DNA of 64,000 nucleotides. Source: a virus. Location of the stretch: IMG/VR virus record IMGVR_UViG_3300042317_001647, positions 1 through 64,000 of that record; one strand, written 5' to 3'. Numbering within the stretch: the first letter of the stretch is position 1; each line of letters opens with the position of its first letter. The position numbers and the translations under genes are program-made. The notes beneath the pieces are model-generated. The model did not search any database. It was given only the letters and a program-made list of their open reading frames with translations, and was not told the origin of the DNA. This document shows, piece after piece, positions 1-64,000 of this stretch.

Positions 1-901
1 CCAGCGGATCATCTGGTTTAACTGGGGCAACTGGTACCCAAGGCGCTAGTGGTATTCAAGGCGCTAGTGGTATTCAAGGGGCATCTGGTATTCAAGGCGC
101 ATCTGGTGCAACTGGTATCAGGGGCGCATCTGGTATTCAAGGCGCTAGTGGTATTCAGGGTGCTAGTGGTATTCAAGGCGCATCTGGTATTCAAGGCGCA
201 TCTGGTATTCAAGGCGCTAGTGGCATTCAAGGAATTCAAGGAATTCAAGGCGTATCTGGTATTCAGGGTGCTAGTGGTGCAACTGGTATCAGGGGCGCAT
301 CTGGTATTCAAGGTGCTAGTGGTATTCAAGGTGCTAGTGGTATTCAAGGCGCATCTGGTATTCAAGGTGCATCTGGTATTCAAGGTGCTAGTGGTGCAAC
401 TGGTATCAGGGGCGCATCTGGTATTCAAGGCGCATCTGGTATTCAAGGTGCTAGTGGTGCAACTGGTATTCAAGGCGCATCTGGTATTCAAGGCGCATCT
501 GGTATTCAAGGTGCATCTGGTATTCAAGGTGCTAGTGGCTCGATTGGTTATACAGGATCTACGGGCCCAATTGGTCAAACTGGATTAGTAGGACCATCTG
601 GTCCAGTCGGTCCCACTGGATCTGCTGGACCAGATGGTCCACAAGGCGCAAGTGGTGCTACCGGCGTAATCGGTGCGAGTGGTGCCCAGGGAGCAAGTGG
701 CATCCAAGGCGCAAGTGGTATCCGAGGAGCTAGTGGTGTTCAAGGCGCATCTGGTATTCAAGGTGTTCAAGGAGCCAGCGGATCATCTGGTTTAACTGGG
801 GCAACTGGTACCCAAGGCGCTAGTGGTATTCAAGGCGCTAGTGGTATTCAAGGGGCATCTGGTATTCAAGGCGCATCTGGTGCAACTGGTATCAGGGGCG
901 C
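1..901 (+). repeat. 775-bp-period direct repeat inside the fibre gene
   Basis: The first 126 or so bases of the window recur at 776-901, base for base, including a non-repeat junction (SGSSGLTGATGTQ). The 775-base offset is not a multiple of three (775 = 3x258 + 1). Position 2 matches 777, and the glycine-repeat frame is re-established by the surrounding repeats. On top of this, 18-base units coding GASGIQ recur throughout, in two synonymous flavours (GCTAGT and GCATCT). This suggests length change by recombination or slippage. Confidence 0.7.
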
Positions 902-3764
902 TAGTGGTATTCAGGGTGCTAGTGGCGTTCAAGGTGCATCTGGTATTCAAGGCGCATCTGGTATTCAAGGCGCTAGTGGTATTCAGGGTGCTAGTGGCGT
1001 TCAAGGTGCATCTGGTATTCAAGGCGCATCTGGTATTCAGGGTGCTAGTGGTGCAACTGGTATCAGGGGCGCATCTGGTATTCAAGGTGCAAGTGGTATT
1101 CAAGGCGCTAGTGGTGCAACTGGTATTACCGGTGCTACTGGTCCGCAAGGTTCCTTCGGTGGTGCTGCTCTTGATTATTTCTATTCAACTAATACCGCCG
1201 ATACTGATCCAGGCACTGGTTATTTAAAATTTAATAATTCTATTTTTTCTAGTGCCACGGTATTATACATCAATAATACTGATCACAATAGCATTGTAGT
1301 AACTAATTTATTATTAACAATTGATGATTCGACATCTGCTATAAAAGGGCATTTCTCAATCAAAGACGAAGTGAATGAAGCAACGTATTCAATGTTTGCT
1401 ATCACTGGTACTTTAACACAATCGGGGAATTATTTTAAGGTACCAGTTAGTTATATCTCCGGAACTACTTCATTGACTAATGGATTAGATGTAATTATAA
1501 CTTTTGCTAGAACAGGTGATAAAGGCGATACCGGATTACAAGGCGCCAGTGGTATTCAAGGTGCATCTGGTATTCAGGGTGCAAGTGGTGCATCTGGTAT
1601 TCAAGGTGCTAGTGGTATTCAAGGCGCATCTGGTATTCAAGGTGCAAGTGGTATTCAAGGTGCATCTGGTATTCAGGGTGCAAGTGGTGCAACCGGTATT
1701 AGAGGTGCTAGTGGCGTTCAAGGCGCAAGTGGTATTCAAGGCGCATCTGGTATTCAAGGTTCTAGTGGTGCAACCGGTATTCAAGGTGCTAGTGGTATTC
1801 AAGGTGCTAGTGGTGCAACCGGTATTAGAGGTGCAAGTGGTATTCAAGGTGCTAGTGGATCTGTAGGATTAACTGGTGCTACTGGAACACAAGGTGCTAG
1901 TGGTTCTACTGGTATCACTGGTGCTACTGGGGTACAAGGATTGCAAGGTGCAACCGGGACCCAAGGCGCAAGTGGTGTTGGTGCAACTGGAGTTGGTGCA
2001 AGCGGTGCAACTGGTATACAGGGAGCAAGCGGTGCAAATGGCGGATTTTTAACTGCTGGCTCGTATGTAGTTCGCGGTGTTAAAAATGGAACAGCTCAAA
2101 CTATCACCAGCGGATCTGATCAAGTTGTTACATTCGTTGATGATTTTGATCCTAATAACTGGTTAACATCCAGTCAATTTAAACCTAATATTGCTGGTTA
2201 TTATAATATCAATGTTGCAGTGTGGTGGGATGCTGGTGCTATCACAACCCAACAATCTAATATCCAATTAAGAAAGAACGGAAGTACACAACTTGGAATT
2301 GATCAAACACAGATTTTAACAGGTGCAGGGTATGGTCAAAATTTATCTACAATTGCTTATTTTAACGGCACAACCGACTATGTAGAAGTTACTGCATATA
2401 CAGCAAACACCACTTCACAAAATATCAACGGATCGGGATCAGGCACCTGGATTTCAGCAGCATTATATGCGTATGGTCCCCAAGGAGCTAGTGGTGCAAC
2501 TGGTATTCAAGGCGCTAGTGGTGCAACTGGTATTCAAGGTACCAGTGGCATTCAAGGCGCCAGTGGCGCAACTGGTATTAGAGGTGCTAGTGGTGTACAA
2601 GGAGCTAGTGGTGCAACAGGCATTCAAGGAGCTAGTGGTATTCAAGGTGCTAGTGGATCAACTGGCCCTACTGGATCGCAAGGAGCTAGTGGTGCATCTG
2701 GATTAGTTGGCCTCACTGGAGCTACTGGTATTCAAGGTGCTACAGGACCAGTATCATTGTCAATGTATCAAACAAAATTGGATTTCGGTAGTGCTACAGC
2801 AGGAACTTGGCGTAAAATAGTCACTGTTGCGCTGGGAACTGCTACCTATACATCGGCTGGATATAAAATTGTTATAGTTGATCCAAATGCCAATCACGCG
2901 GTACAAGGAAGTATTAATGCAGACACATACGTATATTATATTGCGTGTATTCGCACTGAAGGGACTACTTTAGACACACCAGATGCTTGTTATATCAGCG
3001 GTCCTGGTAGTCATATTCGAGCAGTTAAATTAAGCACTGGTAATTATGAAATCCAAGTCTCCAATGAAAAACAATGGCAAGAATATTTAATAACTATCCA
3101 ATTATATACCGAAAGTAATGGATTAACTGCAGCAACCTATTATGATGGTAGTACCGACGGTACTACTGGTATAGCTACTTATACGGCAGCGGTTGGTACG
3201 GCAACAGATTTTTTCCAACAAGTGCGGGTGGCTAGTTCGGGAGCTGGTGATGCATTAAGAATCACTCAAACTGGATCAGGCAATGCGTTAGTAGTAGAAG
3301 ACGAAGCCAACCCTGATTCAACACCATTTGTCATTACAGCAGATGGCACTGTTGGTATCGGGATTACGCCATTATATAAATTACACGTAAATGGGTCTTT
3401 TGCAGCCACCAGTAAATCATTTTTGATTGAACATCCAATTAAACCAAATATGAGTTTGCGATATGGTAGTTTGGAATCGCCATACCATGGCGTTAGATTA
3501 ACTGGGGAAGCTACAATATCTGGCATATCGGTAATTATTAAATTGCCCGATTATATTCATGGGTTGGTAAAAATAGCAGGAAGCCAAGTTCAAATAACCA
3601 ATATTAAACATAATAAAGTTCTTTGGGTTGATAGCATAGATATTGAAAATGATTGTTTTACAGTTGGTATGAATAGGAATTGTTTTGATCGAAAAGAATA
3701 TGCATTTTATTGGTCATTTACTGCTATTAGAAAAGATATAGACGATATGGAAGTGGAGTTTTAG
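1..3764 (+). CDS. Collagen-like tail fibre, 5' end outside window
   Basis: The frame is open from base 3 to the TAG at 3762-3764 with no stop, giving at least 1253 residues; the true start lies left of the window. Residues 1-384 are collagen-like Gly-X-Y repeats dominated by GASGIQ, then a non-collagenous domain (about 385-500), a second Gly-X-Y block (503-680), a C1q/TNF-like beta domain (680-826), a third Gly-X-Y block (827-918) and a beta-rich C-terminus. Trimeric fibres of this kind bind host surfaces. A GTG at 1371 is in frame but has no special status, since the same frame runs through it. The stop is TAG and the next gene begins in the same frame at the next base. Antisense open frames here are by-products of the repeats. 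Confidence 0.9.
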   Translation, partial: SGSSGLTGATGTQGASGIQGASGIQGASGIQGASGATGIRGASGIQGASGIQGASGIQGASGIQGASGIQGASGIQGIQGIQGVSGIQGASGATGIRGASGIQGASGIQGASGIQGASGIQGASGIQGASGATGIRGASGIQGASGIQGASGATGIQGASGIQGASGIQGASGIQGASGSIGYTGSTGPIGQTGLVGPSGPVGPTGSAGPDGPQGASGATGVIGASGAQGASGIQGASGIRGASGVQGASGIQGVQGASGSSGLTGATGTQGASGIQGASGIQGASGIQGASGATGIRGASGIQGASGVQGASGIQGASGIQGASGIQGASGVQGASGIQGASGIQGASGATGIRGASGIQGASGIQGASGATGITGATGPQGSFGGAALDYFYSTNTADTDPGTGYLKFNNSIFSSATVLYINNTDHNSIVVTNLLLTIDDSTSAIKGHFSIKDEVNEATYSMFAITGTLTQSGNYFKVPVSYISGTTSLTNGLDVIITFARTGDKGDTGLQGASGIQGASGIQGASGASGIQGASGIQGASGIQGASGIQGASGIQGASGATGIRGASGVQGASGIQGASGIQGSSGATGIQGASGIQGASGATGIRGASGIQGASGSVGLTGATGTQGASGSTGITGATGVQGLQGATGTQGASGVGATGVGASGATGIQGASGANGGFLTAGSYVVRGVKNGTAQTITSGSDQVVTFVDDFDPNNWLTSSQFKPNIAGYYNINVAVWWDAGAITTQQSNIQLRKNGSTQLGIDQTQILTGAGYGQNLSTIAYFNGTTDYVEVTAYTANTTSQNINGSGSGTWISAALYAYGPQGASGATGIQGASGATGIQGTSGIQGASGATGIRGASGVQGASGATGIQGASGIQGASGSTGPTGSQGASGASGLVGLTGATGIQGATGPVSLSMYQTKLDFGSATAGTWRKIVTVALGTATYTSAGYKIVIVDPNANHAVQGSINADTYVYYIACIRTEGTTLDTPDACYISGPGSHIRAVKLSTGNYEIQVSNEKQWQEYLITIQLYTESNGLTAATYYDGSTDGTTGIATYTAAVGTATDFFQQVRVASSGAGDALRITQTGSGNALVVEDEANPDSTPFVITADGTVGIGITPLYKLHVNGSFAATSKSFLIEHPIKPNMSLRYGSLESPYHGVRLTGEATISGISVIIKLPDYIHGLVKIAGSQVQITNIKHNKVLWVDSIDIENDCFTVGMNRNCFDRKEYAFYWSFTAIRKDIDDMEVEF

Positions 3765-4928
3765 ATGGGAATATCTTATAATCCATCTATTGTCACAGAT
3801 GGATTAGTATTGCATTTAGATGCAGCTAATCCAAAAAGTTTTAGTCCAAACGTACATCCTAACCCAACGGATTTGTATGGATGGAAGACTAGTGCATCTC
3901 GTGCTACAATATCTCGTGATACATCTATGAGTTCACCTGTTGGTAATACACCGATGAAAATGGTAATTACCGGGGACGATCCCTTTCAAAATACAACAGA
4001 TATAAAATTAGCTGATGCTGCATCTGGTCAATCCTGGACTGTTAGCGCATATGTAAAAGGTTCTGTAACTACAACAGGACAATTGTTTATATTAGGATTA
4101 AATTCATCCAATGGATATGTTGAAGCACCATCTGGGGCAATTAATATAACTCCAGATTGGACGCGAGTATCGTTTACAACTACTTTTTCAAATGCTAATA
4201 CAGTAGGTATTGCTATTCGATTAGACGGAACTAATTCTGGCGGCACTGGAAATATTATTTGGTGGGATGGCGTTCAAGTAGAACGTTCTTCATCTGCTAC
4301 CACCTTTAATTCATTTACTAATCCAAATAGAGCAAACTGGACTAATCTTATAACTCCAACAAATGCAACTTTGTATGCTAGTCCGGTATTTGGTTCAAAT
4401 ATGTTAACGTTTGATGGTTCTACTAATTACGCAGATTTTTCCGCAGGAACGTTAGGTGATGTTATTACTGTTGAAATGGTAGCAAAATTAAAAAGTTTAA
4501 ATGGTGTTATGCCATTTGGCTTCTCTGGTTATGATGTTTATGCGGTTGGAGGGTACATGGGATTTAATACCGGAGCAAGCGATCGATATGGGTTAACGTC
4601 AACTCAAACAACAAATCTTGGGTTATTGAATACCTGGAAACATTATTGTTTTGTAATGGTCAATAATACATCACTATCAAGTAACCCCTATACAAGTAAT
4701 AAAATGTACATTGATACTGTTAATCAAACATTATCACAAACGGCTGGTACTCAACACGCAACGCCTCGTAATTTTACTGCAGGTACTGGTAGAATTTCCG
4801 GTTGGGTGAATGATTCTAGTTATAAAATTCCCATGGATTTGATAACATTTAAAATATACAATAAGCAATTATCTCAGGCAGAAATTGATCAGAATTTTAA
4901 CGCAATTCGCGGAAGGGTTGGGTTATAA
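3765..4928 (+). CDS. LamG/concanavalin-like tail protein 1
   Basis: 387 residues. The N-terminus contains the motif GLVLHLDAANPKSF, typical of phage LamG/ConA-like jelly-roll proteins, and the C-terminus ends QNFNAIRGRVGL. The start ATG directly abuts the upstream TAG. A GGAG at 3755-3758 six bases before it supports normal initiation. The two genes share a frame, so amber readthrough would fuse them. It belongs to a set of three tandem paralogues (with the next two genes), probably carbohydrate-binding parts of the adsorption apparatus. The binding target is unknown. Confidence 0.75.
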   Translation: MGISYNPSIVTDGLVLHLDAANPKSFSPNVHPNPTDLYGWKTSASRATISRDTSMSSPVGNTPMKMVITGDDPFQNTTDIKLADAASGQSWTVSAYVKGSVTTTGQLFILGLNSSNGYVEAPSGAINITPDWTRVSFTTTFSNANTVGIAIRLDGTNSGGTGNIIWWDGVQVERSSSATTFNSFTNPNRANWTNLITPTNATLYASPVFGSNMLTFDGSTNYADFSAGTLGDVITVEMVAKLKSLNGVMPFGFSGYDVYAVGGYMGFNTGASDRYGLTSTQTTNLGLLNTWKHYCFVMVNNTSLSSNPYTSNKMYIDTVNQTLSQTAGTQHATPRNFTAGTGRISGWVNDSSYKIPMDLITFKIYNKQLSQAEIDQNFNAIRGRVGL

Positions 4929-6220
4929 TGTTATCTCATTCTCCATCTGTCGTTACCAGTAATCTATTATTATGTTTAGATGCTGCTAATCCGAAAAGTT
5001 ATAATAAGTATGAAAATTTATTGCGATATAGTGAAGATTTTAGCAATGTTGTTTGGAGTAGAACTAGTACAACAATTTCCGCAAATGCTGCGGTTGATCC
5101 TAATGGCTATTTTACTGCTGATAAATTAATTGGTAATAATGGTATAACTAGCAGGAAATCTACATACCAAACTTATTCAGAGTTTACTGCTGGTACTACT
5201 TACATTTTTAGTATATATTTAAAACAAGCTGGGTTCACCAATGCGATGATATGGTTTGATACTGCTAATTCATCACCAAATGCATACATGGGTGCAGGTA
5301 GTTTAATTAACCTGGCCGCAGGCACTGTTGCTGGTTCGCAAACTACAATCGTTAATGCGTCAAATGGTTGGTATAGATGTTATATTACTTTTACTGCTAC
5401 AGTATCAGGTTCATATAATCTTCAAATTAGTTTGGGCGACGCTAATGGGAATGGGACTGCCACCGGGGATGGTGTATCCGGTATTTATTTATGGGGTGCA
5501 CAATTAGAAATCGACACATCATTAACCGATTATACAAAAACCATATCCACAGCTATAGCTAGAAGTACCTCATTATTAGATACTAGTGGAAATGGTTATA
5601 ATTTTACATTAAATAATCCATCGTATTATTCGTACGATAATACTACAAAATCAATAAATTTTACTCGTGATGCGTCTACTAAAATAGGTGGATATGCTGT
5701 ACGAAACACAAGCGGATTATTAAGCTCTCAAACCTATTTGTATAATGATCATACCACAGAAGTATGGGCTAGAATTAATGATTCTGCTCCTGGGAATTAT
5801 GATGCAACCGAATCTTTTAGCGCATTAATTGCATATCAAGGGTTTCATTGTATGTTCTTATATAATTCTACCACACTTCGATATAGTGTGTGGACTAATA
5901 CCGGACCAGCTAATCCTAATACAACTAGTTTGGTTATTGGTACCGATATAATAGTTGGAAATTGGTTCCAAGTTGCGGTTACTAAAAGCGGTTCAATTTT
6001 TAAAACTTATCTAAATGGTGTGTTGAAAAAAACTGATACTATAGATACTATTCCATTTACTGGGGTTCAAAGTGTATTGCGTGTTGGTGCTGCTAATGTT
6101 GGTAGTTATTCGTATTATTCCAAATCCAATATTAGCAATGTTAAGATGTATAATCGTACATTAACTGAATTAGAAATCAAACAAAACTTCAATGCGCTAC
6201 GTGGGAGATTTGGATTATGA
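4928..6220 (+). CDS. LamG/concanavalin-like tail protein 2
   Basis: 430 residues, paralogous to its neighbours at both ends (LLLCLDAANPKSYNK near the start, QNFNALRGRFGL at the end) but divergent in the middle. It overlaps the preceding stop by one base (TAATG), which indicates coupled translation. The middle has a carbohydrate-binding-module-like beta region (about residues 30-190) followed by a LamG-like fold (about 215-425). Role inferred: exchangeable adhesin domain. Confidence 0.72.
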   Translation: MLSHSPSVVTSNLLLCLDAANPKSYNKYENLLRYSEDFSNVVWSRTSTTISANAAVDPNGYFTADKLIGNNGITSRKSTYQTYSEFTAGTTYIFSIYLKQAGFTNAMIWFDTANSSPNAYMGAGSLINLAAGTVAGSQTTIVNASNGWYRCYITFTATVSGSYNLQISLGDANGNGTATGDGVSGIYLWGAQLEIDTSLTDYTKTISTAIARSTSLLDTSGNGYNFTLNNPSYYSYDNTTKSINFTRDASTKIGGYAVRNTSGLLSSQTYLYNDHTTEVWARINDSAPGNYDATESFSALIAYQGFHCMFLYNSTTLRYSVWTNTGPANPNTTSLVIGTDIIVGNWFQVAVTKSGSIFKTYLNGVLKKTDTIDTIPFTGVQSVLRVGAANVGSYSYYSKSNISNVKMYNRTLTELEIKQNFNALRGRFGL

Positions 6221-7467
6221 GTTGTTATAGTGGACCAGAACTATCAAGTTCTGGATTGGTATTATCGTTAGACCCCGTGAATCTTAAAAGTTATAATCAA
6301 TCGGAAAATTTGTATCCCGATAGCGAAAGTTTAAGTTCTCTAAATGCTACTCGATGTTATAAAACATTAATATCAACCGGCGGCCCAGTTAATAACTCAT
6401 ATACTATCATAACCATATCTGATAATTCTGGGGCGCAATATATTTATGAAGGGGCATCATCAGTTGCTGCAGGCGATACAGTAACACAAAGTTGGTATGT
6501 TAGAGATATAGATTCTATTAATATTATATCATTAAGATTTTGGACAGGTACTGGCAGAGCATGGACAACCCAACGCCAAGTTGATTATACGTTGTCATCC
6601 AGTACTATGGTCGATTATAGTGGCGTAATTGTTGATAAACAACTTAAATATATTGGTGATGGGTGGTATCGGTTATCATTAACTGCCGTTGCAGATCAAG
6701 CGGGTACTGCAATCATGTCAATAATATGGACAACTCCGTTAGCAATCGGTAAACGATTATATGTTTCTGGTCCACAATTAACTAAAAAAACAGGGTTAAC
6801 AGCTTACACACCAACTACTGGTTCTATAATTACTCAATCTACTACAGTATCTGATATTAGTAATAACAACAATACTGCAACTATAGTTAATTCGCCTGTA
6901 TACAACTCAAGCGGATATTTTAGTTATGATTATACTAAATCGCAACAATTAACCTTTGCTAATAACCCTAATCTACAATTCTTGGGTAATTCACCATATA
7001 CATTAGAAGCATGGATATATCCTACTAGAAATCCAGGAGCATCAAATTATACTGGTATTTTTGACCGTGAAAGCAATCCTGGGTCTGGACGAGATGGGTA
7101 TAATTTATACTTTCTTGGTGGTACTGCTGGGGCTACTACCCAAATTACTGCCGAACGATTTTCTGCGGGTACAGCTTCTGCTACTTGGATAACATTATAT
7201 GAAAGTGTGTCAGTAAATGCATGGCATCATATTGTAGCAACCTATGATGGTAGTTTATTGCGAATATATAGAAATGGGTCCTATGTTTCCACTAGTAGTG
7301 CATCAACTGGTGCTATTACTAATACCGTTAAAACATTAACAATAGGTGTGCGTGGCGGTAATCGTTTTGACGGTAGAATTGGTGTTACTAATATTTACAA
7401 TCGAGCATTATCAGCTGCTGATATCGTACAAAGTTTCAATGCGTTAAGAGGCCGATATGGATTGTGA
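6217..7467 (+). CDS. LamG/concanavalin-like tail protein 3
   Basis: 416 residues; overlaps the previous gene by four bases (ATGA). It shares the LVLSLDPVNLKSYNQ-type N-terminus and the SFNALRGRYGL C-terminus with the two upstream paralogues. The C-terminal half (about residues 240-416) has the LamG pattern YTLEAWIYP followed by WHHIVATYDG. The conserved ends and variable middles suggest interchangeable receptor-binding modules. Virion location is inferred from context. Confidence 0.75.
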   Translation: MSCYSGPELSSSGLVLSLDPVNLKSYNQSENLYPDSESLSSLNATRCYKTLISTGGPVNNSYTIITISDNSGAQYIYEGASSVAAGDTVTQSWYVRDIDSINIISLRFWTGTGRAWTTQRQVDYTLSSSTMVDYSGVIVDKQLKYIGDGWYRLSLTAVADQAGTAIMSIIWTTPLAIGKRLYVSGPQLTKKTGLTAYTPTTGSIITQSTTVSDISNNNNTATIVNSPVYNSSGYFSYDYTKSQQLTFANNPNLQFLGNSPYTLEAWIYPTRNPGASNYTGIFDRESNPGSGRDGYNLYFLGGTAGATTQITAERFSAGTASATWITLYESVSVNAWHHIVATYDGSLLRIYRNGSYVSTSSASTGAITNTVKTLTIGVRGGNRFDGRIGVTNIYNRALSAADIVQSFNALRGRYGL

Positions 7468-7473
7468 TAAATA
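7466..7473 (+). promoter_or_regulatory. T4-type late promoter (GATAAATA)
   Basis: GATAAATA, one base from the T4 late octamer TATAAATA, lies 25 bases before the long fibre gene and overlaps the end of the previous gene. Confidence 0.5.
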
Positions 7474-7498
7474 TAGAATATAAAAAGTAGGATTTTAA

Positions 7499-10400
7499 AT
7501 GTCATATAATGATCGTAACATCGTAATTACACCAAATATTGGTTCGTCTACCGAAGATCCAAAGATTGTATTTTCTGGGGCAGACTCATCAACTGCAGCT
7601 CAGAATATTACATTAAAAGCATACCCAACTTCTAGCGGAACATTAAGTTTTGAAGGATCGGCTGGCCAATTATTCAGTATCACTAATAGTTTGTCTGGTA
7701 CTATATTTGCTGTTAATGATGTGTCTGGTATTCCTAGTATCGAAGTATTAGATACTGGTACTATAAAATTTGCACAATATTCAGGCAATGTTGGTATCGG
7801 AACTAGCTCACCAGCGTATAAATTAGATGTGTCTGGAACTGCCAATGCTTCTGCTGTTATTACACCTTCTGTTACTGCCCCCTCTACTGATTTAACATTA
7901 AGTGCTGTTAGTACCGGAATTACTAAATTAGCAGTTGCTAATGGAGTTGTATTTACTGCAACTGACCATCCGTATAGTACTGGTGGTTCTATTGTAAATT
8001 ACCCTAGAGCATTTGGTAGTCAAACTGGATATACCGTTGGTATGATGGCACAAGGTATAGATACTAATGTTGGTTTGGTTTTATCATCTAAAGGAAATCT
8101 ACCTGTCGAGTTTTGGACTAATACGGTTGGTAATAAACAATTTCAGGTTTCTCATACTGCTTCTACAGTTAACTACGCCCAAGCAACTGGCGCAGCAACA
8201 GGTTCTGGTCCTACATTATCCGCACAAGGTTCGGATACTAATATAGATTTTAATATTGCAACTAAAGGAACTGGCATACTCTCATTCTATACCCGTGCCG
8301 CTCTTCAGACTATAGTTTCAGGTCAATCGTCCGCTGTAAACTATTTACAGTTGAACGGTCAAACAACTGGTAATTATCCAGCCATTAATGTTGCTGGTAG
8401 TGATGCTAATGTTGGGTTGGATTTGATTACCAAAGGCACGGGTCCTGTTCGATTGCGTACGGGGTCAAGTTCCGGCATTCAATTTTTGGTAGCTAATGTT
8501 GATTCTGCTGTTAACTATATTCAAGCGAATGGCGCATCAACTACTAATTGGCCAACTTTATTAGCGACTGGTTCTGATACAAATGTAACTTTTAACTTCG
8601 TTACTAAAGGTACGGGAGTTCATAATTTTGGAACGGGGGGTGCTGGCAGTAATAGTCAATTAAGGGTATCGCATACCACATCTGCTGTTAATTATGTTAA
8701 CGTTACTGGAGCAGCGACTGGTTCTGGTCCTACTATATCTGCACAGGGTAGTGATTCGAATATTGATTTTAATATTGCAGCTAAAGGCACGGGTTCAGTT
8801 AAGATAAAAACTGGGTCAAGTTCTAATACTCAGGTACAATTTGACGATGCAACAACAACGGGCCAATATACCTTATTTTCTCGCGACAATTCGAATAATA
8901 TTCAAAAATTAGGAGCAATGGGTTCGGCAAATTTTGGTCTATATGCAACGGGTGGAGGTAGCGTTAGATTTTATACGTCATCTAATGTATCAGACGAGCA
9001 ATTTAGAATATCGCATACCACATCTGCTGTTAATTATGTTCAAATAACTGGATCTGCAACAGGAAATAGTCCGGTTTTATCCGCTCAAGGGTCTGATACT
9101 AATATCAATATATTATTGACACCAAAAGGAACTGGTAATGTTGGTATAGGAACAACAAGTCCAAGTGTTAAATTAGAAGTAGATGGTAATTTTAAAATAT
9201 CTAACACGCAAGAAATCTTAACTAAAACTAGTGGTGTTGAAGGATGGGGATATGTTAATAGTATTTCTATTACTGGACAAGAAACCAATGCATTAGGATT
9301 AAGTATGTCAACAGATGGCACTAAAATGTATATTATTGGATCAACCAATGATACAGTCTATCAATATACTTTATCTACTGCATTCGATGTTTCTACTGCT
9401 GTTTATTCAGGATTATCATTTAGTGTAACTACAACTGCTGGAACACCACATTCGTTATTCTTTAAACCAGATGGCACAGCTTTTTATATTGTTAATGATT
9501 CAACTACTGATACAGTTCAACAGTTTAATTTATCAACTGCATGGAATATTTCTACTGCTAGTTATGTAACTTCATATACATTTACTCAAGATACAGTTCC
9601 AGCTGGGTTAGAATTTAGTCCAGATGGCACTAAAATGCATCTTATTGGAGATACTAATAATACTGTTTATCAATTCGCATTATCTACACCATGGGATTTA
9701 ACAACTACTGCTACAACTCCTACTTATACATTCTCAGTTGCTACTCAAGAAACTGCACCAAACGGTATTGAATTTAATAGCGATGGCACTAAAATGTATA
9801 TTGTTGGTTTAGTTGCAGATGCAATATTACAATATAATTTATCTACACCATGGAATATAACAACTGCGGTCTATGATAGTAGATTAATTGCTGCAGCAGG
9901 TGGTGTTAATATTGGTAATATCAGTGATATCTATATTGATATTAGTAATAATATTGCCTTATTAATTGATAATAGTGCTGATAGAGTATATCAATTTACA
10001 ACAAATACTAATGCATTAAAAGTTATCGGTAATCATGTTATAGTTGATCCTAAAACTATATTTAATAATGAATTAATTGGTAGAGGCAATGCTTATTTTT
10101 ATAACCCTGTTGCATTACAATCTTCATTGTCAGTTGCAGCTGGTGCATCATTTATTAGTACATTAACTGCATCTAATACAATATCGTTAGTTGGTGCAAC
10201 TACAACTACAACTTCTTTGGGAACAGCAGCTAGTACAGGTACATTAACTTTAGGTGGTACAGGTCAAACTGGATTAATTCAAATTGGTCAATCAACTGCT
10301 ACCCATACACTTAATATTGATACTGGTGCTACTATTAGCGGTGCAACTAAAAATATTGCTATTGGCACAGGTGGCGTAAGTGGTTCAACAACTGGTATTA

Positions 10401-13309
10401 ATATTGGCAGTAGTACTGGTACTACTACAACTAATATATATGGCTCAACTGCAATTTGGGGTGCTACAAGTAGAGTTGGTATCGGCACTGATAGTGGTGG
10501 TAGTATTACATTAGGTAGATTAGATAATACTGCTTCATCTCCTTATCTTGATTTCAATAGTGGTGCTACAACAGTAGGTTATGATACAAGAATTATGGCC
10601 ACTTCCGGTAATGGGACTGCTGGCAATGGTACTTTATCTATCTATACAGGCACATTAGGAATTGGAACAATAGGTTCAACTATAGCTGGTGCAGTTCATA
10701 TTAGACGTGATGTTGATGGAGTGACTAACACAATAATCCAAAATAGAAATGGAACTGGCACACCATTATCTGCATTAACTTTTATTACCGGATCGGTTGA
10801 TTATAGTGATAATAGATATGCACAAATAGTTTCAGGTGGTAATACATCGAATTATCTAGCATTTTTAACTAGTAATGGTGCGGCACCCACTGAAAAATTA
10901 AGAATTGATGCTTCTGGTAATGTATTAATTGGCTCTACCACCAATGTCAACAGTTCAAAATTATTAGTAAATGGGACTATTGAAACTACTACCGGTGTAA
11001 GATTCCCAGATGGGGTGACACAAGCAGTTGGTATACCATCGGTTTCTGGCCAAAATGGAAAATATTTATCGACAAATGGATCTACCGTATCTTGGGCGGC
11101 TGGTGTTGGTGGTGCAACTGGAGTTCAAGGTGCAAGTGGTGTAATTGGGTATACAGGTGCAACAGGTGTTCAAGGAATTCAAGGTGCAAGTGGTGTAATT
11201 GGGTATACCGGTGCTACTGGACCTGCTGGAACTAATGGAACTAATGGTGCCACTGGACCTGCTGGAACTAATGGAACTAATGGAACTAATGGTGCCACTG
11301 GACCGACTAGCGGAACGGCTACCTATATTGCTTCAGTGGATAGTGTTAACAGAAATGCTGCTGAAAAATTACCAACTACTACCCCACAAGCAGTAAGATT
11401 TGATTTTGCTAATGCAAGTACAACTGGTACTAGTGGAAATTATGCAGGTGTTATGACATACGCTCCATGGACTGGTACAACTGCTAGTACAGGTGATGCG
11501 TCATATCAATTAGCATTTGGTTCAACGGCAACAAATGGCACTGGATATCCGTGGCTTAATATTAGAAAAGGTATTGATTCAACGTGGAATTCTTGGTATT
11601 CAATACCATTATATGGTGCGAATGGCGGTGGTTCTACTGGGAATTTATATGCTGGGGTTTTTTATGATGGAAGTAATACTTCATATTATGTAGATCCAGC
11701 AAGTAATTCATTATTATATTCTGCCGGATTTTTGGGAGGAAATTCATATTTCATTAATAATGATCCTTCTGGAAATGCTATTAGAATGGTTCCATCTAGT
11801 ACTGGAACTAATAGTATTTTACAATGGGTTAATTATGCACAAAATACGCAATGGACTTCATTATTGGGTTATAATGGATACTTACAAGCATCTACTCAAT
11901 TTAGAGCTCCTAGTTTTTATGATTCTGATAATACTGCATATTATGTAGATCCAGCAAGTACTTCTACTTTAAATATTGTCAGTTTACCAGCTGGTGCACA
12001 AACAATAAACACTACTACTCCAGGAACAGCTTTATATCAATTGAATTTTACCGGTCAATCTACAGCTGACTATGCTCAAGCAATTACATGGGGGTGGTCA
12101 TCATCTGGGGCACAAGCCGGTATTTATGTACAATCATCTGGATCTTATGGCACCAAAATATACATTGCTACAACAGATTCGTTTGCAACAGGATCAAAGA
12201 CTGCTTTATCAATCGATCATACTGGAGTTGTACAGACCACTAGAAACTATCTAACTGCAACTAGCTCTTTGCGAGCACCGATATTTTATGATTCTGATGA
12301 CACATATTATTATTGCGACCCATCTAGTTGGTCTAGATTTAATATAATATATCCAAATGGATGGGCTAGATCAGGCACTTCCAGTAATTTAAATACTGAC
12401 TTCAATAATACACCTGCAGGGAGTATGAGACATGCCGGTGATGATGCATCTGTTACTAATAGCCCAGGTGGTACTTGGTGGTTTTACGACCATTATAGAC
12501 ATTCCAATACGAGTAACTACTGGGGTACTCAAATCGCATGGGGTTGGGAAGATAACTCAAATAGATTGTGCCAGCGCAATGTGTCATCCGGTACCTGGTC
12601 ATCATGGGTTGAATATTTAAGCACTGGCGGTAGAACTTATACTGGTTCATTAACAATGACTAGTAGTTTAACTGGAACTATATTTTATGATTATAATAAT
12701 ACTGGATATTATTGCGACCCAAATAGTTCATCGTATCTAAATGTGATTGGTGCGGCTGGTAGGATTTATACTGGGTTCGATTCTGGTGTTTCAAATTCAA
12801 TAAGTTGTTCTGCATGGTTTAGAAGTAATGGAACTACCGGGTGGTTTAATGATTCATATGGTGGTGGTATCTATCAGATAGATACCGTTTGGGTTCGAAT
12901 ATATAATTCAAAAGCGTTATATGTTGCAAATGAAATTGCTGCTACTGGTAATATAACTGCATACTATTCTGATGAAAGATTAAAAACTAATTTAGGAAAT
13001 ATATCCAATTCAATTGATATTATAAAATCATTGAATGGATTTAGATATGTAAATAATGAATTAGCAAAATCAGTTGGGTATTCTAAAGAAGAAATTCAGT
13101 TAGGGGTATCTGCACAAGAAGTGCAACAAGTATTACCAGAAATAGTATCATTAGCGCCATTTGATATGGAAACTTCGGAATTTGATGGAATTATTACATC
13201 AAAATCTGGTGAGAATTATTTAACCGTTGATTATGCAAGATTGGTTCCAGTATTAATAGAAGCAATTAAAGAATTAATTGAAAGAGTTGAAAAATTGGAA
13301 AATAATTAA
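7499..13309 (+). CDS. Long tail fibre with C-terminal peptidase S74 chaperone
   Basis: 1936 residues. The N-terminal two thirds are repeated beta-rich units with recurring phrases such as VNYVQITGSATG and SAQGSDTNI. Beta-propeller-like repeats occupy about residues 570-850. A short collagen-like stretch with NGTNGAT repeats sits near 1200-1265, and repeated FYDSDNTAYYVDP units follow. The C-terminus (about 1822-1936) is an intramolecular chaperone of the S74 family: YSDERLKTN carries the Ser and Lys expected for self-cleavage, followed by GVSAQEVQQVLPE and a terminal coiled coil. Family knowledge: the chaperone trimerises the fibre and is then cut off just before the Ser. Likely the main host-range fibre. 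Confidence 0.88.
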   Translation: MSYNDRNIVITPNIGSSTEDPKIVFSGADSSTAAQNITLKAYPTSSGTLSFEGSAGQLFSITNSLSGTIFAVNDVSGIPSIEVLDTGTIKFAQYSGNVGIGTSSPAYKLDVSGTANASAVITPSVTAPSTDLTLSAVSTGITKLAVANGVVFTATDHPYSTGGSIVNYPRAFGSQTGYTVGMMAQGIDTNVGLVLSSKGNLPVEFWTNTVGNKQFQVSHTASTVNYAQATGAATGSGPTLSAQGSDTNIDFNIATKGTGILSFYTRAALQTIVSGQSSAVNYLQLNGQTTGNYPAINVAGSDANVGLDLITKGTGPVRLRTGSSSGIQFLVANVDSAVNYIQANGASTTNWPTLLATGSDTNVTFNFVTKGTGVHNFGTGGAGSNSQLRVSHTTSAVNYVNVTGAATGSGPTISAQGSDSNIDFNIAAKGTGSVKIKTGSSSNTQVQFDDATTTGQYTLFSRDNSNNIQKLGAMGSANFGLYATGGGSVRFYTSSNVSDEQFRISHTTSAVNYVQITGSATGNSPVLSAQGSDTNINILLTPKGTGNVGIGTTSPSVKLEVDGNFKISNTQEILTKTSGVEGWGYVNSISITGQETNALGLSMSTDGTKMYIIGSTNDTVYQYTLSTAFDVSTAVYSGLSFSVTTTAGTPHSLFFKPDGTAFYIVNDSTTDTVQQFNLSTAWNISTASYVTSYTFTQDTVPAGLEFSPDGTKMHLIGDTNNTVYQFALSTPWDLTTTATTPTYTFSVATQETAPNGIEFNSDGTKMYIVGLVADAILQYNLSTPWNITTAVYDSRLIAAAGGVNIGNISDIYIDISNNIALLIDNSADRVYQFTTNTNALKVIGNHVIVDPKTIFNNELIGRGNAYFYNPVALQSSLSVAAGASFISTLTASNTISLVGATTTTTSLGTAASTGTLTLGGTGQTGLIQIGQSTATHTLNIDTGATISGATKNIAIGTGGVSGSTTGINIGSSTGTTTTNIYGSTAIWGATSRVGIGTDSGGSITLGRLDNTASSPYLDFNSGATTVGYDTRIMATSGNGTAGNGTLSIYTGTLGIGTIGSTIAGAVHIRRDVDGVTNTIIQNRNGTGTPLSALTFITGSVDYSDNRYAQIVSGGNTSNYLAFLTSNGAAPTEKLRIDASGNVLIGSTTNVNSSKLLVNGTIETTTGVRFPDGVTQAVGIPSVSGQNGKYLSTNGSTVSWAAGVGGATGVQGASGVIGYTGATGVQGIQGASGVIGYTGATGPAGTNGTNGATGPAGTNGTNGTNGATGPTSGTATYIASVDSVNRNAAEKLPTTTPQAVRFDFANASTTGTSGNYAGVMTYAPWTGTTASTGDASYQLAFGSTATNGTGYPWLNIRKGIDSTWNSWYSIPLYGANGGGSTGNLYAGVFYDGSNTSYYVDPASNSLLYSAGFLGGNSYFINNDPSGNAIRMVPSSTGTNSILQWVNYAQNTQWTSLLGYNGYLQASTQFRAPSFYDSDNTAYYVDPASTSTLNIVSLPAGAQTINTTTPGTALYQLNFTGQSTADYAQAITWGWSSSGAQAGIYVQSSGSYGTKIYIATTDSFATGSKTALSIDHTGVVQTTRNYLTATSSLRAPIFYDSDDTYYYCDPSSWSRFNIIYPNGWARSGTSSNLNTDFNNTPAGSMRHAGDDASVTNSPGGTWWFYDHYRHSNTSNYWGTQIAWGWEDNSNRLCQRNVSSGTWSSWVEYLSTGGRTYTGSLTMTSSLTGTIFYDYNNTGYYCDPNSSSYLNVIGAAGRIYTGFDSGVSNSISCSAWFRSNGTTGWFNDSYGGGIYQIDTVWVRIYNSKALYVANEIAATGNITAYYSDERLKTNLGNISNSIDIIKSLNGFRYVNNELAKSVGYSKEEIQLGVSAQEVQQVLPEIVSLAPFDMETSEFDGIITSKSGENYLTVDYARLVPVLIEAIKELIERVEKLENN

Positions 13310-13321
13310 AACCTAATACCC

Positions 13322-13352
13322 AACAGCCTAGTTACTTTGGAATTAGGCTGTT
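13322..13352 (+). terminator. Hairpin terminator after the fibre gene
   Basis: AACAGCCTA (13322-13330) pairs with TAGGCTGTT (13344-13352), a 9-bp stem. There is no long T tract, so termination may be partial. Confidence 0.5.
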
Positions 13353-13361
13353 AGCTTATTG

Positions 13362-13370
13362 GATAAATAC
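13362..13370 (+). promoter_or_regulatory. T4-type late promoter (GATAAATAC)
   Basis: GATAAATAC lies 27 bases before the next ATG and directly after the fibre terminator. Confidence 0.55.
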
Positions 13371-13396
13371 CATAACAAACAATTATAGGAATTATT

Positions 13397-13717
13397 ATGA
13401 CAGATCTAACTAATATTCAATCTTTCACAGGTGAAATCATTTTATCAGAAAATATCTCATCTAGTGAATTTTTGATTACTGCAATTCATGAAGATATCAA
13501 AGAAAAAACAATCAAAGTTGAAGTAGAAATGGGACCATTCCAAATAGAAGAAATGCCAGATGGAACTACAACTAACCGTGGTATTTCACAACGCATGTTA
13601 GTAGTTTGGGAGGGTTCTTCATATGACGCTATTAAAAATACCTGGGATAACGTTGCATTAAATGCAAAGGTTTCAGAATTATTAGCAGAACAAGCACGGG
13701 CTCAGATTGCTAAATAA
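13397..13717 (+). CDS. Hypothetical protein, 106 aa
   Basis: Not recognised. Acidic, mixed alpha/beta composition with no signal peptide or membrane segment. AGGAATT lies upstream of the ATG. It stands alone between a terminator/late promoter and the metalloprotease gene and ends TAA TAG (double stop). Confidence 0.65.
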   Translation: MTDLTNIQSFTGEIILSENISSSEFLITAIHEDIKEKTIKVEVEMGPFQIEEMPDGTTTNRGISQRMLVVWEGSSYDAIKNTWDNVALNAKVSELLAEQARAQIAK

Positions 13718-13735
13718 TAGTTATCAGGATATCAA

Positions 13736-14143
13736 ATGAAAATACGAGAAATACTAACCGAAAGTCTATCACACAATCAAGCAGAAAAACTACTTAAAGA
13801 ATTTTTAAGTTTTTTAAAAACTGATTTAGAATTAGACGAACTACCAACTATTCATTTAATAAAAAATAGTGATTATAGTGTAAAAAATAGTTCATTCGGT
13901 GGATATAGACCAGCAGACAAAAGTATCAACGTTATGATATCCAATCGTCACATACAAGATGTCATGAGAACTCTCACACATGAACTAATCCACTATATAC
14001 AAGACCTTAAAGGTGAGCTAACTAATGACAGTGGCAAAGACGGTAGCCCACAGGAAAATGAAGCAAATTCTCGGGCAGCTGTATCCATGCGTAGATGGGG
14101 CAAATTACATCCAGAATTTTTTGGCTTTGAATCAATAGAATAG
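13736..14143 (+). CDS. Small HExxH metallopeptidase-like protein
   Basis: 135 residues. HELIH (His82, Glu83, His86) is a zinc-peptidase HExxH motif, followed by an ENEAN segment (about 107-111) that could supply the third ligand. This layout resembles SprT-like or minimal gluzincin-type domains found in phages. No signal peptide, so action is cytoplasmic or within the virion. The target is unknown. Stop codon is TAG, immediately followed by a palindromic terminator. Confidence 0.65.
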   Translation: MKIREILTESLSHNQAEKLLKEFLSFLKTDLELDELPTIHLIKNSDYSVKNSSFGGYRPADKSINVMISNRHIQDVMRTLTHELIHYIQDLKGELTNDSGKDGSPQENEANSRAAVSMRRWGKLHPEFFGFESIE

Positions 14144-14167
14144 AAAAGGGCTCTCGAGAGCCCTTTT
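14144..14167. terminator. Bidirectional terminator between convergent genes
   Basis: AAAAGGGCTCTC is followed directly by its perfect complement GAGAGCCCTTTT. The A run and T run make it usable from both strands. It separates the plus-strand peptidase gene from the minus-strand gene that ends at 14173. Confidence 0.85.
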
Positions 14168-14172
14168 CAACA

Positions 14173-14397
14173 TCATTTCTTGCCCACAAACTCATTCATT
14201 CGATTGGCAATTTCAAGAATTTTATCTATAGATGGGAATTCTGGCTTGTGTTCCATTCCTTGTTGCTGAATTTCCCAATACTTAAATTCAGCATCAAATT
14301 CCTTAATAGCCAATTCTTTGGCCATCATTAAAATATCAGATCTAATATCGTAGCCAGTTTTACCAGCTTGTGGAAGTTTGTTTGTGATTGTTGACAT
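14173..14397 (-). CDS. Hypothetical protein, 74 aa
   Basis: Small, charged and predicted helical (MMAKELAIKEFDAEFKYWEIQQ). Not recognised with certainty. It is a lone minus-strand gene with its own sigma-70-type promoter and a GGAGAAC ribosome site, which suggests early or independent expression while its neighbours are late. Confidence 0.65.
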   Translation of the reverse strand: MSTITNKLPQAGKTGYDIRSDILMMAKELAIKEFDAEFKYWEIQQQGMEHKPEFPSIDKILEIANRMNEFVGKK

Positions 14398-14433
14398 AAG
14401 TTCTCCAGTGTATGTCTGTTATATGAGAAATGA

Positions 14434-14461
14434 ATTATACCACACTTTTGAAAAAAGTCAA
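14434..14461 (-). promoter_or_regulatory. Sigma-70-type promoter for the minus-strand 74-aa gene
   Basis: Read on the minus strand: TTGACT (14461-14456), 16-base spacer, TATAAT (14439-14434), about 37 bases upstream of the ATG. Confidence 0.75.
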
Positions 14462-14479
14462 CCAATTTAACACAATGTC

Positions 14480-14488
14480 CATAAATAC
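14480..14488 (+). promoter_or_regulatory. T4-type late promoter (CATAAATAC)
   Basis: CATAAATAC, 18 bases upstream of the ATG at 14507. Confidence 0.55.
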
Positions 14489-14506
14489 AATATATGGAAA
14501 CAGGTT

Positions 14507-14758
14507 ATGAAAAAATCAACACGTTCAATTCTTGAAGAATTAAGTCAAATTGGCATTAGTAGAGATACAAATTTAGTTATAGAAAGTCGTGGCTCAAACA
14601 TTATTCAAAGTGCTATCAATATACTTGAATTAATTAGAGAAAATTATGATCCAGAAACTGCCATCGATTTAGAGAGGCGTTTTATTAATAGTATAAAATC
14701 TGGTGATAATAGCAAATTTAAACGTGGAATTAAAAAATTAAGTAACTCTAACAAGTAA
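14507..14758 (+). CDS. Hypothetical protein, 83 aa
   Basis: Basic, helical protein of unknown function. The N-terminus reads MKKSTRSILEELSQIG and the C-terminus is lysine-rich (RGIKKLSNSNK). No recognised domain. It is a monocistronic late unit between two late promoters. Confidence 0.6.
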   Translation: MKKSTRSILEELSQIGISRDTNLVIESRGSNIIQSAINILELIRENYDPETAIDLERRFINSIKSGDNSKFKRGIKKLSNSNK

Positions 14759-14786
14759 CCATTTAAACCACATTTTTTAGCAAAAA

Positions 14787-14794
14787 GATAAATA
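14787..14794 (+). promoter_or_regulatory. T4-type late promoter (GATAAATA)
   Basis: GATAAATA upstream of the 149-aa structural candidate; between them lies GGTGGGTGAAAAGC and then AAGGAG. Confidence 0.5.
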
Positions 14795-14845
14795 ATATTA
14801 CAAACCCACGGAGTGGTGGGTGAAAAGCATACAAGGAGAAAGATT

Positions 14846-15295
14846 ATGCCTTCATTATTAAATACAATCGTAGCTGCTAACTACGTAAAAACTAGCCCAA
14901 GCACACAATTCGGTACACGTAAATTACGTACTATTTCTGTAACTATTACCAACAGTGGCAGCAATGACAAAGATTTGACAAAACAATCTGGTGCAACTGG
15001 TGCTTATACCGATTCTAATAGTTATTATTCAGCTGCAGTACGTGCATTACAATTAAATGCCGAAATCTATGCAATTTATGCGCCTAGCTCAACTGCATTC
15101 GTTGCATTGATTGCTGATAATACTGCAAATGATTCAGATGTCAATACAAATGAAGTAACTGTTCCTCCAACATGGGGTGATGCAGAAGCTGCAATCTTGG
15201 CAGCTATCAAAGGTGTTGACAGTGCAGACAAATACGACGGCGCTGTTGCTATCACCGAAGGTGTTTGGACTGGTGCTTCTATTGCTTTCTCTTAA
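14846..15295 (+). CDS. Hypothetical protein, probable virion component, 149 aa
   Basis: The start is chosen at 14846 because AAGGAG sits 7 bases upstream; an earlier in-frame GTG (14813) has no such site. The protein is rich in Ala, Thr, Ser and Asn, without charge clusters or membrane segments, as in small decoration or tail proteins. It has its own late promoter, a strong ribosome site and a strong terminator, so high expression is likely. The function is not assigned. Confidence 0.65.
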   Translation: MPSLLNTIVAANYVKTSPSTQFGTRKLRTISVTITNSGSNDKDLTKQSGATGAYTDSNSYYSAAVRALQLNAEIYAIYAPSSTAFVALIADNTANDSDVNTNEVTVPPTWGDAEAAILAAIKGVDSADKYDGAVAITEGVWTGASIAFS

Positions 15296-15321
15296 GCAAT
15301 AACTTTCACTTTAGTACATAT

Positions 15322-15349
15322 AAAGCCCACAAATTTGTGGGCTTTTTTT
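15322..15349 (+). terminator. Rho-independent terminator
   Basis: AAAGCCCACAAA pairs with TTTGTGGGCTTT and is followed by a T run (15343-15349). Confidence 0.9.
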
Positions 15350-15367
15350 ATGCATGGTAAATACAAC

Positions 15368-15772
15368 ATGAATTATAAATTATATACTCTTGTAGACATT
15401 ACACATACCGGTCAATATCGAGCAGAAATTGGAAAGGAATCAGCCCGATGGAAGGAACAGAATTTTAACACAATTATTCAAACATTAGGTATACGATCCA
15501 ATATTATGTTTTTGAATAGTCCAATAATTACAGAAACTAAAGGAAGATTAGTGGGGTTTGATACTGATGAAATCATCAGAGTATGGCGTTTTGATTTTGA
15601 ATCCGAACGTGATGGCGTATACGAAAAAGATGGTGATCCAATTGGGTTTTTAAAAGATGATTTTGAATTGGTCCCATATATCAATGGGTTGGACGAATTA
15701 CTAGAGCAAAAATATGCAGTATTTGTTACTGATGGACCAGGTAAGAATATTGTTTTCAGTAAAATTCTATAA
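15368..15772 (+). CDS. Hypothetical protein, 134 aa
   Basis: Not recognised. Start set at 15368 (MNYKLYTLVDITHTGQY) because an upstream in-frame ATG (15350) lies inside the T tract of the terminator. Predicted mixed alpha/beta soluble protein with a C-terminal VFVTDGPGKNIVF segment. A GGTAAATAC late-promoter-like element lies directly before the ATG, too close for a usual leader, so the real start could be slightly different. Confidence 0.6.
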   Translation: MNYKLYTLVDITHTGQYRAEIGKESARWKEQNFNTIIQTLGIRSNIMFLNSPIITETKGRLVGFDTDEIIRVWRFDFESERDGVYEKDGDPIGFLKDDFELVPYINGLDELLEQKYAVFVTDGPGKNIVFSKIL

Positions 15773-15775
15773 ATA
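15768..15775 (+). promoter_or_regulatory. T4-type late promoter (exact TATAAATA)
   Basis: Exact TATAAATA followed by C; 37 bases before the ATG at 15812 and overlapping the end of the previous gene. Confidence 0.7.
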
Positions 15776-15811
15776 CACCTATACCCTTGAGCAGGGTCAA
15801 CGGAGAATTCG

Positions 15812-16051
15812 ATGACAACATTAAAACCAACTGATATTGAGAAAGAAAATTTAGAAAGCCACGTAGAATTATGTGCATTAAGATACCAAAATTTAGAATC
15901 ACGTTTGCAAGTAATTGAAACAAAAGTTGAAACCTTATTTGAAAAAATTGAAGAAAGCAAATCAAGTATGAGCAAAGTAATCATTGGGGCTACTGCAACA
16001 ATTATCGCTGGTTTATTATCAACTGTTGTCACCATTATAATGAAATTTTAA
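15812..16051 (+). CDS. Small coiled-coil protein with C-terminal membrane anchor
   Basis: 79 residues: a charged helical/coiled-coil region (about 8-52) with heptad pattern, then one hydrophobic segment (about 55-77, VIIGATATIIAGLLSTVVTII) and a short basic tail. This is the layout of XhlA-type phage haemolysin/holin accessory proteins. The lysis role is inference, with no lysin next to it. CGGAGAA precedes the ATG. Confidence 0.6.
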   Translation: MTTLKPTDIEKENLESHVELCALRYQNLESRLQVIETKVETLFEKIEESKSSMSKVIIGATATIIAGLLSTVVTIIMKF

Positions 16052-16052
16052 T

Positions 16053-17159
16053 ATGCACATCTCAGAAAAATCAACTCCATCATTCACAATCAATGACATA
16101 TTAAATCCAGTACTATGGAAAGATACAGATTTACGACCAGAAGTACGTCATAAATTACTGATGATTGCGAGAAATTTTTTAGAAACGTTAAAAGTCAAAA
16201 ATTTAAAATTACGAGATATAACCATCAGTGGGTCAAATGCCAGTTTTAATTATTCAAATGTGTCAGATATTGATCTTCACTTAATAGTTGATATTGATAA
16301 TCCAGAATTAGAAGATTACTTCAATTCAAAGAAAAACAATTATAATTTCAAGTATGATTTAAAAATTAAAAGTATCCCAGTTGAAGTATATGTACAGGAT
16401 AGTAAACAACATCACTATTCTGCTGGCATTTATAGCATTTTGGATAATAAATGGTTAGTTAAACCTTCCAGAGAAGAACCAAATGCAAGTCCACAAGAAA
16501 TTAAAAATAAAGCACGTAACTATTCTTCCAGAATTATCAAAGTATTAAAATCGAATGATATCGCATCTGCACAAGATACATTAGATGACATACGTAGATT
16601 ACGTAAAGCTGGGCTTGAGCAAGGCGGTGAACAATCAGTTGAAAATTTAGCATATAAATTGCTTCGTTCGCGTGGGCAATTAGATAAATTATTCAAACAT
16701 ATAGACAAATTACAAAGTGCTGAACTCAGCCTTGGAGAACAAATGAAAATCAAAGATATTCTAGGCGAAGATAACGCCATCACAGTCAAAGGAATCAGTG
16801 GCGATAAAGCTGAATTATCAAACGGCCAACAAATAGATGCTAAAACCTTAACACCCGACCAAGAACATCCCGGACAGCTTAAAGCACCATCAATGGACCC
16901 AGCATCAATTAAACCAGGCTCTGTTGTAACTATGGGAGATCAAACTACATCGGAATCGATGGAGGATGAACTTAACAAAGATTTAATTAAAAAAGGCAGA
17001 CACAATCGTAAAGTTGGTGGTGATAAAGGTGATGATTTTATTACAGATATCACTGATAAAGAGTTTGAAAGAAGTGCTAGATCAGCAATGAGTAATAATA
17101 AAAAACTGGCTGAATCTGATCTATTATATAAAATGTTAACTATTGCCGGAATTAAATAA
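16053..17159 (+). CDS. Nucleotidyltransferase-like protein
   Basis: 368 residues. Residues 60-80 carry a Pol-beta-type nucleotidyltransferase signature: Gly60-Ser61, then D72-I-D74, on the expected strand-turn-strand pattern (ITISGS, SDIDLHLIVD). A third acidic residue may be the Glu in VPVEVYVQD. The C-terminal half is charged, helical and low in hydrophobics. Such proteins may transfer nucleotides to RNA or protein; the substrate is unknown. The gene begins two bases after the membrane-protein stop, so the two are probably co-translated. Confidence 0.65.
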   Translation: MHISEKSTPSFTINDILNPVLWKDTDLRPEVRHKLLMIARNFLETLKVKNLKLRDITISGSNASFNYSNVSDIDLHLIVDIDNPELEDYFNSKKNNYNFKYDLKIKSIPVEVYVQDSKQHHYSAGIYSILDNKWLVKPSREEPNASPQEIKNKARNYSSRIIKVLKSNDIASAQDTLDDIRRLRKAGLEQGGEQSVENLAYKLLRSRGQLDKLFKHIDKLQSAELSLGEQMKIKDILGEDNAITVKGISGDKAELSNGQQIDAKTLTPDQEHPGQLKAPSMDPASIKPGSVVTMGDQTTSESMEDELNKDLIKKGRHNRKVGGDKGDDFITDITDKEFERSARSAMSNNKKLAESDLLYKMLTIAGIK

Positions 17160-17160
17160 T

Positions 17161-17376
17161 ATGCGAATTTGTGATTTAATTAATCCAATTGATATTTGGA
17201 TAACAAATGAAGAAGCTGATATTTTAAAAAAAATTAAATCACCCAGATTATTATCTTCATTCAATAGTCACGATAGAGTAAAATTGGAATATATGATAAG
17301 AAAAAATCTAGTAATAAAAAGAGGATTTGAAAATCCAGTTGTTATAGCCAATGAAGAAATCAACAAATACAATTAA
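17161..17376 (+). CDS. Hypothetical protein, 71 aa
   Basis: The start at 17161 (MRICDLINPIDIW) directly follows the previous TAA. Small, basic, probably helical; no recognised domain. It overlaps the next gene by 26 bases. Confidence 0.55.
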   Translation: MRICDLINPIDIWITNEEADILKKIKSPRLLSSFNSHDRVKLEYMIRKNLVIKRGFENPVVIANEEINKYN

Positions 17377-17788
17377 AGATTTAGCATCCTATTTTGATGC
17401 AGAATTACAACAAAAATTGCCAATAAATATACTCCCAAATGGGTCATTGTTATATAAAAACTTTTTGGTTAGACAATTACCCAATCAAAATTGGGGAGTT
17501 TACAATACCAGCAATAAAGATTTGATTAATCAATATCATTTGAAAAGCTGTGCATTGATGGCTGCTAATGCATATCATCATAGATTTTTCAGCAAATGTT
17601 CTGAAATTAAAGAGTTAGATAATAGTTATTGGTCCAACTATACTGATTTTATGATCTCAAAGAATTACATAAAATCATCAAATAATGAACAATACCCAAT
17701 ACTACTAACCAAACTAGAAGAATGTGATTATAGAGCATCGCTTTACAAAAACAGAATTTCTAAACTATTTAAGAATACTTTTGTATAA
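17351..17788 (+). CDS. Hypothetical protein, 145 aa
   Basis: Not recognised. Has NGSLLYKNFLVRQLPNQNWG-type beta content followed by helical segments. No signal peptide. It starts inside the preceding gene and is likely translated by coupling. Confidence 0.55.
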   Translation: MKKSTNTIKDLASYFDAELQQKLPINILPNGSLLYKNFLVRQLPNQNWGVYNTSNKDLINQYHLKSCALMAANAYHHRFFSKCSEIKELDNSYWSNYTDFMISKNYIKSSNNEQYPILLTKLEECDYRASLYKNRISKLFKNTFV

Positions 17789-17791
17789 ATA
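17784..17791 (+). promoter_or_regulatory. T4-type late promoter (exact TATAAATA)
   Basis: Exact TATAAATA followed by C; 30 bases before the ATG at 17821. Confidence 0.7.
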
Positions 17792-17820
17792 CATTATAAA
17801 ATATGTTTAAGGAACCTAAC

Positions 17821-18762
17821 ATGCAAATTAAAGATTTATCACAACCGGTAACCAGCAAAAAACTTAACGAAAGTTTAAGTAAAACATTTGGTTATAAATT
17901 AAAATTAGAGCAGTTTAGTGACGTGCAATTAGAAGACGCACGTAATAAATTAAGAACTGATATCAGTCAATTTGAATTATCAGAAAGCTATGATTCTATT
18001 TTAGAAAATGAATCATATCAAAAAACAAAAGCGTTATTGGATGTTATCAACCAAGAAATCTTTGAAAGATCAGAATCGGTTGAAGAACCAGTTGAAACAA
18101 GACAAGTGAGTGAACAAGCTATGTATACAGCAATCCGCCATAGAGCACAAAACATGTCAGTTCCAGAAAGTTGGATCAACAATGCTATCAAACGTATGAA
18201 ATTGGGTGAATCAGATAGAGAAGAATTATCGGCTGAATTATCATTACGCTATGATCTTAATGAAGCACAAGCTAGTTGGGTTTTATTAGAAGGCGAAGAA
18301 CAAAAAGCTGAAAACATCTTATCAACCAAAGATATGGTTAGTAAAATTACTAACTGGATTGAAGATACAGCTGCCATGAAAGCAGACCAATTATTAGAAT
18401 TGTTAGATGCCATTCGTAGAGAACAAGGCAGTGATGTATCACAACAATTCAGTGAAGTGGTAGGTGGTGCATTAGAAGGCTTATATAGTGCATTGGTGTC
18501 AGCTCGTGAAGGATTATCAAATGGATTGGCTATCGTTTCAGGTGAACAAGCAGAAACCATGGGCGGTGGCACACCGGGGTCAGCGGTGGCTTCAGGGTTA
18601 GGTGAAGAACCACCACAAATCCCAGGTGAAGAAGGCGGATTACCCCCTGCACCAGAAGGTGAAGAATTACCACCACCAGCTGCAGAAGCAGGTAGAATGA
18701 AAAGAGAAAGTGTTGAGTATAGCCGTAAACTAGGGTTATTGTTAAGCTCAAAAAAAAAGTAA
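17821..18762 (+). CDS. Hypothetical protein with Gly/Pro/Glu-rich tail, 0-frame product
   Basis: 313 residues. The ATG at 17821 is preferred to 17803 because AAGGA lies 7 bases before it. The N-terminal 250 residues are acidic and helical; about residues 240-295 are a low-complexity Gly/Pro/Glu linker. The protein ends in SSKKK, encoded by nine A residues followed by G and TAA. The downstream frame lacks a good start and begins at this A run, so a -1 frameshift product is probable. The family is not recognised; a scaffold or virion role is possible. Confidence 0.65.
   Translation: MQIKDLSQPVTSKKLNESLSKTFGYKLKLEQFSDVQLEDARNKLRTDISQFELSESYDSILENESYQKTKALLDVINQEIFERSESVEEPVETRQVSEQAMYTAIRHRAQNMSVPESWINNAIKRMKLGESDREELSAELSLRYDLNEAQASWVLLEGEEQKAENILSTKDMVSKITNWIEDTAAMKADQLLELLDAIRREQGSDVSQQFSEVVGGALEGLYSALVSAREGLSNGLAIVSGEQAETMGGGTPGSAVASGLGEEPPQIPGEEGGLPPAPEGEELPPPAAEAGRMKRESVEYSRKLGLLLSSKKK
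18748..18762 (+). other. Putative -1 frameshift (or slippage) site at A9
   Basis: TCA AAA AAA AAG TAA: nine consecutive A (18750-18758) directly before the 0-frame stop (18760-18762). A one-base backward slip continues as AAA GTA AAT CAA into a frame open for a further 120 or so codons. Confidence 0.6.
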
Positions 18763-19127
18763 ATCAACTTCGTGAATCTATTGAGCCGCTAGCAGATTTA
18801 TTTTTGGCGGCTCGTGCAGCATCTGAAAGAACCGGTAAACCAGTTACATTAACATGGGATGCAATGAATAGAGCATTAGAAGATGCCAATACAGGCGCAC
18901 CAAGGATACCTGGGTATGATGAATTTACTAAATTATTGGATAGTACACCAGTTCTGCAAAATATGATTGACAATAAAACCGGCAGAGTAGATGGTGATGG
19001 AGTAGAATTTGACCTAAACAGTACAACAGCCACTACAAATAGCGGAGGTAATCCAGGGCAACCACCAATTGATCCAACACACGGTACGGTTACACAAACT
19101 GCAATGCATGCACTAAAATCAAAATAA
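18756..19127 (+). CDS. C-terminal extension reached by frameshift
   Basis: The frame is open from the A run to 19127 and codes about 123 residues (KVNQLRESIEPLADLFLAAR and onward). The only early start is a TTG at 18804 with no ribosome site. The sequence continues naturally from the preceding basic, helical end and contains GKPVTLTWDAMNRALEDAN. The simplest reading is a fusion of about 435 residues made by a minor share of ribosomes. A homopolymer sequencing error joining one long gene is the competing explanation. Confidence 0.6.
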   Translation, partial: KVNQLRESIEPLADLFLAARAASERTGKPVTLTWDAMNRALEDANTGAPRIPGYDEFTKLLDSTPVLQNMIDNKTGRVDGDGVEFDLNSTTATTNSGGNPGQPPIDPTHGTVTQTAMHALKSK

Positions 19128-19130
19128 AAG

Positions 19131-19159
19131 TTGACATTCTTTAATTATTATCATATAAT
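19131..19159 (+). promoter_or_regulatory. Consensus sigma-70 promoter with near-leaderless transcript
   Basis: TTGACA, 17-base spacer, TATAAT (19154-19159). The ATG follows at 19165, about where transcription would begin. Confidence 0.85.
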
Positions 19160-19164
19160 ACTGT

Positions 19165-19878
19165 ATGAAATTATTACAAGAACGATTCAATTATACACAA
19201 ATCAACAGAGAATCCGTCGAAGGCAAACGTCTTTATGTTTGCCCAGACGGATCAAAAGTCCCATCAGTAACTACTATCCTAGATTCAACTAAACCAGTAG
19301 AAAAAGTAGCTGCATTGCAAGCATGGCGAAAGTCTGTTGGTGATAAGAAAGCACAAGAAATAACACTCGAATCTGCTGGAAGGGGTACACGAATGCACAA
19401 GTACCTTGAAGATTTTGTCATGACCGGTCAATTATCAACCCCCGGTACTAATCCGTATAGTAAACAAAGTCATTTAATGGCGTCAACTATCATAAATCAG
19501 GGATTAGTTAATATCAATGAAATCTGGGGAACCGAAGTTGGGTTATACTACCCAGGTCTGTACGCAGGTACAGCAGATGCAGTTGGTGTCCACAAAGATT
19601 CAGAATCAATTTTTGATTACAAACAAACCAACAAACCAAAAAAACTAGAATATATCGAAGATTACTTAATACAATTGGTTTTTTATGGGACTGCTCATAA
19701 TAAAATTCATGGAACTAATATTAAAAAGGGAGTAATCCTAATGTGCGTTAAGCCTGAATTGGTTGGTTCGAATTTAAGTAATCCACAATACCAAGAATTC
19801 ATTATAGAAGGTTCAGAATGGCAGTTATATGAATCAAAAATGTGGGATCGGGTTGATCAATATTTTTCTAATATTTAA
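19165..19878 (+). CDS. PD-(D/E)XK nuclease (RecB-like exonuclease)
   Basis: 237 residues. Motifs of the PD-(D/E)XK fold: RGTRMHKYLED (about residues 73-83), the acidic strand AGTADAVG (Asp near 138), and FDYKQ (about residue 150) with the catalytic Asp and Lys. Such proteins act as phage recombination or host-DNA-degrading exonucleases. The promoter is a perfect sigma-70 consensus and the ATG sits at the predicted transcription start, implying early, possibly leaderless, expression. There is no Shine-Dalgarno site. Confidence 0.75.
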   Translation: MKLLQERFNYTQINRESVEGKRLYVCPDGSKVPSVTTILDSTKPVEKVAALQAWRKSVGDKKAQEITLESAGRGTRMHKYLEDFVMTGQLSTPGTNPYSKQSHLMASTIINQGLVNINEIWGTEVGLYYPGLYAGTADAVGVHKDSESIFDYKQTNKPKKLEYIEDYLIQLVFYGTAHNKIHGTNIKKGVILMCVKPELVGSNLSNPQYQEFIIEGSEWQLYESKMWDRVDQYFSNI

Positions 19879-19907
19879 ACTCAATACCTTTTAGACACCA
19901 AGTATTG

Positions 19908-19915
19908 CATAAATA
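19908..19915 (+). promoter_or_regulatory. T4-type late promoter (CATAAATA)
   Basis: CATAAATA, 20 bases before the tailspike ATG; AGAGGA provides the ribosome site. Confidence 0.55.
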
Positions 19916-19935
19916 ATACTAAAGAGGATTTATTT

Positions 19936-22479
19936 ATGGCAATAGTTTCCATTTCAAGAATACAACAGCGTCGCGGAAGAAAATTCAGTGGCACTGGATT
20001 ACCACAATTAGCAAGTGGTGAATTAGGGTGGGCGATTGATTCCCAAGAATTATATATTGGCAATGGCTCTGTTGCCGAAGGTGCACCACATGTTGGCAAC
20101 ACTCGATTGTTAACTGAACTTGATGTACCAAATTTAAAAGGCGAATCAGCTAATTTACTTGGCAATTTAGATTATATCTATAAAGCAAGTGGATCAATAC
20201 AAAGAGTCGAAATCGTAGCACCTGGCACTGATTATACAGATGGTACTTACAATAATGTTGAATTAGAGTGGGTTACATATGGTGATCGGCCAATATCATT
20301 ACCAACCGCAACTATCACGGTATTTAATGGCGCGGTCGTAACTGTAAACATTACATCGATTGGTTATGGGATATCGTATGGATCACAATTTACGGTACCA
20401 ACTAACGCATTAGGATTGGATAATATCAGAACAGGTTTTACATTTACAGGAACTGTTCATCCAGGATCAAATATAATAACAAATATCACACAAAATATAG
20501 ATAAATTTGTGGTTGGAATGGAGATATATGGCACCGGTATCCTGAATAATTCAGTGGTAACTGAAATCGGGAGTTCTTCTGTAACTATTTCAAATAATTC
20601 CAACATTATATCTGATCAAACAGTAAATTTGAACACTAGAAGTGTTGACTTTTTGTTACGGGCAATATCGGTAACTGGTCCATCAGTGCCGGTCAAGTAT
20701 ACTGCTTTACGAACCATACAGTCTCGCTTGGATGATAGAGTGAATACTGCCGATTTTGGCACATATGGGAATGGCATAGTTGACGACACTGTTAGCTTAC
20801 AAAATGCTATTAATCAATTATTTCTGAATGTTCCACCCGTTATTACAATCAATGCTGTATCAGCGCCAGGAAGTTATACAATCAATACTGCTAGTGCTAG
20901 TTATTCGTATGTTGGAGCAGAAATAGGTGGCCCAGGAATTCCAGTTGATACCGTTATTTTATCAGTAATACCAGGTATTAGTATTACAATGGATAATCCA
21001 TCTTCTAGCACAGAAACCGATCCGCAAATTTTTGATATCATATTACCAGCAGCCGGGAGTTTGGCATCAGCTAATCCAGAATTTAGATCTATCCTTGAAA
21101 TACCACCTGGAACATATAATATCTCCAATACATTATATGTTCCCAGTTATGCAACAATAGTAGGTGCTGGTATTGATAAAACCATTTTAAAATTTAACAG
21201 AGATAGACACATTACAGGAAATGCAAACTATAATAGTTTTACAATATCTACTATTAGTGCAGCAGAATATATGATTGGTGCAATAGTATCAGGGCCATCA
21301 ATCTCACCCGGCACTATTGTCGTAGACGTCATTGATTCTGAAAGTTTAATATTAAATAACGTTGCTACAGATGATGTAACTAATGGCGAATTTGTTTTAA
21401 CAATGGTTCAAGACACCGCTGTTGTTAAATTTGTAAATGAATTATCACGTCCTGGATCACCTAATTCTATTGAGAATACCACATCATTAAATCAACCGAA
21501 AAATATTATATTCAAAAATTTATCTATTAGCGTGTTAGATAATGTGTCAGATGGGTTACAATTAGATGCAGTAAAAGATAGTATATTTGAAAATATCGCA
21601 TTGTCTAGTACATGGAGTTCTGGCACAAGAACCACCAATTATGGTATTTCAATGGCGGCTGTAAGTGAGAGTGTTACCACTACTAATAACTTATTCAAAA
21701 ATATAATTATTAATAATTTTGGTTATGGTGTTTACTCCGATTACGATATCGATAATAATAAATTTGTTGATGGTACTATTTCATCTGGTACTTATGGCAT
21801 GGTCTTTGGTGAATTTTTCAATCCATCAATTGTAGGAAAAGAATATGGCGCTAGAAATACATTAATTAGCAATTTAAAATTTTCTAATATTATAAAACAA
21901 GCAATTTGGATTAAGACTGGTGTAAAAAACATAATCGATAATATCATCCTAGCGAATGTTGGTGATAATGATGGGGTCCTTATTCCTCAAATTTATTCTG
22001 ATAATTTTGGCAATATAATTAGAAATATCAAATCTGACCGCTGGGATTATTATTCATTACCAATCAGATCAACTTATGTACCTGAATTTAGTGGCAAGGG
22101 TCTGTACGAGGTAGATGAAACTATAGCTCTACCATTGATATATACATTGACTAGTAGAAAATTGTTTAATCTACCATCATCCGTGTCAATCGAGGGTGTT
22201 CAACAACGATCAATTATTCACGAAATAGAATATGTATACTCCAGTACAGTAGGAGAGTTTACAAGAAAAGGCATTATCACAGTAATTGCTGATATAGCCA
22301 ATTCACAAATCCATTCGTCAGATGAATATGATTACGTAGGAAATGAGGATTTTCTTGGTTGGCTTGATTTTACAGCAGCATTTTCAGGTGGTCAATCCGC
22401 CATCGGTATCTATTATACAAACAGTCTACTAGACGATATTGGTATCTTCTCGTTTACGTATAAATCATCGATTCAGTAA
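19936..22479 (+). CDS. Beta-helix tailspike
   Basis: 847 residues. The N-terminal 50 residues (RIQQRRG, then LASGELGWAIDSQELYIGNG) match the short virion-attachment module seen at the start of many phage receptor-binding proteins, including Mtd-type N-termini. DFGTYGNGIVDDTVSLQNAI (about residues 273-292) is the hallmark opening of a pectate-lyase-3 right-handed beta-helix, which continues to about 740. Family knowledge: such spikes bind or cut surface polysaccharide. No catalytic residues can be assigned by eye. Confidence 0.8.
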   Translation: MAIVSISRIQQRRGRKFSGTGLPQLASGELGWAIDSQELYIGNGSVAEGAPHVGNTRLLTELDVPNLKGESANLLGNLDYIYKASGSIQRVEIVAPGTDYTDGTYNNVELEWVTYGDRPISLPTATITVFNGAVVTVNITSIGYGISYGSQFTVPTNALGLDNIRTGFTFTGTVHPGSNIITNITQNIDKFVVGMEIYGTGILNNSVVTEIGSSSVTISNNSNIISDQTVNLNTRSVDFLLRAISVTGPSVPVKYTALRTIQSRLDDRVNTADFGTYGNGIVDDTVSLQNAINQLFLNVPPVITINAVSAPGSYTINTASASYSYVGAEIGGPGIPVDTVILSVIPGISITMDNPSSSTETDPQIFDIILPAAGSLASANPEFRSILEIPPGTYNISNTLYVPSYATIVGAGIDKTILKFNRDRHITGNANYNSFTISTISAAEYMIGAIVSGPSISPGTIVVDVIDSESLILNNVATDDVTNGEFVLTMVQDTAVVKFVNELSRPGSPNSIENTTSLNQPKNIIFKNLSISVLDNVSDGLQLDAVKDSIFENIALSSTWSSGTRTTNYGISMAAVSESVTTTNNLFKNIIINNFGYGVYSDYDIDNNKFVDGTISSGTYGMVFGEFFNPSIVGKEYGARNTLISNLKFSNIIKQAIWIKTGVKNIIDNIILANVGDNDGVLIPQIYSDNFGNIIRNIKSDRWDYYSLPIRSTYVPEFSGKGLYEVDETIALPLIYTLTSRKLFNLPSSVSIEGVQQRSIIHEIEYVYSSTVGEFTRKGIITVIADIANSQIHSSDEYDYVGNEDFLGWLDFTAAFSGGQSAIGIYYTNSLLDDIGIFSFTYKSSIQ

Positions 22480-22487
22480 AAATTTTA

Positions 22488-22537
22488 CTAGACTTATCAC
22501 CAATTGTAGTGTATAATACTCTGTATTAGGTGATAAG
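22488..22537 (+). promoter_or_regulatory. Promoter with flanking palindrome upstream of nrdA
   Basis: TAGACT, 17-base spacer, TATAAT (22512-22517). CTTATCACC (22493-22501) and GGTGATAAG (22529-22537) form a perfect 9-bp inverted repeat around the -10 box. A second pair, GATAAGTTA (22532-22540) with TAACTTATC (22563-22571), and further copies of the CTTATC core at 22589-22594 and of GATAAG at 22631-22636 follow. This looks like a multi-site operator for an unidentified regulator. Confidence 0.65.
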
Positions 22538-22597
22538 TTAATTAATAATCCTTAATTTTCAATAACTTATCAATTTTTTAACATCTTGCTTATCATC

Positions 22598-22606
22598 AAT
22601 AAATAC
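22598..22606 (+). promoter_or_regulatory. T4-type late promoter (AATAAATAC)
   Basis: AATAAATAC between the sigma-70 promoter and nrdA. It suggests nrdA can also be read late. Confidence 0.45.
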
Positions 22607-22651
22607 TACCTAAACGGATTTAAGTAGACAGATAAGCGAGAGTAACAACAT

Positions 22652-24181
22652 ATGGATATGAACAAAATTACAGTAATAAAAAGAAATGGCCAAAGAGAGC
22701 CATTGACCATTGAAAAATGGCAGTCCCAAATCGCTAAAGTATGCGCGGGAATAGCAGATGTCAGTCAATCAATGATTGAAATCAAGAGTCAGCCACACTA
22801 TTATGATGGTATCACAACCAAAGAAATCGATGAAATAACATTACGTGCAATCGTTGATCTTATTGATGTTGAAGCTAATCCTGATATTGGTCACACTAAC
22901 TATCAATTTGTAGCCGGTAAACAACGGTTATCTATGCTTCGCAAAGATGTATACGGACAATACAACCCACCGAGCCTCTATTCAATTGTGCAAAACAATA
23001 TAGCAATTGGTCTTTATACACCTGAATTATTATCATGGTACAGTGAAGATGATTGGAATAAAATGGACTCGTTTATTGATCATGACAAAGATGAGCAATA
23101 TTCATATGCTGCAATTGAGCAGTTGATTGAAAAATATCTGATCAGAAATCGTTCAACAAAAGAAGTATTTGAAACACCTCAAATACGATACATGGTTGCG
23201 GCAGCTACTGTCTTCCATAAAGAAGAACCAAATTCTGCTAGAATGAAATACATAAAGGAATATTACAATGCCGCATCTGATGGCCTTTTTACTTTGGCTA
23301 CTCCTGTTCTCGCTGGCCTCGGAACCCCCACAAAACAATTTAGCAGTTGCGTTCTTATACGCAGCGACGACGATCTTGATAGTATATTCGCCTCTGGAGA
23401 AATGATGGCCAAATATGCTAGCAAACGTGCTGGCATCGGATTAGAAGTTGGTAGATTACGTCCGTTAGGTTCGCCTATCAGAGGTGGAGAAATCATGCAT
23501 ACCGGCATGATTCCATTCTTAAAAAAATGGTTTGGTGATCTGAAAAGCTGTAGCCAAGGTGGTATCAGAAATGCGTCTTGTACAGTATATTTCCCAATCT
23601 GGCACTATCAATTTGATGATTTGATTGTATTAAAAAATAACCAAGGCACAGAAGAAACCCGTGTTAGACATATGGACTATGGGGTTGTATTATCGGCGCT
23701 ATTTTGGAGACGATTCAAAGCTAAAGAAAATATCACATTCTTTGATCCAAATGAAGTTCCAGAATTGTACGAAGCATTCTATAGAAATAATGCACAATTT
23801 GAAGAATTATACGTAAAATACGAAAAACGCAAAGATTTAAGAAAAAAAGTTATTTCAGCAGAAGAAGTATTCAAAGGTGGATTACTTAAAGAACGCACTG
23901 ATACCGGGCGTATTTACCTAATGTATGTTGATAATGTCCAAAATCAAGGACCATTTGATACTAACATTCACCCAATCTATCAATCAAATTTATGTGCAGA
24001 GATAGTGTTGCCTTCAGTTCCATTTAAGTCATTAAACGATGAAGGTGAGTTTAAATTAACATTGGATAATGGCGTTGATGTGGTATTACCAGGACAGCAT
24101 AAAGTTCTGTTAGCTAACGGTGATAAGAAAAAAGTTAGAGAACTAACCGAAGATGATGATATTAAAGATTTACTAATGTAA
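22652..24181 (+). CDS. nrdA: Ribonucleotide reductase large subunit, N-terminal piece
   Basis: 509 residues: ATP-cone (about 1-95) and the first part of the class I catalytic barrel. Visible key residues: the redox Cys in QFSSCVLI (about 233) and the Asn-x-Cys-x-Glu active-site triad in SNLCAEI (about 446-450). Canonical NrdA would continue straight to SLCTLG. Here, after LNDEGE, comes a 40-residue extension ending at TAA, and the rest of the enzyme is encoded 840 bases downstream after a GIY-YIG endonuclease gene. Function requires assembly with the second piece and NrdB. MDMNK offers two close ATGs. Confidence 0.88.
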   Translation: MDMNKITVIKRNGQREPLTIEKWQSQIAKVCAGIADVSQSMIEIKSQPHYYDGITTKEIDEITLRAIVDLIDVEANPDIGHTNYQFVAGKQRLSMLRKDVYGQYNPPSLYSIVQNNIAIGLYTPELLSWYSEDDWNKMDSFIDHDKDEQYSYAAIEQLIEKYLIRNRSTKEVFETPQIRYMVAAATVFHKEEPNSARMKYIKEYYNAASDGLFTLATPVLAGLGTPTKQFSSCVLIRSDDDLDSIFASGEMMAKYASKRAGIGLEVGRLRPLGSPIRGGEIMHTGMIPFLKKWFGDLKSCSQGGIRNASCTVYFPIWHYQFDDLIVLKNNQGTEETRVRHMDYGVVLSALFWRRFKAKENITFFDPNEVPELYEAFYRNNAQFEELYVKYEKRKDLRKKVISAEEVFKGGLLKERTDTGRIYLMYVDNVQNQGPFDTNIHPIYQSNLCAEIVLPSVPFKSLNDEGEFKLTLDNGVDVVLPGQHKVLLANGDKKKVRELTEDDDIKDLLM

Positions 24182-24202
24182 TAGTTAACATAACCTAATG
24201 TA

Positions 24203-24211
24203 CATAAATAC
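24203..24211 (+). promoter_or_regulatory. T4-type late promoter of the homing endonuclease
   Basis: CATAAATAC, followed by AAAAGGAGAA and the ATG at 24233. It gives the inserted gene its own transcript. Confidence 0.55.
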
Positions 24212-24232
24212 ATTATAAAAGGAGAATGTATA

Positions 24233-25009
24233 ATGTATATTGGGTTTATTTACGAATGGACTAATAATGTAAATGGTATGAAATATTTAGGGTCACATAA
24301 AGGAACTATAGACGATGGATATACCGGCAGTGGTTATAGATTTTTAAATGCGGTTAGAAAATATGGAATAGATATATTCACCCGGGTTATAGTTGAATAT
24401 GTACAATCCGAAGAACAATTGTTTATTCGAGAACAATTTTATCTAACCGCCCGTGATTGTGCTAATAGTAAAACTTACTATAACATTTCACCATCAGCGG
24501 GTGGTGGGGATACTGGGTCTGGTCATAAAATTAGCAAAGCACATAAAATTGCATTTGAAACTGGAACTCGCAAAGCTTGGAACAAAGGATGCACCCTAAC
24601 CTGCAACCAAAAAGCCAATTTATCAATAGATACCTGGGAGATTATAACACCAGACGGGGACACACTTATAGTAAGGAATATGTTAGATTTTTGTAAAACA
24701 CATTCATTAAATCCATCAACTATGAGTGCTGTTGCTAGAGGAAAGCGTGGTCATCACCATGGCTATAAATGTAAAAAACTTACAAATATTAGAAATGTAC
24801 CTTACGAATATGCCACATATCGATACCTGACATCAGAAGAAAAAAATAAAATTAATAGTGAATCTGTTAAAACTGCAAAGAGATTGAAAGCGTTGCCAAA
24901 AATAGAATTTGATGGCATTATTTATAATTCACTAGTCGATGCATCTATTAGTACTGGAAAGAGTAGATATATTTTAATAAAATACGGAAAATTATTAAGG
25001 AATAATTAA
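24233..25009 (+). CDS. GIY-YIG homing endonuclease inserted in nrdA
   Basis: 258 residues. N-terminal GIY-YIG nuclease: FIYEWTN (5-11) and KYLGSHKG (17-24), a following arginine-containing helix, and the metal-binding Glu in IREQFYL. The C-terminal part contains an IENR1/NUMOD1-like DNA-binding stretch (RNMLDFCKTHSLNPSTMSAV, about 145-164). Free-standing enzymes of this type (Seg-like) cut uninterrupted alleles and spread by repair. It has its own late promoter and ribosome site and separates the two nrdA pieces. Confidence 0.88.
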   Translation: MYIGFIYEWTNNVNGMKYLGSHKGTIDDGYTGSGYRFLNAVRKYGIDIFTRVIVEYVQSEEQLFIREQFYLTARDCANSKTYYNISPSAGGGDTGSGHKISKAHKIAFETGTRKAWNKGCTLTCNQKANLSIDTWEIITPDGDTLIVRNMLDFCKTHSLNPSTMSAVARGKRGHHHGYKCKKLTNIRNVPYEYATYRYLTSEEKNKINSESVKTAKRLKALPKIEFDGIIYNSLVDASISTGKSRYILIKYGKLLRNN

Positions 25010-25019
25010 GGAATAATTA

Positions 25020-25979
25020 ATGAAAATAATTAAAAAAGAATGCACCCGTGCTGTGCCAAAAATCAGTTTATGCACACTTGGAAGTATCAACTGGGGGGCT
25101 TTCAGAAACCCAGAAGATATGCGTAGGGCGTGTCGTATTCTACACCGCAGTCTTAACAATATTTTGGATTACCAAGACTTCTTATCAATCCAATCTAAAT
25201 TATCTAATGATGAAATTAGACCGCTAGGAATTGGTATTACAAATCTTGCATACTGGGCTGCTAAACGTGGATTCAAATACGGTGATCCAGATATGCTATC
25301 AGAAGTAAAAAGTTGGATTGAACATCTAGCATATTATACCACCGAATCCAGTGTTGAATTAGCAAAAGAACGCGGTGCGTGTGAGCATAGTCATTTAACG
25401 AGATACGGCCAAGGTATATTCCCATGGGAATTACGTGCAGAGGGTGTTAATGAGTTAACTGATTTCACACCAGAATTAGACTGGGAAACCTTACGAGCTA
25501 GTATGAAACAATATGGAGTTAGAAATGCCACACAAATGGCTATCGCACCAGTTGAATCCAGTTCTGTTGTTATCAATAGCACAAATGGAATTGAAATGCC
25601 AATGCAGTTAATTCAAACCAAAGAATCAAAAGCTGCATCATTAACGCAAGTAGTTCCAGAATACCATAAACTGAAAAATAAATATCAGTTACTATGGGAC
25701 CAGACTGATTGCATAGGTTACTTAAAAACTGCATCTGTTTTAGCAGCATATGTCGATCAAGCAATCTCAGTGAATACTTTTTATTCGCCTAAACACTTTC
25801 CAGATAGAAAAGTACCAGGAACATTAATTGCGAAAAATTTGATGTTAGGACATAAATGGGGACTAAAAACCTTTTATTACTCACTTATAGATAAAGCTGG
25901 TTCAAAAGCAGAAGATGAAGTTGATTTACCAAGCGGTATTGATGAAGGTGAAGCAGATTGCGAATCTTGCAAATTATAA
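25020..25979 (+). CDS. nrdA: Ribonucleotide reductase large subunit, C-terminal piece
   Basis: 319 residues, beginning with a non-canonical MKIIKKECTRAVPK tail and then ISLCTLGSINWG, which holds the second redox Cys (about 18). The radical-transfer tyrosine pair is in KTFYYS, and the C-terminal shuttle cysteines are in DCESCKL. With the N-terminal piece it covers the whole of class I NrdA. An 11-base tandem duplication (GGAATAATTAA twice) precedes the ATG and supplies its ribosome site; it probably dates from the insertion event. Confidence 0.88.
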   Translation: MKIIKKECTRAVPKISLCTLGSINWGAFRNPEDMRRACRILHRSLNNILDYQDFLSIQSKLSNDEIRPLGIGITNLAYWAAKRGFKYGDPDMLSEVKSWIEHLAYYTTESSVELAKERGACEHSHLTRYGQGIFPWELRAEGVNELTDFTPELDWETLRASMKQYGVRNATQMAIAPVESSSVVINSTNGIEMPMQLIQTKESKAASLTQVVPEYHKLKNKYQLLWDQTDCIGYLKTASVLAAYVDQAISVNTFYSPKHFPDRKVPGTLIAKNLMLGHKWGLKTFYYSLIDKAGSKAEDEVDLPSGIDEGEADCESCKL

Positions 25980-25990
25980 TGGAGAATAAT

Positions 25991-26269
25991 ATGATTCACA
26001 TTTTAAAAGAAGGAAATAAACTACATAATGGATTTAATTTTTATCCGTTGTCTGATACAAGAAGTTTTGGATTTAAAGTTAGATATGGAAAGAAGATCCC
26101 AATGACCGAATTAGGTTCTAAATTATTTGTTTTTAGATTTAGTAAATTAAATAAAAAATGGATTGTTAAATTTGAAGACCATAGTTCAGTAACCGGCTAT
26201 ATGGCTACAAATGGTGGGAATATTTTTAATGAAGGGTTGCAAGCTTATATCGATGAACAAAATACCTGA
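25991..26269 (+). CDS. Hypothetical protein in the nrd operon, 92 aa
   Basis: Start at 25991 chosen for GGAG six bases upstream; an earlier in-frame ATG at 25979 overlaps the nrdA stop. Basic, beta-rich small protein without recognised domain. Translational neighbour of nrdA and nrdB. Confidence 0.6.
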   Translation: MIHILKEGNKLHNGFNFYPLSDTRSFGFKVRYGKKIPMTELGSKLFVFRFSKLNKKWIVKFEDHSSVTGYMATNGGNIFNEGLQAYIDEQNT

Positions 26270-26399
26270 TATAGAACATCTAAAACAAAAATTAGAAACA
26301 GAAACCGATCCTCTAGTAAAATGGAGGATTGAAAAACAAATCGAATTACTAGAAGATGCATTAGTAATTTATCACGAAAGAAGATTACCAGACGAATAA
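26253..26399 (+). CDS. Hypothetical 48-aa helical protein
   Basis: MNKIPDIEHLKQKLETETDP and following residues form a charged helix. Start inferred at 26253, overlapping the previous gene by 17 bases. It ends ten bases before the nrdB start. Function unknown. Confidence 0.5.
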   Translation: MNKIPDIEHLKQKLETETDPLVKWRIEKQIELLEDALVIYHERRLPDE

Positions 26400-26408
26400 G
26401 GACAAGGA

Positions 26409-27521
26409 ATGTCAGAACAACAATATAACTTAAAAACACAAACAGATTATTTAAATCGTAAAATGTTCCTTGACCCAGCAGGGCCAGTAACTATTCAACG
26501 GTTTGAAGAAGTCCGATATCCCAAAATTCAAAAATTTGAACAAACTGCTCGTGGTTTCTTTTGGGTACCAGAAGAAATTTCATTGAGTAAAGATGCCAAT
26601 GATTTCAAAGATGCAAGTGATGCTGTTAAACATATTTTCACTAGCAATGTATTAAGACAAACTGCATTAGACAGTTTACAGGGACGTGGGCCAACCCAAG
26701 TGTTCACACCAGTATGCTCGGTTCCAGAAGTCGAAGCATTAATGTATAATTGGGGGTTTTTTGAAACAAACATTCATAGCCGCAGTTATAGCCATATTAT
26801 TAGAAATATTTACAATGTGCCAAAAGAAGTATTCAATACCATTCATGACACAAAAGAAATTATCGACATGGCATCTAGTGTTGGTAAATATTATGACAAA
26901 CTTCACAAATATAACTGCCTAGCAGAAGTAAAAGATACTGTTAACTTCCTCTACAACGAAGAAGCACATATAGATCACATTTGGTTGGCTTTACATGCTA
27001 GTTATGCATTAGAAGCTTTCCGATTTATGGTATCATTTGCTACTAGTTTAGCCATGGTAGAGAATAAACTATTCATCGGAAATGGTAATATAATTTCATT
27101 AATTTTACAAGATGAATTATTACACAAAGACTGGACTGCTTATATTATTAATCAATTAGTTAAAGATGATCCAAGATTTGCAGCAGCTAAAGTACGGTTA
27201 GAACGTGAAGTATATGGTATCTACGAATCAGTGATCAGAGAAGAAAAATCTTGGGCAGATTACTTGTTTATGAAAGGACCAGTGATCGGGTTAAATGCCA
27301 ATATCTTAAAAGATTTTGTCGATTACACAGCAGTTGGTTCATTAAAAGAAATTGGTATTAAGTACCAAGGAACTGCACCAAAAACCACTCCAATACCATG
27401 GTTTACACGTCATACTGATCCTAGTAAAAAACAAACCGCTTTACAAGAAAGCGAATCGATTAGTTATGTAATTGGTGTGATGAGCAGCGAATTAAATTAT
27501 GATGAACTACCAAACATTTGA
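26409..27521 (+). CDS. nrdB: Ribonucleotide reductase small subunit
   Basis: 370 residues, class I beta subunit. Metal/radical residues visible: Asp in QTALDS, His and the radical Tyr in IHSRSYSHIIRN, Glu in ALEAFRF, Glu and His in DELLHKD. The helix reads FFETNIHSRSY, so Glu is four residues before His, whereas E. coli NrdB has three (ETIH). Partner of the split NrdA; makes the tyrosyl radical. AAGGA (26399-26403) precedes the start. Confidence 0.92.
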   Translation: MSEQQYNLKTQTDYLNRKMFLDPAGPVTIQRFEEVRYPKIQKFEQTARGFFWVPEEISLSKDANDFKDASDAVKHIFTSNVLRQTALDSLQGRGPTQVFTPVCSVPEVEALMYNWGFFETNIHSRSYSHIIRNIYNVPKEVFNTIHDTKEIIDMASSVGKYYDKLHKYNCLAEVKDTVNFLYNEEAHIDHIWLALHASYALEAFRFMVSFATSLAMVENKLFIGNGNIISLILQDELLHKDWTAYIINQLVKDDPRFAAAKVRLEREVYGIYESVIREEKSWADYLFMKGPVIGLNANILKDFVDYTAVGSLKEIGIKYQGTAPKTTPIPWFTRHTDPSKKQTALQESESISYVIGVMSSELNYDELPNI

Positions 27522-27529
27522 GGTATATT

Positions 27530-28084
27530 ATGAGTTATTTGTTAAAAAAAGCAAAAGAAAAAGTTAAAAAGTTAGAAGAAGAGTTAAAAGGTGCTGATAT
27601 CAGTGATGCTTGGAAAGAATCCCTTGAAGAACAGTTAATAAAAGCAAAAGCTGAAGTTGAAAAATTCAAATCATTAGAACTACAAAATTTAGAGCAAATT
27701 GCATCAGAAATGAAAGTAATCAAAGGACACATAAAAGCAGTAGATGATAAGTATGAGTGTCGCACAGTTAAATTTATGTTTGCAGTAGCTGATTTTTTTG
27801 ATAAACCTAGATCTATTTCAAAATCATTAGCGAAAAACATACGTGAATATACAATCACCAAAATTAATGCACCCGTCTGTAGTATAGTAGGTAGTCCTAA
27901 ACCAGAATTGCCGCCAATGCCACAGCATGGTGGTATTCCAGAAAATACAGTGTATCTAGAACAACGACGAAAAGATCGCGAAGAAATGGTGAAGTTCAGG
28001 AATATTTCTGTTAATTATTTGGAGGCTAAACCATCCAAATTAGACCGAATTAAAGCAAAAGTAAATGCGTTCAAAAACGCATAA
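27530..28084 (+). CDS. Hypothetical coiled-coil protein, 184 aa
   Basis: ATG at 27530 follows GAGG in the nrdB stop region. The N-terminal 65 residues are Lys/Glu-rich coiled coil (KAKEKVKKLEEELKG); the C-terminal half is basic and contains PKPELPPMPQHGG. No recognised family. It is the last gene of the nrd run before a new regulated promoter. Confidence 0.6.
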   Translation: MSYLLKKAKEKVKKLEEELKGADISDAWKESLEEQLIKAKAEVEKFKSLELQNLEQIASEMKVIKGHIKAVDDKYECRTVKFMFAVADFFDKPRSISKSLAKNIREYTITKINAPVCSIVGSPKPELPPMPQHGGIPENTVYLEQRRKDREEMVKFRNISVNYLEAKPSKLDRIKAKVNAFKNA

Positions 28085-28089
28085 TAGAT

Positions 28090-28130
28090 TTGACAACGTG
28101 TGAAGTATGATGTATAATAGTACTTCACAC
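28090..28130 (+). promoter_or_regulatory. Consensus promoter with 10-bp operator palindrome
   Basis: TTGACA (28090-28095), 17-base spacer, TATAAT (28113-28118). GTGTGAAGTA (28098-28107) and TACTTCACAC (28121-28130) are perfect inverted repeats centred on the -10 box. Only one arm would be in the transcript, so this is an operator rather than an RNA hairpin. Confidence 0.8.
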
Positions 28131-28153
28131 AACACAAATATAAGGAAATAAAA

Positions 28154-28321
28154 ATGGCACAAGTTCAAGAAGAAGTAGTAGTAATTAAATTAAGCAAATT
28201 GGTAAAAAATGATGATGCGTTAAAAGAATCGCTAATTGGAGAAGAGTTTGAATCAACTGTTGAATCAATTGTTCAAGAATTAGTCGGTAGTAATGTTATT
28301 GTAGAAGTAGAGAGAGCATAA
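28154..28321 (+). CDS. Hypothetical acidic 55-aa protein
   Basis: ATG at 28154 preceded by AAGGAAA. Sequence MAQVQEEVVVIKLSKLVKND and onward, strongly acidic, ending VIVEVERA. First gene behind the palindromic promoter, one base ahead of glutaredoxin. Not recognised; a small regulator or inhibitor is possible. Confidence 0.65.
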   Translation: MAQVQEEVVVIKLSKLVKNDDALKESLIGEEFESTVESIVQELVGSNVIVEVERA

Positions 28322-28322
28322 A

Positions 28323-28625
28323 ATGTCAGATCAAGTTCCAGCAGATTATGTGGTCAATGCTGAAGGATTTTTAACAAAGCCATATTCAAAAAATGTAGCA
28401 ATTGTTTGGTCAAAGGATCAATGCACATTCTGTGATCAAGCAAAAGCATTATTACGAATGAAAGGTTATGAATATGAAGAACGTAACATTTCAGGTGATA
28501 GATGGACTCGTGAAGATTTGCTCGAAGCCGTTCCCACCGCACGAGCCGTTCCACAAATTTTCGTCGATGGCAATTATATCGGCGGGTTCACAGAATTAAG
28601 ACAATATTTACAGGAAGCAGTATGA
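28323..28625 (+). CDS. Glutaredoxin
   Basis: 100 residues, thioredoxin fold. The redox motif is C34-T-F-C37 (CPYC in classical glutaredoxins), with the cis-Pro loop RAVPQIF and the glutathione-site GG in YIGGFTEL. It probably reduces the C-terminal cysteines of NrdA. It starts one base after the 55-aa gene stop and overlaps the next gene by four bases. Confidence 0.9.
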   Translation: MSDQVPADYVVNAEGFLTKPYSKNVAIVWSKDQCTFCDQAKALLRMKGYEYEERNISGDRWTREDLLEAVPTARAVPQIFVDGNYIGGFTELRQYLQEAV

Positions 28626-28909
28626 TTATAGATAAAGGCGTTTCACCTGGTGAAGTAGTCACCGTAAAATTAACCTCCGGCGAGGAATTGATTGCATCAT
28701 TAGTTGAAGAACGTAATGATTTCATCAAAGTTTCAAAACCAAAAGTATTAGCAAGTGGTCATAATGGAATTGGCATGGTCCCATATTTATTCACAGTAGA
28801 TCCCGATAGGGATATCAAGTTGGCTAGATCAACTATCGTTGTTCTTGAACCTTCTGATAAAGAATCAGCTTCTCAATATACCAAATCAACAACTGGTATC
28901 ATCGTTTAA
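28622..28909 (+). CDS. Small beta-barrel (Sm-like) protein, 95 aa
   Basis: Overlaps glutaredoxin by ATGA. VTVKLTSGEELIASLVEE and the following strands resemble the Sm1 motif of Sm/Hfq-like barrels; the C-terminal 20 residues look disordered. RNA binding is possible but not shown; this is a fold-level impression. Confidence 0.55.
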   Translation: MIIDKGVSPGEVVTVKLTSGEELIASLVEERNDFIKVSKPKVLASGHNGIGMVPYLFTVDPDRDIKLARSTIVVLEPSDKESASQYTKSTTGIIV

Positions 28910-28960
28910 TCACAAGCACCTGCTAATACCTAATTCAGAAATAATGTACTCAATATTTCT

Positions 28961-28968
28961 GATAAATA
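28961..28968 (+). promoter_or_regulatory. T4-type late promoter (GATAAATA)
   Basis: GATAAATA, four bases before the ATG at 28973, so either the transcript is leaderless or the start is further in. Confidence 0.4.
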
Positions 28969-28972
28969 AGTC

Positions 28973-29230
28973 ATGGGTTATAAAATATTAGCAGGTGCAC
29001 CTTTCGACAAAAACAATCTTTTCACCACATCTGGATTGGATGCTGGTCCAATAAAAGTACTATATGAATCTGCCATAGTTCAAAGTATGGATGGAGGCGA
29101 TTTTACTCAAGGACTACCAACAGAAATTTTACATGATGGGGGTGAAATCCCGCTCGCCGGAACTGCATCCTACTATCCATCTAAAATTTATGGCCCTGAA
29201 GATATAGTGACGGTATTCTATGACAACTAA
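28973..29230 (+). CDS. Hypothetical protein upstream of the tail-tip gene, 85 aa
   Basis: Small protein rich in Gly, Asp and Pro; overlaps the next gene by 11 bases. No recognised domain; virion role inferred only from position. Confidence 0.55.
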   Translation: MGYKILAGAPFDKNNLFTTSGLDAGPIKVLYESAIVQSMDGGDFTQGLPTEILHDGGEIPLAGTASYYPSKIYGPEDIVTVFYDN

Positions 29231-32200
29231 TTCTAAAGGAAGCATTTTACTCAGACGTGGTCCAACTACTGATAGACTAGCATTTTGCCCATTGGCAGGC
29301 GAAATAATCTATGATACCACATTAAAACAAATATTCGTTGGCGATGGCGCTACTTATGGTGGGTTACCAGTTGGCTCTGGTAGTGGATCAGGTGGTGGAT
29401 CTGGATCTGGGGGAGCTAGCGGTGCTAGCGGTGCTAGTGGTGCATCTGGGTCAACTGGGTCTAATGAGCTAACACCTGAAAATATTCTAGCACTATTATC
29501 GGGCAAGATAACCGAAACACATTTGTATAAAGATTTACATGATCGAATTAATTTAATTGATGGCGATTATACATTAGCAAATAGTGTTGCATCTCGCATA
29601 AAAATAGTAGCAGATAATGTCACCTCACTGGTTAATACATATGCCACATTATCTGATTCATTACTTGAAGAATCACAAACTCGCGCAACTGAAATATTAA
29701 ATGAAGCAACTAATAGAAGAGCAGCGATTGATGCAGAAAAATTAATTAGACAAAACAGCTATGAATCATTAGCGTCTGATATAACAACCATACATTCATC
29801 CCTTGCTGGCAATGCTAGTGCTATTGAACAAGAATCAATATCAAGAACTACCGCGACTACTGCATTAGCTTCTGATATTACAACAGTCGCAACAAGATTA
29901 AACAATTTCAATAATTCTGGGTTTACCGCCGAAGCATTTGTATCTAATGAAAGTACTGCCCGAATAGCAGGAGATACCGCAATTGCGAGTGATTTATCAA
30001 CATTGGGGGTGAATGTTGGGAATATGTCATCATCAATAGTTAATCTTTCACAAGTAACCCAAGCACAAGCCACAGAATTGTCTCAACTGTTGGCCAGGGT
30101 TGGTACAAATGAATCTGCAATTACTGATGTTAGTACTACCACTGCAGCACAAGCGCAAACATTAAATAATTTATTAACAAGAACAACTAACGCTGAATCT
30201 AGTATATCAAGTCTTAATACTACAGTAGCCGAACAAGCACAGACATTTACAAGTCTGTTATCAAGAACTGCTAACGCTGAATCTAGTATATCAAGTCTTA
30301 ATACTGCTTCTGCAACCCAAGCTGAATCCCTTGGACAAATGCTGACCAAAGTTGATAACATGCAATCAGCTATTACGTCCATTAATACCACTACTGCAAA
30401 TTATTCTAGCACACTCAATCAACTAGTAACAACATCAGAATCCAATAGTTCACAGATTACTACTCTTGCGTTAACTAATGCAGATATGGCAGATTTAGTC
30501 ACACAGATTAGTTCCAGATTGAATGGTGTTGATAACACCGATGCAACTATTGAGCAAAAGTTCACTACCGTTTCCGAAGACATTAGTAGTTTATATGCAC
30601 AATATACATTAAAAGTTGATGTTAATGGTAGGATTTCTGGGTTTGGATTGGCATCATCTGCAACAGAATCGGCGTTTGGTGTTAATGCCGACACATTTTG
30701 GATTTCGGCACCGACTACATTTTCATCACCAACCACTCCAGTATCACCTAACAACGGCGATACTTGGTTCAATTCGACTACCAAACATACCTATTTATAT
30801 AATGGCATTTCGTGGGATTTATTCAACCCAATCGTACCATTCGTTGTACAAACCACACCAACTACCATTAATGGTGTGTTAATTGATCCTGGTATTTACA
30901 TGGATAGTGCGTATATCCAGAATGCTTCAATAACTAATGCTCATATTGGCGAATATATCCAATCTGAAAACTATTCTGATAGTGGAACATTTTCAGGTTG
31001 GCGTATTGATAAAAGCGGTACTGCTATCTTTAATTCTATTATTATTAAAGATAGTGATGGTAATGTAACAATGGCAAGCGGTGGTGCCGCATGGGATTAT
31101 ATATATGGCACTGGTAAACCACAAAGTAATGCCACCAGAAATGTATATGTTGGCTTCTGGGAACCATCACATAATTATTCAGTTGGGGATATTGTCACCG
31201 ACAATGCTGGTTATAGTTGGATATGTACGGCTAATCATAATTCAAACCTATCCAATCATATTTTACCTATATTACCGGCGCAATCTAATTCATTTTGGAC
31301 TACATCTGGCTCTAAATCACTGGATGCTATTAGTGTAATAAATCCTAATCAATCTCACACACTATCAGCTTATTCAGATGGTACAGTACCAACTGAATCT
31401 TATATTGATTCTGGAACATCACTAACAGTTTTTGAAGGGACCATTAAGTTAGAATACGACGGAACTGGTACCACCGCTGGCACATGGCGGGTTGAAACAA
31501 TATCAACAAACATAACAGTTGGTAGTTTAATTGATTCTGGTGATTATGTCACGGTTGGGTATCATTCTGGCATGGCTGCTAATATTAATAGTGCATCAAT
31601 AACATATACTATTATTGGTAAACGAATGAATGGGGACGATTTTTCAATCATCACCAATCAATCATTTAGTAAATCAAAGGCTGGCACAACTGCAGTTATT
31701 CCTCCATCATATTCCATAGAAACCGATGCCGCCGTTATTGTCAAAAGTGCAGCAGATGCAGTTAGTGAAGGTAACTACACGCCAATTACCATTTACGGAA
31801 AAATGACGGATAATGCTGCATATACAACATCATATTACGGATGGATTACAGTTACTCCAAATAATGGGGTTGAAGCAACCACTGCAATTGATGTATCAAC
31901 ATCGCCCTATGTCTTAACGTTACCAAGTAATTCGAATGCATCCAGTGTTACTGTAAAATTGTACAATCAAAGTGTTATATCCGGGGCGGTTTTATTAGAT
32001 TCACAGACTATTAATGTAGTATTTAATGGCAAAAATGGCGAGGCTTATTTGTTGATTATTGAATCAACAAATGGCACAGAATTTCGGGTTGGTCAATCAA
32101 AAACATCAACGTTAAAAGCACATTTATTTTTAAATGGCGTTGATGTAACAGAAATTACTCCTGCTAGTTGGTTTAGATGGCGGCGTGTTTCAGTTATTCC

Positions 32201-32330
32201 AAAAGAAATTCCAAATGATGATGAAACTTGGAATGCCGCATATAATAGCGGATACAAGCAAATTTTCATAAATATAGATGACGTAAATTCACAAGCAAGT
32301 TTTTTCTGTGACATTGTGAATCCAACCTAA
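29220..32330 (+). CDS. Tail fibre / tip protein with J-like C-terminal region
   Basis: 1036 residues. N-terminal attachment module (GSILLRRGPTTDRL, AGEIIYDTTLKQIFVGDG), a Gly/Ser and GAS linker (about 53-80), then a long alpha-helical/coiled region with repeated NAESSISSLNT units (about 90-450). KVDVNGRISGFGLAS and YIQNASITNAHIGEYIQS mark a DUF1983/lambda gpJ-type segment, followed by beta modules. A module near residues 700-830 (VFEGTIKLEYDGTGTTAGTW) recurs in the protein starting at 33835. Likely a receptor-binding tip protein. Confidence 0.78.
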   Translation: MTTNSKGSILLRRGPTTDRLAFCPLAGEIIYDTTLKQIFVGDGATYGGLPVGSGSGSGGGSGSGGASGASGASGASGSTGSNELTPENILALLSGKITETHLYKDLHDRINLIDGDYTLANSVASRIKIVADNVTSLVNTYATLSDSLLEESQTRATEILNEATNRRAAIDAEKLIRQNSYESLASDITTIHSSLAGNASAIEQESISRTTATTALASDITTVATRLNNFNNSGFTAEAFVSNESTARIAGDTAIASDLSTLGVNVGNMSSSIVNLSQVTQAQATELSQLLARVGTNESAITDVSTTTAAQAQTLNNLLTRTTNAESSISSLNTTVAEQAQTFTSLLSRTANAESSISSLNTASATQAESLGQMLTKVDNMQSAITSINTTTANYSSTLNQLVTTSESNSSQITTLALTNADMADLVTQISSRLNGVDNTDATIEQKFTTVSEDISSLYAQYTLKVDVNGRISGFGLASSATESAFGVNADTFWISAPTTFSSPTTPVSPNNGDTWFNSTTKHTYLYNGISWDLFNPIVPFVVQTTPTTINGVLIDPGIYMDSAYIQNASITNAHIGEYIQSENYSDSGTFSGWRIDKSGTAIFNSIIIKDSDGNVTMASGGAAWDYIYGTGKPQSNATRNVYVGFWEPSHNYSVGDIVTDNAGYSWICTANHNSNLSNHILPILPAQSNSFWTTSGSKSLDAISVINPNQSHTLSAYSDGTVPTESYIDSGTSLTVFEGTIKLEYDGTGTTAGTWRVETISTNITVGSLIDSGDYVTVGYHSGMAANINSASITYTIIGKRMNGDDFSIITNQSFSKSKAGTTAVIPPSYSIETDAAVIVKSAADAVSEGNYTPITIYGKMTDNAAYTTSYYGWITVTPNNGVEATTAIDVSTSPYVLTLPSNSNASSVTVKLYNQSVISGAVLLDSQTINVVFNGKNGEAYLLIIESTNGTEFRVGQSKTSTLKAHLFLNGVDVTEITPASWFRWRRVSVIPKEIPNDDETWNAAYNSGYKQIFINIDDVNSQASFFCDIVNPT

Positions 32331-32353
32331 ATAAAAATAGAGGACATATATAC

Positions 32354-33826
32354 ATGGCAACATTAGTTTCAACTGGTCAAATTACCATTGTAGATAATAA
32401 CGATGCACGTTCTATCGCTGCATACTTATCTTCAAGTGGTGGGACTCAACAAATTTTTACAAAAGATGAAAGTACACTTTCATTTACTCCAAACTATTCT
32501 TCTTCTGCACTTACGATTACTCCAGTAATTAGTATTTCTGGATTAACTACAGCAGAAGTATGGGCTGCATTAACCAATAAACAATTTGCACTTACTCAAG
32601 GTGGTGCCGCATTAACTACTGCTTCGACCTCAACCAGTTTTGTTAATAATTCATATGTTGTCGTTAATGCCCCATTTACAATCACACCCGGTGCAGCCGG
32701 TGCTACCACTTCATCCACTTTTGTACTCGGTGCTAATTTACTAGATACCGTTGGCACATTTACTGTGTTTTTCGATGCAGATTACTATGATGCACGTACC
32801 ACATTAACTACACATATCACATGCAGTATCACATTGAATACAGTGAAAACTGGTACTAATGCTGTTTATATTATGACACGTGGATCCAATAGTATTGAAA
32901 AATCAACAACCTCATCTAAATCAAATACTGCCATTTCGGTTGACCTTATTCGCGCAGGTGGGGTGGTTGATACATCTGGGATTACTTATAAGTGGTACGA
33001 AAATAACGGTGGTACCTTGATTGATGCTACACTAGCTAACGTTGGCACAGAATATGGCTTTAAAACAGTTGCATCACCTACCATTCCTACTGGATCTTTA
33101 GCGGAGTTAAACGTAAATATCCCAGCTGCTGGTGCATCTACAACCTATAATACGTTAGTAATTAATGAAAATGCAGTTACTAAAATTGGTATATATCGAG
33201 TTGATGTCACTGACTCTGATTCTAAAACTTATTCAACTTATTTTACAATTTATGATGTATCTGATCCGTATACCTGTACTATCAATTCTGATTCAGGTGA
33301 CAAATTACAGAATGGTAAAGGCAGCACCAATTTAACACCATCAGTTTGGTATGGCGATTCTGCTGTAACATTAACTGGATGGTCTTTTACTTGGTATTTT
33401 TGGGATAAAAATGGTAAACGTGGCGCTTTTATTGATACTAGCAAAATATCAACCGCAGGTGGTGCACCAATCACCGGTGTTGCAACACCAGGCAACTCTG
33501 CTGTAATTAGCTATTCTGGTACATCTTATGCTTTTGCAGCTGGTGATATTATTAAATGTGTAGCAGCAGATGGTAGTGCTTATTTTTATGAAGTTGCATC
33601 TAGTACCACTAATGCCGTCACTATCAGAACCCCATCTACAAATTCATCATGGTTAAGTTTCACTAATTTCCCAGCGCCTTCATCTACTACAACATTTAGT
33701 GGTGGTAAATTATACGGCTGTGTCACAGGTGGTACTAGAACAACTTCCGCAGGTGCTTCGATAACTTTGTCAGGTGACGAAGTAGATTTCAAATCCAGAA
33801 TCACCGTGGATGCAAACAGACCATAA
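32354..33826 (+). CDS. Beta-rich tail protein
   Basis: 490 residues beginning MATLVSTGQITIVDNNDARS, which is paralogous to the start of the next gene (MATKVSSGEITIVDVNDGGS). Contains Ig-like repeats rich in Thr/Ser (about 150-300). GAGGA nine bases ahead of the ATG. Together with its neighbours it forms the second fibre cluster. Confidence 0.68.
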   Translation: MATLVSTGQITIVDNNDARSIAAYLSSSGGTQQIFTKDESTLSFTPNYSSSALTITPVISISGLTTAEVWAALTNKQFALTQGGAALTTASTSTSFVNNSYVVVNAPFTITPGAAGATTSSTFVLGANLLDTVGTFTVFFDADYYDARTTLTTHITCSITLNTVKTGTNAVYIMTRGSNSIEKSTTSSKSNTAISVDLIRAGGVVDTSGITYKWYENNGGTLIDATLANVGTEYGFKTVASPTIPTGSLAELNVNIPAAGASTTYNTLVINENAVTKIGIYRVDVTDSDSKTYSTYFTIYDVSDPYTCTINSDSGDKLQNGKGSTNLTPSVWYGDSAVTLTGWSFTWYFWDKNGKRGAFIDTSKISTAGGAPITGVATPGNSAVISYSGTSYAFAAGDIIKCVAADGSAYFYEVASSTTNAVTIRTPSTNSSWLSFTNFPAPSSTTTFSGGKLYGCVTGGTRTTSAGASITLSGDEVDFKSRITVDANRP

Positions 33827-33834
33827 GGATATAC

Positions 33835-36800
33835 ATGGCAACAAAAGTTTCAAGTGGCGAAATTACAATAGTTGATGTCAATGATGGTGGCAGTTTTTAT
33901 ACTGCCACAGTTTATGCTCAACAAGTTGGTCAACCAGACACACCATCAGGGGGTTCTTATAATTTTAGCACACAAGTGTTAACCGTACCAACTGATCCAA
34001 ATCCAGCAACTAACCCATCCACCGGTGCTACAATCTGGTCAGCGTCAATTCCAACATCTACCACTACGCCAACATGGGCTGCAACTTATACATTTAGTAT
34101 AATACCACCCAATACATCTAGTACTGGTGGAACATGGGGGACACCGGTATTGTTTGTTGTTAATGGCACTAATGGAACGAATGGCACTAATGGGATTTCA
34201 GCGATATTATCAAACGAATCATTTACATTTCCAGCAACCTCTACCGGAGTAGTAGGTTCGTACACTGGGTCTGGTACTAATGTTTATGTGTACGAAGGCG
34301 CAACCCAATTATCATATGACGGGGTTGGCACCTCTGCTGGAACATGGACTGTTACATCCACTGCTACTAATATAACAAGAGGATCTTTAACTGATTCTGG
34401 TACTTATTTAACAGTAGGTGATCATTCAGGCGTGGCTAATAATATTGATACCTCTAGTATTACATATACCATAACTGGCAAATCTGCTAGTAATACTGCC
34501 TTTACAATTGTCAAATCACAAACATTTAGTAAATCTAAAGCAGGCACGGATGGCCAATCTGGATTAGGCTCTACTGTTTCTATCACATCTAACCGTGAAG
34601 TTTCATTTACTGCAACCGATGGCACAATAGATGCTGGACAGGCTGATATTATTTTCACAGCAAATATTATCAATATGACTAGCCCAATTTATTCTTGGAC
34701 ATTTTCTGGATTTCAAACTGCACCTTCTAATAGTGGCACATCATCACAAACGATATCTGCTACACATTTTGGAACTTCAAAATCAGCAAAAGTCACTGTT
34801 ACGGTAACTTATAATAGTCAAACCTACACGGATGATTATACAATAGTTAGATTAGAAAAATCATCTGCGGCGGCTGGTGCAACTGTCGGTGCCACTTGGG
34901 GCACTAACATCTCAGGACAACCCAGTAATGATTTGATGTTCAATAACCTTCAAACAGATACTTGGATTGTTGGTCAAACTCCTCCTTGGCTTTTTATTGG
35001 AGCTGCTACAGAAAATTCCATAGAGTATGACACAAATCAAACAGGCACTCGTGTTCCTGTCTGGAAATGTACATCTAACGGTGACAATGCTGCTGACGGT
35101 GGCTGGAATGCTGATGCAAATGCCGGTAAAAATTGGTTTAAAGTCGATAAAAATAAATCATATAGATTTGCGGTTCCCGTCAAAATAACAAGTGGCACTA
35201 CTGGTTCATATTATTGGGGTATTGGTGGAGATACAGTTTGTGCTTTAAACACAAGTAATAAAGATAGTAATCCTTATTTTGTTTATGGGCAACGCGTTGG
35301 TCTCGTGGCAAATCGTTGGTATTTGTTGGTTGGTTATGTGTTTCCGGCTGGAAGTACGGGGAACACCAATGCTGGTTCAGGTATATTCGATTTGACCACA
35401 GGTGAACTGATCGCTGAAAGATGGAATTATTGTTGGGCAAGTGATGTTGAATACACAGGCACTCGTGCTTATCAGTTTTACTGTGGAACTGCAGGAGAAA
35501 CACAAGTATTTGGTTATCCTGTTGTTGAAGTTGTGGATGGCACAGAAAGTAAATTGTTTGACAATCTTGGTTATTCTGCGTTACTAAATGCACAGCAAAA
35601 ATGGTCTGATGTACAAAATAATGATGGTAAAAGACCTGCTGATTATGCGGATGTAACTAACTACAATGACACAAGAGTTTCAAATGTTATTGAAGAAAAT
35701 AGTACTTTGTTTGTTGCTCGTCCTATCGGGGCTAGTTATAATTCAAATCAAGGTGCTGTCACGGGCATGATCAGAATTATATTGCCGCAAGGTTTCACTG
35801 ATACTATGATGAAATTCACGGTGAATGTCTATACCTATAGTTCTGATAAATCATTTAGTTTAAATTTAGCAGGCTATAACTATCAAGATAATGGTACTTG
35901 GTACAACACAGAAGCCAATTTAATAGGTTCAACTGCAGCAGATAATCGCGTCCGCTTTGGCTATGATTCCACACTGGGTAAATGTTGTATTTATATCGGT
36001 GAACCTACCAGCTCTTGGAGTTATCCAAAAGTAATGGTTAAAGACTTTATTGCTGGGTATTCAAACTTTGCACGAAGCGTATGGGAAACAGGTTGGGTGA
36101 TTGATATTGTTACTTCTACACCGCAACTTGTAACTCAAGATTACGCTGATGCTTTGATTGATGCTGCTAGTATTAGAAACCAAGGATCATTGGCCACAAA
36201 ATCTAATGTTGATTATTCCTCTGAGATAACAAATTTACCTGGGTTAGGTGTTAATAGATTAGTCAATACTGATTTCAAAGGCATTACAGGTTGGTTTCAA
36301 GGTTGGAATCCGGGAGGTGCAAATATAGTCAATTTCAATGATTCTACTACTATTTGGGGGGTTGATGCGTATTGGAGACCGAAAGGCGGCAATGCTCTTG
36401 CTATAGAACAAGATGGTATAGGTTCAAACGATATAGCAATTGATATTTATAATGGTGGTACTTGGGGCACTAATGACCAACGCATAGCAGTTAAGCCTAA
36501 TACCAAATATGAATTTTCAGCCAGGATTGCTGCACACAGATGTATCGGCATCGAAATGTATGTAGCTGTATATAATTCAAACGGGGATAATATAAGTAAT
36601 TGGTCACTACCTTATAGTTCTTGGTATGTACCAGCTACGGGTGGTACGGACTTAAGTAATTATACACAATACTCAATCTTCTTTATATCAGACCCAACCG
36701 CAGCTTATGTACAACCCTATTTCAGAAAAGGTAATACCCAAGCTGGTCAAGCTGACAGTTGGATGTGGATAACACAACCTTATTTCGGCGAAGCTGCTCC

Positions 36801-37449
36801 AAGTCAGACCACAGCAAGTGCCTATGTACCAGGAGCTCCAGCAGGTGCTTTTGCAAACTTAAATCAAATCAATTCCACTAATGTAATCACTTATATTGCT
36901 AATGCTGCTATTAATTCTGCGCAGATAGAGAATGCAGCCATCACACAAGCCAAGATAGGAGATGCTGCTATCGGTAATGCACAAATAGATAGAGCTTCTG
37001 TTAATAAACTTAAAGTAGTAACTGCCGATATTGTTGATGCTAGTGTAGAAACATTGAAGATTGCGGGTAATGCAGTTACTGTGCCAATGAACGCTTATAC
37101 AATATCATCGATTGGTCTGGTTAAAGGAATTTGGACAACAGTGCAGACACTTACCATACCAGTGTTGAGCACTACAGAAACTACATCTTTAATTATACCT
37201 TTTGGTTTATGTTACACCGTAGATTATGGGCCGTTTATTGTTAGATTGTTAAGTGGAGACATTGTTTTATATGAGGCTTGGTGGCTTAATGGTTATAGCT
37301 TTGCTGGGGGGCTGCAAGGAAATGCAAATATAAATTATACGCTGCCAGCTAACACCTCTAAAACACTTACATTATCAGTTTTAACGAATGGAGATTATAA
37401 TGGTAATGCAGATAATAGGTATATAAGCTGCCTTGGAGCAAGAAGATAA
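33835..37449 (+). CDS. Large mosaic tail fibre with carbohydrate-binding modules
   Basis: 1204 residues. Residues 1-345 match the style of the upstream fibres (NGTNGTNGTNG linker; YVYEGATQLSYDGVGTSAGT module shared with the 29220 gene). From about residue 350 the codon choice shifts (more CTT, CCT, GCT) and two long jelly-roll-like modules follow (about 370-560 and 760-990, the second starting NRLVNTDFKGITGW). Then come helical-repeat AAINSAQIENAAITQAKIGD (lambda J-like) and a C-terminal beta domain. Suggests domain exchange with another phage type. Confidence 0.7.
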   Translation: MATKVSSGEITIVDVNDGGSFYTATVYAQQVGQPDTPSGGSYNFSTQVLTVPTDPNPATNPSTGATIWSASIPTSTTTPTWAATYTFSIIPPNTSSTGGTWGTPVLFVVNGTNGTNGTNGISAILSNESFTFPATSTGVVGSYTGSGTNVYVYEGATQLSYDGVGTSAGTWTVTSTATNITRGSLTDSGTYLTVGDHSGVANNIDTSSITYTITGKSASNTAFTIVKSQTFSKSKAGTDGQSGLGSTVSITSNREVSFTATDGTIDAGQADIIFTANIINMTSPIYSWTFSGFQTAPSNSGTSSQTISATHFGTSKSAKVTVTVTYNSQTYTDDYTIVRLEKSSAAAGATVGATWGTNISGQPSNDLMFNNLQTDTWIVGQTPPWLFIGAATENSIEYDTNQTGTRVPVWKCTSNGDNAADGGWNADANAGKNWFKVDKNKSYRFAVPVKITSGTTGSYYWGIGGDTVCALNTSNKDSNPYFVYGQRVGLVANRWYLLVGYVFPAGSTGNTNAGSGIFDLTTGELIAERWNYCWASDVEYTGTRAYQFYCGTAGETQVFGYPVVEVVDGTESKLFDNLGYSALLNAQQKWSDVQNNDGKRPADYADVTNYNDTRVSNVIEENSTLFVARPIGASYNSNQGAVTGMIRIILPQGFTDTMMKFTVNVYTYSSDKSFSLNLAGYNYQDNGTWYNTEANLIGSTAADNRVRFGYDSTLGKCCIYIGEPTSSWSYPKVMVKDFIAGYSNFARSVWETGWVIDIVTSTPQLVTQDYADALIDAASIRNQGSLATKSNVDYSSEITNLPGLGVNRLVNTDFKGITGWFQGWNPGGANIVNFNDSTTIWGVDAYWRPKGGNALAIEQDGIGSNDIAIDIYNGGTWGTNDQRIAVKPNTKYEFSARIAAHRCIGIEMYVAVYNSNGDNISNWSLPYSSWYVPATGGTDLSNYTQYSIFFISDPTAAYVQPYFRKGNTQAGQADSWMWITQPYFGEAAPSQTTASAYVPGAPAGAFANLNQINSTNVITYIANAAINSAQIENAAITQAKIGDAAIGNAQIDRASVNKLKVVTADIVDASVETLKIAGNAVTVPMNAYTISSIGLVKGIWTTVQTLTIPVLSTTETTSLIIPFGLCYTVDYGPFIVRLLSGDIVLYEAWWLNGYSFAGGLQGNANINYTLPANTSKTLTLSVLTNGDYNGNADNRYISCLGARR

Positions 37450-37868
37450 TGCAAGCAATTTATTACAATCAAAATGGCCAAATATTGCGCCAAGTAGATG
37501 CACCAGAAGAATATCTCATTCTTCAAAAACAAGAAGGAGAGTTTATACTCTTTGGGGAAGCTAATGATGCGACTCAATATATAGACGTTGAAACCGCAGA
37601 AATCCGAGATATACCACCAAAACTCAACGATTACAGCGAATTCAACTGGCAAACAAAACAATGGGAAGATGACCCTGCGACTGCTAAACGCCAGGTATTG
37701 AGTAAGAGGCAGCAATTACTATCAATGAGTGACTGGACAGACACGGTATCAGCATCTACAAGATTAGAAAACTACAACGAGTGGCAAACATACCGTCAAG
37801 CACTTCGAGATATTACCTTGCAAGAAAAATACCCATTTGAAATTATCTGGCCGGAGAAACCAGCATGA
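37449..37868 (+). CDS. Phage tail assembly chaperone-like protein
   Basis: 139 residues, overlapping the fibre gene by one base (TAATG). The C-terminus (LSMSDWTDTVSAS and EWQTYRQALRDIT) matches the pattern of phage tail assembly chaperones that sit behind fibre genes. Probably helps fold or attach the large mosaic fibre immediately upstream. Confidence 0.7.
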   Translation: MQAIYYNQNGQILRQVDAPEEYLILQKQEGEFILFGEANDATQYIDVETAEIRDIPPKLNDYSEFNWQTKQWEDDPATAKRQVLSKRQQLLSMSDWTDTVSASTRLENYNEWQTYRQALRDITLQEKYPFEIIWPEKPA

Positions 37869-38155
37869 CCGGTATTGTAAGAAAAAATGTCGATAATCAC
37901 AATGGCCATTCTGGGCACCCAGGGCCTTATCATAAAACATTCTATAACACTGGTAGTCCTAATGTTTTTGTGAATAATGAATCCGCAGTTAGAGTAGGTG
38001 ATTCACTCACATGCGGCGACCAAGCTAAAGATGGGAGCAGTAATGTATTCATTAATAACAAACCAGTGCATAGACAAAATGACCAGACAACCGGACACGG
38101 TACGTGGGATCCGTCATTTGCATTAACTGGCAGTCCCAATGTATTTGCAAATTAA
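37865..38155 (+). CDS. PAAR-repeat spike tip protein
   Basis: 96 residues; overlaps the previous gene by ATGA. Repeated TGSPNVFVNNESAVRVGD, SSNVFINNKPVHRQND and TGSPNVFAN phrases with conserved His/Cys are the PAAR fold, the metal-bound cone that sharpens the central spike of myovirus tails (T4 gp5.4) and of type VI secretion. Supports myovirus morphology. Confidence 0.88.
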   Translation: MTGIVRKNVDNHNGHSGHPGPYHKTFYNTGSPNVFVNNESAVRVGDSLTCGDQAKDGSSNVFINNKPVHRQNDQTTGHGTWDPSFALTGSPNVFAN

Positions 38156-38164
38156 TTTTTTCTA

Positions 38165-38193
38165 TTGACAGAATTGATTTACATTGATATAAT
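38165..38193 (+). promoter_or_regulatory. Consensus sigma-70 promoter
   Basis: TTGACA, 17-base spacer, TATAAT, 28 bases before the ATG at 38222; TTAGGA serves as ribosome site. Confidence 0.85.
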
Positions 38194-38221
38194 TGTTTTT
38201 TCAATTTTTTAGGATCAAACA

Positions 38222-38593
38222 ATGTCCAAATTAGCATCATTACCAGTAGTGTTCGTAACACCAATCAATCTTAACAAGGGTAAAACAGCTGGTATTCAAT
38301 ACACAGATAATGAGTTTAGATTAGAAAGCGAAAAACGGTCTGAAAAAATCAACGAGCTATTTACCCACATCGAGACCAATGTTAATGAGAACTCTTCAAT
38401 TTTGTTATACAAAGAAGATGTGAAACGGTTGGCTGACCAATTATCAGGTAGATCAAAATCATCAAAAGAAATCTTTGATTCTATTAAACAACGTTTAAGA
38501 GCTAACTATCATGTTCTCAAATTAACGTTTGACCCAAGAACATTGCAGTTTAACGGCGTGAAAACTGCATTCATTGTACATAAAGTATCATAA
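38222..38593 (+). CDS. Hypothetical protein, 123 aa
   Basis: Soluble, charged; KRLADQLSGRSKSSKEIFDS and a C-terminal FNGVKTAFIVHKVS. Not recognised. Its perfect promoter suggests early transcription. Confidence 0.62.
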   Translation: MSKLASLPVVFVTPINLNKGKTAGIQYTDNEFRLESEKRSEKINELFTHIETNVNENSSILLYKEDVKRLADQLSGRSKSSKEIFDSIKQRLRANYHVLKLTFDPRTLQFNGVKTAFIVHKVS

Positions 38594-38639
38594 AATTACG
38601 CAGGCATATATGGTAAATACTATACCATATGGAAAGTGT

Positions 38640-38858
38640 ATGAAACTTTTAATAAAAACACCATTTGAACTCGATGTAGAATTAGTTGACATGATGCCCA
38701 AATACTTGAAATTTAATAGTAATTGGGTATCTATTCAAACAATAGATATCGCCGATGATGAGATGACGGTACTTATATCCATGTTAAAATTCAGTTCTAA
38801 TAACTTCAAATCTAATCAACTTATTAAACTGGATGATTTAACATTAATTTGGGGTTGA
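38640..38858 (+). CDS. Hypothetical protein, 72 aa
   Basis: Start at 38640 (MKLLIKTPFELDVELV) chosen for GGAAAG just upstream; an in-frame ATG at 38574 lies inside the preceding gene. Small acidic alpha/beta protein of unknown role. A TAAATACT element precedes it, possibly a late promoter. Confidence 0.52.
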   Translation: MKLLIKTPFELDVELVDMMPKYLKFNSNWVSIQTIDIADDEMTVLISMLKFSSNNFKSNQLIKLDDLTLIWG

Positions 38859-38883
38859 CATCCATTTGCATTAATAGTACAAT
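38855..38883 (+). promoter_or_regulatory. Sigma-70 promoter of the structured RNA/rlpA unit
   Basis: TTGACA, 17-base spacer, TACAAT (38878-38883), starting inside the previous stop codon and leading into a 260-base untranslated leader. Confidence 0.8.
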
Positions 38884-38944
38884 GTCTTTTCAGTTAACGC
38901 TAAATACATAGTAACAAAATTAAGTTTCTAACGAAATAAGATAG

Positions 38945-39136
38945 TTGGGTTGAATTAAGATGTATCAACCCCGCGAGTCTTGGCCAATAAGAAACCCGAA
39001 AGTCGGGAAGCCATACTCGCCAAAGGCATAATATGTGACAGATATTATGGCTGATGGAGAAAACGCCAGTGACACAGGGTTTAAATCCTTGGCAGTTATC
39101 TCCCTTAATGTAATGTATCGCTATTGTAGGATACAC
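38945..39136 (+). ncRNA. Structured RNA / long leader upstream of rlpA
   Basis: Five consecutive perfect stems. H1: 38947-38953 with 38965-38971. H2: 38973-38978 with 39015-39020, enclosing 38981-38984/39010-39013 and CCCGA/TCGGG (38995-38999/39003-39007). H3: 39027-39034 with 39042-39049. H4: 39056-39060 with 39099-39103, enclosing 39065-39068/39090-39093. H5: 39114-39119 with 39130-39135. No open frame fits. It matches no RNA class I recognise; a riboswitch-like leader or an independent ncRNA are both possible. Confidence 0.65.
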
Positions 39137-39154
39137 CAAGTGAAAGGAGAAAAA

Positions 39155-39613
39155 ATGAAATATTCACTTTTATCACTAATCTTAATGATTAGTTTAGTTT
39201 CGTTTGCGGTAGAAGCAAAAGGGCATGTTGCTCACCATTCTACTGCTAAAAAAGTTAGTCACACAAATGTGAAAAAAGCTGTGAAAAAGACAGCAATCAA
39301 GAATAAGAAAGAACCTATTAAAAAACCTGCTAAAAACGTTGGATTAGCATCTTTCTATGGAAGAAAATTCCATGGCAGACCAACTGCATCCGGGGAGATT
39401 TTTAATCAATATGCAATGACAGCAGCACATCGATCATACCCATTGCAAAGTAAAGTAAAGGTAACTAACCTGAAAAATAAAAAATCAGTTGTTGTTAGGA
39501 TAAATGATAGAGGCCCATGGGTCAAGAATAGAATTATGGATTTATCAAAAAGTGCTGCAGTTGCACTAAATATCAGCGGAGTTGAAAAAGTTTCATTAAA
39601 CTTACTGAATTAG
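39155..39613 (+). CDS. RlpA-like double-psi beta-barrel protein, secreted
   Basis: 152 residues. AAAGGAG seven bases before the ATG. Signal peptide at 1-21 ([19 protein letters not shown]), a Lys-rich linker (about 25-65), then the RlpA barrel: [29 protein letters not shown], and [10 protein letters not shown] with the catalytic-site Asp. RlpA proteins are septal peptidoglycan lytic transglycosylases in some bacteria. There is no SPOR domain and no lipobox. A role in cell-wall remodelling or lysis is inference. Stop is TAG. Confidence 0.82.
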
Positions 39614-39622
39614 CTTTGGTAT

Positions 39623-39630
39623 TATAAATA
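39623..39630 (+). promoter_or_regulatory. T4-type late promoter (exact TATAAATA)
   Basis: Exact TATAAATA, 60 bases before the ATG at 39691. Confidence 0.6.
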
Positions 39631-39690
39631 ATATGAATACATCACTAGAAAATATTTTCTAGTGATTATTTTCTTATATTAGAAGGTAAA

Positions 39691-40119
39691 ATGAATTTAG
39701 GTAAAATTACAATAATTACCCCACCAGATAAAATTTTCAATCTTAACGTAAGCTACTTGTTGGTCAGTCCATCTATGCACGTTAAACAGCAATTCCAATC
39801 GATCCTGAGCAAAAGTATCGATGATTTAAACGTGTTTATTTATGAACACGATGAATCAGATATTGATTGGTTATTGAGTGTATCACATATGGTTGATGTC
39901 GTAATCATAGATGTAGATACATGTAATCAATTAACCAGATCGTTTGTATCTTTCCTGTTAGCACAACCTAATGTATTTTATATTACATCGGATGAATTAA
40001 CACCATATAATTTAATTTCAAAAAACAGGATTTACAATTTGGATTGGGTAGCTGAAGAATTAAACAATGACATCAATGAAGGAGAAGATGACGATTATGA
40101 TGATCAACAGGAAGACTAG
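39691..40119 (+). CDS. Hypothetical protein with acidic tail, 142 aa
   Basis: Alternating beta/alpha pattern (ITIITPPDKIFN, VDVVIIDVDTC, NVFYITSDEL), like a receiver/Rossmann-type fold. It ends in an Asp/Glu-rich tail. Function unknown. Stop is TAG; overlaps the bS21 gene in another frame. Confidence 0.6.
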   Translation: MNLGKITIITPPDKIFNLNVSYLLVSPSMHVKQQFQSILSKSIDDLNVFIYEHDESDIDWLLSVSHMVDVVIIDVDTCNQLTRSFVSFLLAQPNVFYITSDELTPYNLISKNRIYNLDWVAEELNNDINEGEDDDYDDQQED

Positions 40120-40327
40120 AACAGGTGTTGTTATCAAAGAAACCGATAATATCAACCAGGCTCTTCGTAAATTTAAAAAGAAAGTAGAAGAATCAGGCAA
40201 ATTAGAAGACCTACGTGCCAAAGAATATTATGAGAAACCAACAACCGAACGCAAACGGGCTAAAGGCGCAGCAAAGGCACGATTAAAGAAAAAACTTCAA
40301 AAAGAAGCATTACCTAAAAAAAGATAA
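40097..40327 (+). CDS. rpsU: Ribosomal protein bS21
   Basis: About 76 residues. INQALRKFKKKVEESG, the universal bS21 core EYYEKPTTERKRAKGAAKAR and a Lys-rich end identify it. In bacteria bS21 sits at the 30S platform near the anti-Shine-Dalgarno region, so a phage copy could bias initiation to phage messages (inference). Several in-frame ATGs (40067, 40088, 40097, 40100) follow GGAG at 40081-40084; 40097 gives the most sensible spacing. Its start overlaps the end of the acidic-tail gene. Confidence 0.9.
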   Translation: MMINRKTRTGVVIKETDNINQALRKFKKKVEESGKLEDLRAKEYYEKPTTERKRAKGAAKARLKKKLQKEALPKKR

Positions 40328-40328
40328 C

Positions 40329-40357
40329 AAAAGGGGGAATTAAATTCCCCCTTTTTT
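40329..40357 (+). terminator. Rho-independent terminator after bS21
   Basis: AAAAGGGGGAAT and ATTCCCCCTTTT form a stem followed by a T run (40352-40357). Confidence 0.92.
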
Positions 40358-40359
40358 AG

Positions 40360-40388
40360 TTGACAGAATAAATTTTATGTTATAAAAT
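40360..40388 (+). promoter_or_regulatory. Sigma-70 promoter for the helicase-methyltransferase
   Basis: TTGACA, 17-base spacer, TAAAAT (40383-40388), 57 bases before the chosen ATG. Confidence 0.7.
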
Positions 40389-40445
40389 AGGCTCATCGGA
40401 TATGGATTCCGATATATGGAAATTATAAGGCACACGGAAGAGGCA

Positions 40446-43400
40446 ATGAAAAAACTAAAAATTAAACAACAAGCATTATCCACAGGTCTGAAAAGACTAT
40501 GGACTTATGCACTAATAATCAAACTTGATGATGAAACTTTCGTTAAATACGGCGATCATCGTGGATTCACACGCAAAGAAGTTATAAAATACGCACTAGA
40601 CGTGTCAGTTGGGAAATTCAGAGGACCATTAACTGAAGAAAAAAACTTATTAGGTGTATGGGATATGACTGATCACGCTATTTCAGTTGATCCATGCTAT
40701 GATCCAAACATTCAAGATGGCGACGTTAATTGCAGAAAAGGTTATGATAACGAAATTCGTGACTTAATGCCAATCAAGAAAAAGTATTACATTAATGACA
40801 TGGAAGGAAGAAGTTTAGAACTTCATCCAGTACCAGAATCATATATTACTTCAAACCCAAATTGGAGGACTGATATTGTCATAGAGTGGAATATTGCACA
40901 TGAAATGATCAAAAATGGTTCATATACACCAGTCTTAAAAACGTATGATGCTCGTGATTATTTGGTAGATAGTTTCAACAAAATAATCAATACCGACAAG
41001 CATCTGTTAGCTGCGGCAACAGGGGCTGGAAAGGAAACATCAACGCTGGCGTTGTTGATTCAAATTCACAAGATTAAAAATTTCACAAATGATAAAGTGA
41101 ATGTTGCTGTTGCTACAATTCCTAGTACTATAAGTGAATTACTCAACGAATTAGCATCAGTATCAGGCATCAACGTAGGTGATTATGGATTTGTTGACTT
41201 TTCGACAATAAAAATTTACATAACTCGCCAATGGTATGATTCATATATCAATAATTGCAATTATGCAACTAGACAAATGGTTAGAGCCAACGCAGTGATT
41301 ATCGATAAAATAACTGATATCCCAATGTATCATGACGACGGTATTGTTCCAGTATTATTTGGAAGTTACCACGATATTGCAAAAAAATCAGGCAATTTGT
41401 TAAATTCTAGATACGCAGGACTTTCTGATCGGATTGGCACTTTTAGCATAGGTGAGGCACACCAAATGTTAAGTAACTCCAACAATGTGATGTGGCAACA
41501 ATTAAATAGTGCTTTCCCAGAATGTTTCAAATTGTTTGTAACAGGTACCCCATATGACTTCATTTATGGAAAAACAGCTGCTGAACATTTCACAAGGTCT
41601 GAATATTCATTGTTCACACGGAATGACCTGTATAAAGACAAACGAACAAATCCTAATAGTGATTTCATGAATTATCCAGATTTCAATTTTTATGGGATCG
41701 ATGTAAAAGAAATTACCGCCCGTCTTAAAACTGATGATAACTGGCAATCTGATAGTGAAGGTTTCACCTGGCAGAAATTATTTTCTTTCCATGCAAAAAC
41801 CAACAAGTTCAAGTATGAAAAAACAATTCTGTGGCTATTTACTAGAATGTTTGGCAGTAGTGCATTTGATGAAAATGGTGATCGCTTAAGTATCTTCAAT
41901 GCACCAGAATTATGTGAAAAAGCCAAACAACATATCATGGTAGCATTACCAACTGGTAGTAAATCAGCTAGTGCAAAAGTATACATAAGTGCATTAAAAT
42001 CACTTTTAATACATCATGGTGTATTCCAAGGTATGATCTTTGATGCGTATGAGGATAACTTGGGACAACGAAAAAATGACATCGCAGAGTCAGTAGGTAG
42101 CACATTAACATTGACATGTATTAGAGATTGCACTGGCGCTAATATCCCAGAGTTGGGCACTTTTGTATTTCTTCGCAACCTTGGCGATAGCATAAAATTC
42201 TTTGAACAAGCAACTGGCCGGGTTGGAAGAGTAAGTGATGGTAAAACTAACTGTGGTGTATTTATTGGTGATTTAGAAGCATCAATGGCTATTATGGTTA
42301 ATATTGAAGAAAAACTATCCATAGACCGTGATAAAGAACGAAGTACTCGCCAAATCATTGACGAGATAATCGCAAATTATAACTATTTCACTGCCAGAAA
42401 TGGTGAATGGGTTGCAATTGACATCCCTAATTTTTCTGAAATTATTGAACAATGTAGTGCAAAAGGTGAGTATGGTGTTAATCAATGTATTAAAATTACC
42501 GATGCACCTGTAGATTTTGAATATAAATTTCATAATGCAGTATCAGCGGAGGGTCAAGTTGAGCAGTTAGTGGATAATGGAAACCCAGATGCAAAGAATA
42601 AGCAACGAGAAACTGTATGTATTCAACAAGGAATTCCATTTGATTCACCTAATGATCGAAAACTTAATTGGAACAATATGAAGTTAAAATTTGTTGCAAA
42701 ATGTCGTCTTTTTGCATTTATCCATAATACCCAAACAGTAAAAGAATGTGTAGATTTAGTTGAAGAAGCATTACAGTCTAATAATCATCAAATCTTGAAA
42801 TTTGTTGGGAAAGGCGTTGAGTATTTCCCAATTGTGATGTCAGATAATTCAGAAATTGATATTGCATATACCAATAGATGGATTCAGAAATTAAATGATA
42901 GCAAACATGATAGTGAAAAACTTCTAGAATTATTTGAAGATCCAATACATAGATCAGAAATTAGTTTTATAGCCGAATCAAACGATTTAATCAGAGAAGT
43001 TATAACTAATACACTTTCCAAATTGATTGCTAATGGGCTGTCACTAAATGAGCTATCATTTTATGACCCATGTGCTGGAAGAGGCGGGTTTTTACTAGAA
43101 TTATTCAAAATTGCAAAGGAATTTGGGCAAGATATCGATCCAACCAAAGTGTTTTACAATGATATCGATGGTGAGTGGCATGAATTTTTCTGTGTTATGA
43201 ATCAAAAGTTGAGTTTAAATATTCCAGAAAAAAATATCACTAACTATGATTTTCTCAATGCCCCAACTATAGAACAGGTCAATGTAATTCTAACTAACCC
43301 ACCATTCAACGCAGATGATACAAGCAGAGATGGCTATAAACACCGAGGCCAAGGTGATAATCTTGCAAAAAAATGCACACAATTGGCATTAACTATCGCA

Positions 43401-44039
43401 GATACCTTTGTTGTATCTATTATGCCATATGGTGGGAAAACCTATTCTAGTAAATCCAAAAAAGAGTATATTGAAAAAGGATTATATGAAATAGATTCAT
43501 GTAAAGAATACTTCACAAATATATCCTCTAATCCATGTGCATTTTATTTTGATAGATCAACTACCGTTTCAGACGTTAATGATAAATTTTATAATCATTC
43601 ATATGAAGTACCAGCCAATAATATTGGTTCGATTATGAGAGTCCAACCAGGGTCACTTGATAGAAATCAATTTGAATCTGAACTATTAGATAATGGGAAG
43701 TACAAAATGGTTGTTACTACCGGGAAAATAAGATACACTAACGATGAAGACCTGATAAACAGAATTAATGATGACACATCCAATTTCTGGCGGGTTGTAT
43801 TCAATTCAACTGAATCCACAGGAAAACTCGGTAAACTAATAATCGCAGAACCAGGCACTCATTTAAGTGGCAGTGTTAATTGCCTTAAGTTAGATTCTGA
43901 GGAGAATGCGCTAGTAATGAAAAATTATCTCGAATCAGATGAAATCATTAAACTAGTGGCGAATGTAAAAACAGTGAATGCAAGCAATAGTAAAAAGTAT
44001 CTGCAATATATTCCAATGCCGGTATTAAAAATTGCTTGA
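40446..44039 (+). CDS. SF2 helicase - N6-adenine DNA methyltransferase fusion
   Basis: 1197 residues from ATG 40446 (GAGG upstream; ATG 40416 is the alternative). About 1-180: unrecognised, with YALIIKLDDETFVKYGDHRG faintly like a GIY-YIG-type strand pair. Helicase: Walker A ATGAGKE (about 190), motif II as GEAH instead of DEAH (about 336), TGTPYD (367), motif VI QATGRVGR (587). Methyltransferase: motif I DPCAGRGG (about 874) and catalytic NPPF (about 952); the last 200 residues may recognise DNA. The order helicase-methylase-recognition recalls single-chain type ISP restriction enzymes, or DarB-type antirestriction proteins in content. No PD-(D/E)XK nuclease is visible. Confidence 0.8.
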   Translation: MKKLKIKQQALSTGLKRLWTYALIIKLDDETFVKYGDHRGFTRKEVIKYALDVSVGKFRGPLTEEKNLLGVWDMTDHAISVDPCYDPNIQDGDVNCRKGYDNEIRDLMPIKKKYYINDMEGRSLELHPVPESYITSNPNWRTDIVIEWNIAHEMIKNGSYTPVLKTYDARDYLVDSFNKIINTDKHLLAAATGAGKETSTLALLIQIHKIKNFTNDKVNVAVATIPSTISELLNELASVSGINVGDYGFVDFSTIKIYITRQWYDSYINNCNYATRQMVRANAVIIDKITDIPMYHDDGIVPVLFGSYHDIAKKSGNLLNSRYAGLSDRIGTFSIGEAHQMLSNSNNVMWQQLNSAFPECFKLFVTGTPYDFIYGKTAAEHFTRSEYSLFTRNDLYKDKRTNPNSDFMNYPDFNFYGIDVKEITARLKTDDNWQSDSEGFTWQKLFSFHAKTNKFKYEKTILWLFTRMFGSSAFDENGDRLSIFNAPELCEKAKQHIMVALPTGSKSASAKVYISALKSLLIHHGVFQGMIFDAYEDNLGQRKNDIAESVGSTLTLTCIRDCTGANIPELGTFVFLRNLGDSIKFFEQATGRVGRVSDGKTNCGVFIGDLEASMAIMVNIEEKLSIDRDKERSTRQIIDEIIANYNYFTARNGEWVAIDIPNFSEIIEQCSAKGEYGVNQCIKITDAPVDFEYKFHNAVSAEGQVEQLVDNGNPDAKNKQRETVCIQQGIPFDSPNDRKLNWNNMKLKFVAKCRLFAFIHNTQTVKECVDLVEEALQSNNHQILKFVGKGVEYFPIVMSDNSEIDIAYTNRWIQKLNDSKHDSEKLLELFEDPIHRSEISFIAESNDLIREVITNTLSKLIANGLSLNELSFYDPCAGRGGFLLELFKIAKEFGQDIDPTKVFYNDIDGEWHEFFCVMNQKLSLNIPEKNITNYDFLNAPTIEQVNVILTNPPFNADDTSRDGYKHRGQGDNLAKKCTQLALTIADTFVVSIMPYGGKTYSSKSKKEYIEKGLYEIDSCKEYFTNISSNPCAFYFDRSTTVSDVNDKFYNHSYEVPANNIGSIMRVQPGSLDRNQFESELLDNGKYKMVVTTGKIRYTNDEDLINRINDDTSNFWRVVFNSTESTGKLGKLIIAEPGTHLSGSVNCLKLDSEENALVMKNYLESDEIIKLVANVKTVNASNSKKYLQYIPMPVLKIA

Positions 44040-44064
44040 CATTATGAGATTTTTAGTGTATAAT
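44036..44064 (+). promoter_or_regulatory. Consensus sigma-70 promoter for dnaK
   Basis: TTGACA (44036-44041, overlapping the previous stop), 17-base spacer, TATAAT (44059-44064). The leader to the dnaK ATG is about 155 bases. Confidence 0.85.
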
Positions 44065-44079
44065 TCGCATTATATCCTC

Positions 44080-44179
44080 AATGTATTACGGTTCAACGTA
44101 AAAATACATTGATAGAAATTGTTAAAAATGATAAGATAAAGATAAATAAATCATAATAAACGCCGCATGGGTTTATTAT
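44080..44179 (+). promoter_or_regulatory. Structured dnaK leader and late-promoter element
   Basis: Two stems: AATGTATT (44080-44087) with AATACATT (44103-44110), and ATAATAAAC (44153-44161) with GTTTATTAT (44171-44179). GATAAATA (44141-44148) between them resembles the late octamer. Possible translational or thermosensor-like control is inference only. Confidence 0.5.
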
Positions 44180-44225
44180 ACGGCATACTGCCATTAACAA
44201 CTCGCTTAATATAGGAGAATACAAT

Positions 44226-46115
44226 ATGAAAAAAGTTACAATTGGTATAGATTTAGGTACAGGTGTTTCATGTGTTGCTGTTTTTGAAAACGGTACATAT
44301 AAAATTATTGAAAACTCAGAAGGTTCCAGAACCACACCAAGTATTGTCACATACGCAGACAATGAAATTCTAGTAGGTGCTGCTGCAAAAAGACAAGCAG
44401 TCACCAATCCAACCAACACAATTTATGAAGTAAAACGATTAATCGGTCGTAAGTTCAAAGATCCAGAAGTACAAAACAGCATCAAAACACTACCATATAA
44501 AGTAGTTGAAGCGGAAAATGGTGATGCATGGGTTGAAGTAAATGGTGTTCGACTATCACCGCAACAAGTATCAGCAGAGATTCTTCGAAAAATGAAGAAA
44601 ACTGCAGAAGAATATCTTGGTTACGAAGTCACAAATGCAGTTATAACAGTGCCTGCATATTTTAACGACGCTCAACGAGCCGCAACTAAAGATTCAGGAA
44701 GAATTGCAGGTCTCACGGTAGATCGAATTATTAATGAACCTACTGCTGGGTCATTAGCGTTTGGACTTGACAAACAATCAACAATCGACAAAAAAGTATT
44801 AATTTGGGACACTGGTTCGGGCACTCATGACATCTCAGTGATTGAAATTGCAAATGTTGATGGCGAGCAACAGTTTGAGGTATTATCCACCAATGGTGAT
44901 ACCCATCTAGGTGGATCAGATTTTGATAACCGTCTTATTGAATTTTTGAATTCAGAATTCAAAAATGAGACAGGTATCAATTTACAAGATGACGTTATTG
45001 CACTACAACGGTTGAAAGAAGCAGCTGAAAAAGCTAAAATTGAATTGTCTAGTACTATGCAGACCACGGTCAATCTACCATATATCACCGCAGATGCTTC
45101 TGGCCCAAAACATTTAAACGTATCCATTACTAGGGCAAAATTTGAATCATTAATTGATGATTTGATTGAGCGTAGTATTGCACCATGTAAAACTGCGCTT
45201 AAAGATGCAAATATGTCAGTTAATGATATCGACGATGTAATTTTAATTGGTGGATCCACTCGAATTCCAAAATTACAAGAAGCGGTTGAAAAATTATTTG
45301 GTAAAACACCGCGTAAAGACGTAAATCCAGACGAAGCAGTGGCAGCTGGTGCAGCAATCCAAGGTGCAGTTTTAGCAGGTGATAAAACCGACGTGTTATT
45401 ACTAGATGTAACACCATTATCGCTTGGTATTGAAACAATGGGTGGTGTGTTTACTAAATTAATTCAAAAAAACACAACAATTCCAACCAAAGCCAGTCAA
45501 ACATTCTCAACAGCGGATGATAACCAGCCAGCCGTAACTATTAAAGTTGGGCAAGGTGAACGTGATTTATATAGATATAACAAACAGTTGGGTGAATTTA
45601 ATTTAGATGGGATTCCACCTGCACCACGCGGTATTCCACAAATCGAAGTAACTTTTGATATTGATGCAAATGGTATTATGCACATTTCAGCAGCGGATAA
45701 GGGCACTGGTAAGAAGAATAACATCACCATTAAATCGGATTCAGGATTAACCGAGGAAGAAATTCAACGTATGGTGAAAGATGCTGAAGAAAATGCCGAT
45801 GCAGATAAAAAACAAAAAGAGTTGATTGAAGCACGTAACCAAGCAGAATCACAACGTCACTCTTTGCAAAAAGACTTTGATGAAGTAAAAGATCAATTAA
45901 CTGATGAAGAAAAATCAGCATTTCAATCAGCTGTCGAAAATCTTGAAAAAGCCAATAGCGGCGATAATGTCGAAGAAATTCAACAATCGATACAAAAATT
46001 GTTTGAAGCAGCCACTCCGGTTTTTGCAAAAAAACAAGAAGCTGAACAAGCAAATAATCCGTCAACAACCGAAGGCGGTGATGATTCCATGAATGCGGAA
46101 TTCAAAGAGGTTTAA
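44226..46115 (+). CDS. dnaK: DnaK (Hsp70 chaperone), full length
   Basis: 629 residues, close to bacterial DnaK (638 in E. coli). Nucleotide-binding domain 1-380: [37 protein letters not shown]. Substrate domain follows ([17 protein letters not shown] linker), and the end is [11 protein letters not shown], like the EEV-type tail. Phosphate loops deviate from consensus: GTG for GTT in loop 1 and DTGSGTHD for DLGGGTFD in loop 2, so ATPase behaviour may differ. Probably aids virion or tail-fibre folding. GGAG precedes the ATG. No DnaJ or GrpE in the window. Confidence 0.93.
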
Positions 46116-46132
46116 TCACAAGTGTGATATAT

Positions 46133-46164
46133 GCTCATAACATGCCAAATTGGGTGTTATGAGC
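46133..46164 (+). terminator. Hairpin between dnaK and hsp20
   Basis: GCTCATAACA pairs with TGTTATGAGC (10 bp), followed by TTCTTG. Weak T tract, so attenuation or mRNA-end protection are also possible. Confidence 0.55.
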
Positions 46165-46189
46165 TTCTTGCTTAAATAAGGAGACAAGC

Positions 46190-46627
46190 ATGACAACATT
46201 AAGACCAATAGACGCATCAGTGTTAGCTAAAACTTTAATTGGCTTTGATAGCCTTTTTAATTCACGTATTAATTTTAACACTAGTAGTTATCCACCGCAT
46301 AACATCATAAAATATGATGATTTGAACTATGGCATTGAATTAGCTGTATCAGGCTTTACAAAAGACGATATCTCTGTTATGATTGATAGTTCGCATTCAG
46401 CAGGGTCAAATATTCTTAAAATCACAGGTACGCACAGTGATAAAGTAGAGTCAGCTGATTGGGAGTATTTACATCGTGGATTAGCATCACGTGATTTTGA
46501 ACAGACTTATGCATTAGCAGAATTCATGGAAGTTCGAGAAGCAGAAGTAAAAGATGGGTTGCTTAAAATTAAAATTGAGCGTATAATCCCTGAAACGTTA
46601 CAACCAAGAAAAATCGAAATTAAATAA
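46190..46627 (+). CDS. Small heat-shock protein Hsp20 (IbpA-like)
   Basis: 145 residues with an alpha-crystallin domain (about 38-135): YGIELAVSGFTKDDISVMID, YLHRGLASRDFEQTYAL and GLLKIKIERIIPE. Cyanophages of the T4 type carry hsp20; here it lies between dnaK and clpS. Holds unfolded proteins for DnaK. AAGGAG lies upstream of the ATG. The C-terminal IxI motif is present as IEIK, a variant. Confidence 0.9.
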   Translation: MTTLRPIDASVLAKTLIGFDSLFNSRINFNTSSYPPHNIIKYDDLNYGIELAVSGFTKDDISVMIDSSHSAGSNILKITGTHSDKVESADWEYLHRGLASRDFEQTYALAEFMEVREAEVKDGLLKIKIERIIPETLQPRKIEIK

Positions 46628-46633
46628 TAATCA

Positions 46634-46651
46634 GGGGGAGGAAACTCCCCC
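46634..46651 (+). other. GC-rich GAAA-tetraloop hairpin before clpS
   Basis: GGGGGAG, loop GAAA, CTCCCCC: a very stable 7-bp hairpin 18 bases before the clpS ATG and without a T tract. It may protect or separate messages, or modulate clpS translation. Confidence 0.6.
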
Positions 46652-46669
46652 ACCTACCTGGAATTAAAT

Positions 46670-46969
46670 ATGTCTACCGATATTAAAATTAAAGAAAATG
46701 TTGCAGTCAAAGTTGCCGAACCAAAACGATGGAAAGTTGTTGTGCTTAATGACGACCACACACCTGTTGATTTTGTAATTGCAATGTTGATTGAAATCTT
46801 TAATCATACAATCCATTCAGCAACCACTATCACTATGCAAGTTCATGAAAGCGGATCTGGTATTGCTGGTTTTTATGATTTCGAAATAGCAGAAACTAAA
46901 TCGGTAGAGGCGACCAAAATGGCCCGTGAAAATGGGTTCCCATTACAAATAACTATCGCAGAGGAATAA
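46670..46969 (+). CDS. clpS: ClpS adaptor of the ClpAP protease
   Basis: 99 residues. The core WKVVVLNDDHTPVDFVI with N27-D28-D29 and His59 in VHESGSG form the N-degron pocket; AETKSVEATKMARENGFPL completes the fold. ClpS delivers N-end-rule substrates to ClpA and can inhibit SsrA-tag degradation by ClpAP. That is notable because the phage also encodes a tmRNA. The next gene starts with no gap, so it is the first gene of a clpS-ho-reductase unit. Confidence 0.93.
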   Translation: MSTDIKIKENVAVKVAEPKRWKVVVLNDDHTPVDFVIAMLIEIFNHTIHSATTITMQVHESGSGIAGFYDFEIAETKSVEATKMARENGFPLQITIAEE

Positions 46970-47506
46970 ATGAGTTTAAAAGAGATCACCAAAGATTTGC
47001 ACACGGAAGCTGAAAAAACATCTTTTGCAAAATTACTATTAACCGGTAAAATTTCACAAGAATTGTATACAAATTATCTATATCAGATGATGGCTGCATA
47101 CGGACCTGTAGAATTTGGGTGTAAAATATTAGGGTTTTTTGATAACTTACCAGGTATTGAACGTTTACCTGGAATTTACCAAGATTTTATTGAATTGCGT
47201 GATATCAATACACATTATGCGTTTTTACCAGAAACGATGGCTTATAATCAATATGTAGTAGATTTATTGAATGATCCGACACGTAGACATTTAATAAAAG
47301 CACATTTATATGTTCGTCACACGGGGGATTTATACGGTGGGCAATACATCGCAAAAACAACACCTGGTTCTGGAAAATTCTACCAGTTTGATGACGTAGA
47401 CGGATTAAGAAATGCAATTAGAGCAGAAATGACAGATGATTTAGGTGATGAGGCTAGAGTTGCGTTTGAATGGGCAATAAAAATCATGAAGGCGTTACAT
47501 GAATAA
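46970..47506 (+). CDS. Heme oxygenase
   Basis: 178 residues. Proximal heme ligand His11 in KDLHTEAEKTSFAK and distal-helix YVRHTGDLYGGQYIA (glycines about 119-124) define the HO family. Reaction: heme to biliverdin, iron and CO, with ferredoxin or another reductant. It starts immediately after clpS and overlaps the bilin reductase by eight bases, so biliverdin would be passed to the next enzyme. Known from T4-like cyanophages as ho1. Confidence 0.93.
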   Translation: MSLKEITKDLHTEAEKTSFAKLLLTGKISQELYTNYLYQMMAAYGPVEFGCKILGFFDNLPGIERLPGIYQDFIELRDINTHYAFLPETMAYNQYVVDLLNDPTRRHLIKAHLYVRHTGDLYGGQYIAKTTPGSGKFYQFDDVDGLRNAIRAEMTDDLGDEARVAFEWAIKIMKALHE

Positions 47507-48170
47507 ACTGCTGGATTCGTTAAATAGCATTCAGCAGTTATTCACACACCAGCTCGATGAATCAGGAAAAATTTCTGCTTCATCAATTGAGCAATTCAAT
47601 AACCCAGGTTGGTGTAATACCACCTGGGTTTCTGATTTATATAGAAAAGCACATATCAATGTTATTGATACAATGGATACTCGTGGGTTATGGATGATGC
47701 ATTGCTGCATTTATCCACATTATCATAACCCTGCACCAATTTTTGGGTTTGATGTGTTTGCCGGTAGAAATAAAATAACTGGGTGTTTTCATGATTTTAG
47801 CCCAGTCATTAGTAATCACCCATTATCATCTTGGTTTGACGAAGAATCAAATAAATTATCATGGAATAAAAAAAGAGAATTACCAGATTGGGGTAAACGT
47901 ATTTTCTCAGAATCGATAATTGCCGCTGGTAATATTCAACTAGATTCTGAGATATCTCAAATAGTGTCTACCATTTCATCCACCCTGCTAACATATCTTA
48001 TATCATTAAAAGATACCAATCACACAGTTCTTGATATTTCAGATAAACATAGGTTTTATATTGAAAATCAACGGCTTAACCCACACAATCCCAAAGTTCT
48101 AATGAATTTAGGTCTGACAGAAGATCAAGCATCTATCTATGTAACACAGTGTTTGTTTCCAATAGATTAA
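47499..48170 (+). CDS. Ferredoxin-dependent bilin reductase
   Basis: 223 residues. LWMMHCCIYPHYHNPAPIFG (65-83) with GFDVFAG (Asp85) and CFHDFSP matches the central FDBR signature. The C-terminus YIENQRLNPHNPKVLMNLGL and TQCLFPID matches the family end. FDBRs (PcyA, PebA, PebB, PebS, PcyX) reduce biliverdin to phycobilins. Which product forms cannot be told by eye. Translationally coupled to heme oxygenase. Phage relatives PebS (cyanophage) and PcyX (marine phage contigs) are known from the literature. Confidence 0.85.
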   Translation: MNKLLDSLNSIQQLFTHQLDESGKISASSIEQFNNPGWCNTTWVSDLYRKAHINVIDTMDTRGLWMMHCCIYPHYHNPAPIFGFDVFAGRNKITGCFHDFSPVISNHPLSSWFDEESNKLSWNKKRELPDWGKRIFSESIIAAGNIQLDSEISQIVSTISSTLLTYLISLKDTNHTVLDISDKHRFYIENQRLNPHNPKVLMNLGLTEDQASIYVTQCLFPID

Positions 48171-48198
48171 CTTCTAGTATTATTTTGGCATTCCTTTA

Positions 48199-48207
48199 TT
48201 TAAATAC
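48199..48207 (+). promoter_or_regulatory. Late-promoter-like element before the curli block
   Basis: TTTAAATAC, one base off TATAAATAC, 18 bases before the csgF ATG; AAGGGGG is the ribosome site. Confidence 0.45.
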
Positions 48208-48224
48208 GATAAGGGGGTACATTC

Positions 48225-48704
48225 ATGACCAAAGTACTAGGTTTTTCATTATTAATTGTAGCATTATCTGTAAATTCATCCGAATTACAGCACACGTTTA
48301 ATAGTCCAGCATTTAGTGGCATTGGATTTAGCTCACATGCGTTAACACTAAATCAATTAGAAACGCAAGCATCTGATAAAAATAAAGCTGCTGCGGATGC
48401 ATTACGTACAAAGATATTATCTGATGCTCAAAATACTCCACAAGCTAAATTTTTAGCAAATTTAGAATCTAGAATTTACTCACAATTAGCTAAACAATTA
48501 ACTGACTCTATGTTTAGTGAAGGATCAACATGCACCACACCAGGAGCAGTATGCGGAACAATGCCAGATTTAGGCGGCAATAGTGTCACTTGGAGTTTAG
48601 GCGCTGGATTGGATCAAGGATTGATTATTATTAATATCACTAATAACTCAAACCCATCTCAATCCACATCAATGAAAGTACCATCTGGGTCATTTTATTT
48701 CTAA
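48225..48704 (+). CDS. csgF: CsgF-like curli assembly factor
   Basis: 159 residues with an N-terminal signal peptide (1-18 or so). LQHTFNSPAFSGIGFSSHAL followed by TLNQLETQAS parallels E. coli CsgF (TFQFRNPNFGG, LLNSAQAQ), the part that inserts into the CsgG pore, and the C-terminus ends in a beta segment. Family role: couples the secretion pore to fibre nucleation at the outer surface. First gene of the curli-like run, two bases ahead of csgG. Confidence 0.8.
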   Translation: MTKVLGFSLLIVALSVNSSELQHTFNSPAFSGIGFSSHALTLNQLETQASDKNKAAADALRTKILSDAQNTPQAKFLANLESRIYSQLAKQLTDSMFSEGSTCTTPGAVCGTMPDLGGNSVTWSLGAGLDQGLIIINITNNSNPSQSTSMKVPSGSFYF

Positions 48705-48706
48705 TT

Positions 48707-49525
48707 ATGAACAAAATTATTATTTTATCAATGATATTATTACAAGGGTGTGCTACCAGCAGTGCTATAAACAAATTTATCACAGGTGAACAATTTGACA
48801 ATCCGATTATCGAGCAAAGTATTTTTTTATTAAAAGATGAAAACAAATTAGATCCACCATCATCTGGATCTATCCCCATCGCAGTTTACGGGTTTACTGA
48901 TAAAACTGGTCAAAGAAAATCAATGCCAAATATTGCCAGTTTAAGTTCTGCGGTCACGCAAGGTGCTGAGAACTACTTGATTAAAGCATTACAAGATGTG
49001 GGTGATGCTAGATGGTTCACAGTGGTTGAACGAGTTGGGTTGGATAACTTGATCAAAGAACGACAGATGATTAGGCAAGCTCGTGAGCAATTCCAAGGTA
49101 AAGATGCACAAGCATTACCAGCTATGTTATTCGCAGGGGTTATAGCAGAAGGGGCAATTGTCGGTTATGATTCCAATACGTTGACAGGGGGTGCTGGGGT
49201 TCGGATTTTTGGAATCGGAGGCGAAACACAATATCAAAGTGACACAGTTACTGTGAGTCTGCGGACTGTATCAGTTACATCAGGCGAGATTTTAACATCG
49301 GTCACCGTAACAAAAACAGTGTTAAGTTATATGGATAAATTTGGTGTATTGAGATTCATTGCCGCCGACACCAAAGCATTAGAAGCAGAAATAGGTGGTA
49401 GCATAAACGAAAGTATTAATAGAGCAACTAATAAAGCTATCCAAGCCGCAGTTGTAGATACAGTTCGTGAAGGCGCTCGTAAAGGTCACTGGGCGTTTAA
49501 ATCAACAATGGAGCAAAGGAAATGA
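48707..49525 (+). CDS. csgG: CsgG-like outer-membrane secretion lipoprotein
   Basis: 272 residues. Lipobox LLQGC with Cys15 and no Asp at +2, consistent with outer-membrane sorting. PIAVYGFTDKTGQRK, GDARWFTVVERVGLDNLIKE and GAIVGYDSNTLTGGAGVR are hallmark CsgG segments, and a C-terminal helix follows. CsgG forms the nonameric curlin export channel. Overlaps the next gene by ATGA, so pore and fibre subunit are coupled. No CsgE is seen. Confidence 0.93.
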   Translation: MNKIIILSMILLQGCATSSAINKFITGEQFDNPIIEQSIFLLKDENKLDPPSSGSIPIAVYGFTDKTGQRKSMPNIASLSSAVTQGAENYLIKALQDVGDARWFTVVERVGLDNLIKERQMIRQAREQFQGKDAQALPAMLFAGVIAEGAIVGYDSNTLTGGAGVRIFGIGGETQYQSDTVTVSLRTVSVTSGEILTSVTVTKTVLSYMDKFGVLRFIAADTKALEAEIGGSINESINRATNKAIQAAVVDTVREGARKGHWAFKSTMEQRK

Positions 49526-50319
49526 AACTAAAAATAATTAATTATTTAATAGCATCATTAATGGTATCTTTTTCATCATTATTATTAGCAACCGGCACTG
49601 CAACTGGTCCCAATAATGTGTTCATGGAACAATTAGGCAATACTAATGTTATTACAATCGAACAGGTAGGCGGCACCAATAATATAGGAGGTATATCTGG
49701 AACTATCACAACTGATGCCAATACTAATGTGGTTACAAATGTACCAGATGCACCAAGTGCATCTAATTATGCCACTATCAATGGTGGCAGCAATACACTG
49801 TCAATGACACAACACGGGAATAACAACTGGGCACAATATATCATCAGAGGAAGTAACAATCGCTATTCAAATACTGTTACTGGGAATGATAACAATAATA
49901 GATTAGTGATCGGTGATACCAATCATACAGATAATCATCATGTTGTTATCACCGAAACTATTACTGGCAATTCAAACTCAGTTATCCAAAATATCATAGG
50001 CAATTATATTTCTAGTACTTTAGGAATTACGGGCAATAGTAATCAGGTCACAGAAAATCTTTTAAGTACTAATGGTGTGTCTGATATAAGCATCACGGGA
50101 AATAGTAATTTGTTAAACGTCGAGCAAAGTGATGTCGCTGGGGCTATTGGTCACAATTTAAAAGAAGTAATTGTTGGTAATTTTAATGCTATCACCACTC
50201 AACAACAAGGAACGAATGACACTACTATTGATATCAAGACATCAGGTGATAATAATATAATCACGGTTAGATCTAGCTCAAGTACAATAGTAAATGCACA
50301 AGCCGCTATAGCAAGATAG
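49522..50319 (+). CDS. Curlin-repeat fibre protein (CsgA/CsgB-like)
   Basis: 265 residues with signal peptide (1-23). Repeats of the type NVITIEQVGGTNN, NTLSMTQHGNNN and NAITTQQQGTNDT show the curlin pattern (hydrophobic-x-Q-x-G-x-x-N) of CsgA/CsgB. Asn-rich in between. Predicted substrate of the CsgG pore and the likely amyloid or amyloid-like fibre subunit. Longer and less regular than CsgA (151 residues). Stop is TAG; two bases separate it from the FecR gene. Confidence 0.8.
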   Translation: MKLKIINYLIASLMVSFSSLLLATGTATGPNNVFMEQLGNTNVITIEQVGGTNNIGGISGTITTDANTNVVTNVPDAPSASNYATINGGSNTLSMTQHGNNNWAQYIIRGSNNRYSNTVTGNDNNNRLVIGDTNHTDNHHVVITETITGNSNSVIQNIIGNYISSTLGITGNSNQVTENLLSTNGVSDISITGNSNLLNVEQSDVAGAIGHNLKEVIVGNFNAITTQQQGTNDTTIDIKTSGDNNIITVRSSSSTIVNAQAAIAR

Positions 50320-50321
50320 TT

Positions 50322-51419
50322 ATGCATATAATTCCGGTAATAATTTTGTTATTATCATCACAAGTTGCTTATGCTGGTATAGGGACAGTAACCGATGCCA
50401 CGAGCAATGGGTGTAAAATTGAAAGAAATAAAAAGAATATTCCTGGGGATAAAGGTGTTATTATAGAAAGTATGGATGTTTATATTACTGGCAGTTGTAC
50501 CAGCAATATAACATTCAAAGACGATACTAAAGTAAAAGTTACAGAAAATAGTCGGCTTTTAATTGATGATTTTGTTTTCGATCCAAAAGCTAGCGATGCA
50601 AGTAAACTAGCATTAAAAGTTGGTATGGGTACAGTAAGATATGCATCAGGTCAAATTGCAAAAAATAACCCACAACAAGTAAATATTAAAACGCCAGCTG
50701 CCACAATTGCGGTTAGGGGAACTGATTTCACTATGACAGTTGATGAATCTGGACAAAGTTTAATCGTTTTAGTCCCGAGCTGCAAGGATGAAAAAGATAT
50801 CAAAAAATACGAATTAGCTGAAAATACCTGCAAAGTAGGGAAAATTGAAGTAGAAACATTGGCTGGAAAAGTAATTCTTGACGAAGCATTTCAAGCTACA
50901 TTTGTACAAAGTGCAACCATCTCACCAACCCCGGCTACATCAATTAATATAATTGAGTCGAAAATAACCAATAATCTGATTATCGTAAAACCATTAGAAG
51001 TACAGAGAGTTATGAAAGAAGTAATGAAATCCCCAAGAGATAAGGAATTAGAAGAAATAGAAGCCGAAGCCGCACGTAGGGTTGCAAATCAAGTTTCAAA
51101 AAGCGGCGAGGAAATTGAACAAGCAAGGATTCTAGCAATGATGGCAGCTGCTGGTAAATTAGGGTGTAATGCGGTTACAAGTATATGCGTTGCGTGGGAT
51201 AAAAATAATGATGATATCAGAGATCGTGGCAAAGGGACAGCTTTTCGAATTGCACCGTTTGAACATTATTCTGAAATAAAAACACAAGGATTTAATTCTA
51301 ATACTACAATTAATATTATTCAAAATAGTGTATCAGCATCAACCATTATAGGTGATGGTAGCCCAGGTGGAAATATAGTGACTATTACACAAAATACTGG
51401 AGTAATACAAATAAAATGA
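50322..51419 (+). CDS. FecR-domain protein with curlin-like C-terminus
   Basis: 365 residues: signal peptide (1-18), FecR domain (about 45-150, KVGMGTVRYASG then KTPAATIAVRGTDF), an Ala/Glu-rich helical stretch (about 230-270) and a C-terminal tail with NTTINIIQNSVSA and NIVTITQNTG curlin-like repeats. FecR domains sense or scaffold in the periplasm and often accompany CHASE2 cyclases in bacterial genomes (from memory). The shared repeats suggest it docks to the curlin-like fibre. Overlaps the next gene by ATGA. Confidence 0.8.
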   Translation: MHIIPVIILLLSSQVAYAGIGTVTDATSNGCKIERNKKNIPGDKGVIIESMDVYITGSCTSNITFKDDTKVKVTENSRLLIDDFVFDPKASDASKLALKVGMGTVRYASGQIAKNNPQQVNIKTPAATIAVRGTDFTMTVDESGQSLIVLVPSCKDEKDIKKYELAENTCKVGKIEVETLAGKVILDEAFQATFVQSATISPTPATSINIIESKITNNLIIVKPLEVQRVMKEVMKSPRDKELEEIEAEAARRVANQVSKSGEEIEQARILAMMAAAGKLGCNAVTSICVAWDKNNDDIRDRGKGTAFRIAPFEHYSEIKTQGFNSNTTINIIQNSVSASTIIGDGSPGGNIVTITQNTGVIQIK

Positions 51420-52525
51420 AATATATATTATTGTTTTTGATATCATTTCGTGTATTAGCAGATGGAGTACTCGGCCTCGAATATGTTGCGTATACCGCAG
51501 GAGGCGCAACACCTACCAGAACAACCAATAGAACCATTCTATCATCCGGTATAGTCCCATCATTAAATTATAATTGGGGCAGTGGTATAGTCATGGATTC
51601 AGGACGCACAGATGGTGTACTAGTTCATTTTACAGGAAACATTTTATGGCCAGGTCCGTCAGGCAATAAAACAATAACTTTCTATAACAGAAGTGATGAT
51701 GGATTCTATATGTCAATCAATAACACCACTGTTATTAACAATTGGATTGAACAAGGACCAGCAAATTTTAATGGTTCTGGGAGTATTACGCTGACTTCAG
51801 GACAAGTGTACACTATAGATGTGTGGTGGTATGAGAATGGAGGGGGTGCAGTTATTCAACTAAATTGGGATGTTGGGTCCGGAATAGTAGTTGTACCTAC
51901 TAACAATTTAGCTACCTCTCCTAGCTATTTTGTACCACCATTGTGCTGTGGCGGGTCATCATTTCAATTCAATACAAATACGGTAAATGCCGCAAATGTC
52001 CAATCATTTATAAACCGAGCAACATCTGATACACAGGTTTATATCGAGCAAATTGGTGATTTAAATACAATAACAATTACTCAATCTGGGTCTAAAAATA
52101 ATTTTGTTAATTACTATGGTGTTGGATCTAATAATACTGTTAATATTGACGAAACTTTGTCATCAATATCTGGTACGAATTACACAGAATTAATTATTTT
52201 AGGCAATAATAACAACGCTTCTATATTACAACTCAGTTCGGGCGGAGATAAGGGAATATTTTCTAAAATTAATGGTGATAATAACTCATTATTATCTCAA
52301 CAAAAAGATAACGGAAATCATTACCTTGAAATTGAATTGAATGGCAATAATAAAAACGTAGATACATTACAACAAGGATCAGGAAATCATATGGCCAAGA
52401 TCATAATATCAGGGCAGCCAACTGATCTCAGTCTTTCACAAAGCGGCAATACCAATCAGTCATATTCTATAAATTTCAATTGTGCGACACTAGGAGGATG
52501 TGCTAAAATTTCAGTTCAGCAATAA
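51416..52525 (+). CDS. PA14-like adhesin with curlin repeats
   Basis: 369 residues: signal peptide (1-15), PA14-type sugar-binding region (about 20-170; FYNRSDDGFYMSINN, YTIDVWWYENGGGAVIQLNW), then from about 200 curlin-type repeats (VYIEQIGDLNTITITQSGSK, NVDTLQQGSGN). Predicted secreted tip or minor subunit that could attach carbohydrates to the fibre. Last gene of the tightly coupled csgF-to-PA14 run. Confidence 0.78.
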   Translation: MKYILLFLISFRVLADGVLGLEYVAYTAGGATPTRTTNRTILSSGIVPSLNYNWGSGIVMDSGRTDGVLVHFTGNILWPGPSGNKTITFYNRSDDGFYMSINNTTVINNWIEQGPANFNGSGSITLTSGQVYTIDVWWYENGGGAVIQLNWDVGSGIVVVPTNNLATSPSYFVPPLCCGGSSFQFNTNTVNAANVQSFINRATSDTQVYIEQIGDLNTITITQSGSKNNFVNYYGVGSNNTVNIDETLSSISGTNYTELIILGNNNNASILQLSSGGDKGIFSKINGDNNSLLSQQKDNGNHYLEIELNGNNKNVDTLQQGSGNHMAKIIISGQPTDLSLSQSGNTNQSYSINFNCATLGGCAKISVQQ

Positions 52526-52529
52526 TTCT

Positions 52530-52539
52530 AAATAAATAC
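52530..52539 (+). promoter_or_regulatory. T4-type late promoter (AATAAATAC)
   Basis: AAATAAATAC, about 22 bases before the ATP-grasp ATG; starts a second transcript for the ligase and cyclase. Confidence 0.5.
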
Positions 52540-52560
52540 AGTTTAATATATAGGAAACCC

Positions 52561-53430
52561 ATGTCAGTTTTAATACTAACTAAACACGCAACCCACGATT
52601 TTGAAACTCTAAAATTATTAGAGAGTTTTGTGGATAAGAATATAACTGTAAAAGTCTGTAATTTTAATTTATTTGATATTGTAATCAATGATGGTATTTA
52701 TTATCAAGGAATTAAATTCGATCTACCAAAAATAGTGTTAGTAAGATTGGGTGCTGGTATTACCCGTTCAGAACTATCGGTTATCAGATACTTCGAATTA
52801 GCCAATATTCCATGCATTAATTCAAGTGAAAGTATTAATATAGTCCAGGATAAATTTCAAACTAGTGAAATATTAAGCCGCAATAATATCCCAGTACCAA
52901 CCACAATGGTGGTCAAGTTTCCAATAACAAATAATTTAGTGGCCACTACAATTGGATTTCCTTGTGTAATCAAAGTAGTAGTTGGTAGTTTTGGTGAAGG
53001 GGTATACCTATGTCAATCCGAGCTCGAATATACTAGAATTATCGAATTCGTAGATGCACTTCATAATGAAAAAACATTAATTGCACAAGAGTATATTGGT
53101 GATCGCCCAGGTGAGGATTTAAGAGTGTTTGTGGTTGGTGGCAAAGTTCTGGGCGCAATGAAAAGAACCGCACCAAAAAATGACTTTAGAGCCAATATAT
53201 CAAATGGTGGGACTGGCGAGAAATACGAAGTTACCCCAGAAATAGAAGAGATTGCAATTGACACAGCAGATGTGCTAGGATTAGACATAGCCGGTATTGA
53301 TTTGCTTTTTACAAAAGAAGGATTTGTTGTGTGTGAAGCAAATTCAAACCCAGGATTTAGCGGATTTAACCAATATTGTAATGTTAATGTCGCAGACCAC
53401 ATTGTAAACTATATAGAAAATATGTTATGA
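52561..53430 (+). CDS. RimK-like ATP-grasp ligase
   Basis: 289 residues. ATP-grasp signatures: FPCVIKVVVGSFGEGVYLC (Lys and Gly-rich loop), EDLRVFVVGGKVLGAMKR, and the Mg-binding tail GIDLLF to CEANSNPGF. This is the RimK/LysX subgroup, which adds glutamate or other amino acids to proteins or small acceptors. The substrate is unknown; ribosomal protein modification or a peptide tag are options. Overlaps the cyclase gene by four bases (ATGA), so the two are co-translated. Confidence 0.88.
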   Translation: MSVLILTKHATHDFETLKLLESFVDKNITVKVCNFNLFDIVINDGIYYQGIKFDLPKIVLVRLGAGITRSELSVIRYFELANIPCINSSESINIVQDKFQTSEILSRNNIPVPTTMVVKFPITNNLVATTIGFPCVIKVVVGSFGEGVYLCQSELEYTRIIEFVDALHNEKTLIAQEYIGDRPGEDLRVFVVGGKVLGAMKRTAPKNDFRANISNGGTGEKYEVTPEIEEIAIDTADVLGLDIAGIDLLFTKEGFVVCEANSNPGFSGFNQYCNVNVADHIVNYIENML

Positions 53431-55496
53431 TTAAAAAAATATTATTAAACCCTTGGACGGCATTATTAACATTGATTGTAATATTAAGTGTTCGAATTTC
53501 TGATCCAGAATTTGTGGAAAGTGTTAGATTACGATATTTTGACACGCTTATTTCAGCAAAACCTATCACAAATAATCCAATTTATACTATTAATATCGAT
53601 GAAAACTCATTAGATAAGTATGGACAATGGCCATTTAAACGCGATATATATTCCCAAATAGTCGAAGATCTATATAAACATAATGCTGGATTGGTTGTTC
53701 TCAATATTTTAATGCCTGAAACCGACCGCCAAGGTGGGGATAAGATATTGGCTGAAACATTAAAAAATAATCAGATTATCTTACCAAGTATACCAGCCGA
53801 TTTTACTAAAAATACACCAAGAATCACAGGTGCAGCTGTATTAGGACCAGATTATTTAGATAGGATAATCCAATACCCAGGTATCATTTCAAATATAGAG
53901 ATTTTAAACGACAAAGCAGCAGGTGTTGGCACAGTTAATACCTTACCAGAAATAGACGGTGTTAATCGTAGAATGCCATTAGTGGTTTCAGTTAAGGATA
54001 AGTTATACCCATCGTTAGGTTTAGAAACATTGCGGGTTGCGGCTGGTGATACTACATTCCAAATCAAACTAAATGAAAATGGTGTTGAAAAACTGAGAAT
54101 TCCTAAATTTGGACCGATCACTACTGATAATTTAGGCCGTATCTGGATTGATTGGAGTCAGAAGTCTATCAACAAAGGTTTAAATACTATCACAGATGAT
54201 TACGATTTTATTGGTGGGATCGTCATTGTTGGACCAACCGCAGCAGGGATTGGTAACCCAATACCAACTGCCAATGGTGCTATCTTTCCACATGAAGCAC
54301 AAGCAGCAGTAATAGGAACAATGATGAATGGGGTTTTTATCCAACGCCCTGATTATGCAGATGGCGTGGAGGTATTAGTATTATTAATAACTGGTACTAT
54401 ATTGTTATTCCTCACTAGATGGATTTATATTGGGCTAGCATCAATAATTGCACTGTCAGTTGGTGCCGTATTCGCCAGTCACTATGTATTTTTAACATAT
54501 TTGTATCTGTTTGACATAACTGCTTTCGTAAGTGGTATAGTGTTGGTTGGTTTACATGCTTACGGTGTTAAATTCCTCAGTGAATTCTTTCAAAAGCAAC
54601 AAATTAAAAAACAATTTGGCACTTATTTAAGCCCTGCTTTAGTAGAAAAATTACAGAAAAATCCTGAATTATTAACATTAGGCGGTGAGTCACGTGAACT
54701 TTCAATTATGTTTACAGATGTACATGGATTCACATCTATTTCAGAACATTATGGTAAAAATGTACAAGGATTGACACAAATAATGAACCGTTATATGACT
54801 GCTATGACCGCAAAAATCATTGAAAACGATGGAACATTAGACAAATATATCGGCGATGCTCAAATGGCGTTTTGGAATGCCCCACTAGATGACCCCGATC
54901 ATGCAAAACATGCTGTAAAAACAGCATTACAAATGTTAATTAACTTAAAGGAGTTTAATGATGAGATCGAGAAAGAGGGGGTACCTGCATTCGGTATGGG
55001 ACTTGGTATTAACACTGATACTGTCGTTGTTGGTAATATGGGTAGCAATCAGCGCTTTGATTATACTTGCCTTGGAGATGGGGTTAACCTCGCTTCACGT
55101 CTTGAAGGCCAAAGCAAGCCATACGGCGTCAAAATCGTTCTGGGCACGAAGACAGCAGACTATATCAAAGACGAATACTTTATAATCGAACTTGATAAAA
55201 TCGCGGTAAAAGGTAAGAAAGAAGGCGTACACATTTTTACTGTGTTAAGCCATTTGGATGATTTTAATCATGATGATTATTATTATCCAGCATTATCTTA
55301 CCACAACCAAATGTTAAATGCCTATCGAAGCAAACATTGGGATGTGGCTTCTGAAATGTGTAAACAATTATTATGTGAGTTTGATGGTGACATGGATCAT
55401 TATTATGAAATGATGATTGATCGTATTGCTGAATACAAAAACAGTAATTCATTACCAAAAGTTTGGGATGGCACATTTGTTGCCACTAGTAAGTAA
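53427..55496 (+). CDS. CHASE2 adenylate cyclase, membrane-bound
   Basis: 689 residues. TM at 10-25, extracytoplasmic CHASE2 sensor (about 30-310), three TMs (about 315-395), short linker, class III cyclase domain (about 425-610). The cyclase has both metal Asp residues (FTDVHGFTS; YIGDAQMAFWN), the purine-specifying Lys in DKYIGD and Asp in FDYTCLGD, and the transition-state Asn/Arg in NLASRLEG, so it should be active on ATP. A C-terminal 65-residue tail follows. A full sensor-cyclase is very unusual in phage. Confidence 0.92.
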   Translation: MIKKILLNPWTALLTLIVILSVRISDPEFVESVRLRYFDTLISAKPITNNPIYTINIDENSLDKYGQWPFKRDIYSQIVEDLYKHNAGLVVLNILMPETDRQGGDKILAETLKNNQIILPSIPADFTKNTPRITGAAVLGPDYLDRIIQYPGIISNIEILNDKAAGVGTVNTLPEIDGVNRRMPLVVSVKDKLYPSLGLETLRVAAGDTTFQIKLNENGVEKLRIPKFGPITTDNLGRIWIDWSQKSINKGLNTITDDYDFIGGIVIVGPTAAGIGNPIPTANGAIFPHEAQAAVIGTMMNGVFIQRPDYADGVEVLVLLITGTILLFLTRWIYIGLASIIALSVGAVFASHYVFLTYLYLFDITAFVSGIVLVGLHAYGVKFLSEFFQKQQIKKQFGTYLSPALVEKLQKNPELLTLGGESRELSIMFTDVHGFTSISEHYGKNVQGLTQIMNRYMTAMTAKIIENDGTLDKYIGDAQMAFWNAPLDDPDHAKHAVKTALQMLINLKEFNDEIEKEGVPAFGMGLGINTDTVVVGNMGSNQRFDYTCLGDGVNLASRLEGQSKPYGVKIVLGTKTADYIKDEYFIIELDKIAVKGKKEGVHIFTVLSHLDDFNHDDYYYPALSYHNQMLNAYRSKHWDVASEMCKQLLCEFDGDMDHYYEMMIDRIAEYKNSNSLPKVWDGTFVATSK

Positions 55497-55509
55497 TACT
55501 ACACTTCTT

Positions 55510-55599
55510 GGAACGCTGGTAGCGAATCAGCGTTCCAAAGGTGGTAGCCACCTATCGCCTTCGTAACAGAGTCACGGTCCTACGGCAATTCTTACCACC
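55510..55599. terminator. Folded intergenic region between convergent genes
   Basis: GGAACGCTG (55510-55518) pairs with CAGCGTTCC (55528-55536). Then GGTGGTA (55540-55546) pairs with TACCACC (55593-55599), enclosing short CGT/ACG and GCC/GGC helices. No T tract. It ends inside the stop of the minus-strand gene. Likely terminators, though the second element is more elaborate than needed. Confidence 0.55.
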
Positions 55600-56146
55600 A
55601 CAAAAATATTCCTTGTAACATTAGTCCAAGACCACTGGCGGCCACAATAAAACTTCCAAAAAACAAATAGATGTTAGCTGATAATATACTGGTTGACAAT
55701 AATACAATGGCTAATTGATATGCTGAACTCGCATAAGAAATCCAAGGTGTTTTTGTTTTAGCAACATCACGTGCTTCTTCCAAAGCTTTGGCATCTTCTA
55801 ATAACTCCTGTTTTCCTTCACGTGTGGTTGGATCACTTTCATAACTGGCAGCCTTATCTAAAAACTTTTTAGAAAGTTCAGGCGTGTCAGCATCTGATGC
55901 TGCTAATTCATACATGGTTTGTTTCATACTTTTTGCTTGATAAAAGTTCCATAAATCATTAGCTTTAATAGTGTTATTCATTATAGTACTGTTCAATGTT
56001 CCGCTGATATATGTATTAGCAGCTAATAATGCAGCAAAAATATTAATTACTAGTCCAGCTCTACTTTTGATTTTATCCCCAGCAGAGGATATTTGCTTTT
56101 CTTCAGCTTTCCTCGCTGCTTTTAATCCTAAATCTTCAATTCCCAT
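55592..56146 (-). CDS. DUF4337-like membrane protein
   Basis: 184 residues. An N-terminal amphipathic segment, a TM at about 31-47, a conserved NDLWNFYQAKSMKQTMYEL stretch typical of DUF4337, a charged helical region (90-130), then two TMs (about 135-180). Function of the family is unknown. On the minus strand, downstream of the endonuclease gene. Confidence 0.75.
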   Translation of the reverse strand: MGIEDLGLKAARKAEEKQISSAGDKIKSRAGLVINIFAALLAANTYISGTLNSTIMNNTIKANDLWNFYQAKSMKQTMYELAASDADTPELSKKFLDKAASYESDPTTREGKQELLEDAKALEEARDVAKTKTPWISYASSAYQLAIVLLSTSILSANIYLFFGSFIVAASGLGLMLQGIFLWW

Positions 56147-56155
56147 TTTGTTTCC

Positions 56156-56446
56156 TTAACAATTCCATCGTTTACGAGCTTTACATATTGGCTTATCCGG
56201 TGTGCTTGAACAATCTATGTTATGCATCTTTTTTTGTCCATTTGATCTTGCACAAAAACTTTTTCTTCGATTGGCATCTTTACTTCCTTTCTTAATCTCA
56301 CTAGGTTTAGTAGTAACTGCTGTTTTTAATTTAGAACCAGGATTTTCCCGTTTATAAGAATTAACTGCTTTTTGACTCATACCATCCGTATTGTCTTTTT
56401 TATTTACTTTTTGCCAATCTTCATTTATAAATTCACTTACTCTCAT
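56156..56446 (-). CDS. Hypothetical basic Cys-rich protein, 96 aa
   Basis: ATG at 56446 (MRVSEFINEDWQKV). The C-terminal half is basic and contains RRKSFCARSNGQKK and CKARKRWNC, resembling a small family seen in T4-like phages (DUF6321-type, from memory). Possible metal or nucleic-acid binding. The HNH gene ends 15 bases upstream. Confidence 0.6.
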   Translation of the reverse strand: MRVSEFINEDWQKVNKKDNTDGMSQKAVNSYKRENPGSKLKTAVTTKPSEIKKGSKDANRRKSFCARSNGQKKMHNIDCSSTPDKPICKARKRWNC

Positions 56447-56460
56447 TACTGTCCCTAATA

Positions 56461-57420
56461 TCAAGGTCTTCGTACAATATTTATCCATTTTGTACGAAGA
56501 TTAGTTGCTCTGTTTTTTGCCAATAATGATTTCATTTTAGAAATATAAGAATTAAATTCTTCATCATTCATTGAAGCATATTTTCTTCCCATTATTTCTT
56601 GTTGGTTGGTTTTCTTTCCTTTTTTGGCTATACTTATTTTAGCACCAAAATCTTCAGCCTTTTTAATACCTTTACTTTTTTCACTCATCTTCTTTCTTGT
56701 TTCATCAGATATTACTCTTCCTTTACCGGCTTCTCCAATTTTTCGTTTGGTGAGTTCAGAGTGCTTATACGTTTTTCCTATATACCATCCTTCACCCGGG
56801 CAGTCGTTTGAAAATGTATCTTCTATACCGTTCGTCCAACATTTTCTCCCTTTTACATTAGTATTACCAAGTTGTGCCAATCTTGATTTTTCAATAGAAA
56901 TCGGGCATTTCTTTCTTCCAGTATTATATTTTATTACTGCTTCTATTGCAGCTGCAGATGGTTTTCGCCCTTTATTAGAAGCTGATATTTTATCTTTTGT
57001 TTCCTGAGAACATTTTTTACCCAATTTTAATTCTGACATATATTCAGACCAATTTATTTTTGCTTGTTCAAATTCTTCACCAGACTGTATTTTTCTATGC
57101 ATGTCTAGAGTTCTTGCAGATGTCATATACCATAATGCACAAACCATTTTTGATCTATTTTTACCATCTGTCATTTCTAGTAATAATTTATGACAATTAT
57201 AATGTTCTTCTGCTGTCAATAAAACTTTGTTCCATAATGATTTTTTATATTCTGGAAATATTGATTTTGGTAGTACGTGATGCTCTTCGTAATATTGATA
57301 CAGAGGGTTTGTCTTTCTATATTTTTTACGAGGTTGTTGAATTGCATATTCTATTATAGTATAATAGTGTTGTGTTGCTAAATTAGCAGCAAACACACCT
57401 TGATGTTGATAAATATTCAT
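56461..57420 (-). CDS. HNH homing endonuclease with NUMOD3 repeats
   Basis: 319 residues. HNH core: EEHHVLPK (His47-His48), Asn64 in LWNKVLL, and EEHYNCHKLL (His73, His77). Two or more NUMOD3-type DNA-binding motifs follow: KCSQETKDKISASNKGRK and RVISDETRKKMSEKSKG. Free-standing mobile gene, with AGGAG ahead of its ATG. It sits between a membrane-protein set and the 96-aa gene, whose reading frame is intact. Confidence 0.88.
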   Translation of the reverse strand: MNIYQHQGVFAANLATQHYYTIIEYAIQQPRKKYRKTNPLYQYYEEHHVLPKSIFPEYKKSLWNKVLLTAEEHYNCHKLLLEMTDGKNRSKMVCALWYMTSARTLDMHRKIQSGEEFEQAKINWSEYMSELKLGKKCSQETKDKISASNKGRKPSAAAIEAVIKYNTGRKKCPISIEKSRLAQLGNTNVKGRKCWTNGIEDTFSNDCPGEGWYIGKTYKHSELTKRKIGEAGKGRVISDETRKKMSEKSKGIKKAEDFGAKISIAKKGKKTNQQEIMGRKYASMNDEEFNSYISKMKSLLAKNRATNLRTKWINIVRRP

Positions 57421-57445
57421 GTTGATACTCCTGTAAAGTATTAAA

Positions 57446-57475
57446 GTAGTTGGGAATCCCCATTCCGCGAACTAC
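57446..57475. other. Nested hairpin between HNH gene and membrane-protein run
   Basis: GTAGTT (57446-57451) with AACTAC (57470-57475), enclosing GGAAT (57453-57457) with ATTCC (57462-57466), loop CCCC. It lies just behind the end of the 57480 gene (minus strand) and before the HNH ribosome site; a terminator or translation-blocking hairpin. Confidence 0.55.
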
Positions 57476-57479
57476 ATTC

Positions 57480-57737
57480 TTATTTATCATTTTTTTGTTC
57501 ACTTTCTCGCATTTGAAGAACTGTATTCAATTTTGCAGTAATTCGAAGGCAATCCGCATCAACTAGACGAATTTTATCAATTAGTGAAATTAATTCTTTA
57601 TTTGCATCTACCAGTACCGGATTAATCTCATTTATTGTAAAATCCCAAACATATTTCACCATTTTCAACATATATCCTGCGGCAATTATTGGAAATCCAT
57701 AACGATTTATAATATCTGCTATTTGTGTTATATCCAT
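57480..57737 (-). CDS. Small single-TM protein, 85 aa
   Basis: N-terminal hydrophobic segment (about 14-32: GFPIIAAGYMLKMVKYVW), then a charged coiled-coil-like helix ending MRESEQKNDK. Same architecture as the two genes upstream (minus-strand order), suggesting tandem diverged copies. Holin or membrane-modulator role possible. Confidence 0.62.
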   Translation of the reverse strand: MDITQIADIINRYGFPIIAAGYMLKMVKYVWDFTINEINPVLVDANKELISLIDKIRLVDADCLRITAKLNTVLQMRESEQKNDK

Positions 57738-58019
57738 TTAATCTCTCCTACAATCATCTCTAACTGATCTCGCAATTCTGTCCAAATCAGGGCGTAATCC
57801 CAGTTTTGCAGAAACTGTAACATCGATTTTTACCAATTCATTAGATGTTATTCTAACTCTGTTCTCTAATGCAGTAACTATACTAGCAAATGTCCTAACA
57901 GATGTAATTACATCACCAAGTACAAATTTTAATGCGGTGAATATAAATGCACCTAACACACAACTACCAAGAATTGGGGTTATTGTATCAGAAAAAAATT
58001 TTATATATTCTGGGCTCAT
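57738..58019 (-). CDS. Small single-TM protein, 93 aa
   Basis: TM at about 12-32 (ITPILGSCVLGAFIFTALKF), then VLGDVITSVRTFASIV and a helix with basic end. It parallels the 149-aa neighbour (VLGSVVKSIKKMTFLI). It abuts the next gene without a gap and overlaps the previous by four bases, so the three form an operon. Confidence 0.62.
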   Translation of the reverse strand: MSPEYIKFFSDTITPILGSCVLGAFIFTALKFVLGDVITSVRTFASIVTALENRVRITSNELVKIDVTVSAKLGLRPDLDRIARSVRDDCRRD

Positions 58020-58465
58020 TTTGTAATTCCTTCTACTTTTTCCATAATTGAATCAACGTTTTTATCGATTGCATTATCAACCGCATTCTTAAGTTTCTCA
58101 CGAATTGATTTTTTAGGAATCTCAGGAGCTGGGTTAGTTTGTATTGGTTGTTTCACATCATGACTATTCATTACCGCTGCTACTTCATGATGTATTTTTT
58201 CTGGCAATGATTGAACATTTAATGCTTGTGAAATCAATTTATCAATCTCAATAATATCAACATTCATCTGTTTCACTCGTCCATCCATTGATTTAATTAA
58301 AAATGTCATCTTCTTAATGGATTTGACCACTGAACCCAACACCAGCTGAATTGCTTGCATAACAAACCAGCCACACACGACTGCAAGGGCTATTGGGAAT
58401 CCTGCTTGTTGTACCAGACTAAAAAAATCAAAATTAGGGATACCTATGTCCACATACTTCTCCAT
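58016..58465 (-). CDS. Small single-TM protein with long charged tail, 149 aa
   Basis: TM at about 19-45 (AGFPIALAVVCGWFVMQAIQ), a helical stretch, a Pro-rich hinge (QTNPAPEIPKK) and an amphipathic C-terminal helix (LKNAVDNAIDKNVDSIMEK). First gene of the minus-strand membrane operon; GGAG lies before the ATG. Unknown function; holin-like accessory is one option. Confidence 0.62.
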   Translation of the reverse strand: MEKYVDIGIPNFDFFSLVQQAGFPIALAVVCGWFVMQAIQLVLGSVVKSIKKMTFLIKSMDGRVKQMNVDIIEIDKLISQALNVQSLPEKIHHEVAAVMNSHDVKQPIQTNPAPEIPKKSIREKLKNAVDNAIDKNVDSIMEKVEGITK

Positions 58466-58473
58466 TAATAGTA

Positions 58474-58482
58474 GTATTTATT
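58474..58482 (-). promoter_or_regulatory. T4-type late promoter on the minus strand
   Basis: AATAAATAC on the minus strand, upstream of the 149-aa membrane gene. Confidence 0.5.
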
Positions 58483-58491
58483 AAAAAATGC

Positions 58492-58519
58492 TTGACATCA
58501 CGTTTGGCTGATGTATAAT
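58492..58519 (+). promoter_or_regulatory. Sigma-70 promoter for the 23-aa gene
   Basis: TTGACA, 16-base spacer, TATAAT (58514-58519). Confidence 0.8.
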
Positions 58520-58550
58520 AAGCTCATCTTAAACAACAGAGGTACCGAAA

Positions 58551-58622
58551 ATGGCTAGAAGTAGAAATAACAAAGTAACCGGTCAACCAAGAACAAAAGC
58601 ACGTGTAAAACGTAACAAATAA
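58551..58622 (+). CDS. Tiny basic peptide, 23 aa
   Basis: MARSRNNKVTGQPRTKARVK plus RNK. Nine Lys/Arg in 23 residues, no acidic residue. It has its own near-consensus promoter and AGAGGT before the ATG and ends three bases before the tmRNA promoter. A nucleic-acid-binding peptide is likely from its charge; function unknown. Confidence 0.6.
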   Translation: MARSRNNKVTGQPRTKARVKRNK

Positions 58623-58625
58623 TTC

Positions 58626-58653
58626 TTGACAAATATAAATATAATGCTATAAT
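58626..58653 (+). promoter_or_regulatory. Consensus sigma-70 promoter of the tmRNA gene
   Basis: TTGACA, 16-base spacer, TATAAT (58648-58653); transcription would start near 58660. Confidence 0.85.
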
Positions 58654-58659
58654 AAGCAA

Positions 58660-59177
58660 ATAGTCTAACTTAAATCTGGTACATAGTATAAATGATCAGG
58701 AGTGGTACGCCATTATTGAACCATAGTTAGATATTTAATTTATCTATGCTAACATATAGAAGTCATAGAGTTCTATTTAGTAGCTCTACCTTAACAGGCT
58801 GAAGTCGCAAGGGTGTGCGGTATAGATATACAGAATTGTTGTAATTCCTTCAACGAGGAAGCGTTCAAGACGCGGGTTCGAAACCCGCCAGCTCCACCAT
58901 AAGAACATAGGTTGGTATCAGAGTGGGGCCATAGCCATAAACTCCCTGCCCCTTAAAAGGGGAGTATCTATGTTTTTATGATGGGGCTGTATTGGATTCG
59001 ATTGGGCGAAGAGTTAGAGAAGGCAACAGGAGAGATGACTGACCTAATCAGCATAAACATAGTAATCGCAAACGATTCTAAATTTGAATTCTACACTGTA
59101 GATGGCATCTTTGATGCTATCGCTGCTTAATAACCAGCGAATTCTGGGGTAGGAAATACCTTATAACCAAAAATACC
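58660..59177 (+). ncRNA. ssrA: Circularly permuted (two-piece) tmRNA
   Basis: The tRNA-like 3' half comes first: T arm GCGGGTTCGAAACCCGC and CCA end at 58897-58899. The 5' half starts at 58983 with GGGGCTG, then GGATTCGA. GGGGCTG (58983-58989) pairs fully with CAGCTCC (58889-58895). Helix P2 is supported by TTGGGCG/CGTTCAA and GAAGG/CCTTC across the pieces. Tag frame: resume GCA at 59068, ANDSKFEFYTVDGIFDAIAA, then TAA TAA (59128-59133). The intervening segment 58900-58982 begins and ends in an 11-bp helix (58900-58910/58968-58978) next to the mature ends. Rescues stalled ribosomes with SmpB. Confidence 0.9.
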
Positions 59178-59206
59178 TAGTAGGGAGAAATCCCTACTAT
59201 CTTTTT
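59178..59206 (+). terminator. Rho-independent terminator of the tmRNA gene
   Basis: TAGTAGGGA (59178-59186), loop GAAA, TCCCTACTA (59191-59199), then TCTTTTT. Confidence 0.92.
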
Positions 59207-59231
59207 ACACATTCACATTCAAAAGGGTATT

Positions 59232-60371
59232 ATGAAGTCTTTTAAACCTGTTCAAGTGTCATCATCTGGTACTGAAGTTTCAGTTAAACAGTCATTTACA
59301 CCAGTTTCACCTAAACAATTGTCAGATTTAGGCGCATCCAATCCTCGTGTACTCCAATTACTTTCAACATTTGATTCACCAACCGGGATTATCGATTACG
59401 GGGCGGATGTTATGTCAGATATTGCCAAAAAATCAGAAGCTTTATTAAATGAAGTCAAAGATGCTGACGTTGACTTCGTTGAACAACAGTTAACTAGTAT
59501 TCTAACAATGGCGAAGACATTTCACCTGAATACGAACAATAATTCAGATTCAAATATCTCAAAACTCTTTGGAAAGATCAAAGAAAAGTTTATTAATGTC
59601 CGTGAACAACTTTCAGCAGAATTCACTGATGTGTCCACACAAATGGACAAAATTATTGACGAAATTGATCAAGCCAATCACAGAATTATTGCCAAATTAA
59701 ACGGTCTGCAAGTGCAATACCGTGAAAATTTGAATGAATATCACAGATTAGAAAATTTGATCAAAGATGCAGAAGAAGCATACCAAATAATGGCAAAAGA
59801 AATTGAAAAAATGCGGGTTAACGCATCAGATCTCCTTGCCGCCGAAGAAGTTAATAGAAGTACAAAAAATTTAGATCGATTGGAGAAGAAAATCGATTAT
59901 TTGAAGAAATTTCAAATGATGGCTATTCAAAATGCACCTTCAATTAGTCAAATGGAAGATAGTGCTGCAACATTACTCCAAAAATTCCATGATATCAAAA
60001 CTATGACTATTCCATTATGGAAAAGACAAATCAGAATGTATATAGATGGTCAAGAATTAAGAAAAAGTGCAGCATTAGCAGCAGCAGTAGATGATGCAAA
60101 CAATACTCTAATTAAAACCAATTCAAACATCATTAGTGCTAATTCAATTGAATCAGCAAAATTAAACCAACGTTCATTGATAGATGATGCTACAATAGAA
60201 CATGTACATCAAAACCTAATCAGTACATTAGGAGAAATTGTGCAAATAAACAATACTGGTAAAGAAACTAGAATTAAAAGTGCATCGAGAATGGATGAAA
60301 TGAAGCGCATGTATGCTTCCATTTCATCTAATGCTGGACGGACCACTATTGCAGGACCAAAAACCCATTAA
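59232..60371 (+). CDS. TelA-family toxic-anion resistance protein
   Basis: 379 residues, almost wholly helical, with the TelA layout: N-terminal disordered segment, long coiled coil (about 120-235), IPLWKRQIRMYIDGQELRKS and SIESAKLNQRSLIDDATIEH near the C-terminus. TelA/YceH-type proteins accompany Ter proteins in bacterial stress islands; mechanism unknown. Heads the Ter cassette directly downstream of the tmRNA terminator; AAGGGT before ATG. Confidence 0.85.
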   Translation: MKSFKPVQVSSSGTEVSVKQSFTPVSPKQLSDLGASNPRVLQLLSTFDSPTGIIDYGADVMSDIAKKSEALLNEVKDADVDFVEQQLTSILTMAKTFHLNTNNNSDSNISKLFGKIKEKFINVREQLSAEFTDVSTQMDKIIDEIDQANHRIIAKLNGLQVQYRENLNEYHRLENLIKDAEEAYQIMAKEIEKMRVNASDLLAAEEVNRSTKNLDRLEKKIDYLKKFQMMAIQNAPSISQMEDSAATLLQKFHDIKTMTIPLWKRQIRMYIDGQELRKSAALAAAVDDANNTLIKTNSNIISANSIESAKLNQRSLIDDATIEHVHQNLISTLGEIVQINNTGKETRIKSASRMDEMKRMYASISSNAGRTTIAGPKTH

Positions 60372-60401
60372 TTTTTTAACAATCAACCGAGATAAGTAAA
60401 A

Positions 60402-61082
60402 ATGGCTATTGATTTAACTAAAAGAGCAGAAAAAGTAGGTATCATCCTAACTAAAAAACAAATCCGTGACATTCCATGCCAAGTAAAACTGGCAATTGAT
60501 CGCAGTGGGTCCATGAATACCCTATATCGCAACAAAGTCGTTCAAGATGTGGTAGAACGAGTGCTAGCAATTGGTATGAACATCGATAAAGATAAAATTA
60601 TTGACATTTGGGCATTTCATAATGATTCATTTGAGCTGCCATCAGTCAATATTAGCAACATCGAAGACTTTGTTGACCGTGAAATCGTCAAAAAAATTAG
60701 TGAAGGTGGTACAGAGTATGCACCAGTCATGAAAGACATCGTTAATAGTGCCGCACCAGTACAAACTGGCCTATTTGGGAAGTTGTTTGGGAAGAAATCT
60801 AATTCAACTGACCCATCATTAGCTATTTTCATCACCGATGGCGAGAATTTCGATCAACAAGCAACTGAAAAGGTTATCATAGAATCACAATCTAAAGATT
60901 TATATTGGGTTTTGATCGGTATTGGTGGTGGGAACTTCTCATTTATCGAATATTTGGGCGAAAAATACCCAAATGCCGGTTATTTGAAGATAGATGATAT
61001 CGAAAGTATCAGTGATGAAGACTTATATGAAGACATTATCAGCCAAGAATTTGCTGATTGGGTCGGAAAGTTTAAAAAATAA
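60402..61082 (+). CDS. VWA-domain protein of the Ter cassette
   Basis: 226 residues. MIDAS metal site DRSGSM (about 33-38), the Thr in GGTEYAP and Asp in FITDGE are all present. The N-terminus (INLTKRAEKVGIILTKKQ-like, MAIDLTKRAEKVGI) resembles the start of TerD proteins, as in TerF-like proteins. Family role: scaffold or sensor in Ter stress complexes. Ends just before a regulated promoter for terC. Confidence 0.85.
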   Translation: MAIDLTKRAEKVGIILTKKQIRDIPCQVKLAIDRSGSMNTLYRNKVVQDVVERVLAIGMNIDKDKIIDIWAFHNDSFELPSVNISNIEDFVDREIVKKISEGGTEYAPVMKDIVNSAAPVQTGLFGKLFGKKSNSTDPSLAIFITDGENFDQQATEKVIIESQSKDLYWVLIGIGGGNFSFIEYLGEKYPNAGYLKIDDIESISDEDLYEDIISQEFADWVGKFKK

Positions 61083-61110
61083 TTGACATACCTGAATTTA
61101 CAGGTAGAAT
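61083..61110 (+). promoter_or_regulatory. Promoter with palindromic operator before the TerC-like gene
   Basis: TTGACA (61083-61088), 16-base spacer, TAGAAT (61105-61110). TACCTG (61089-61094) and CAGGTA (61101-61106) fill the spacer as an inverted repeat with 6-base centre. Confidence 0.75.
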
Positions 61111-61145
61111 GAAGATTCTTTCAACAAACACACAGGTAATAATCA

Positions 61146-62153
61146 ATGTTACAATATTTTAAAGGTTCTTTTTTGATTGCTGGTATCGGTATCGTACTAG
61201 CATATTTGATCGGTGGGCTCGAAGCAGCCTGGATCACGTTAGTTTTATCAATTCTTGAAGTTAGTTTGAGTTTTGATAATGCCGTCGTGAATGCACAAGT
61301 TCTAAAAGGAATGGATGATATATGGCGTCATCGTTTCATTACCTGGGGTATGGCTATTGCTGTATTTGGTATGAGAATGGTGTTTCCATTAGCAATTGTG
61401 TCAGTTGCATTGGGAATTAACCCATATTCATCATTCATGTTAGCAGTTAATGACCCAGAACAGTATTCTCATGCGCTAGAATCAGTCCATACCTCAGTCA
61501 TGGGTTTCGGTGGCACATTCCTAATGATGGTTGCATTAAAGTTTTTCATCGATCATGACAAAGATACGCATTGGCTTAAACCAATTGAAGAAAGATTCAC
61601 TAAATTAGGCAAAATTGAAGCAATACAATCTGCAATTACATTAGTATTGGTATATATTGTTTACAAAATCATCGGATCCACACATAATGAAACAGAAGCA
61701 TCAGCATTCTTGGTCGCAAGTGTATTCGGATTAGTAACGTACATTCTTGTCGATGGTTTAGAAGCAGTAATCGGGACTGATGATGGCACGGTTACAGGTG
61801 CAGTAGCCAAATCCGGGTTAGCATCGTTTCTTTACTTGGAAGTATTAGATGCAAGCTTCAGTTTCGACGGAGTATTAGGTGCATTAGCATTGACAAACAA
61901 TATTTTCATCATCATGATTGGCCTTGGTATCGGTGCGTTATTCGTAAGAAGCTTAACATTACTAATGGTAGATAAGGGCACTGTTGATGAATTCATTTAC
62001 CTAGAGCATGGTGCATTCTATGCAATATTTGGATTGGCTATCATCATGTTCGTAAATACTGTATACGAAATTCCAGAAAGCATTACAGGGTTGATTGGTG
62101 CTGCATTCATTGGTGCATCATTGATCTCTTCAATCAAACACAAATCAATTTAA
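61146..62153 (+). CDS. TerC-superfamily membrane protein (DUF475 type)
   Basis: 335 residues with about nine TMs. Two acidic membrane motifs, EVSLSFDNAVVNA (38-50) and LDASFSFDGVLGALAL (about 235-250), mark the inverted-repeat TerC fold thought to bind metal ions (Mn/Ca export in relatives). Own promoter and AGGT ribosome region. Host cytoplasmic membrane. A membrane transporter is rare phage cargo, but ter genes are known in some large phages. Confidence 0.88.
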   Translation: MLQYFKGSFLIAGIGIVLAYLIGGLEAAWITLVLSILEVSLSFDNAVVNAQVLKGMDDIWRHRFITWGMAIAVFGMRMVFPLAIVSVALGINPYSSFMLAVNDPEQYSHALESVHTSVMGFGGTFLMMVALKFFIDHDKDTHWLKPIEERFTKLGKIEAIQSAITLVLVYIVYKIIGSTHNETEASAFLVASVFGLVTYILVDGLEAVIGTDDGTVTGAVAKSGLASFLYLEVLDASFSFDGVLGALALTNNIFIIMIGLGIGALFVRSLTLLMVDKGTVDEFIYLEHGAFYAIFGLAIIMFVNTVYEIPESITGLIGAAFIGASLISSIKHKSI

Positions 62154-62176
62154 TTAAACTACCAAGAGGTAATAAC

Positions 62177-62746
62177 ATGGCAATTAATCTTGCAAAATCT
62201 GAAAATAAAGGTATCAACCTAACCAAATCACAACCTGCCATGGGAAAGGTAAAGGCAGTATTATGGTGGAATGTTCCAGATAACAATCCAAAATATGATT
62301 TAGATGTATCAGCGTTTGTTTTGAAAACAACCGATAATGGTCCGAAGTTGTTAGGTGATGACTATTTGGTGTTCTATAACAATGAAGCGACACCTGAAAA
62401 AAGTGTTTCAAAAACACCAGATATGCGTCAAGGTGGTACCGAAGAGGTTTTCATCGATATCAATACGTTACCAGCAACAGTTGATGAAATTTCAATTGTT
62501 GTAACCATCCATGAAGCTGTATCTCGTGGTCAGTCTTTTGGTCAGGTACCTGAAGCAGGTATCAAAATCTTAAATGCTGATACCAATGAGGAAATTGCAT
62601 TCTATGATCTAGATGCTGACTACAAAAATGAAACAGCCGTTCAAGTTGGATCATTCTTCAAACGTGATGGACAATTCTCATTCCAGGCAATTGGAGCCGG
62701 GTTCGATGGTCTTGAGTTAGGCGATATCGTCAGCGGTTATCAATAA
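62177..62746 (+). CDS. terD: TerD-domain calcium-binding stress protein
   Basis: 189 residues. KYDLDVSAFVL and FYDLDADY are the two DLD-type calcium-binding loops, and QVGSFFKRDGQFSFQAIG completes the fold. TerD proteins are cytoplasmic and associate with TerC/VWA proteins under metal or phage stress. AAGAGGT before the ATG. Followed by a strong terminator. Confidence 0.93.
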   Translation: MAINLAKSENKGINLTKSQPAMGKVKAVLWWNVPDNNPKYDLDVSAFVLKTTDNGPKLLGDDYLVFYNNEATPEKSVSKTPDMRQGGTEEVFIDINTLPATVDEISIVVTIHEAVSRGQSFGQVPEAGIKILNADTNEEIAFYDLDADYKNETAVQVGSFFKRDGQFSFQAIGAGFDGLELGDIVSGYQ

Positions 62747-62754
62747 TCCATTTT

Positions 62755-62780
62755 TGTGGGGGTAATTCCCCCACATTTTT
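62755..62780 (+). terminator. Rho-independent terminator after terD
   Basis: TGTGGGGG (62755-62762) with CCCCCACA (62768-62775), then five T. Confidence 0.92.
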
Positions 62781-62793
62781 CATAAGGAAAATT

Positions 62794-63162
62794 ATGTTAG
62801 AAAAAATCAAAAGTTTTTTTACTAAAAAACAACCAATTCAGAAAGTAGATACTAAATCTAATGTGTCTTCGAAGTATGTTTCAAATAGTGATAAACGAAA
62901 TAAATCACAAAAGCATGATCTTGATATAGATTCAGAAACAGTGGATAACGTAATCAAAGCATCAGTTGACGTGTGGGATTCATATGCTGCGGCAAAGAGT
63001 GTAGACTCAAGTTCACACAATGCTAACCACTCACATAGTTCATATAGTTCATATAGTTCGCATGATTATGGATCATCACATAGTAGTTCCTCTAGTCATT
63101 CTCATAGTTCGCATGACTACAGTTCTTCAAGTGATTCAGGCTCATCCAGTTCGTATGATTAA
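62794..63162 (+). CDS. Hypothetical protein with Ser/His-rich tail
   Basis: 122 residues. Lys-rich N-terminus (MLEKIKSFFTKKQ), a short helix (DNVIKASVDVWDSYAAAKS) and a 45-residue low-complexity Ser/His/Tyr tail from about residue 75. The His-rich repeats could bind metal, fitting the Ter neighbours; this is inference. AAGGAAA before the ATG. Confidence 0.7.
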   Translation: MLEKIKSFFTKKQPIQKVDTKSNVSSKYVSNSDKRNKSQKHDLDIDSETVDNVIKASVDVWDSYAAAKSVDSSSHNANHSHSSYSSYSSHDYGSSHSSSSSHSHSSHDYSSSSDSGSSSSYD

Positions 63163-63169
63163 CTTTTTT

Positions 63170-63244
63170 GCACCCGAAGCTACTAGGTATAGCACAAGCC
63201 TCTAAAACTTGCGACAATGGGTTCGAATCCCATCGGGTGCACCA
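63170..63244 (+). tRNA. Suppressor-type tRNA, anticodon CTA (reads UAG)
   Basis: 75 bases with encoded CCA. Acceptor GCACCCG/CGGGTGC, D stem GCTA/TAGC, T arm ATGGG-TTCGAAT-CCCAT all pair. Anticodon arm CAAGC-CTCTAAA-ACTTG has four pairs plus a C-A mismatch beside the loop; T33 and A37 are in place, so the anticodon is CTA (63202-63204). Shifting the register by one breaks T33 and most pairs. Position 8 is A rather than the usual T. The amino acid cannot be inferred by eye. Confidence 0.82.
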
Positions 63245-63259
63245 ACCAATACATTTTAT

Positions 63260-63646
63260 ATGAGAAACATTGAAAATAACGTTATGAAAACAGTAAAAAT
63301 TAAAAGAGAAGAATTACTCGCAGTAGTTCGTGAAAACAAAGAAAAACATATTGTTGAATTCAACGAATCAGTTGAAGATTTCAAAAAAGCAGCGGTAGTC
63401 ATTACTAAAAATAACTTAAAACTTGTCAATACAGGCGATTTGAACAATATTGCAAAAGTTAAAAACTTACCATCTGTTCCTAGTTCATATGAACAAAGCT
63501 ACACTCGTGCAATCAGAATGCTCGAATTAAGTATCGACGATGTCATTGAGTTAGATGACACCACGTTTAATCAATTAGTGTTAGATGAATGGAATTGGAA
63601 GTCAAACTTTCAACTGTCTGGTTCATTATATAAATCATTGATGTAA
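63260..63646 (+). CDS. Hypothetical protein, 128 aa
   Basis: Start set at 63260 (MRNIENNVMKTVKIKREE), with 63284 as an alternative; an open frame runs upstream through the tRNA and is not coding. Soluble, charged, mostly helical; ends LDEWNWKSNFQLSGSLYKSLM. Not recognised. It may be expressed from readthrough of the tRNA transcript. Confidence 0.6.
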   Translation: MRNIENNVMKTVKIKREELLAVVRENKEKHIVEFNESVEDFKKAAVVITKNNLKLVNTGDLNNIAKVKNLPSVPSSYEQSYTRAIRMLELSIDDVIELDDTTFNQLVLDEWNWKSNFQLSGSLYKSLM

Positions 63647-63660
63647 ATTTTATTTTTATA

Positions 63661-63870
63661 GTATAGACCAGCACGGTAAGGAACACGCCCGTAGCAAAGG
63701 GTAAACAGAGAGTTTTCATAGAGAACAGTTAGACTGTGTATAGTATGCTTAAGTTACTGTGTTCCCTGTCACAGTCAGGAAAAAGTGCATAATATAGGTA
63801 GAGCTATGGCAAAGCTGTGAAACCTATTGAGAGGAAATATCTAGAACCCCAAGACTGTTACTATAAATAG
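63661..63870 (+). ncRNA. Putative structured RNA at the right edge
   Basis: No open frame. GCAC (63671-63674) pairs with GTGC (63785-63788), enclosing GGAACAC (63680-63686) with GTGTTCC (63759-63765) and CCTG/CAGG. Then ATAGGT/ACCTAT encloses an AGCT/AGCT stem (about 63793-63826), and TTACTAT/ATAGTAA (about 63859-63875) closes the region. Class unknown. TATAAATA (63862-63869) inside the last stem could instead be a late promoter. Confidence 0.5.
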
Positions 63871-63873
63871 TAA

Positions 63874-63902
63874 TTGACATACAATATAAAATTTGATATA
63901 AT
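63874..63902 (+). promoter_or_regulatory. Consensus sigma-70 promoter reading off the window
   Basis: TTGACA, 17-base spacer, TATAAT (63897-63902). Only a four-codon frame (ATG AAA CAG TTA TAG) follows before the edge, so the real product, possibly an RNA, lies beyond 64000. Confidence 0.8.
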
Positions 63903-64000
63903 AAGAATTATGAAACAGTTATAGATTACAAGACTTTTTAACAATTTAAAAAACTCCTTTTTTTACCCAAGTATCGGCTTGATCCATCAAGTTGGCTTGG

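Follow-up and report, generated by a model that had tools for sequence, protein, structure and literature searches.

What use might a phage have for a set of genes resembling those of curli, or type VIII, secretion? The question is raised by seven genes in IMG/VR virus record IMGVR_UViG_3300042317_001647, a 73-kb fragment of which positions 1 to 64,000 have been analyzed here (this whole stretch of 64,000 nucleotides is called the window). Since 2020, pore, uptake, coat and capture models have competed to explain phage curli. The genes of the block are as follows.

48225..48704, + strand: CsgF homologue, 159 aa, with a putative Sec signal; predicted partner of the CsgG pore (Pfam CsgF)
48707..49525, + strand: CsgG homologue, 272 aa, predicted outer-membrane lipoprotein pore with lipobox LQGC (Pfam; profile against E. 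coli CsgG)
49522..50319, + strand: Cur1, a curlin-repeat protein, 265 aa, probable main fibre subunit (motifs; profile match to 8c50_A)
50322..51419, + strand: FecR-domain secreted protein, 365 aa, with a single C-terminal curlin repeat (Pfam FecR)
51416..52525, + strand: Cur2, 369 aa, composed of a signal, a PA14 head (about residues 20-160), a CCGG linker and a 13-strand curlin stem (206-368)
52561..53430, + strand: RimK-family ATP-grasp ligase, 289 aa, co-located and probably outside the curli module (TIGR00768)
53427..55496, + strand: CHASE2 sensor with class III adenylate cyclase, 689 aa, membrane anchored (Pfam; alignment to CyaC)

An earlier note, made from the sequence alone, had described seven genes on the same strand, and the open reading frames were confirmed at these coordinates, with overlaps or gaps of a few to 35 bases between neighbours. 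At least one Pfam domain above the curated cut-off was found in six of the seven proteins, Cur1 being the exception, and the HMM search upheld these families named in that note: CsgF (31.6 bits, cut-off 25.8), CsgG (166.2), FecR (39.7), PA14 (37.9), RimK (160.7), CHASE2 (126.9) and Guanylate_cyc (71.3). A scan of viral sequences gave 49 IMG/VR loci with CsgG relatives (69-100% identity over the best segment), on contigs reaching 372 kb. CsgF adjoins CsgG on its upstream side in all 49, and every locus with sufficient flank keeps Cur1 (45 loci), FecR (43) and Cur2 (38). Because the module order recurs in these 49 viral loci, as it does in two isolate genomes, a chimeric assembly or a bacterial insert, either of which would have undone the earlier reading, is ruled out. 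The dN/dS values are about 0.02-0.21 across all module genes (for CsgF, loci L052-L058 are left out, as the start taken there lay out of frame), and indicate purifying selection. It is thus established, as far as sequence can tell, that the block encodes a predicted export pore with its cap, together with a pair of curlin subunits and the FecR-curlin protein, and that purifying selection acts on all of them.

The earlier note knew of no such complete set; this does not hold, since the set was in print for pelagiphages between 2020 and 2022. A tblastn search of CsgG against 50,697 phage records found two records of HTVC008M, four strains of Melnitz and a single short record without annotation, and the gene order in HTVC008M and Melnitz is CsgF-CsgG-curlin-FecR-curlin-cyclase. 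A pelagimyophage curli operon was reported with unclear function and “sibling capture” was proposed (Zaragoza-Solas 2020, PMC7029224), the Melnitz pore was proposed to be a gated secretin or pinholin (Buchholz et al. 2022, PMC9004378), and a further study of podo- and myophages (2022, PMC9599517) named CsgA/B, FecR and the cyclase, gave phage curli an alphaproteobacterial origin and detected transcripts. As the order has already been described in these three papers, the block is no new system; a published one gains from this analysis a variant and a function that can be tested. The pelagiphage modules (HTVC008M, Melnitz and HTVC023P-type podoviruses) have the same gene set and order as the window, also without CsgE, except that RimK is inserted before the cyclase in the window, and the window CsgG is 43-45% identical to the CsgG of HTVC008M and Melnitz. 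HTVC008M gp018 combines PA14 and curlin repeats like the window Cur2, and HTVC008M FecR also has a curlin tail. The window differs from pelagiphages in belonging to a separate lineage with probable methanotroph hosts in place of SAR11 or OM43, in the presence of RimK in part of that lineage, and in an upstream block of Hsp70, Hsp20, ClpS, haem oxygenase and bilin reductase, which also precedes the module in many of the viral loci. With enterobacterial csgBA/csgDEFG the window shares CsgG and CsgF homologues and curlin-repeat proteins, and differs in that no CsgE was found, one subunit has a head domain, and FecR and the CHASE2 cyclase are in the operon.

A separate lineage of large freshwater phages, several of them with pmoC, has the module as a fixed feature, and this is a new occurrence of it. 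PmoC was found in 6 of 21 records, including that of L011/G427, the nearest to the window in the tree of CsgG plus FecR; no pmoC was found in the 73-kb fragment that is the window record. The phage PmoC of the L034 record is 82% identical to the PmoC of a bacterial genome in the class searched. The presence of PmoC in relatives points to a methanotroph as the probable host, and a SAR11 host for this lineage finds no support. Six AmoC-bearing bacterial genomes were searched for CsgF and none had it; the fibre would therefore be brought by the phage. PmoC, as in the window's relatives, and Hsp20 are features of the phages with pmoC that Chen et al. described (2020, PMC7674155), in a paper whose main text makes no mention of curli or CsgG; one of these phages, CB_2, carries haem oxygenase and bilin reductase, both known phage auxiliary genes (PMC11480375). 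In the window these two genes, the reductase being ferredoxin-dependent, lie at 46970-48170, directly 5' of the curli block. Phage-type modules also occur in contigs binned into MAGs of Flavobacteriaceae, Rhodobacteraceae, Pirellulales, Pelagibacter and others (L059-L070 and L072). Since most carry a complete phage-type module, they are probably misbinned phage contigs; one of them, L064, additionally carries Hsp20-ClpS-haem oxygenase-bilin reductase, which supports this reading.

RimK (TIGR00768, 229 bits against a cut-off of 143.4) had been counted as a member of the set in the earlier note, and here the note has to be revised. The gene is present in only 9 of 21 records, sits upstream of csgF in some and downstream of Cur2 in others, and is found in every one of the six PmoC-positive records (Fisher p=0.0015, uncorrected for relatedness). 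Because of this patchy presence, shifting position and association with PmoC, RimK is placed outside the module and is rejected as a core enzyme modifying the fibre; it is best regarded as a lineage gene, perhaps with a role in a C1 cofactor. A RimK-fold ligase gene named cofF was reported in CB_1 and CB_2 by Chen et al. (2020).

Three of the parts by which type VIII secretion is recognized were found in the block, namely a CsgG lipoprotein pore, CsgF and secreted curlin-repeat subunits. The phage CsgG profile matches E. coli CsgG structures with E=8.9e-69, and its lipobox cysteine C15 is invariant in the phage alignment. In an alignment of CsgF from 11 phages, E20, F25, P28, F30, S31 and G32 are invariant; the CsgF profile had no significant match in the PDB. 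Hydrophobic N-terminal segments are present in CsgG, Cur1, FecR and Cur2, and the N-terminus of CsgF is signal-like. The curlin assignments are secured by evidence other than Pfam. Five curlin motifs were counted in Cur1 (0.08 in shuffled sequence), three in Cur2, a number matched by 1 of 2000 shuffles, and one in FecR. The family profiles of Cur1 (E=9.3e-7) and Cur2 (E=8.8e-20) match 8c50_A, a PDB entry deposited as “Curlin associated repeat-containing protein”. The Pfam curlin repeat, on the other hand, is the weakest Pfam assignment, with 16.2 bits for Cur2 by hmmscan (26.4 bits with stretches summed) and a score under the cut-off for Cur1. AF2 models, which rest on 28-30 related sequences and are modest (mean pLDDT 68 and 79), give a repetitive beta structure for Cur1 (pTM 0.76), for which Foldseek found no significant fold match in the PDB, and a Cur2 stem of 13 regular strands at residues 206-368, mostly with pLDDT of about 80-91. 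The exported composite fibre predicted in the earlier note agrees with the three secreted curlin-repeat proteins, the CsgG lipobox, the purifying selection and the homology to 8c50.

Through the FecR protein the fibre genes gain a concrete tie to the cyclase, which had previously seemed a loose neighbour. A C-terminal curlin half-repeat is present in all 34 unique complete phage FecR proteins, HTVC008M and Melnitz included, while the motif occurs elsewhere in these proteins at only 3 of 10,841 positions. None of 11 bacterial FecR homologues has it, so that phage FecR is unlike the bacterial FecR proteins compared, which is a new finding; the tail is present also in two phage-type modules in MAG contigs (L119 and L120). 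Bacterial FecR lies near CHASE2 proteins without curli in 3 of the 11 loci. Seven alphaproteobacterial curli loci (L089-L095) have CsgF-CsgG followed or flanked by curlin proteins as here, but unlike in the phage module no FecR or CHASE2 cyclase was detected in the 16 kb around them. It is plausible that phages brought the curli operon and the FecR-CHASE2 pair together, and that the curlin tail links them physically.

The earlier note credited the cyclase with all residues needed for catalysis, and in the alignment to CyaC (1wc1) all six catalytic positions are indeed kept: two Asp, which we take to bind metal, Lys and Thr, presumably for adenine, and Asn and Arg, presumably for the transition state. 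The hydrophobic segments are at residues 2-30 and 310-379. A search with PF00027 found no cNMP-binding protein in 14 phage records, which speaks against a cAMP receptor encoded by the phage; cNMP-binding proteins are present in all six AmoC-bearing genomes, and a host receptor is therefore possible. The likely role of the FecR-CHASE2 cyclase pair is to sense the export of the fibre. The cyclase is usually, not always, near the module: it is on the opposite strand in L022, and no full cyclase gene was found within the 20 kb covered in L050. Its gene is interrupted in L013 (14724-17620) and L017 (15705-18369), and the L017 insert carries an open reading frame of a homing-endonuclease-like family. 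Glycosyltransferase-like and metallophosphoesterase-like genes lie between Cur2 and the cyclase in L015, L020, L026 and L031.

In Cur2 the curlin stem, at the C-terminus, is constant and the N-terminal head varies. The head is PA14 in the window, HTVC008M and L031, a single or tandem F5/8 type C domain in L024, L026 and L038, one of two conserved domains without a Pfam name (labelled “QWN” and “YNA”) in others, and unmatched in L050, and Cur2 is headless in L017, L021, L022 and Melnitz. Such exchangeable heads on a fixed stem are a new feature of the module. Neither they nor the FecR-curlin tail were found mentioned in the available text of PMC7029224, PMC9004378 and PMC9599517, and the words “PA14”, “discoidin” and “CHASE2” are absent from the last of these. 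On a tree of 31 phages constructed from CsgG plus FecR, the nine architecture states require at least 14 changes, compared with a minimum of 8 and with 20.7 (18-23) for shuffled labels; the heads therefore retain some family signal yet are replaced frequently. Between L023 and L040 the DNA is 90% identical over 3.5 kb, from csgF through the Cur2 signal peptide; the heads then differ in length (183 and 442 residues) and in domain type, and the stems match again (78%), which is a clean cassette swap between signal peptide and stem. In L014 and L033 the heads are 73% identical and the stems 51%, which suggests transfer of a head. The window head matches PA14 adhesin domains in the PDB (MpAFP, RTX adhesin and Flo flocculins) with modest scores, and it keeps an adjacent Asp pair (SDDG) that we take to be a feature of calcium-dependent PA14 lectins. 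A PA14 domain in a gene whose head is swapped repeatedly agrees with the sugar-binding part predicted in the earlier note. From the head swaps on a constant stem we infer that the head would bind an extracellular target varying with host or habitat.

We consider it fairly probable that an infected cell, probably a methanotroph, displays a composite curlin fibre with a swappable sugar-binding Cur2 head for adhesion, and that the FecR-cyclase pair reports on it by cAMP. The block would then be a phage-borne type VIII secretion module, in which CsgG would be the pore in the outer membrane, capped by CsgF; Cur1 would probably be the main fibre subunit, and Cur2 may be a minor or tip subunit presenting the carbohydrate-binding head. 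FecR with its curlin end would join the fibre pathway to the CHASE2 cyclase, and fibre export or attachment may be reported as cAMP. Adhesion is the most likely purpose in view of the repeated head exchange, whether it keeps sibling cells or progeny in contact or serves attachment to polysaccharide, and the constant stem with swappable heads makes the function of phage curli testable. As the hosts are probably methane oxidizers, an adhesive fibre made by a phage could alter cell aggregation or settling. Melnitz-infected cultures showed no clumping according to PMC9004378, a result qualified by the lack of a separate head in Melnitz Cur2. Only tentatively do we extend this to a fibre-coupled device for sensing and adhesion, in which a lectin-type head is swapped by cassette recombination between phages, the curlin-tailed FecR drives the CHASE2 cyclase, and cAMP alters the infection.

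The head turnover bears also on a protective coat, put forward for pelagiphages in PMC9599517, in which the infected cell is protected by curlin fibres against superinfecting phages or grazers and the heads reflect the masked surface or arms races. Frequent turnover would fit an arms race as well; lectin-type heads akin to flocculins and adhesins, however, suit binding over masking, and although sequence separates the two poorly, we regard the coat as unlikely.

The pore itself is the subject of two further explanations. The constriction loop of the phage CsgG departs from E. coli at the positions that we take to be Tyr, Asn and Phe there. This would suit a role of CsgG and CsgF as a gated secretin or pinholin that depolarizes the cell and times lysis, the other genes being incidental, as in the published Melnitz model (Buchholz et al. 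2022). Because no locus with enough flank retains the pore without Cur1, FecR and Cur2, this explanation is weakened; the curlin proteins are under purifying selection, head exchange would be senseless for a pore, and we judge it distinctly improbable. CsgE, a periplasmic gate that not every curli system has and whose absence the earlier note had noticed, was found in none of 18 phage records (the 73-kb record and 17 relatives), with E. coli as a positive control, and is missing also from the published phage modules; this may bear on how efficiently the fibre is secreted. The lack of this gate in the records searched would fit uptake of large nutrients such as siderophores or cobalamin through an ungated CsgG pore, with FecR as an iron regulator, as proposed in PMC7029224 and PMC9599517, but two curlin proteins and variable heads are left unexplained and FecR lacks a sigma-factor partner within the block and bears a curlin repeat, so that uptake has very little probability. 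Just as improbable is a place for the curlin proteins on the virion instead of in secreted cell-surface fibres, since, for all the other repetitive fibre genes in the same phage, the signal-like hydrophobic N-termini and the linked CsgG lipoprotein argue for export and the curli block is apart from the tail genes.

Apart from the composite fibre module, several other features were observed in the window. Large tail-fibre-like genes with collagen-like repeats are at 1371-3764 and 7499-13309. A permuted tmRNA gene of beta-proteobacterial type is at 58786-59221, and a two-piece tmRNA likewise lies close to the curli block of Melnitz. In the window, no candidate glutamine riboswitch scored as high as the Rfam gathering threshold. 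A tRNA gene with a CUA anticodon and an encoded CCA is at 63170-63244; ARAGORN calls it tRNA-Pyl, and it could be an amber suppressor. TAG is the stop codon in 4 of 42 listed genes, Cur1 included, and suppression in Cur1 by this tRNA was rejected as read-through would gain only a few residues until the next stop. The large subunit of ribonucleotide reductase is in two open reading frames with a GIY-YIG-like one between them (22652-25979), which suggests a homing endonuclease or intron. A row of tellurite-resistance-type genes (TelA, TerF-vWA, TerC/DUF475 and TerD) is at 59232-62746.
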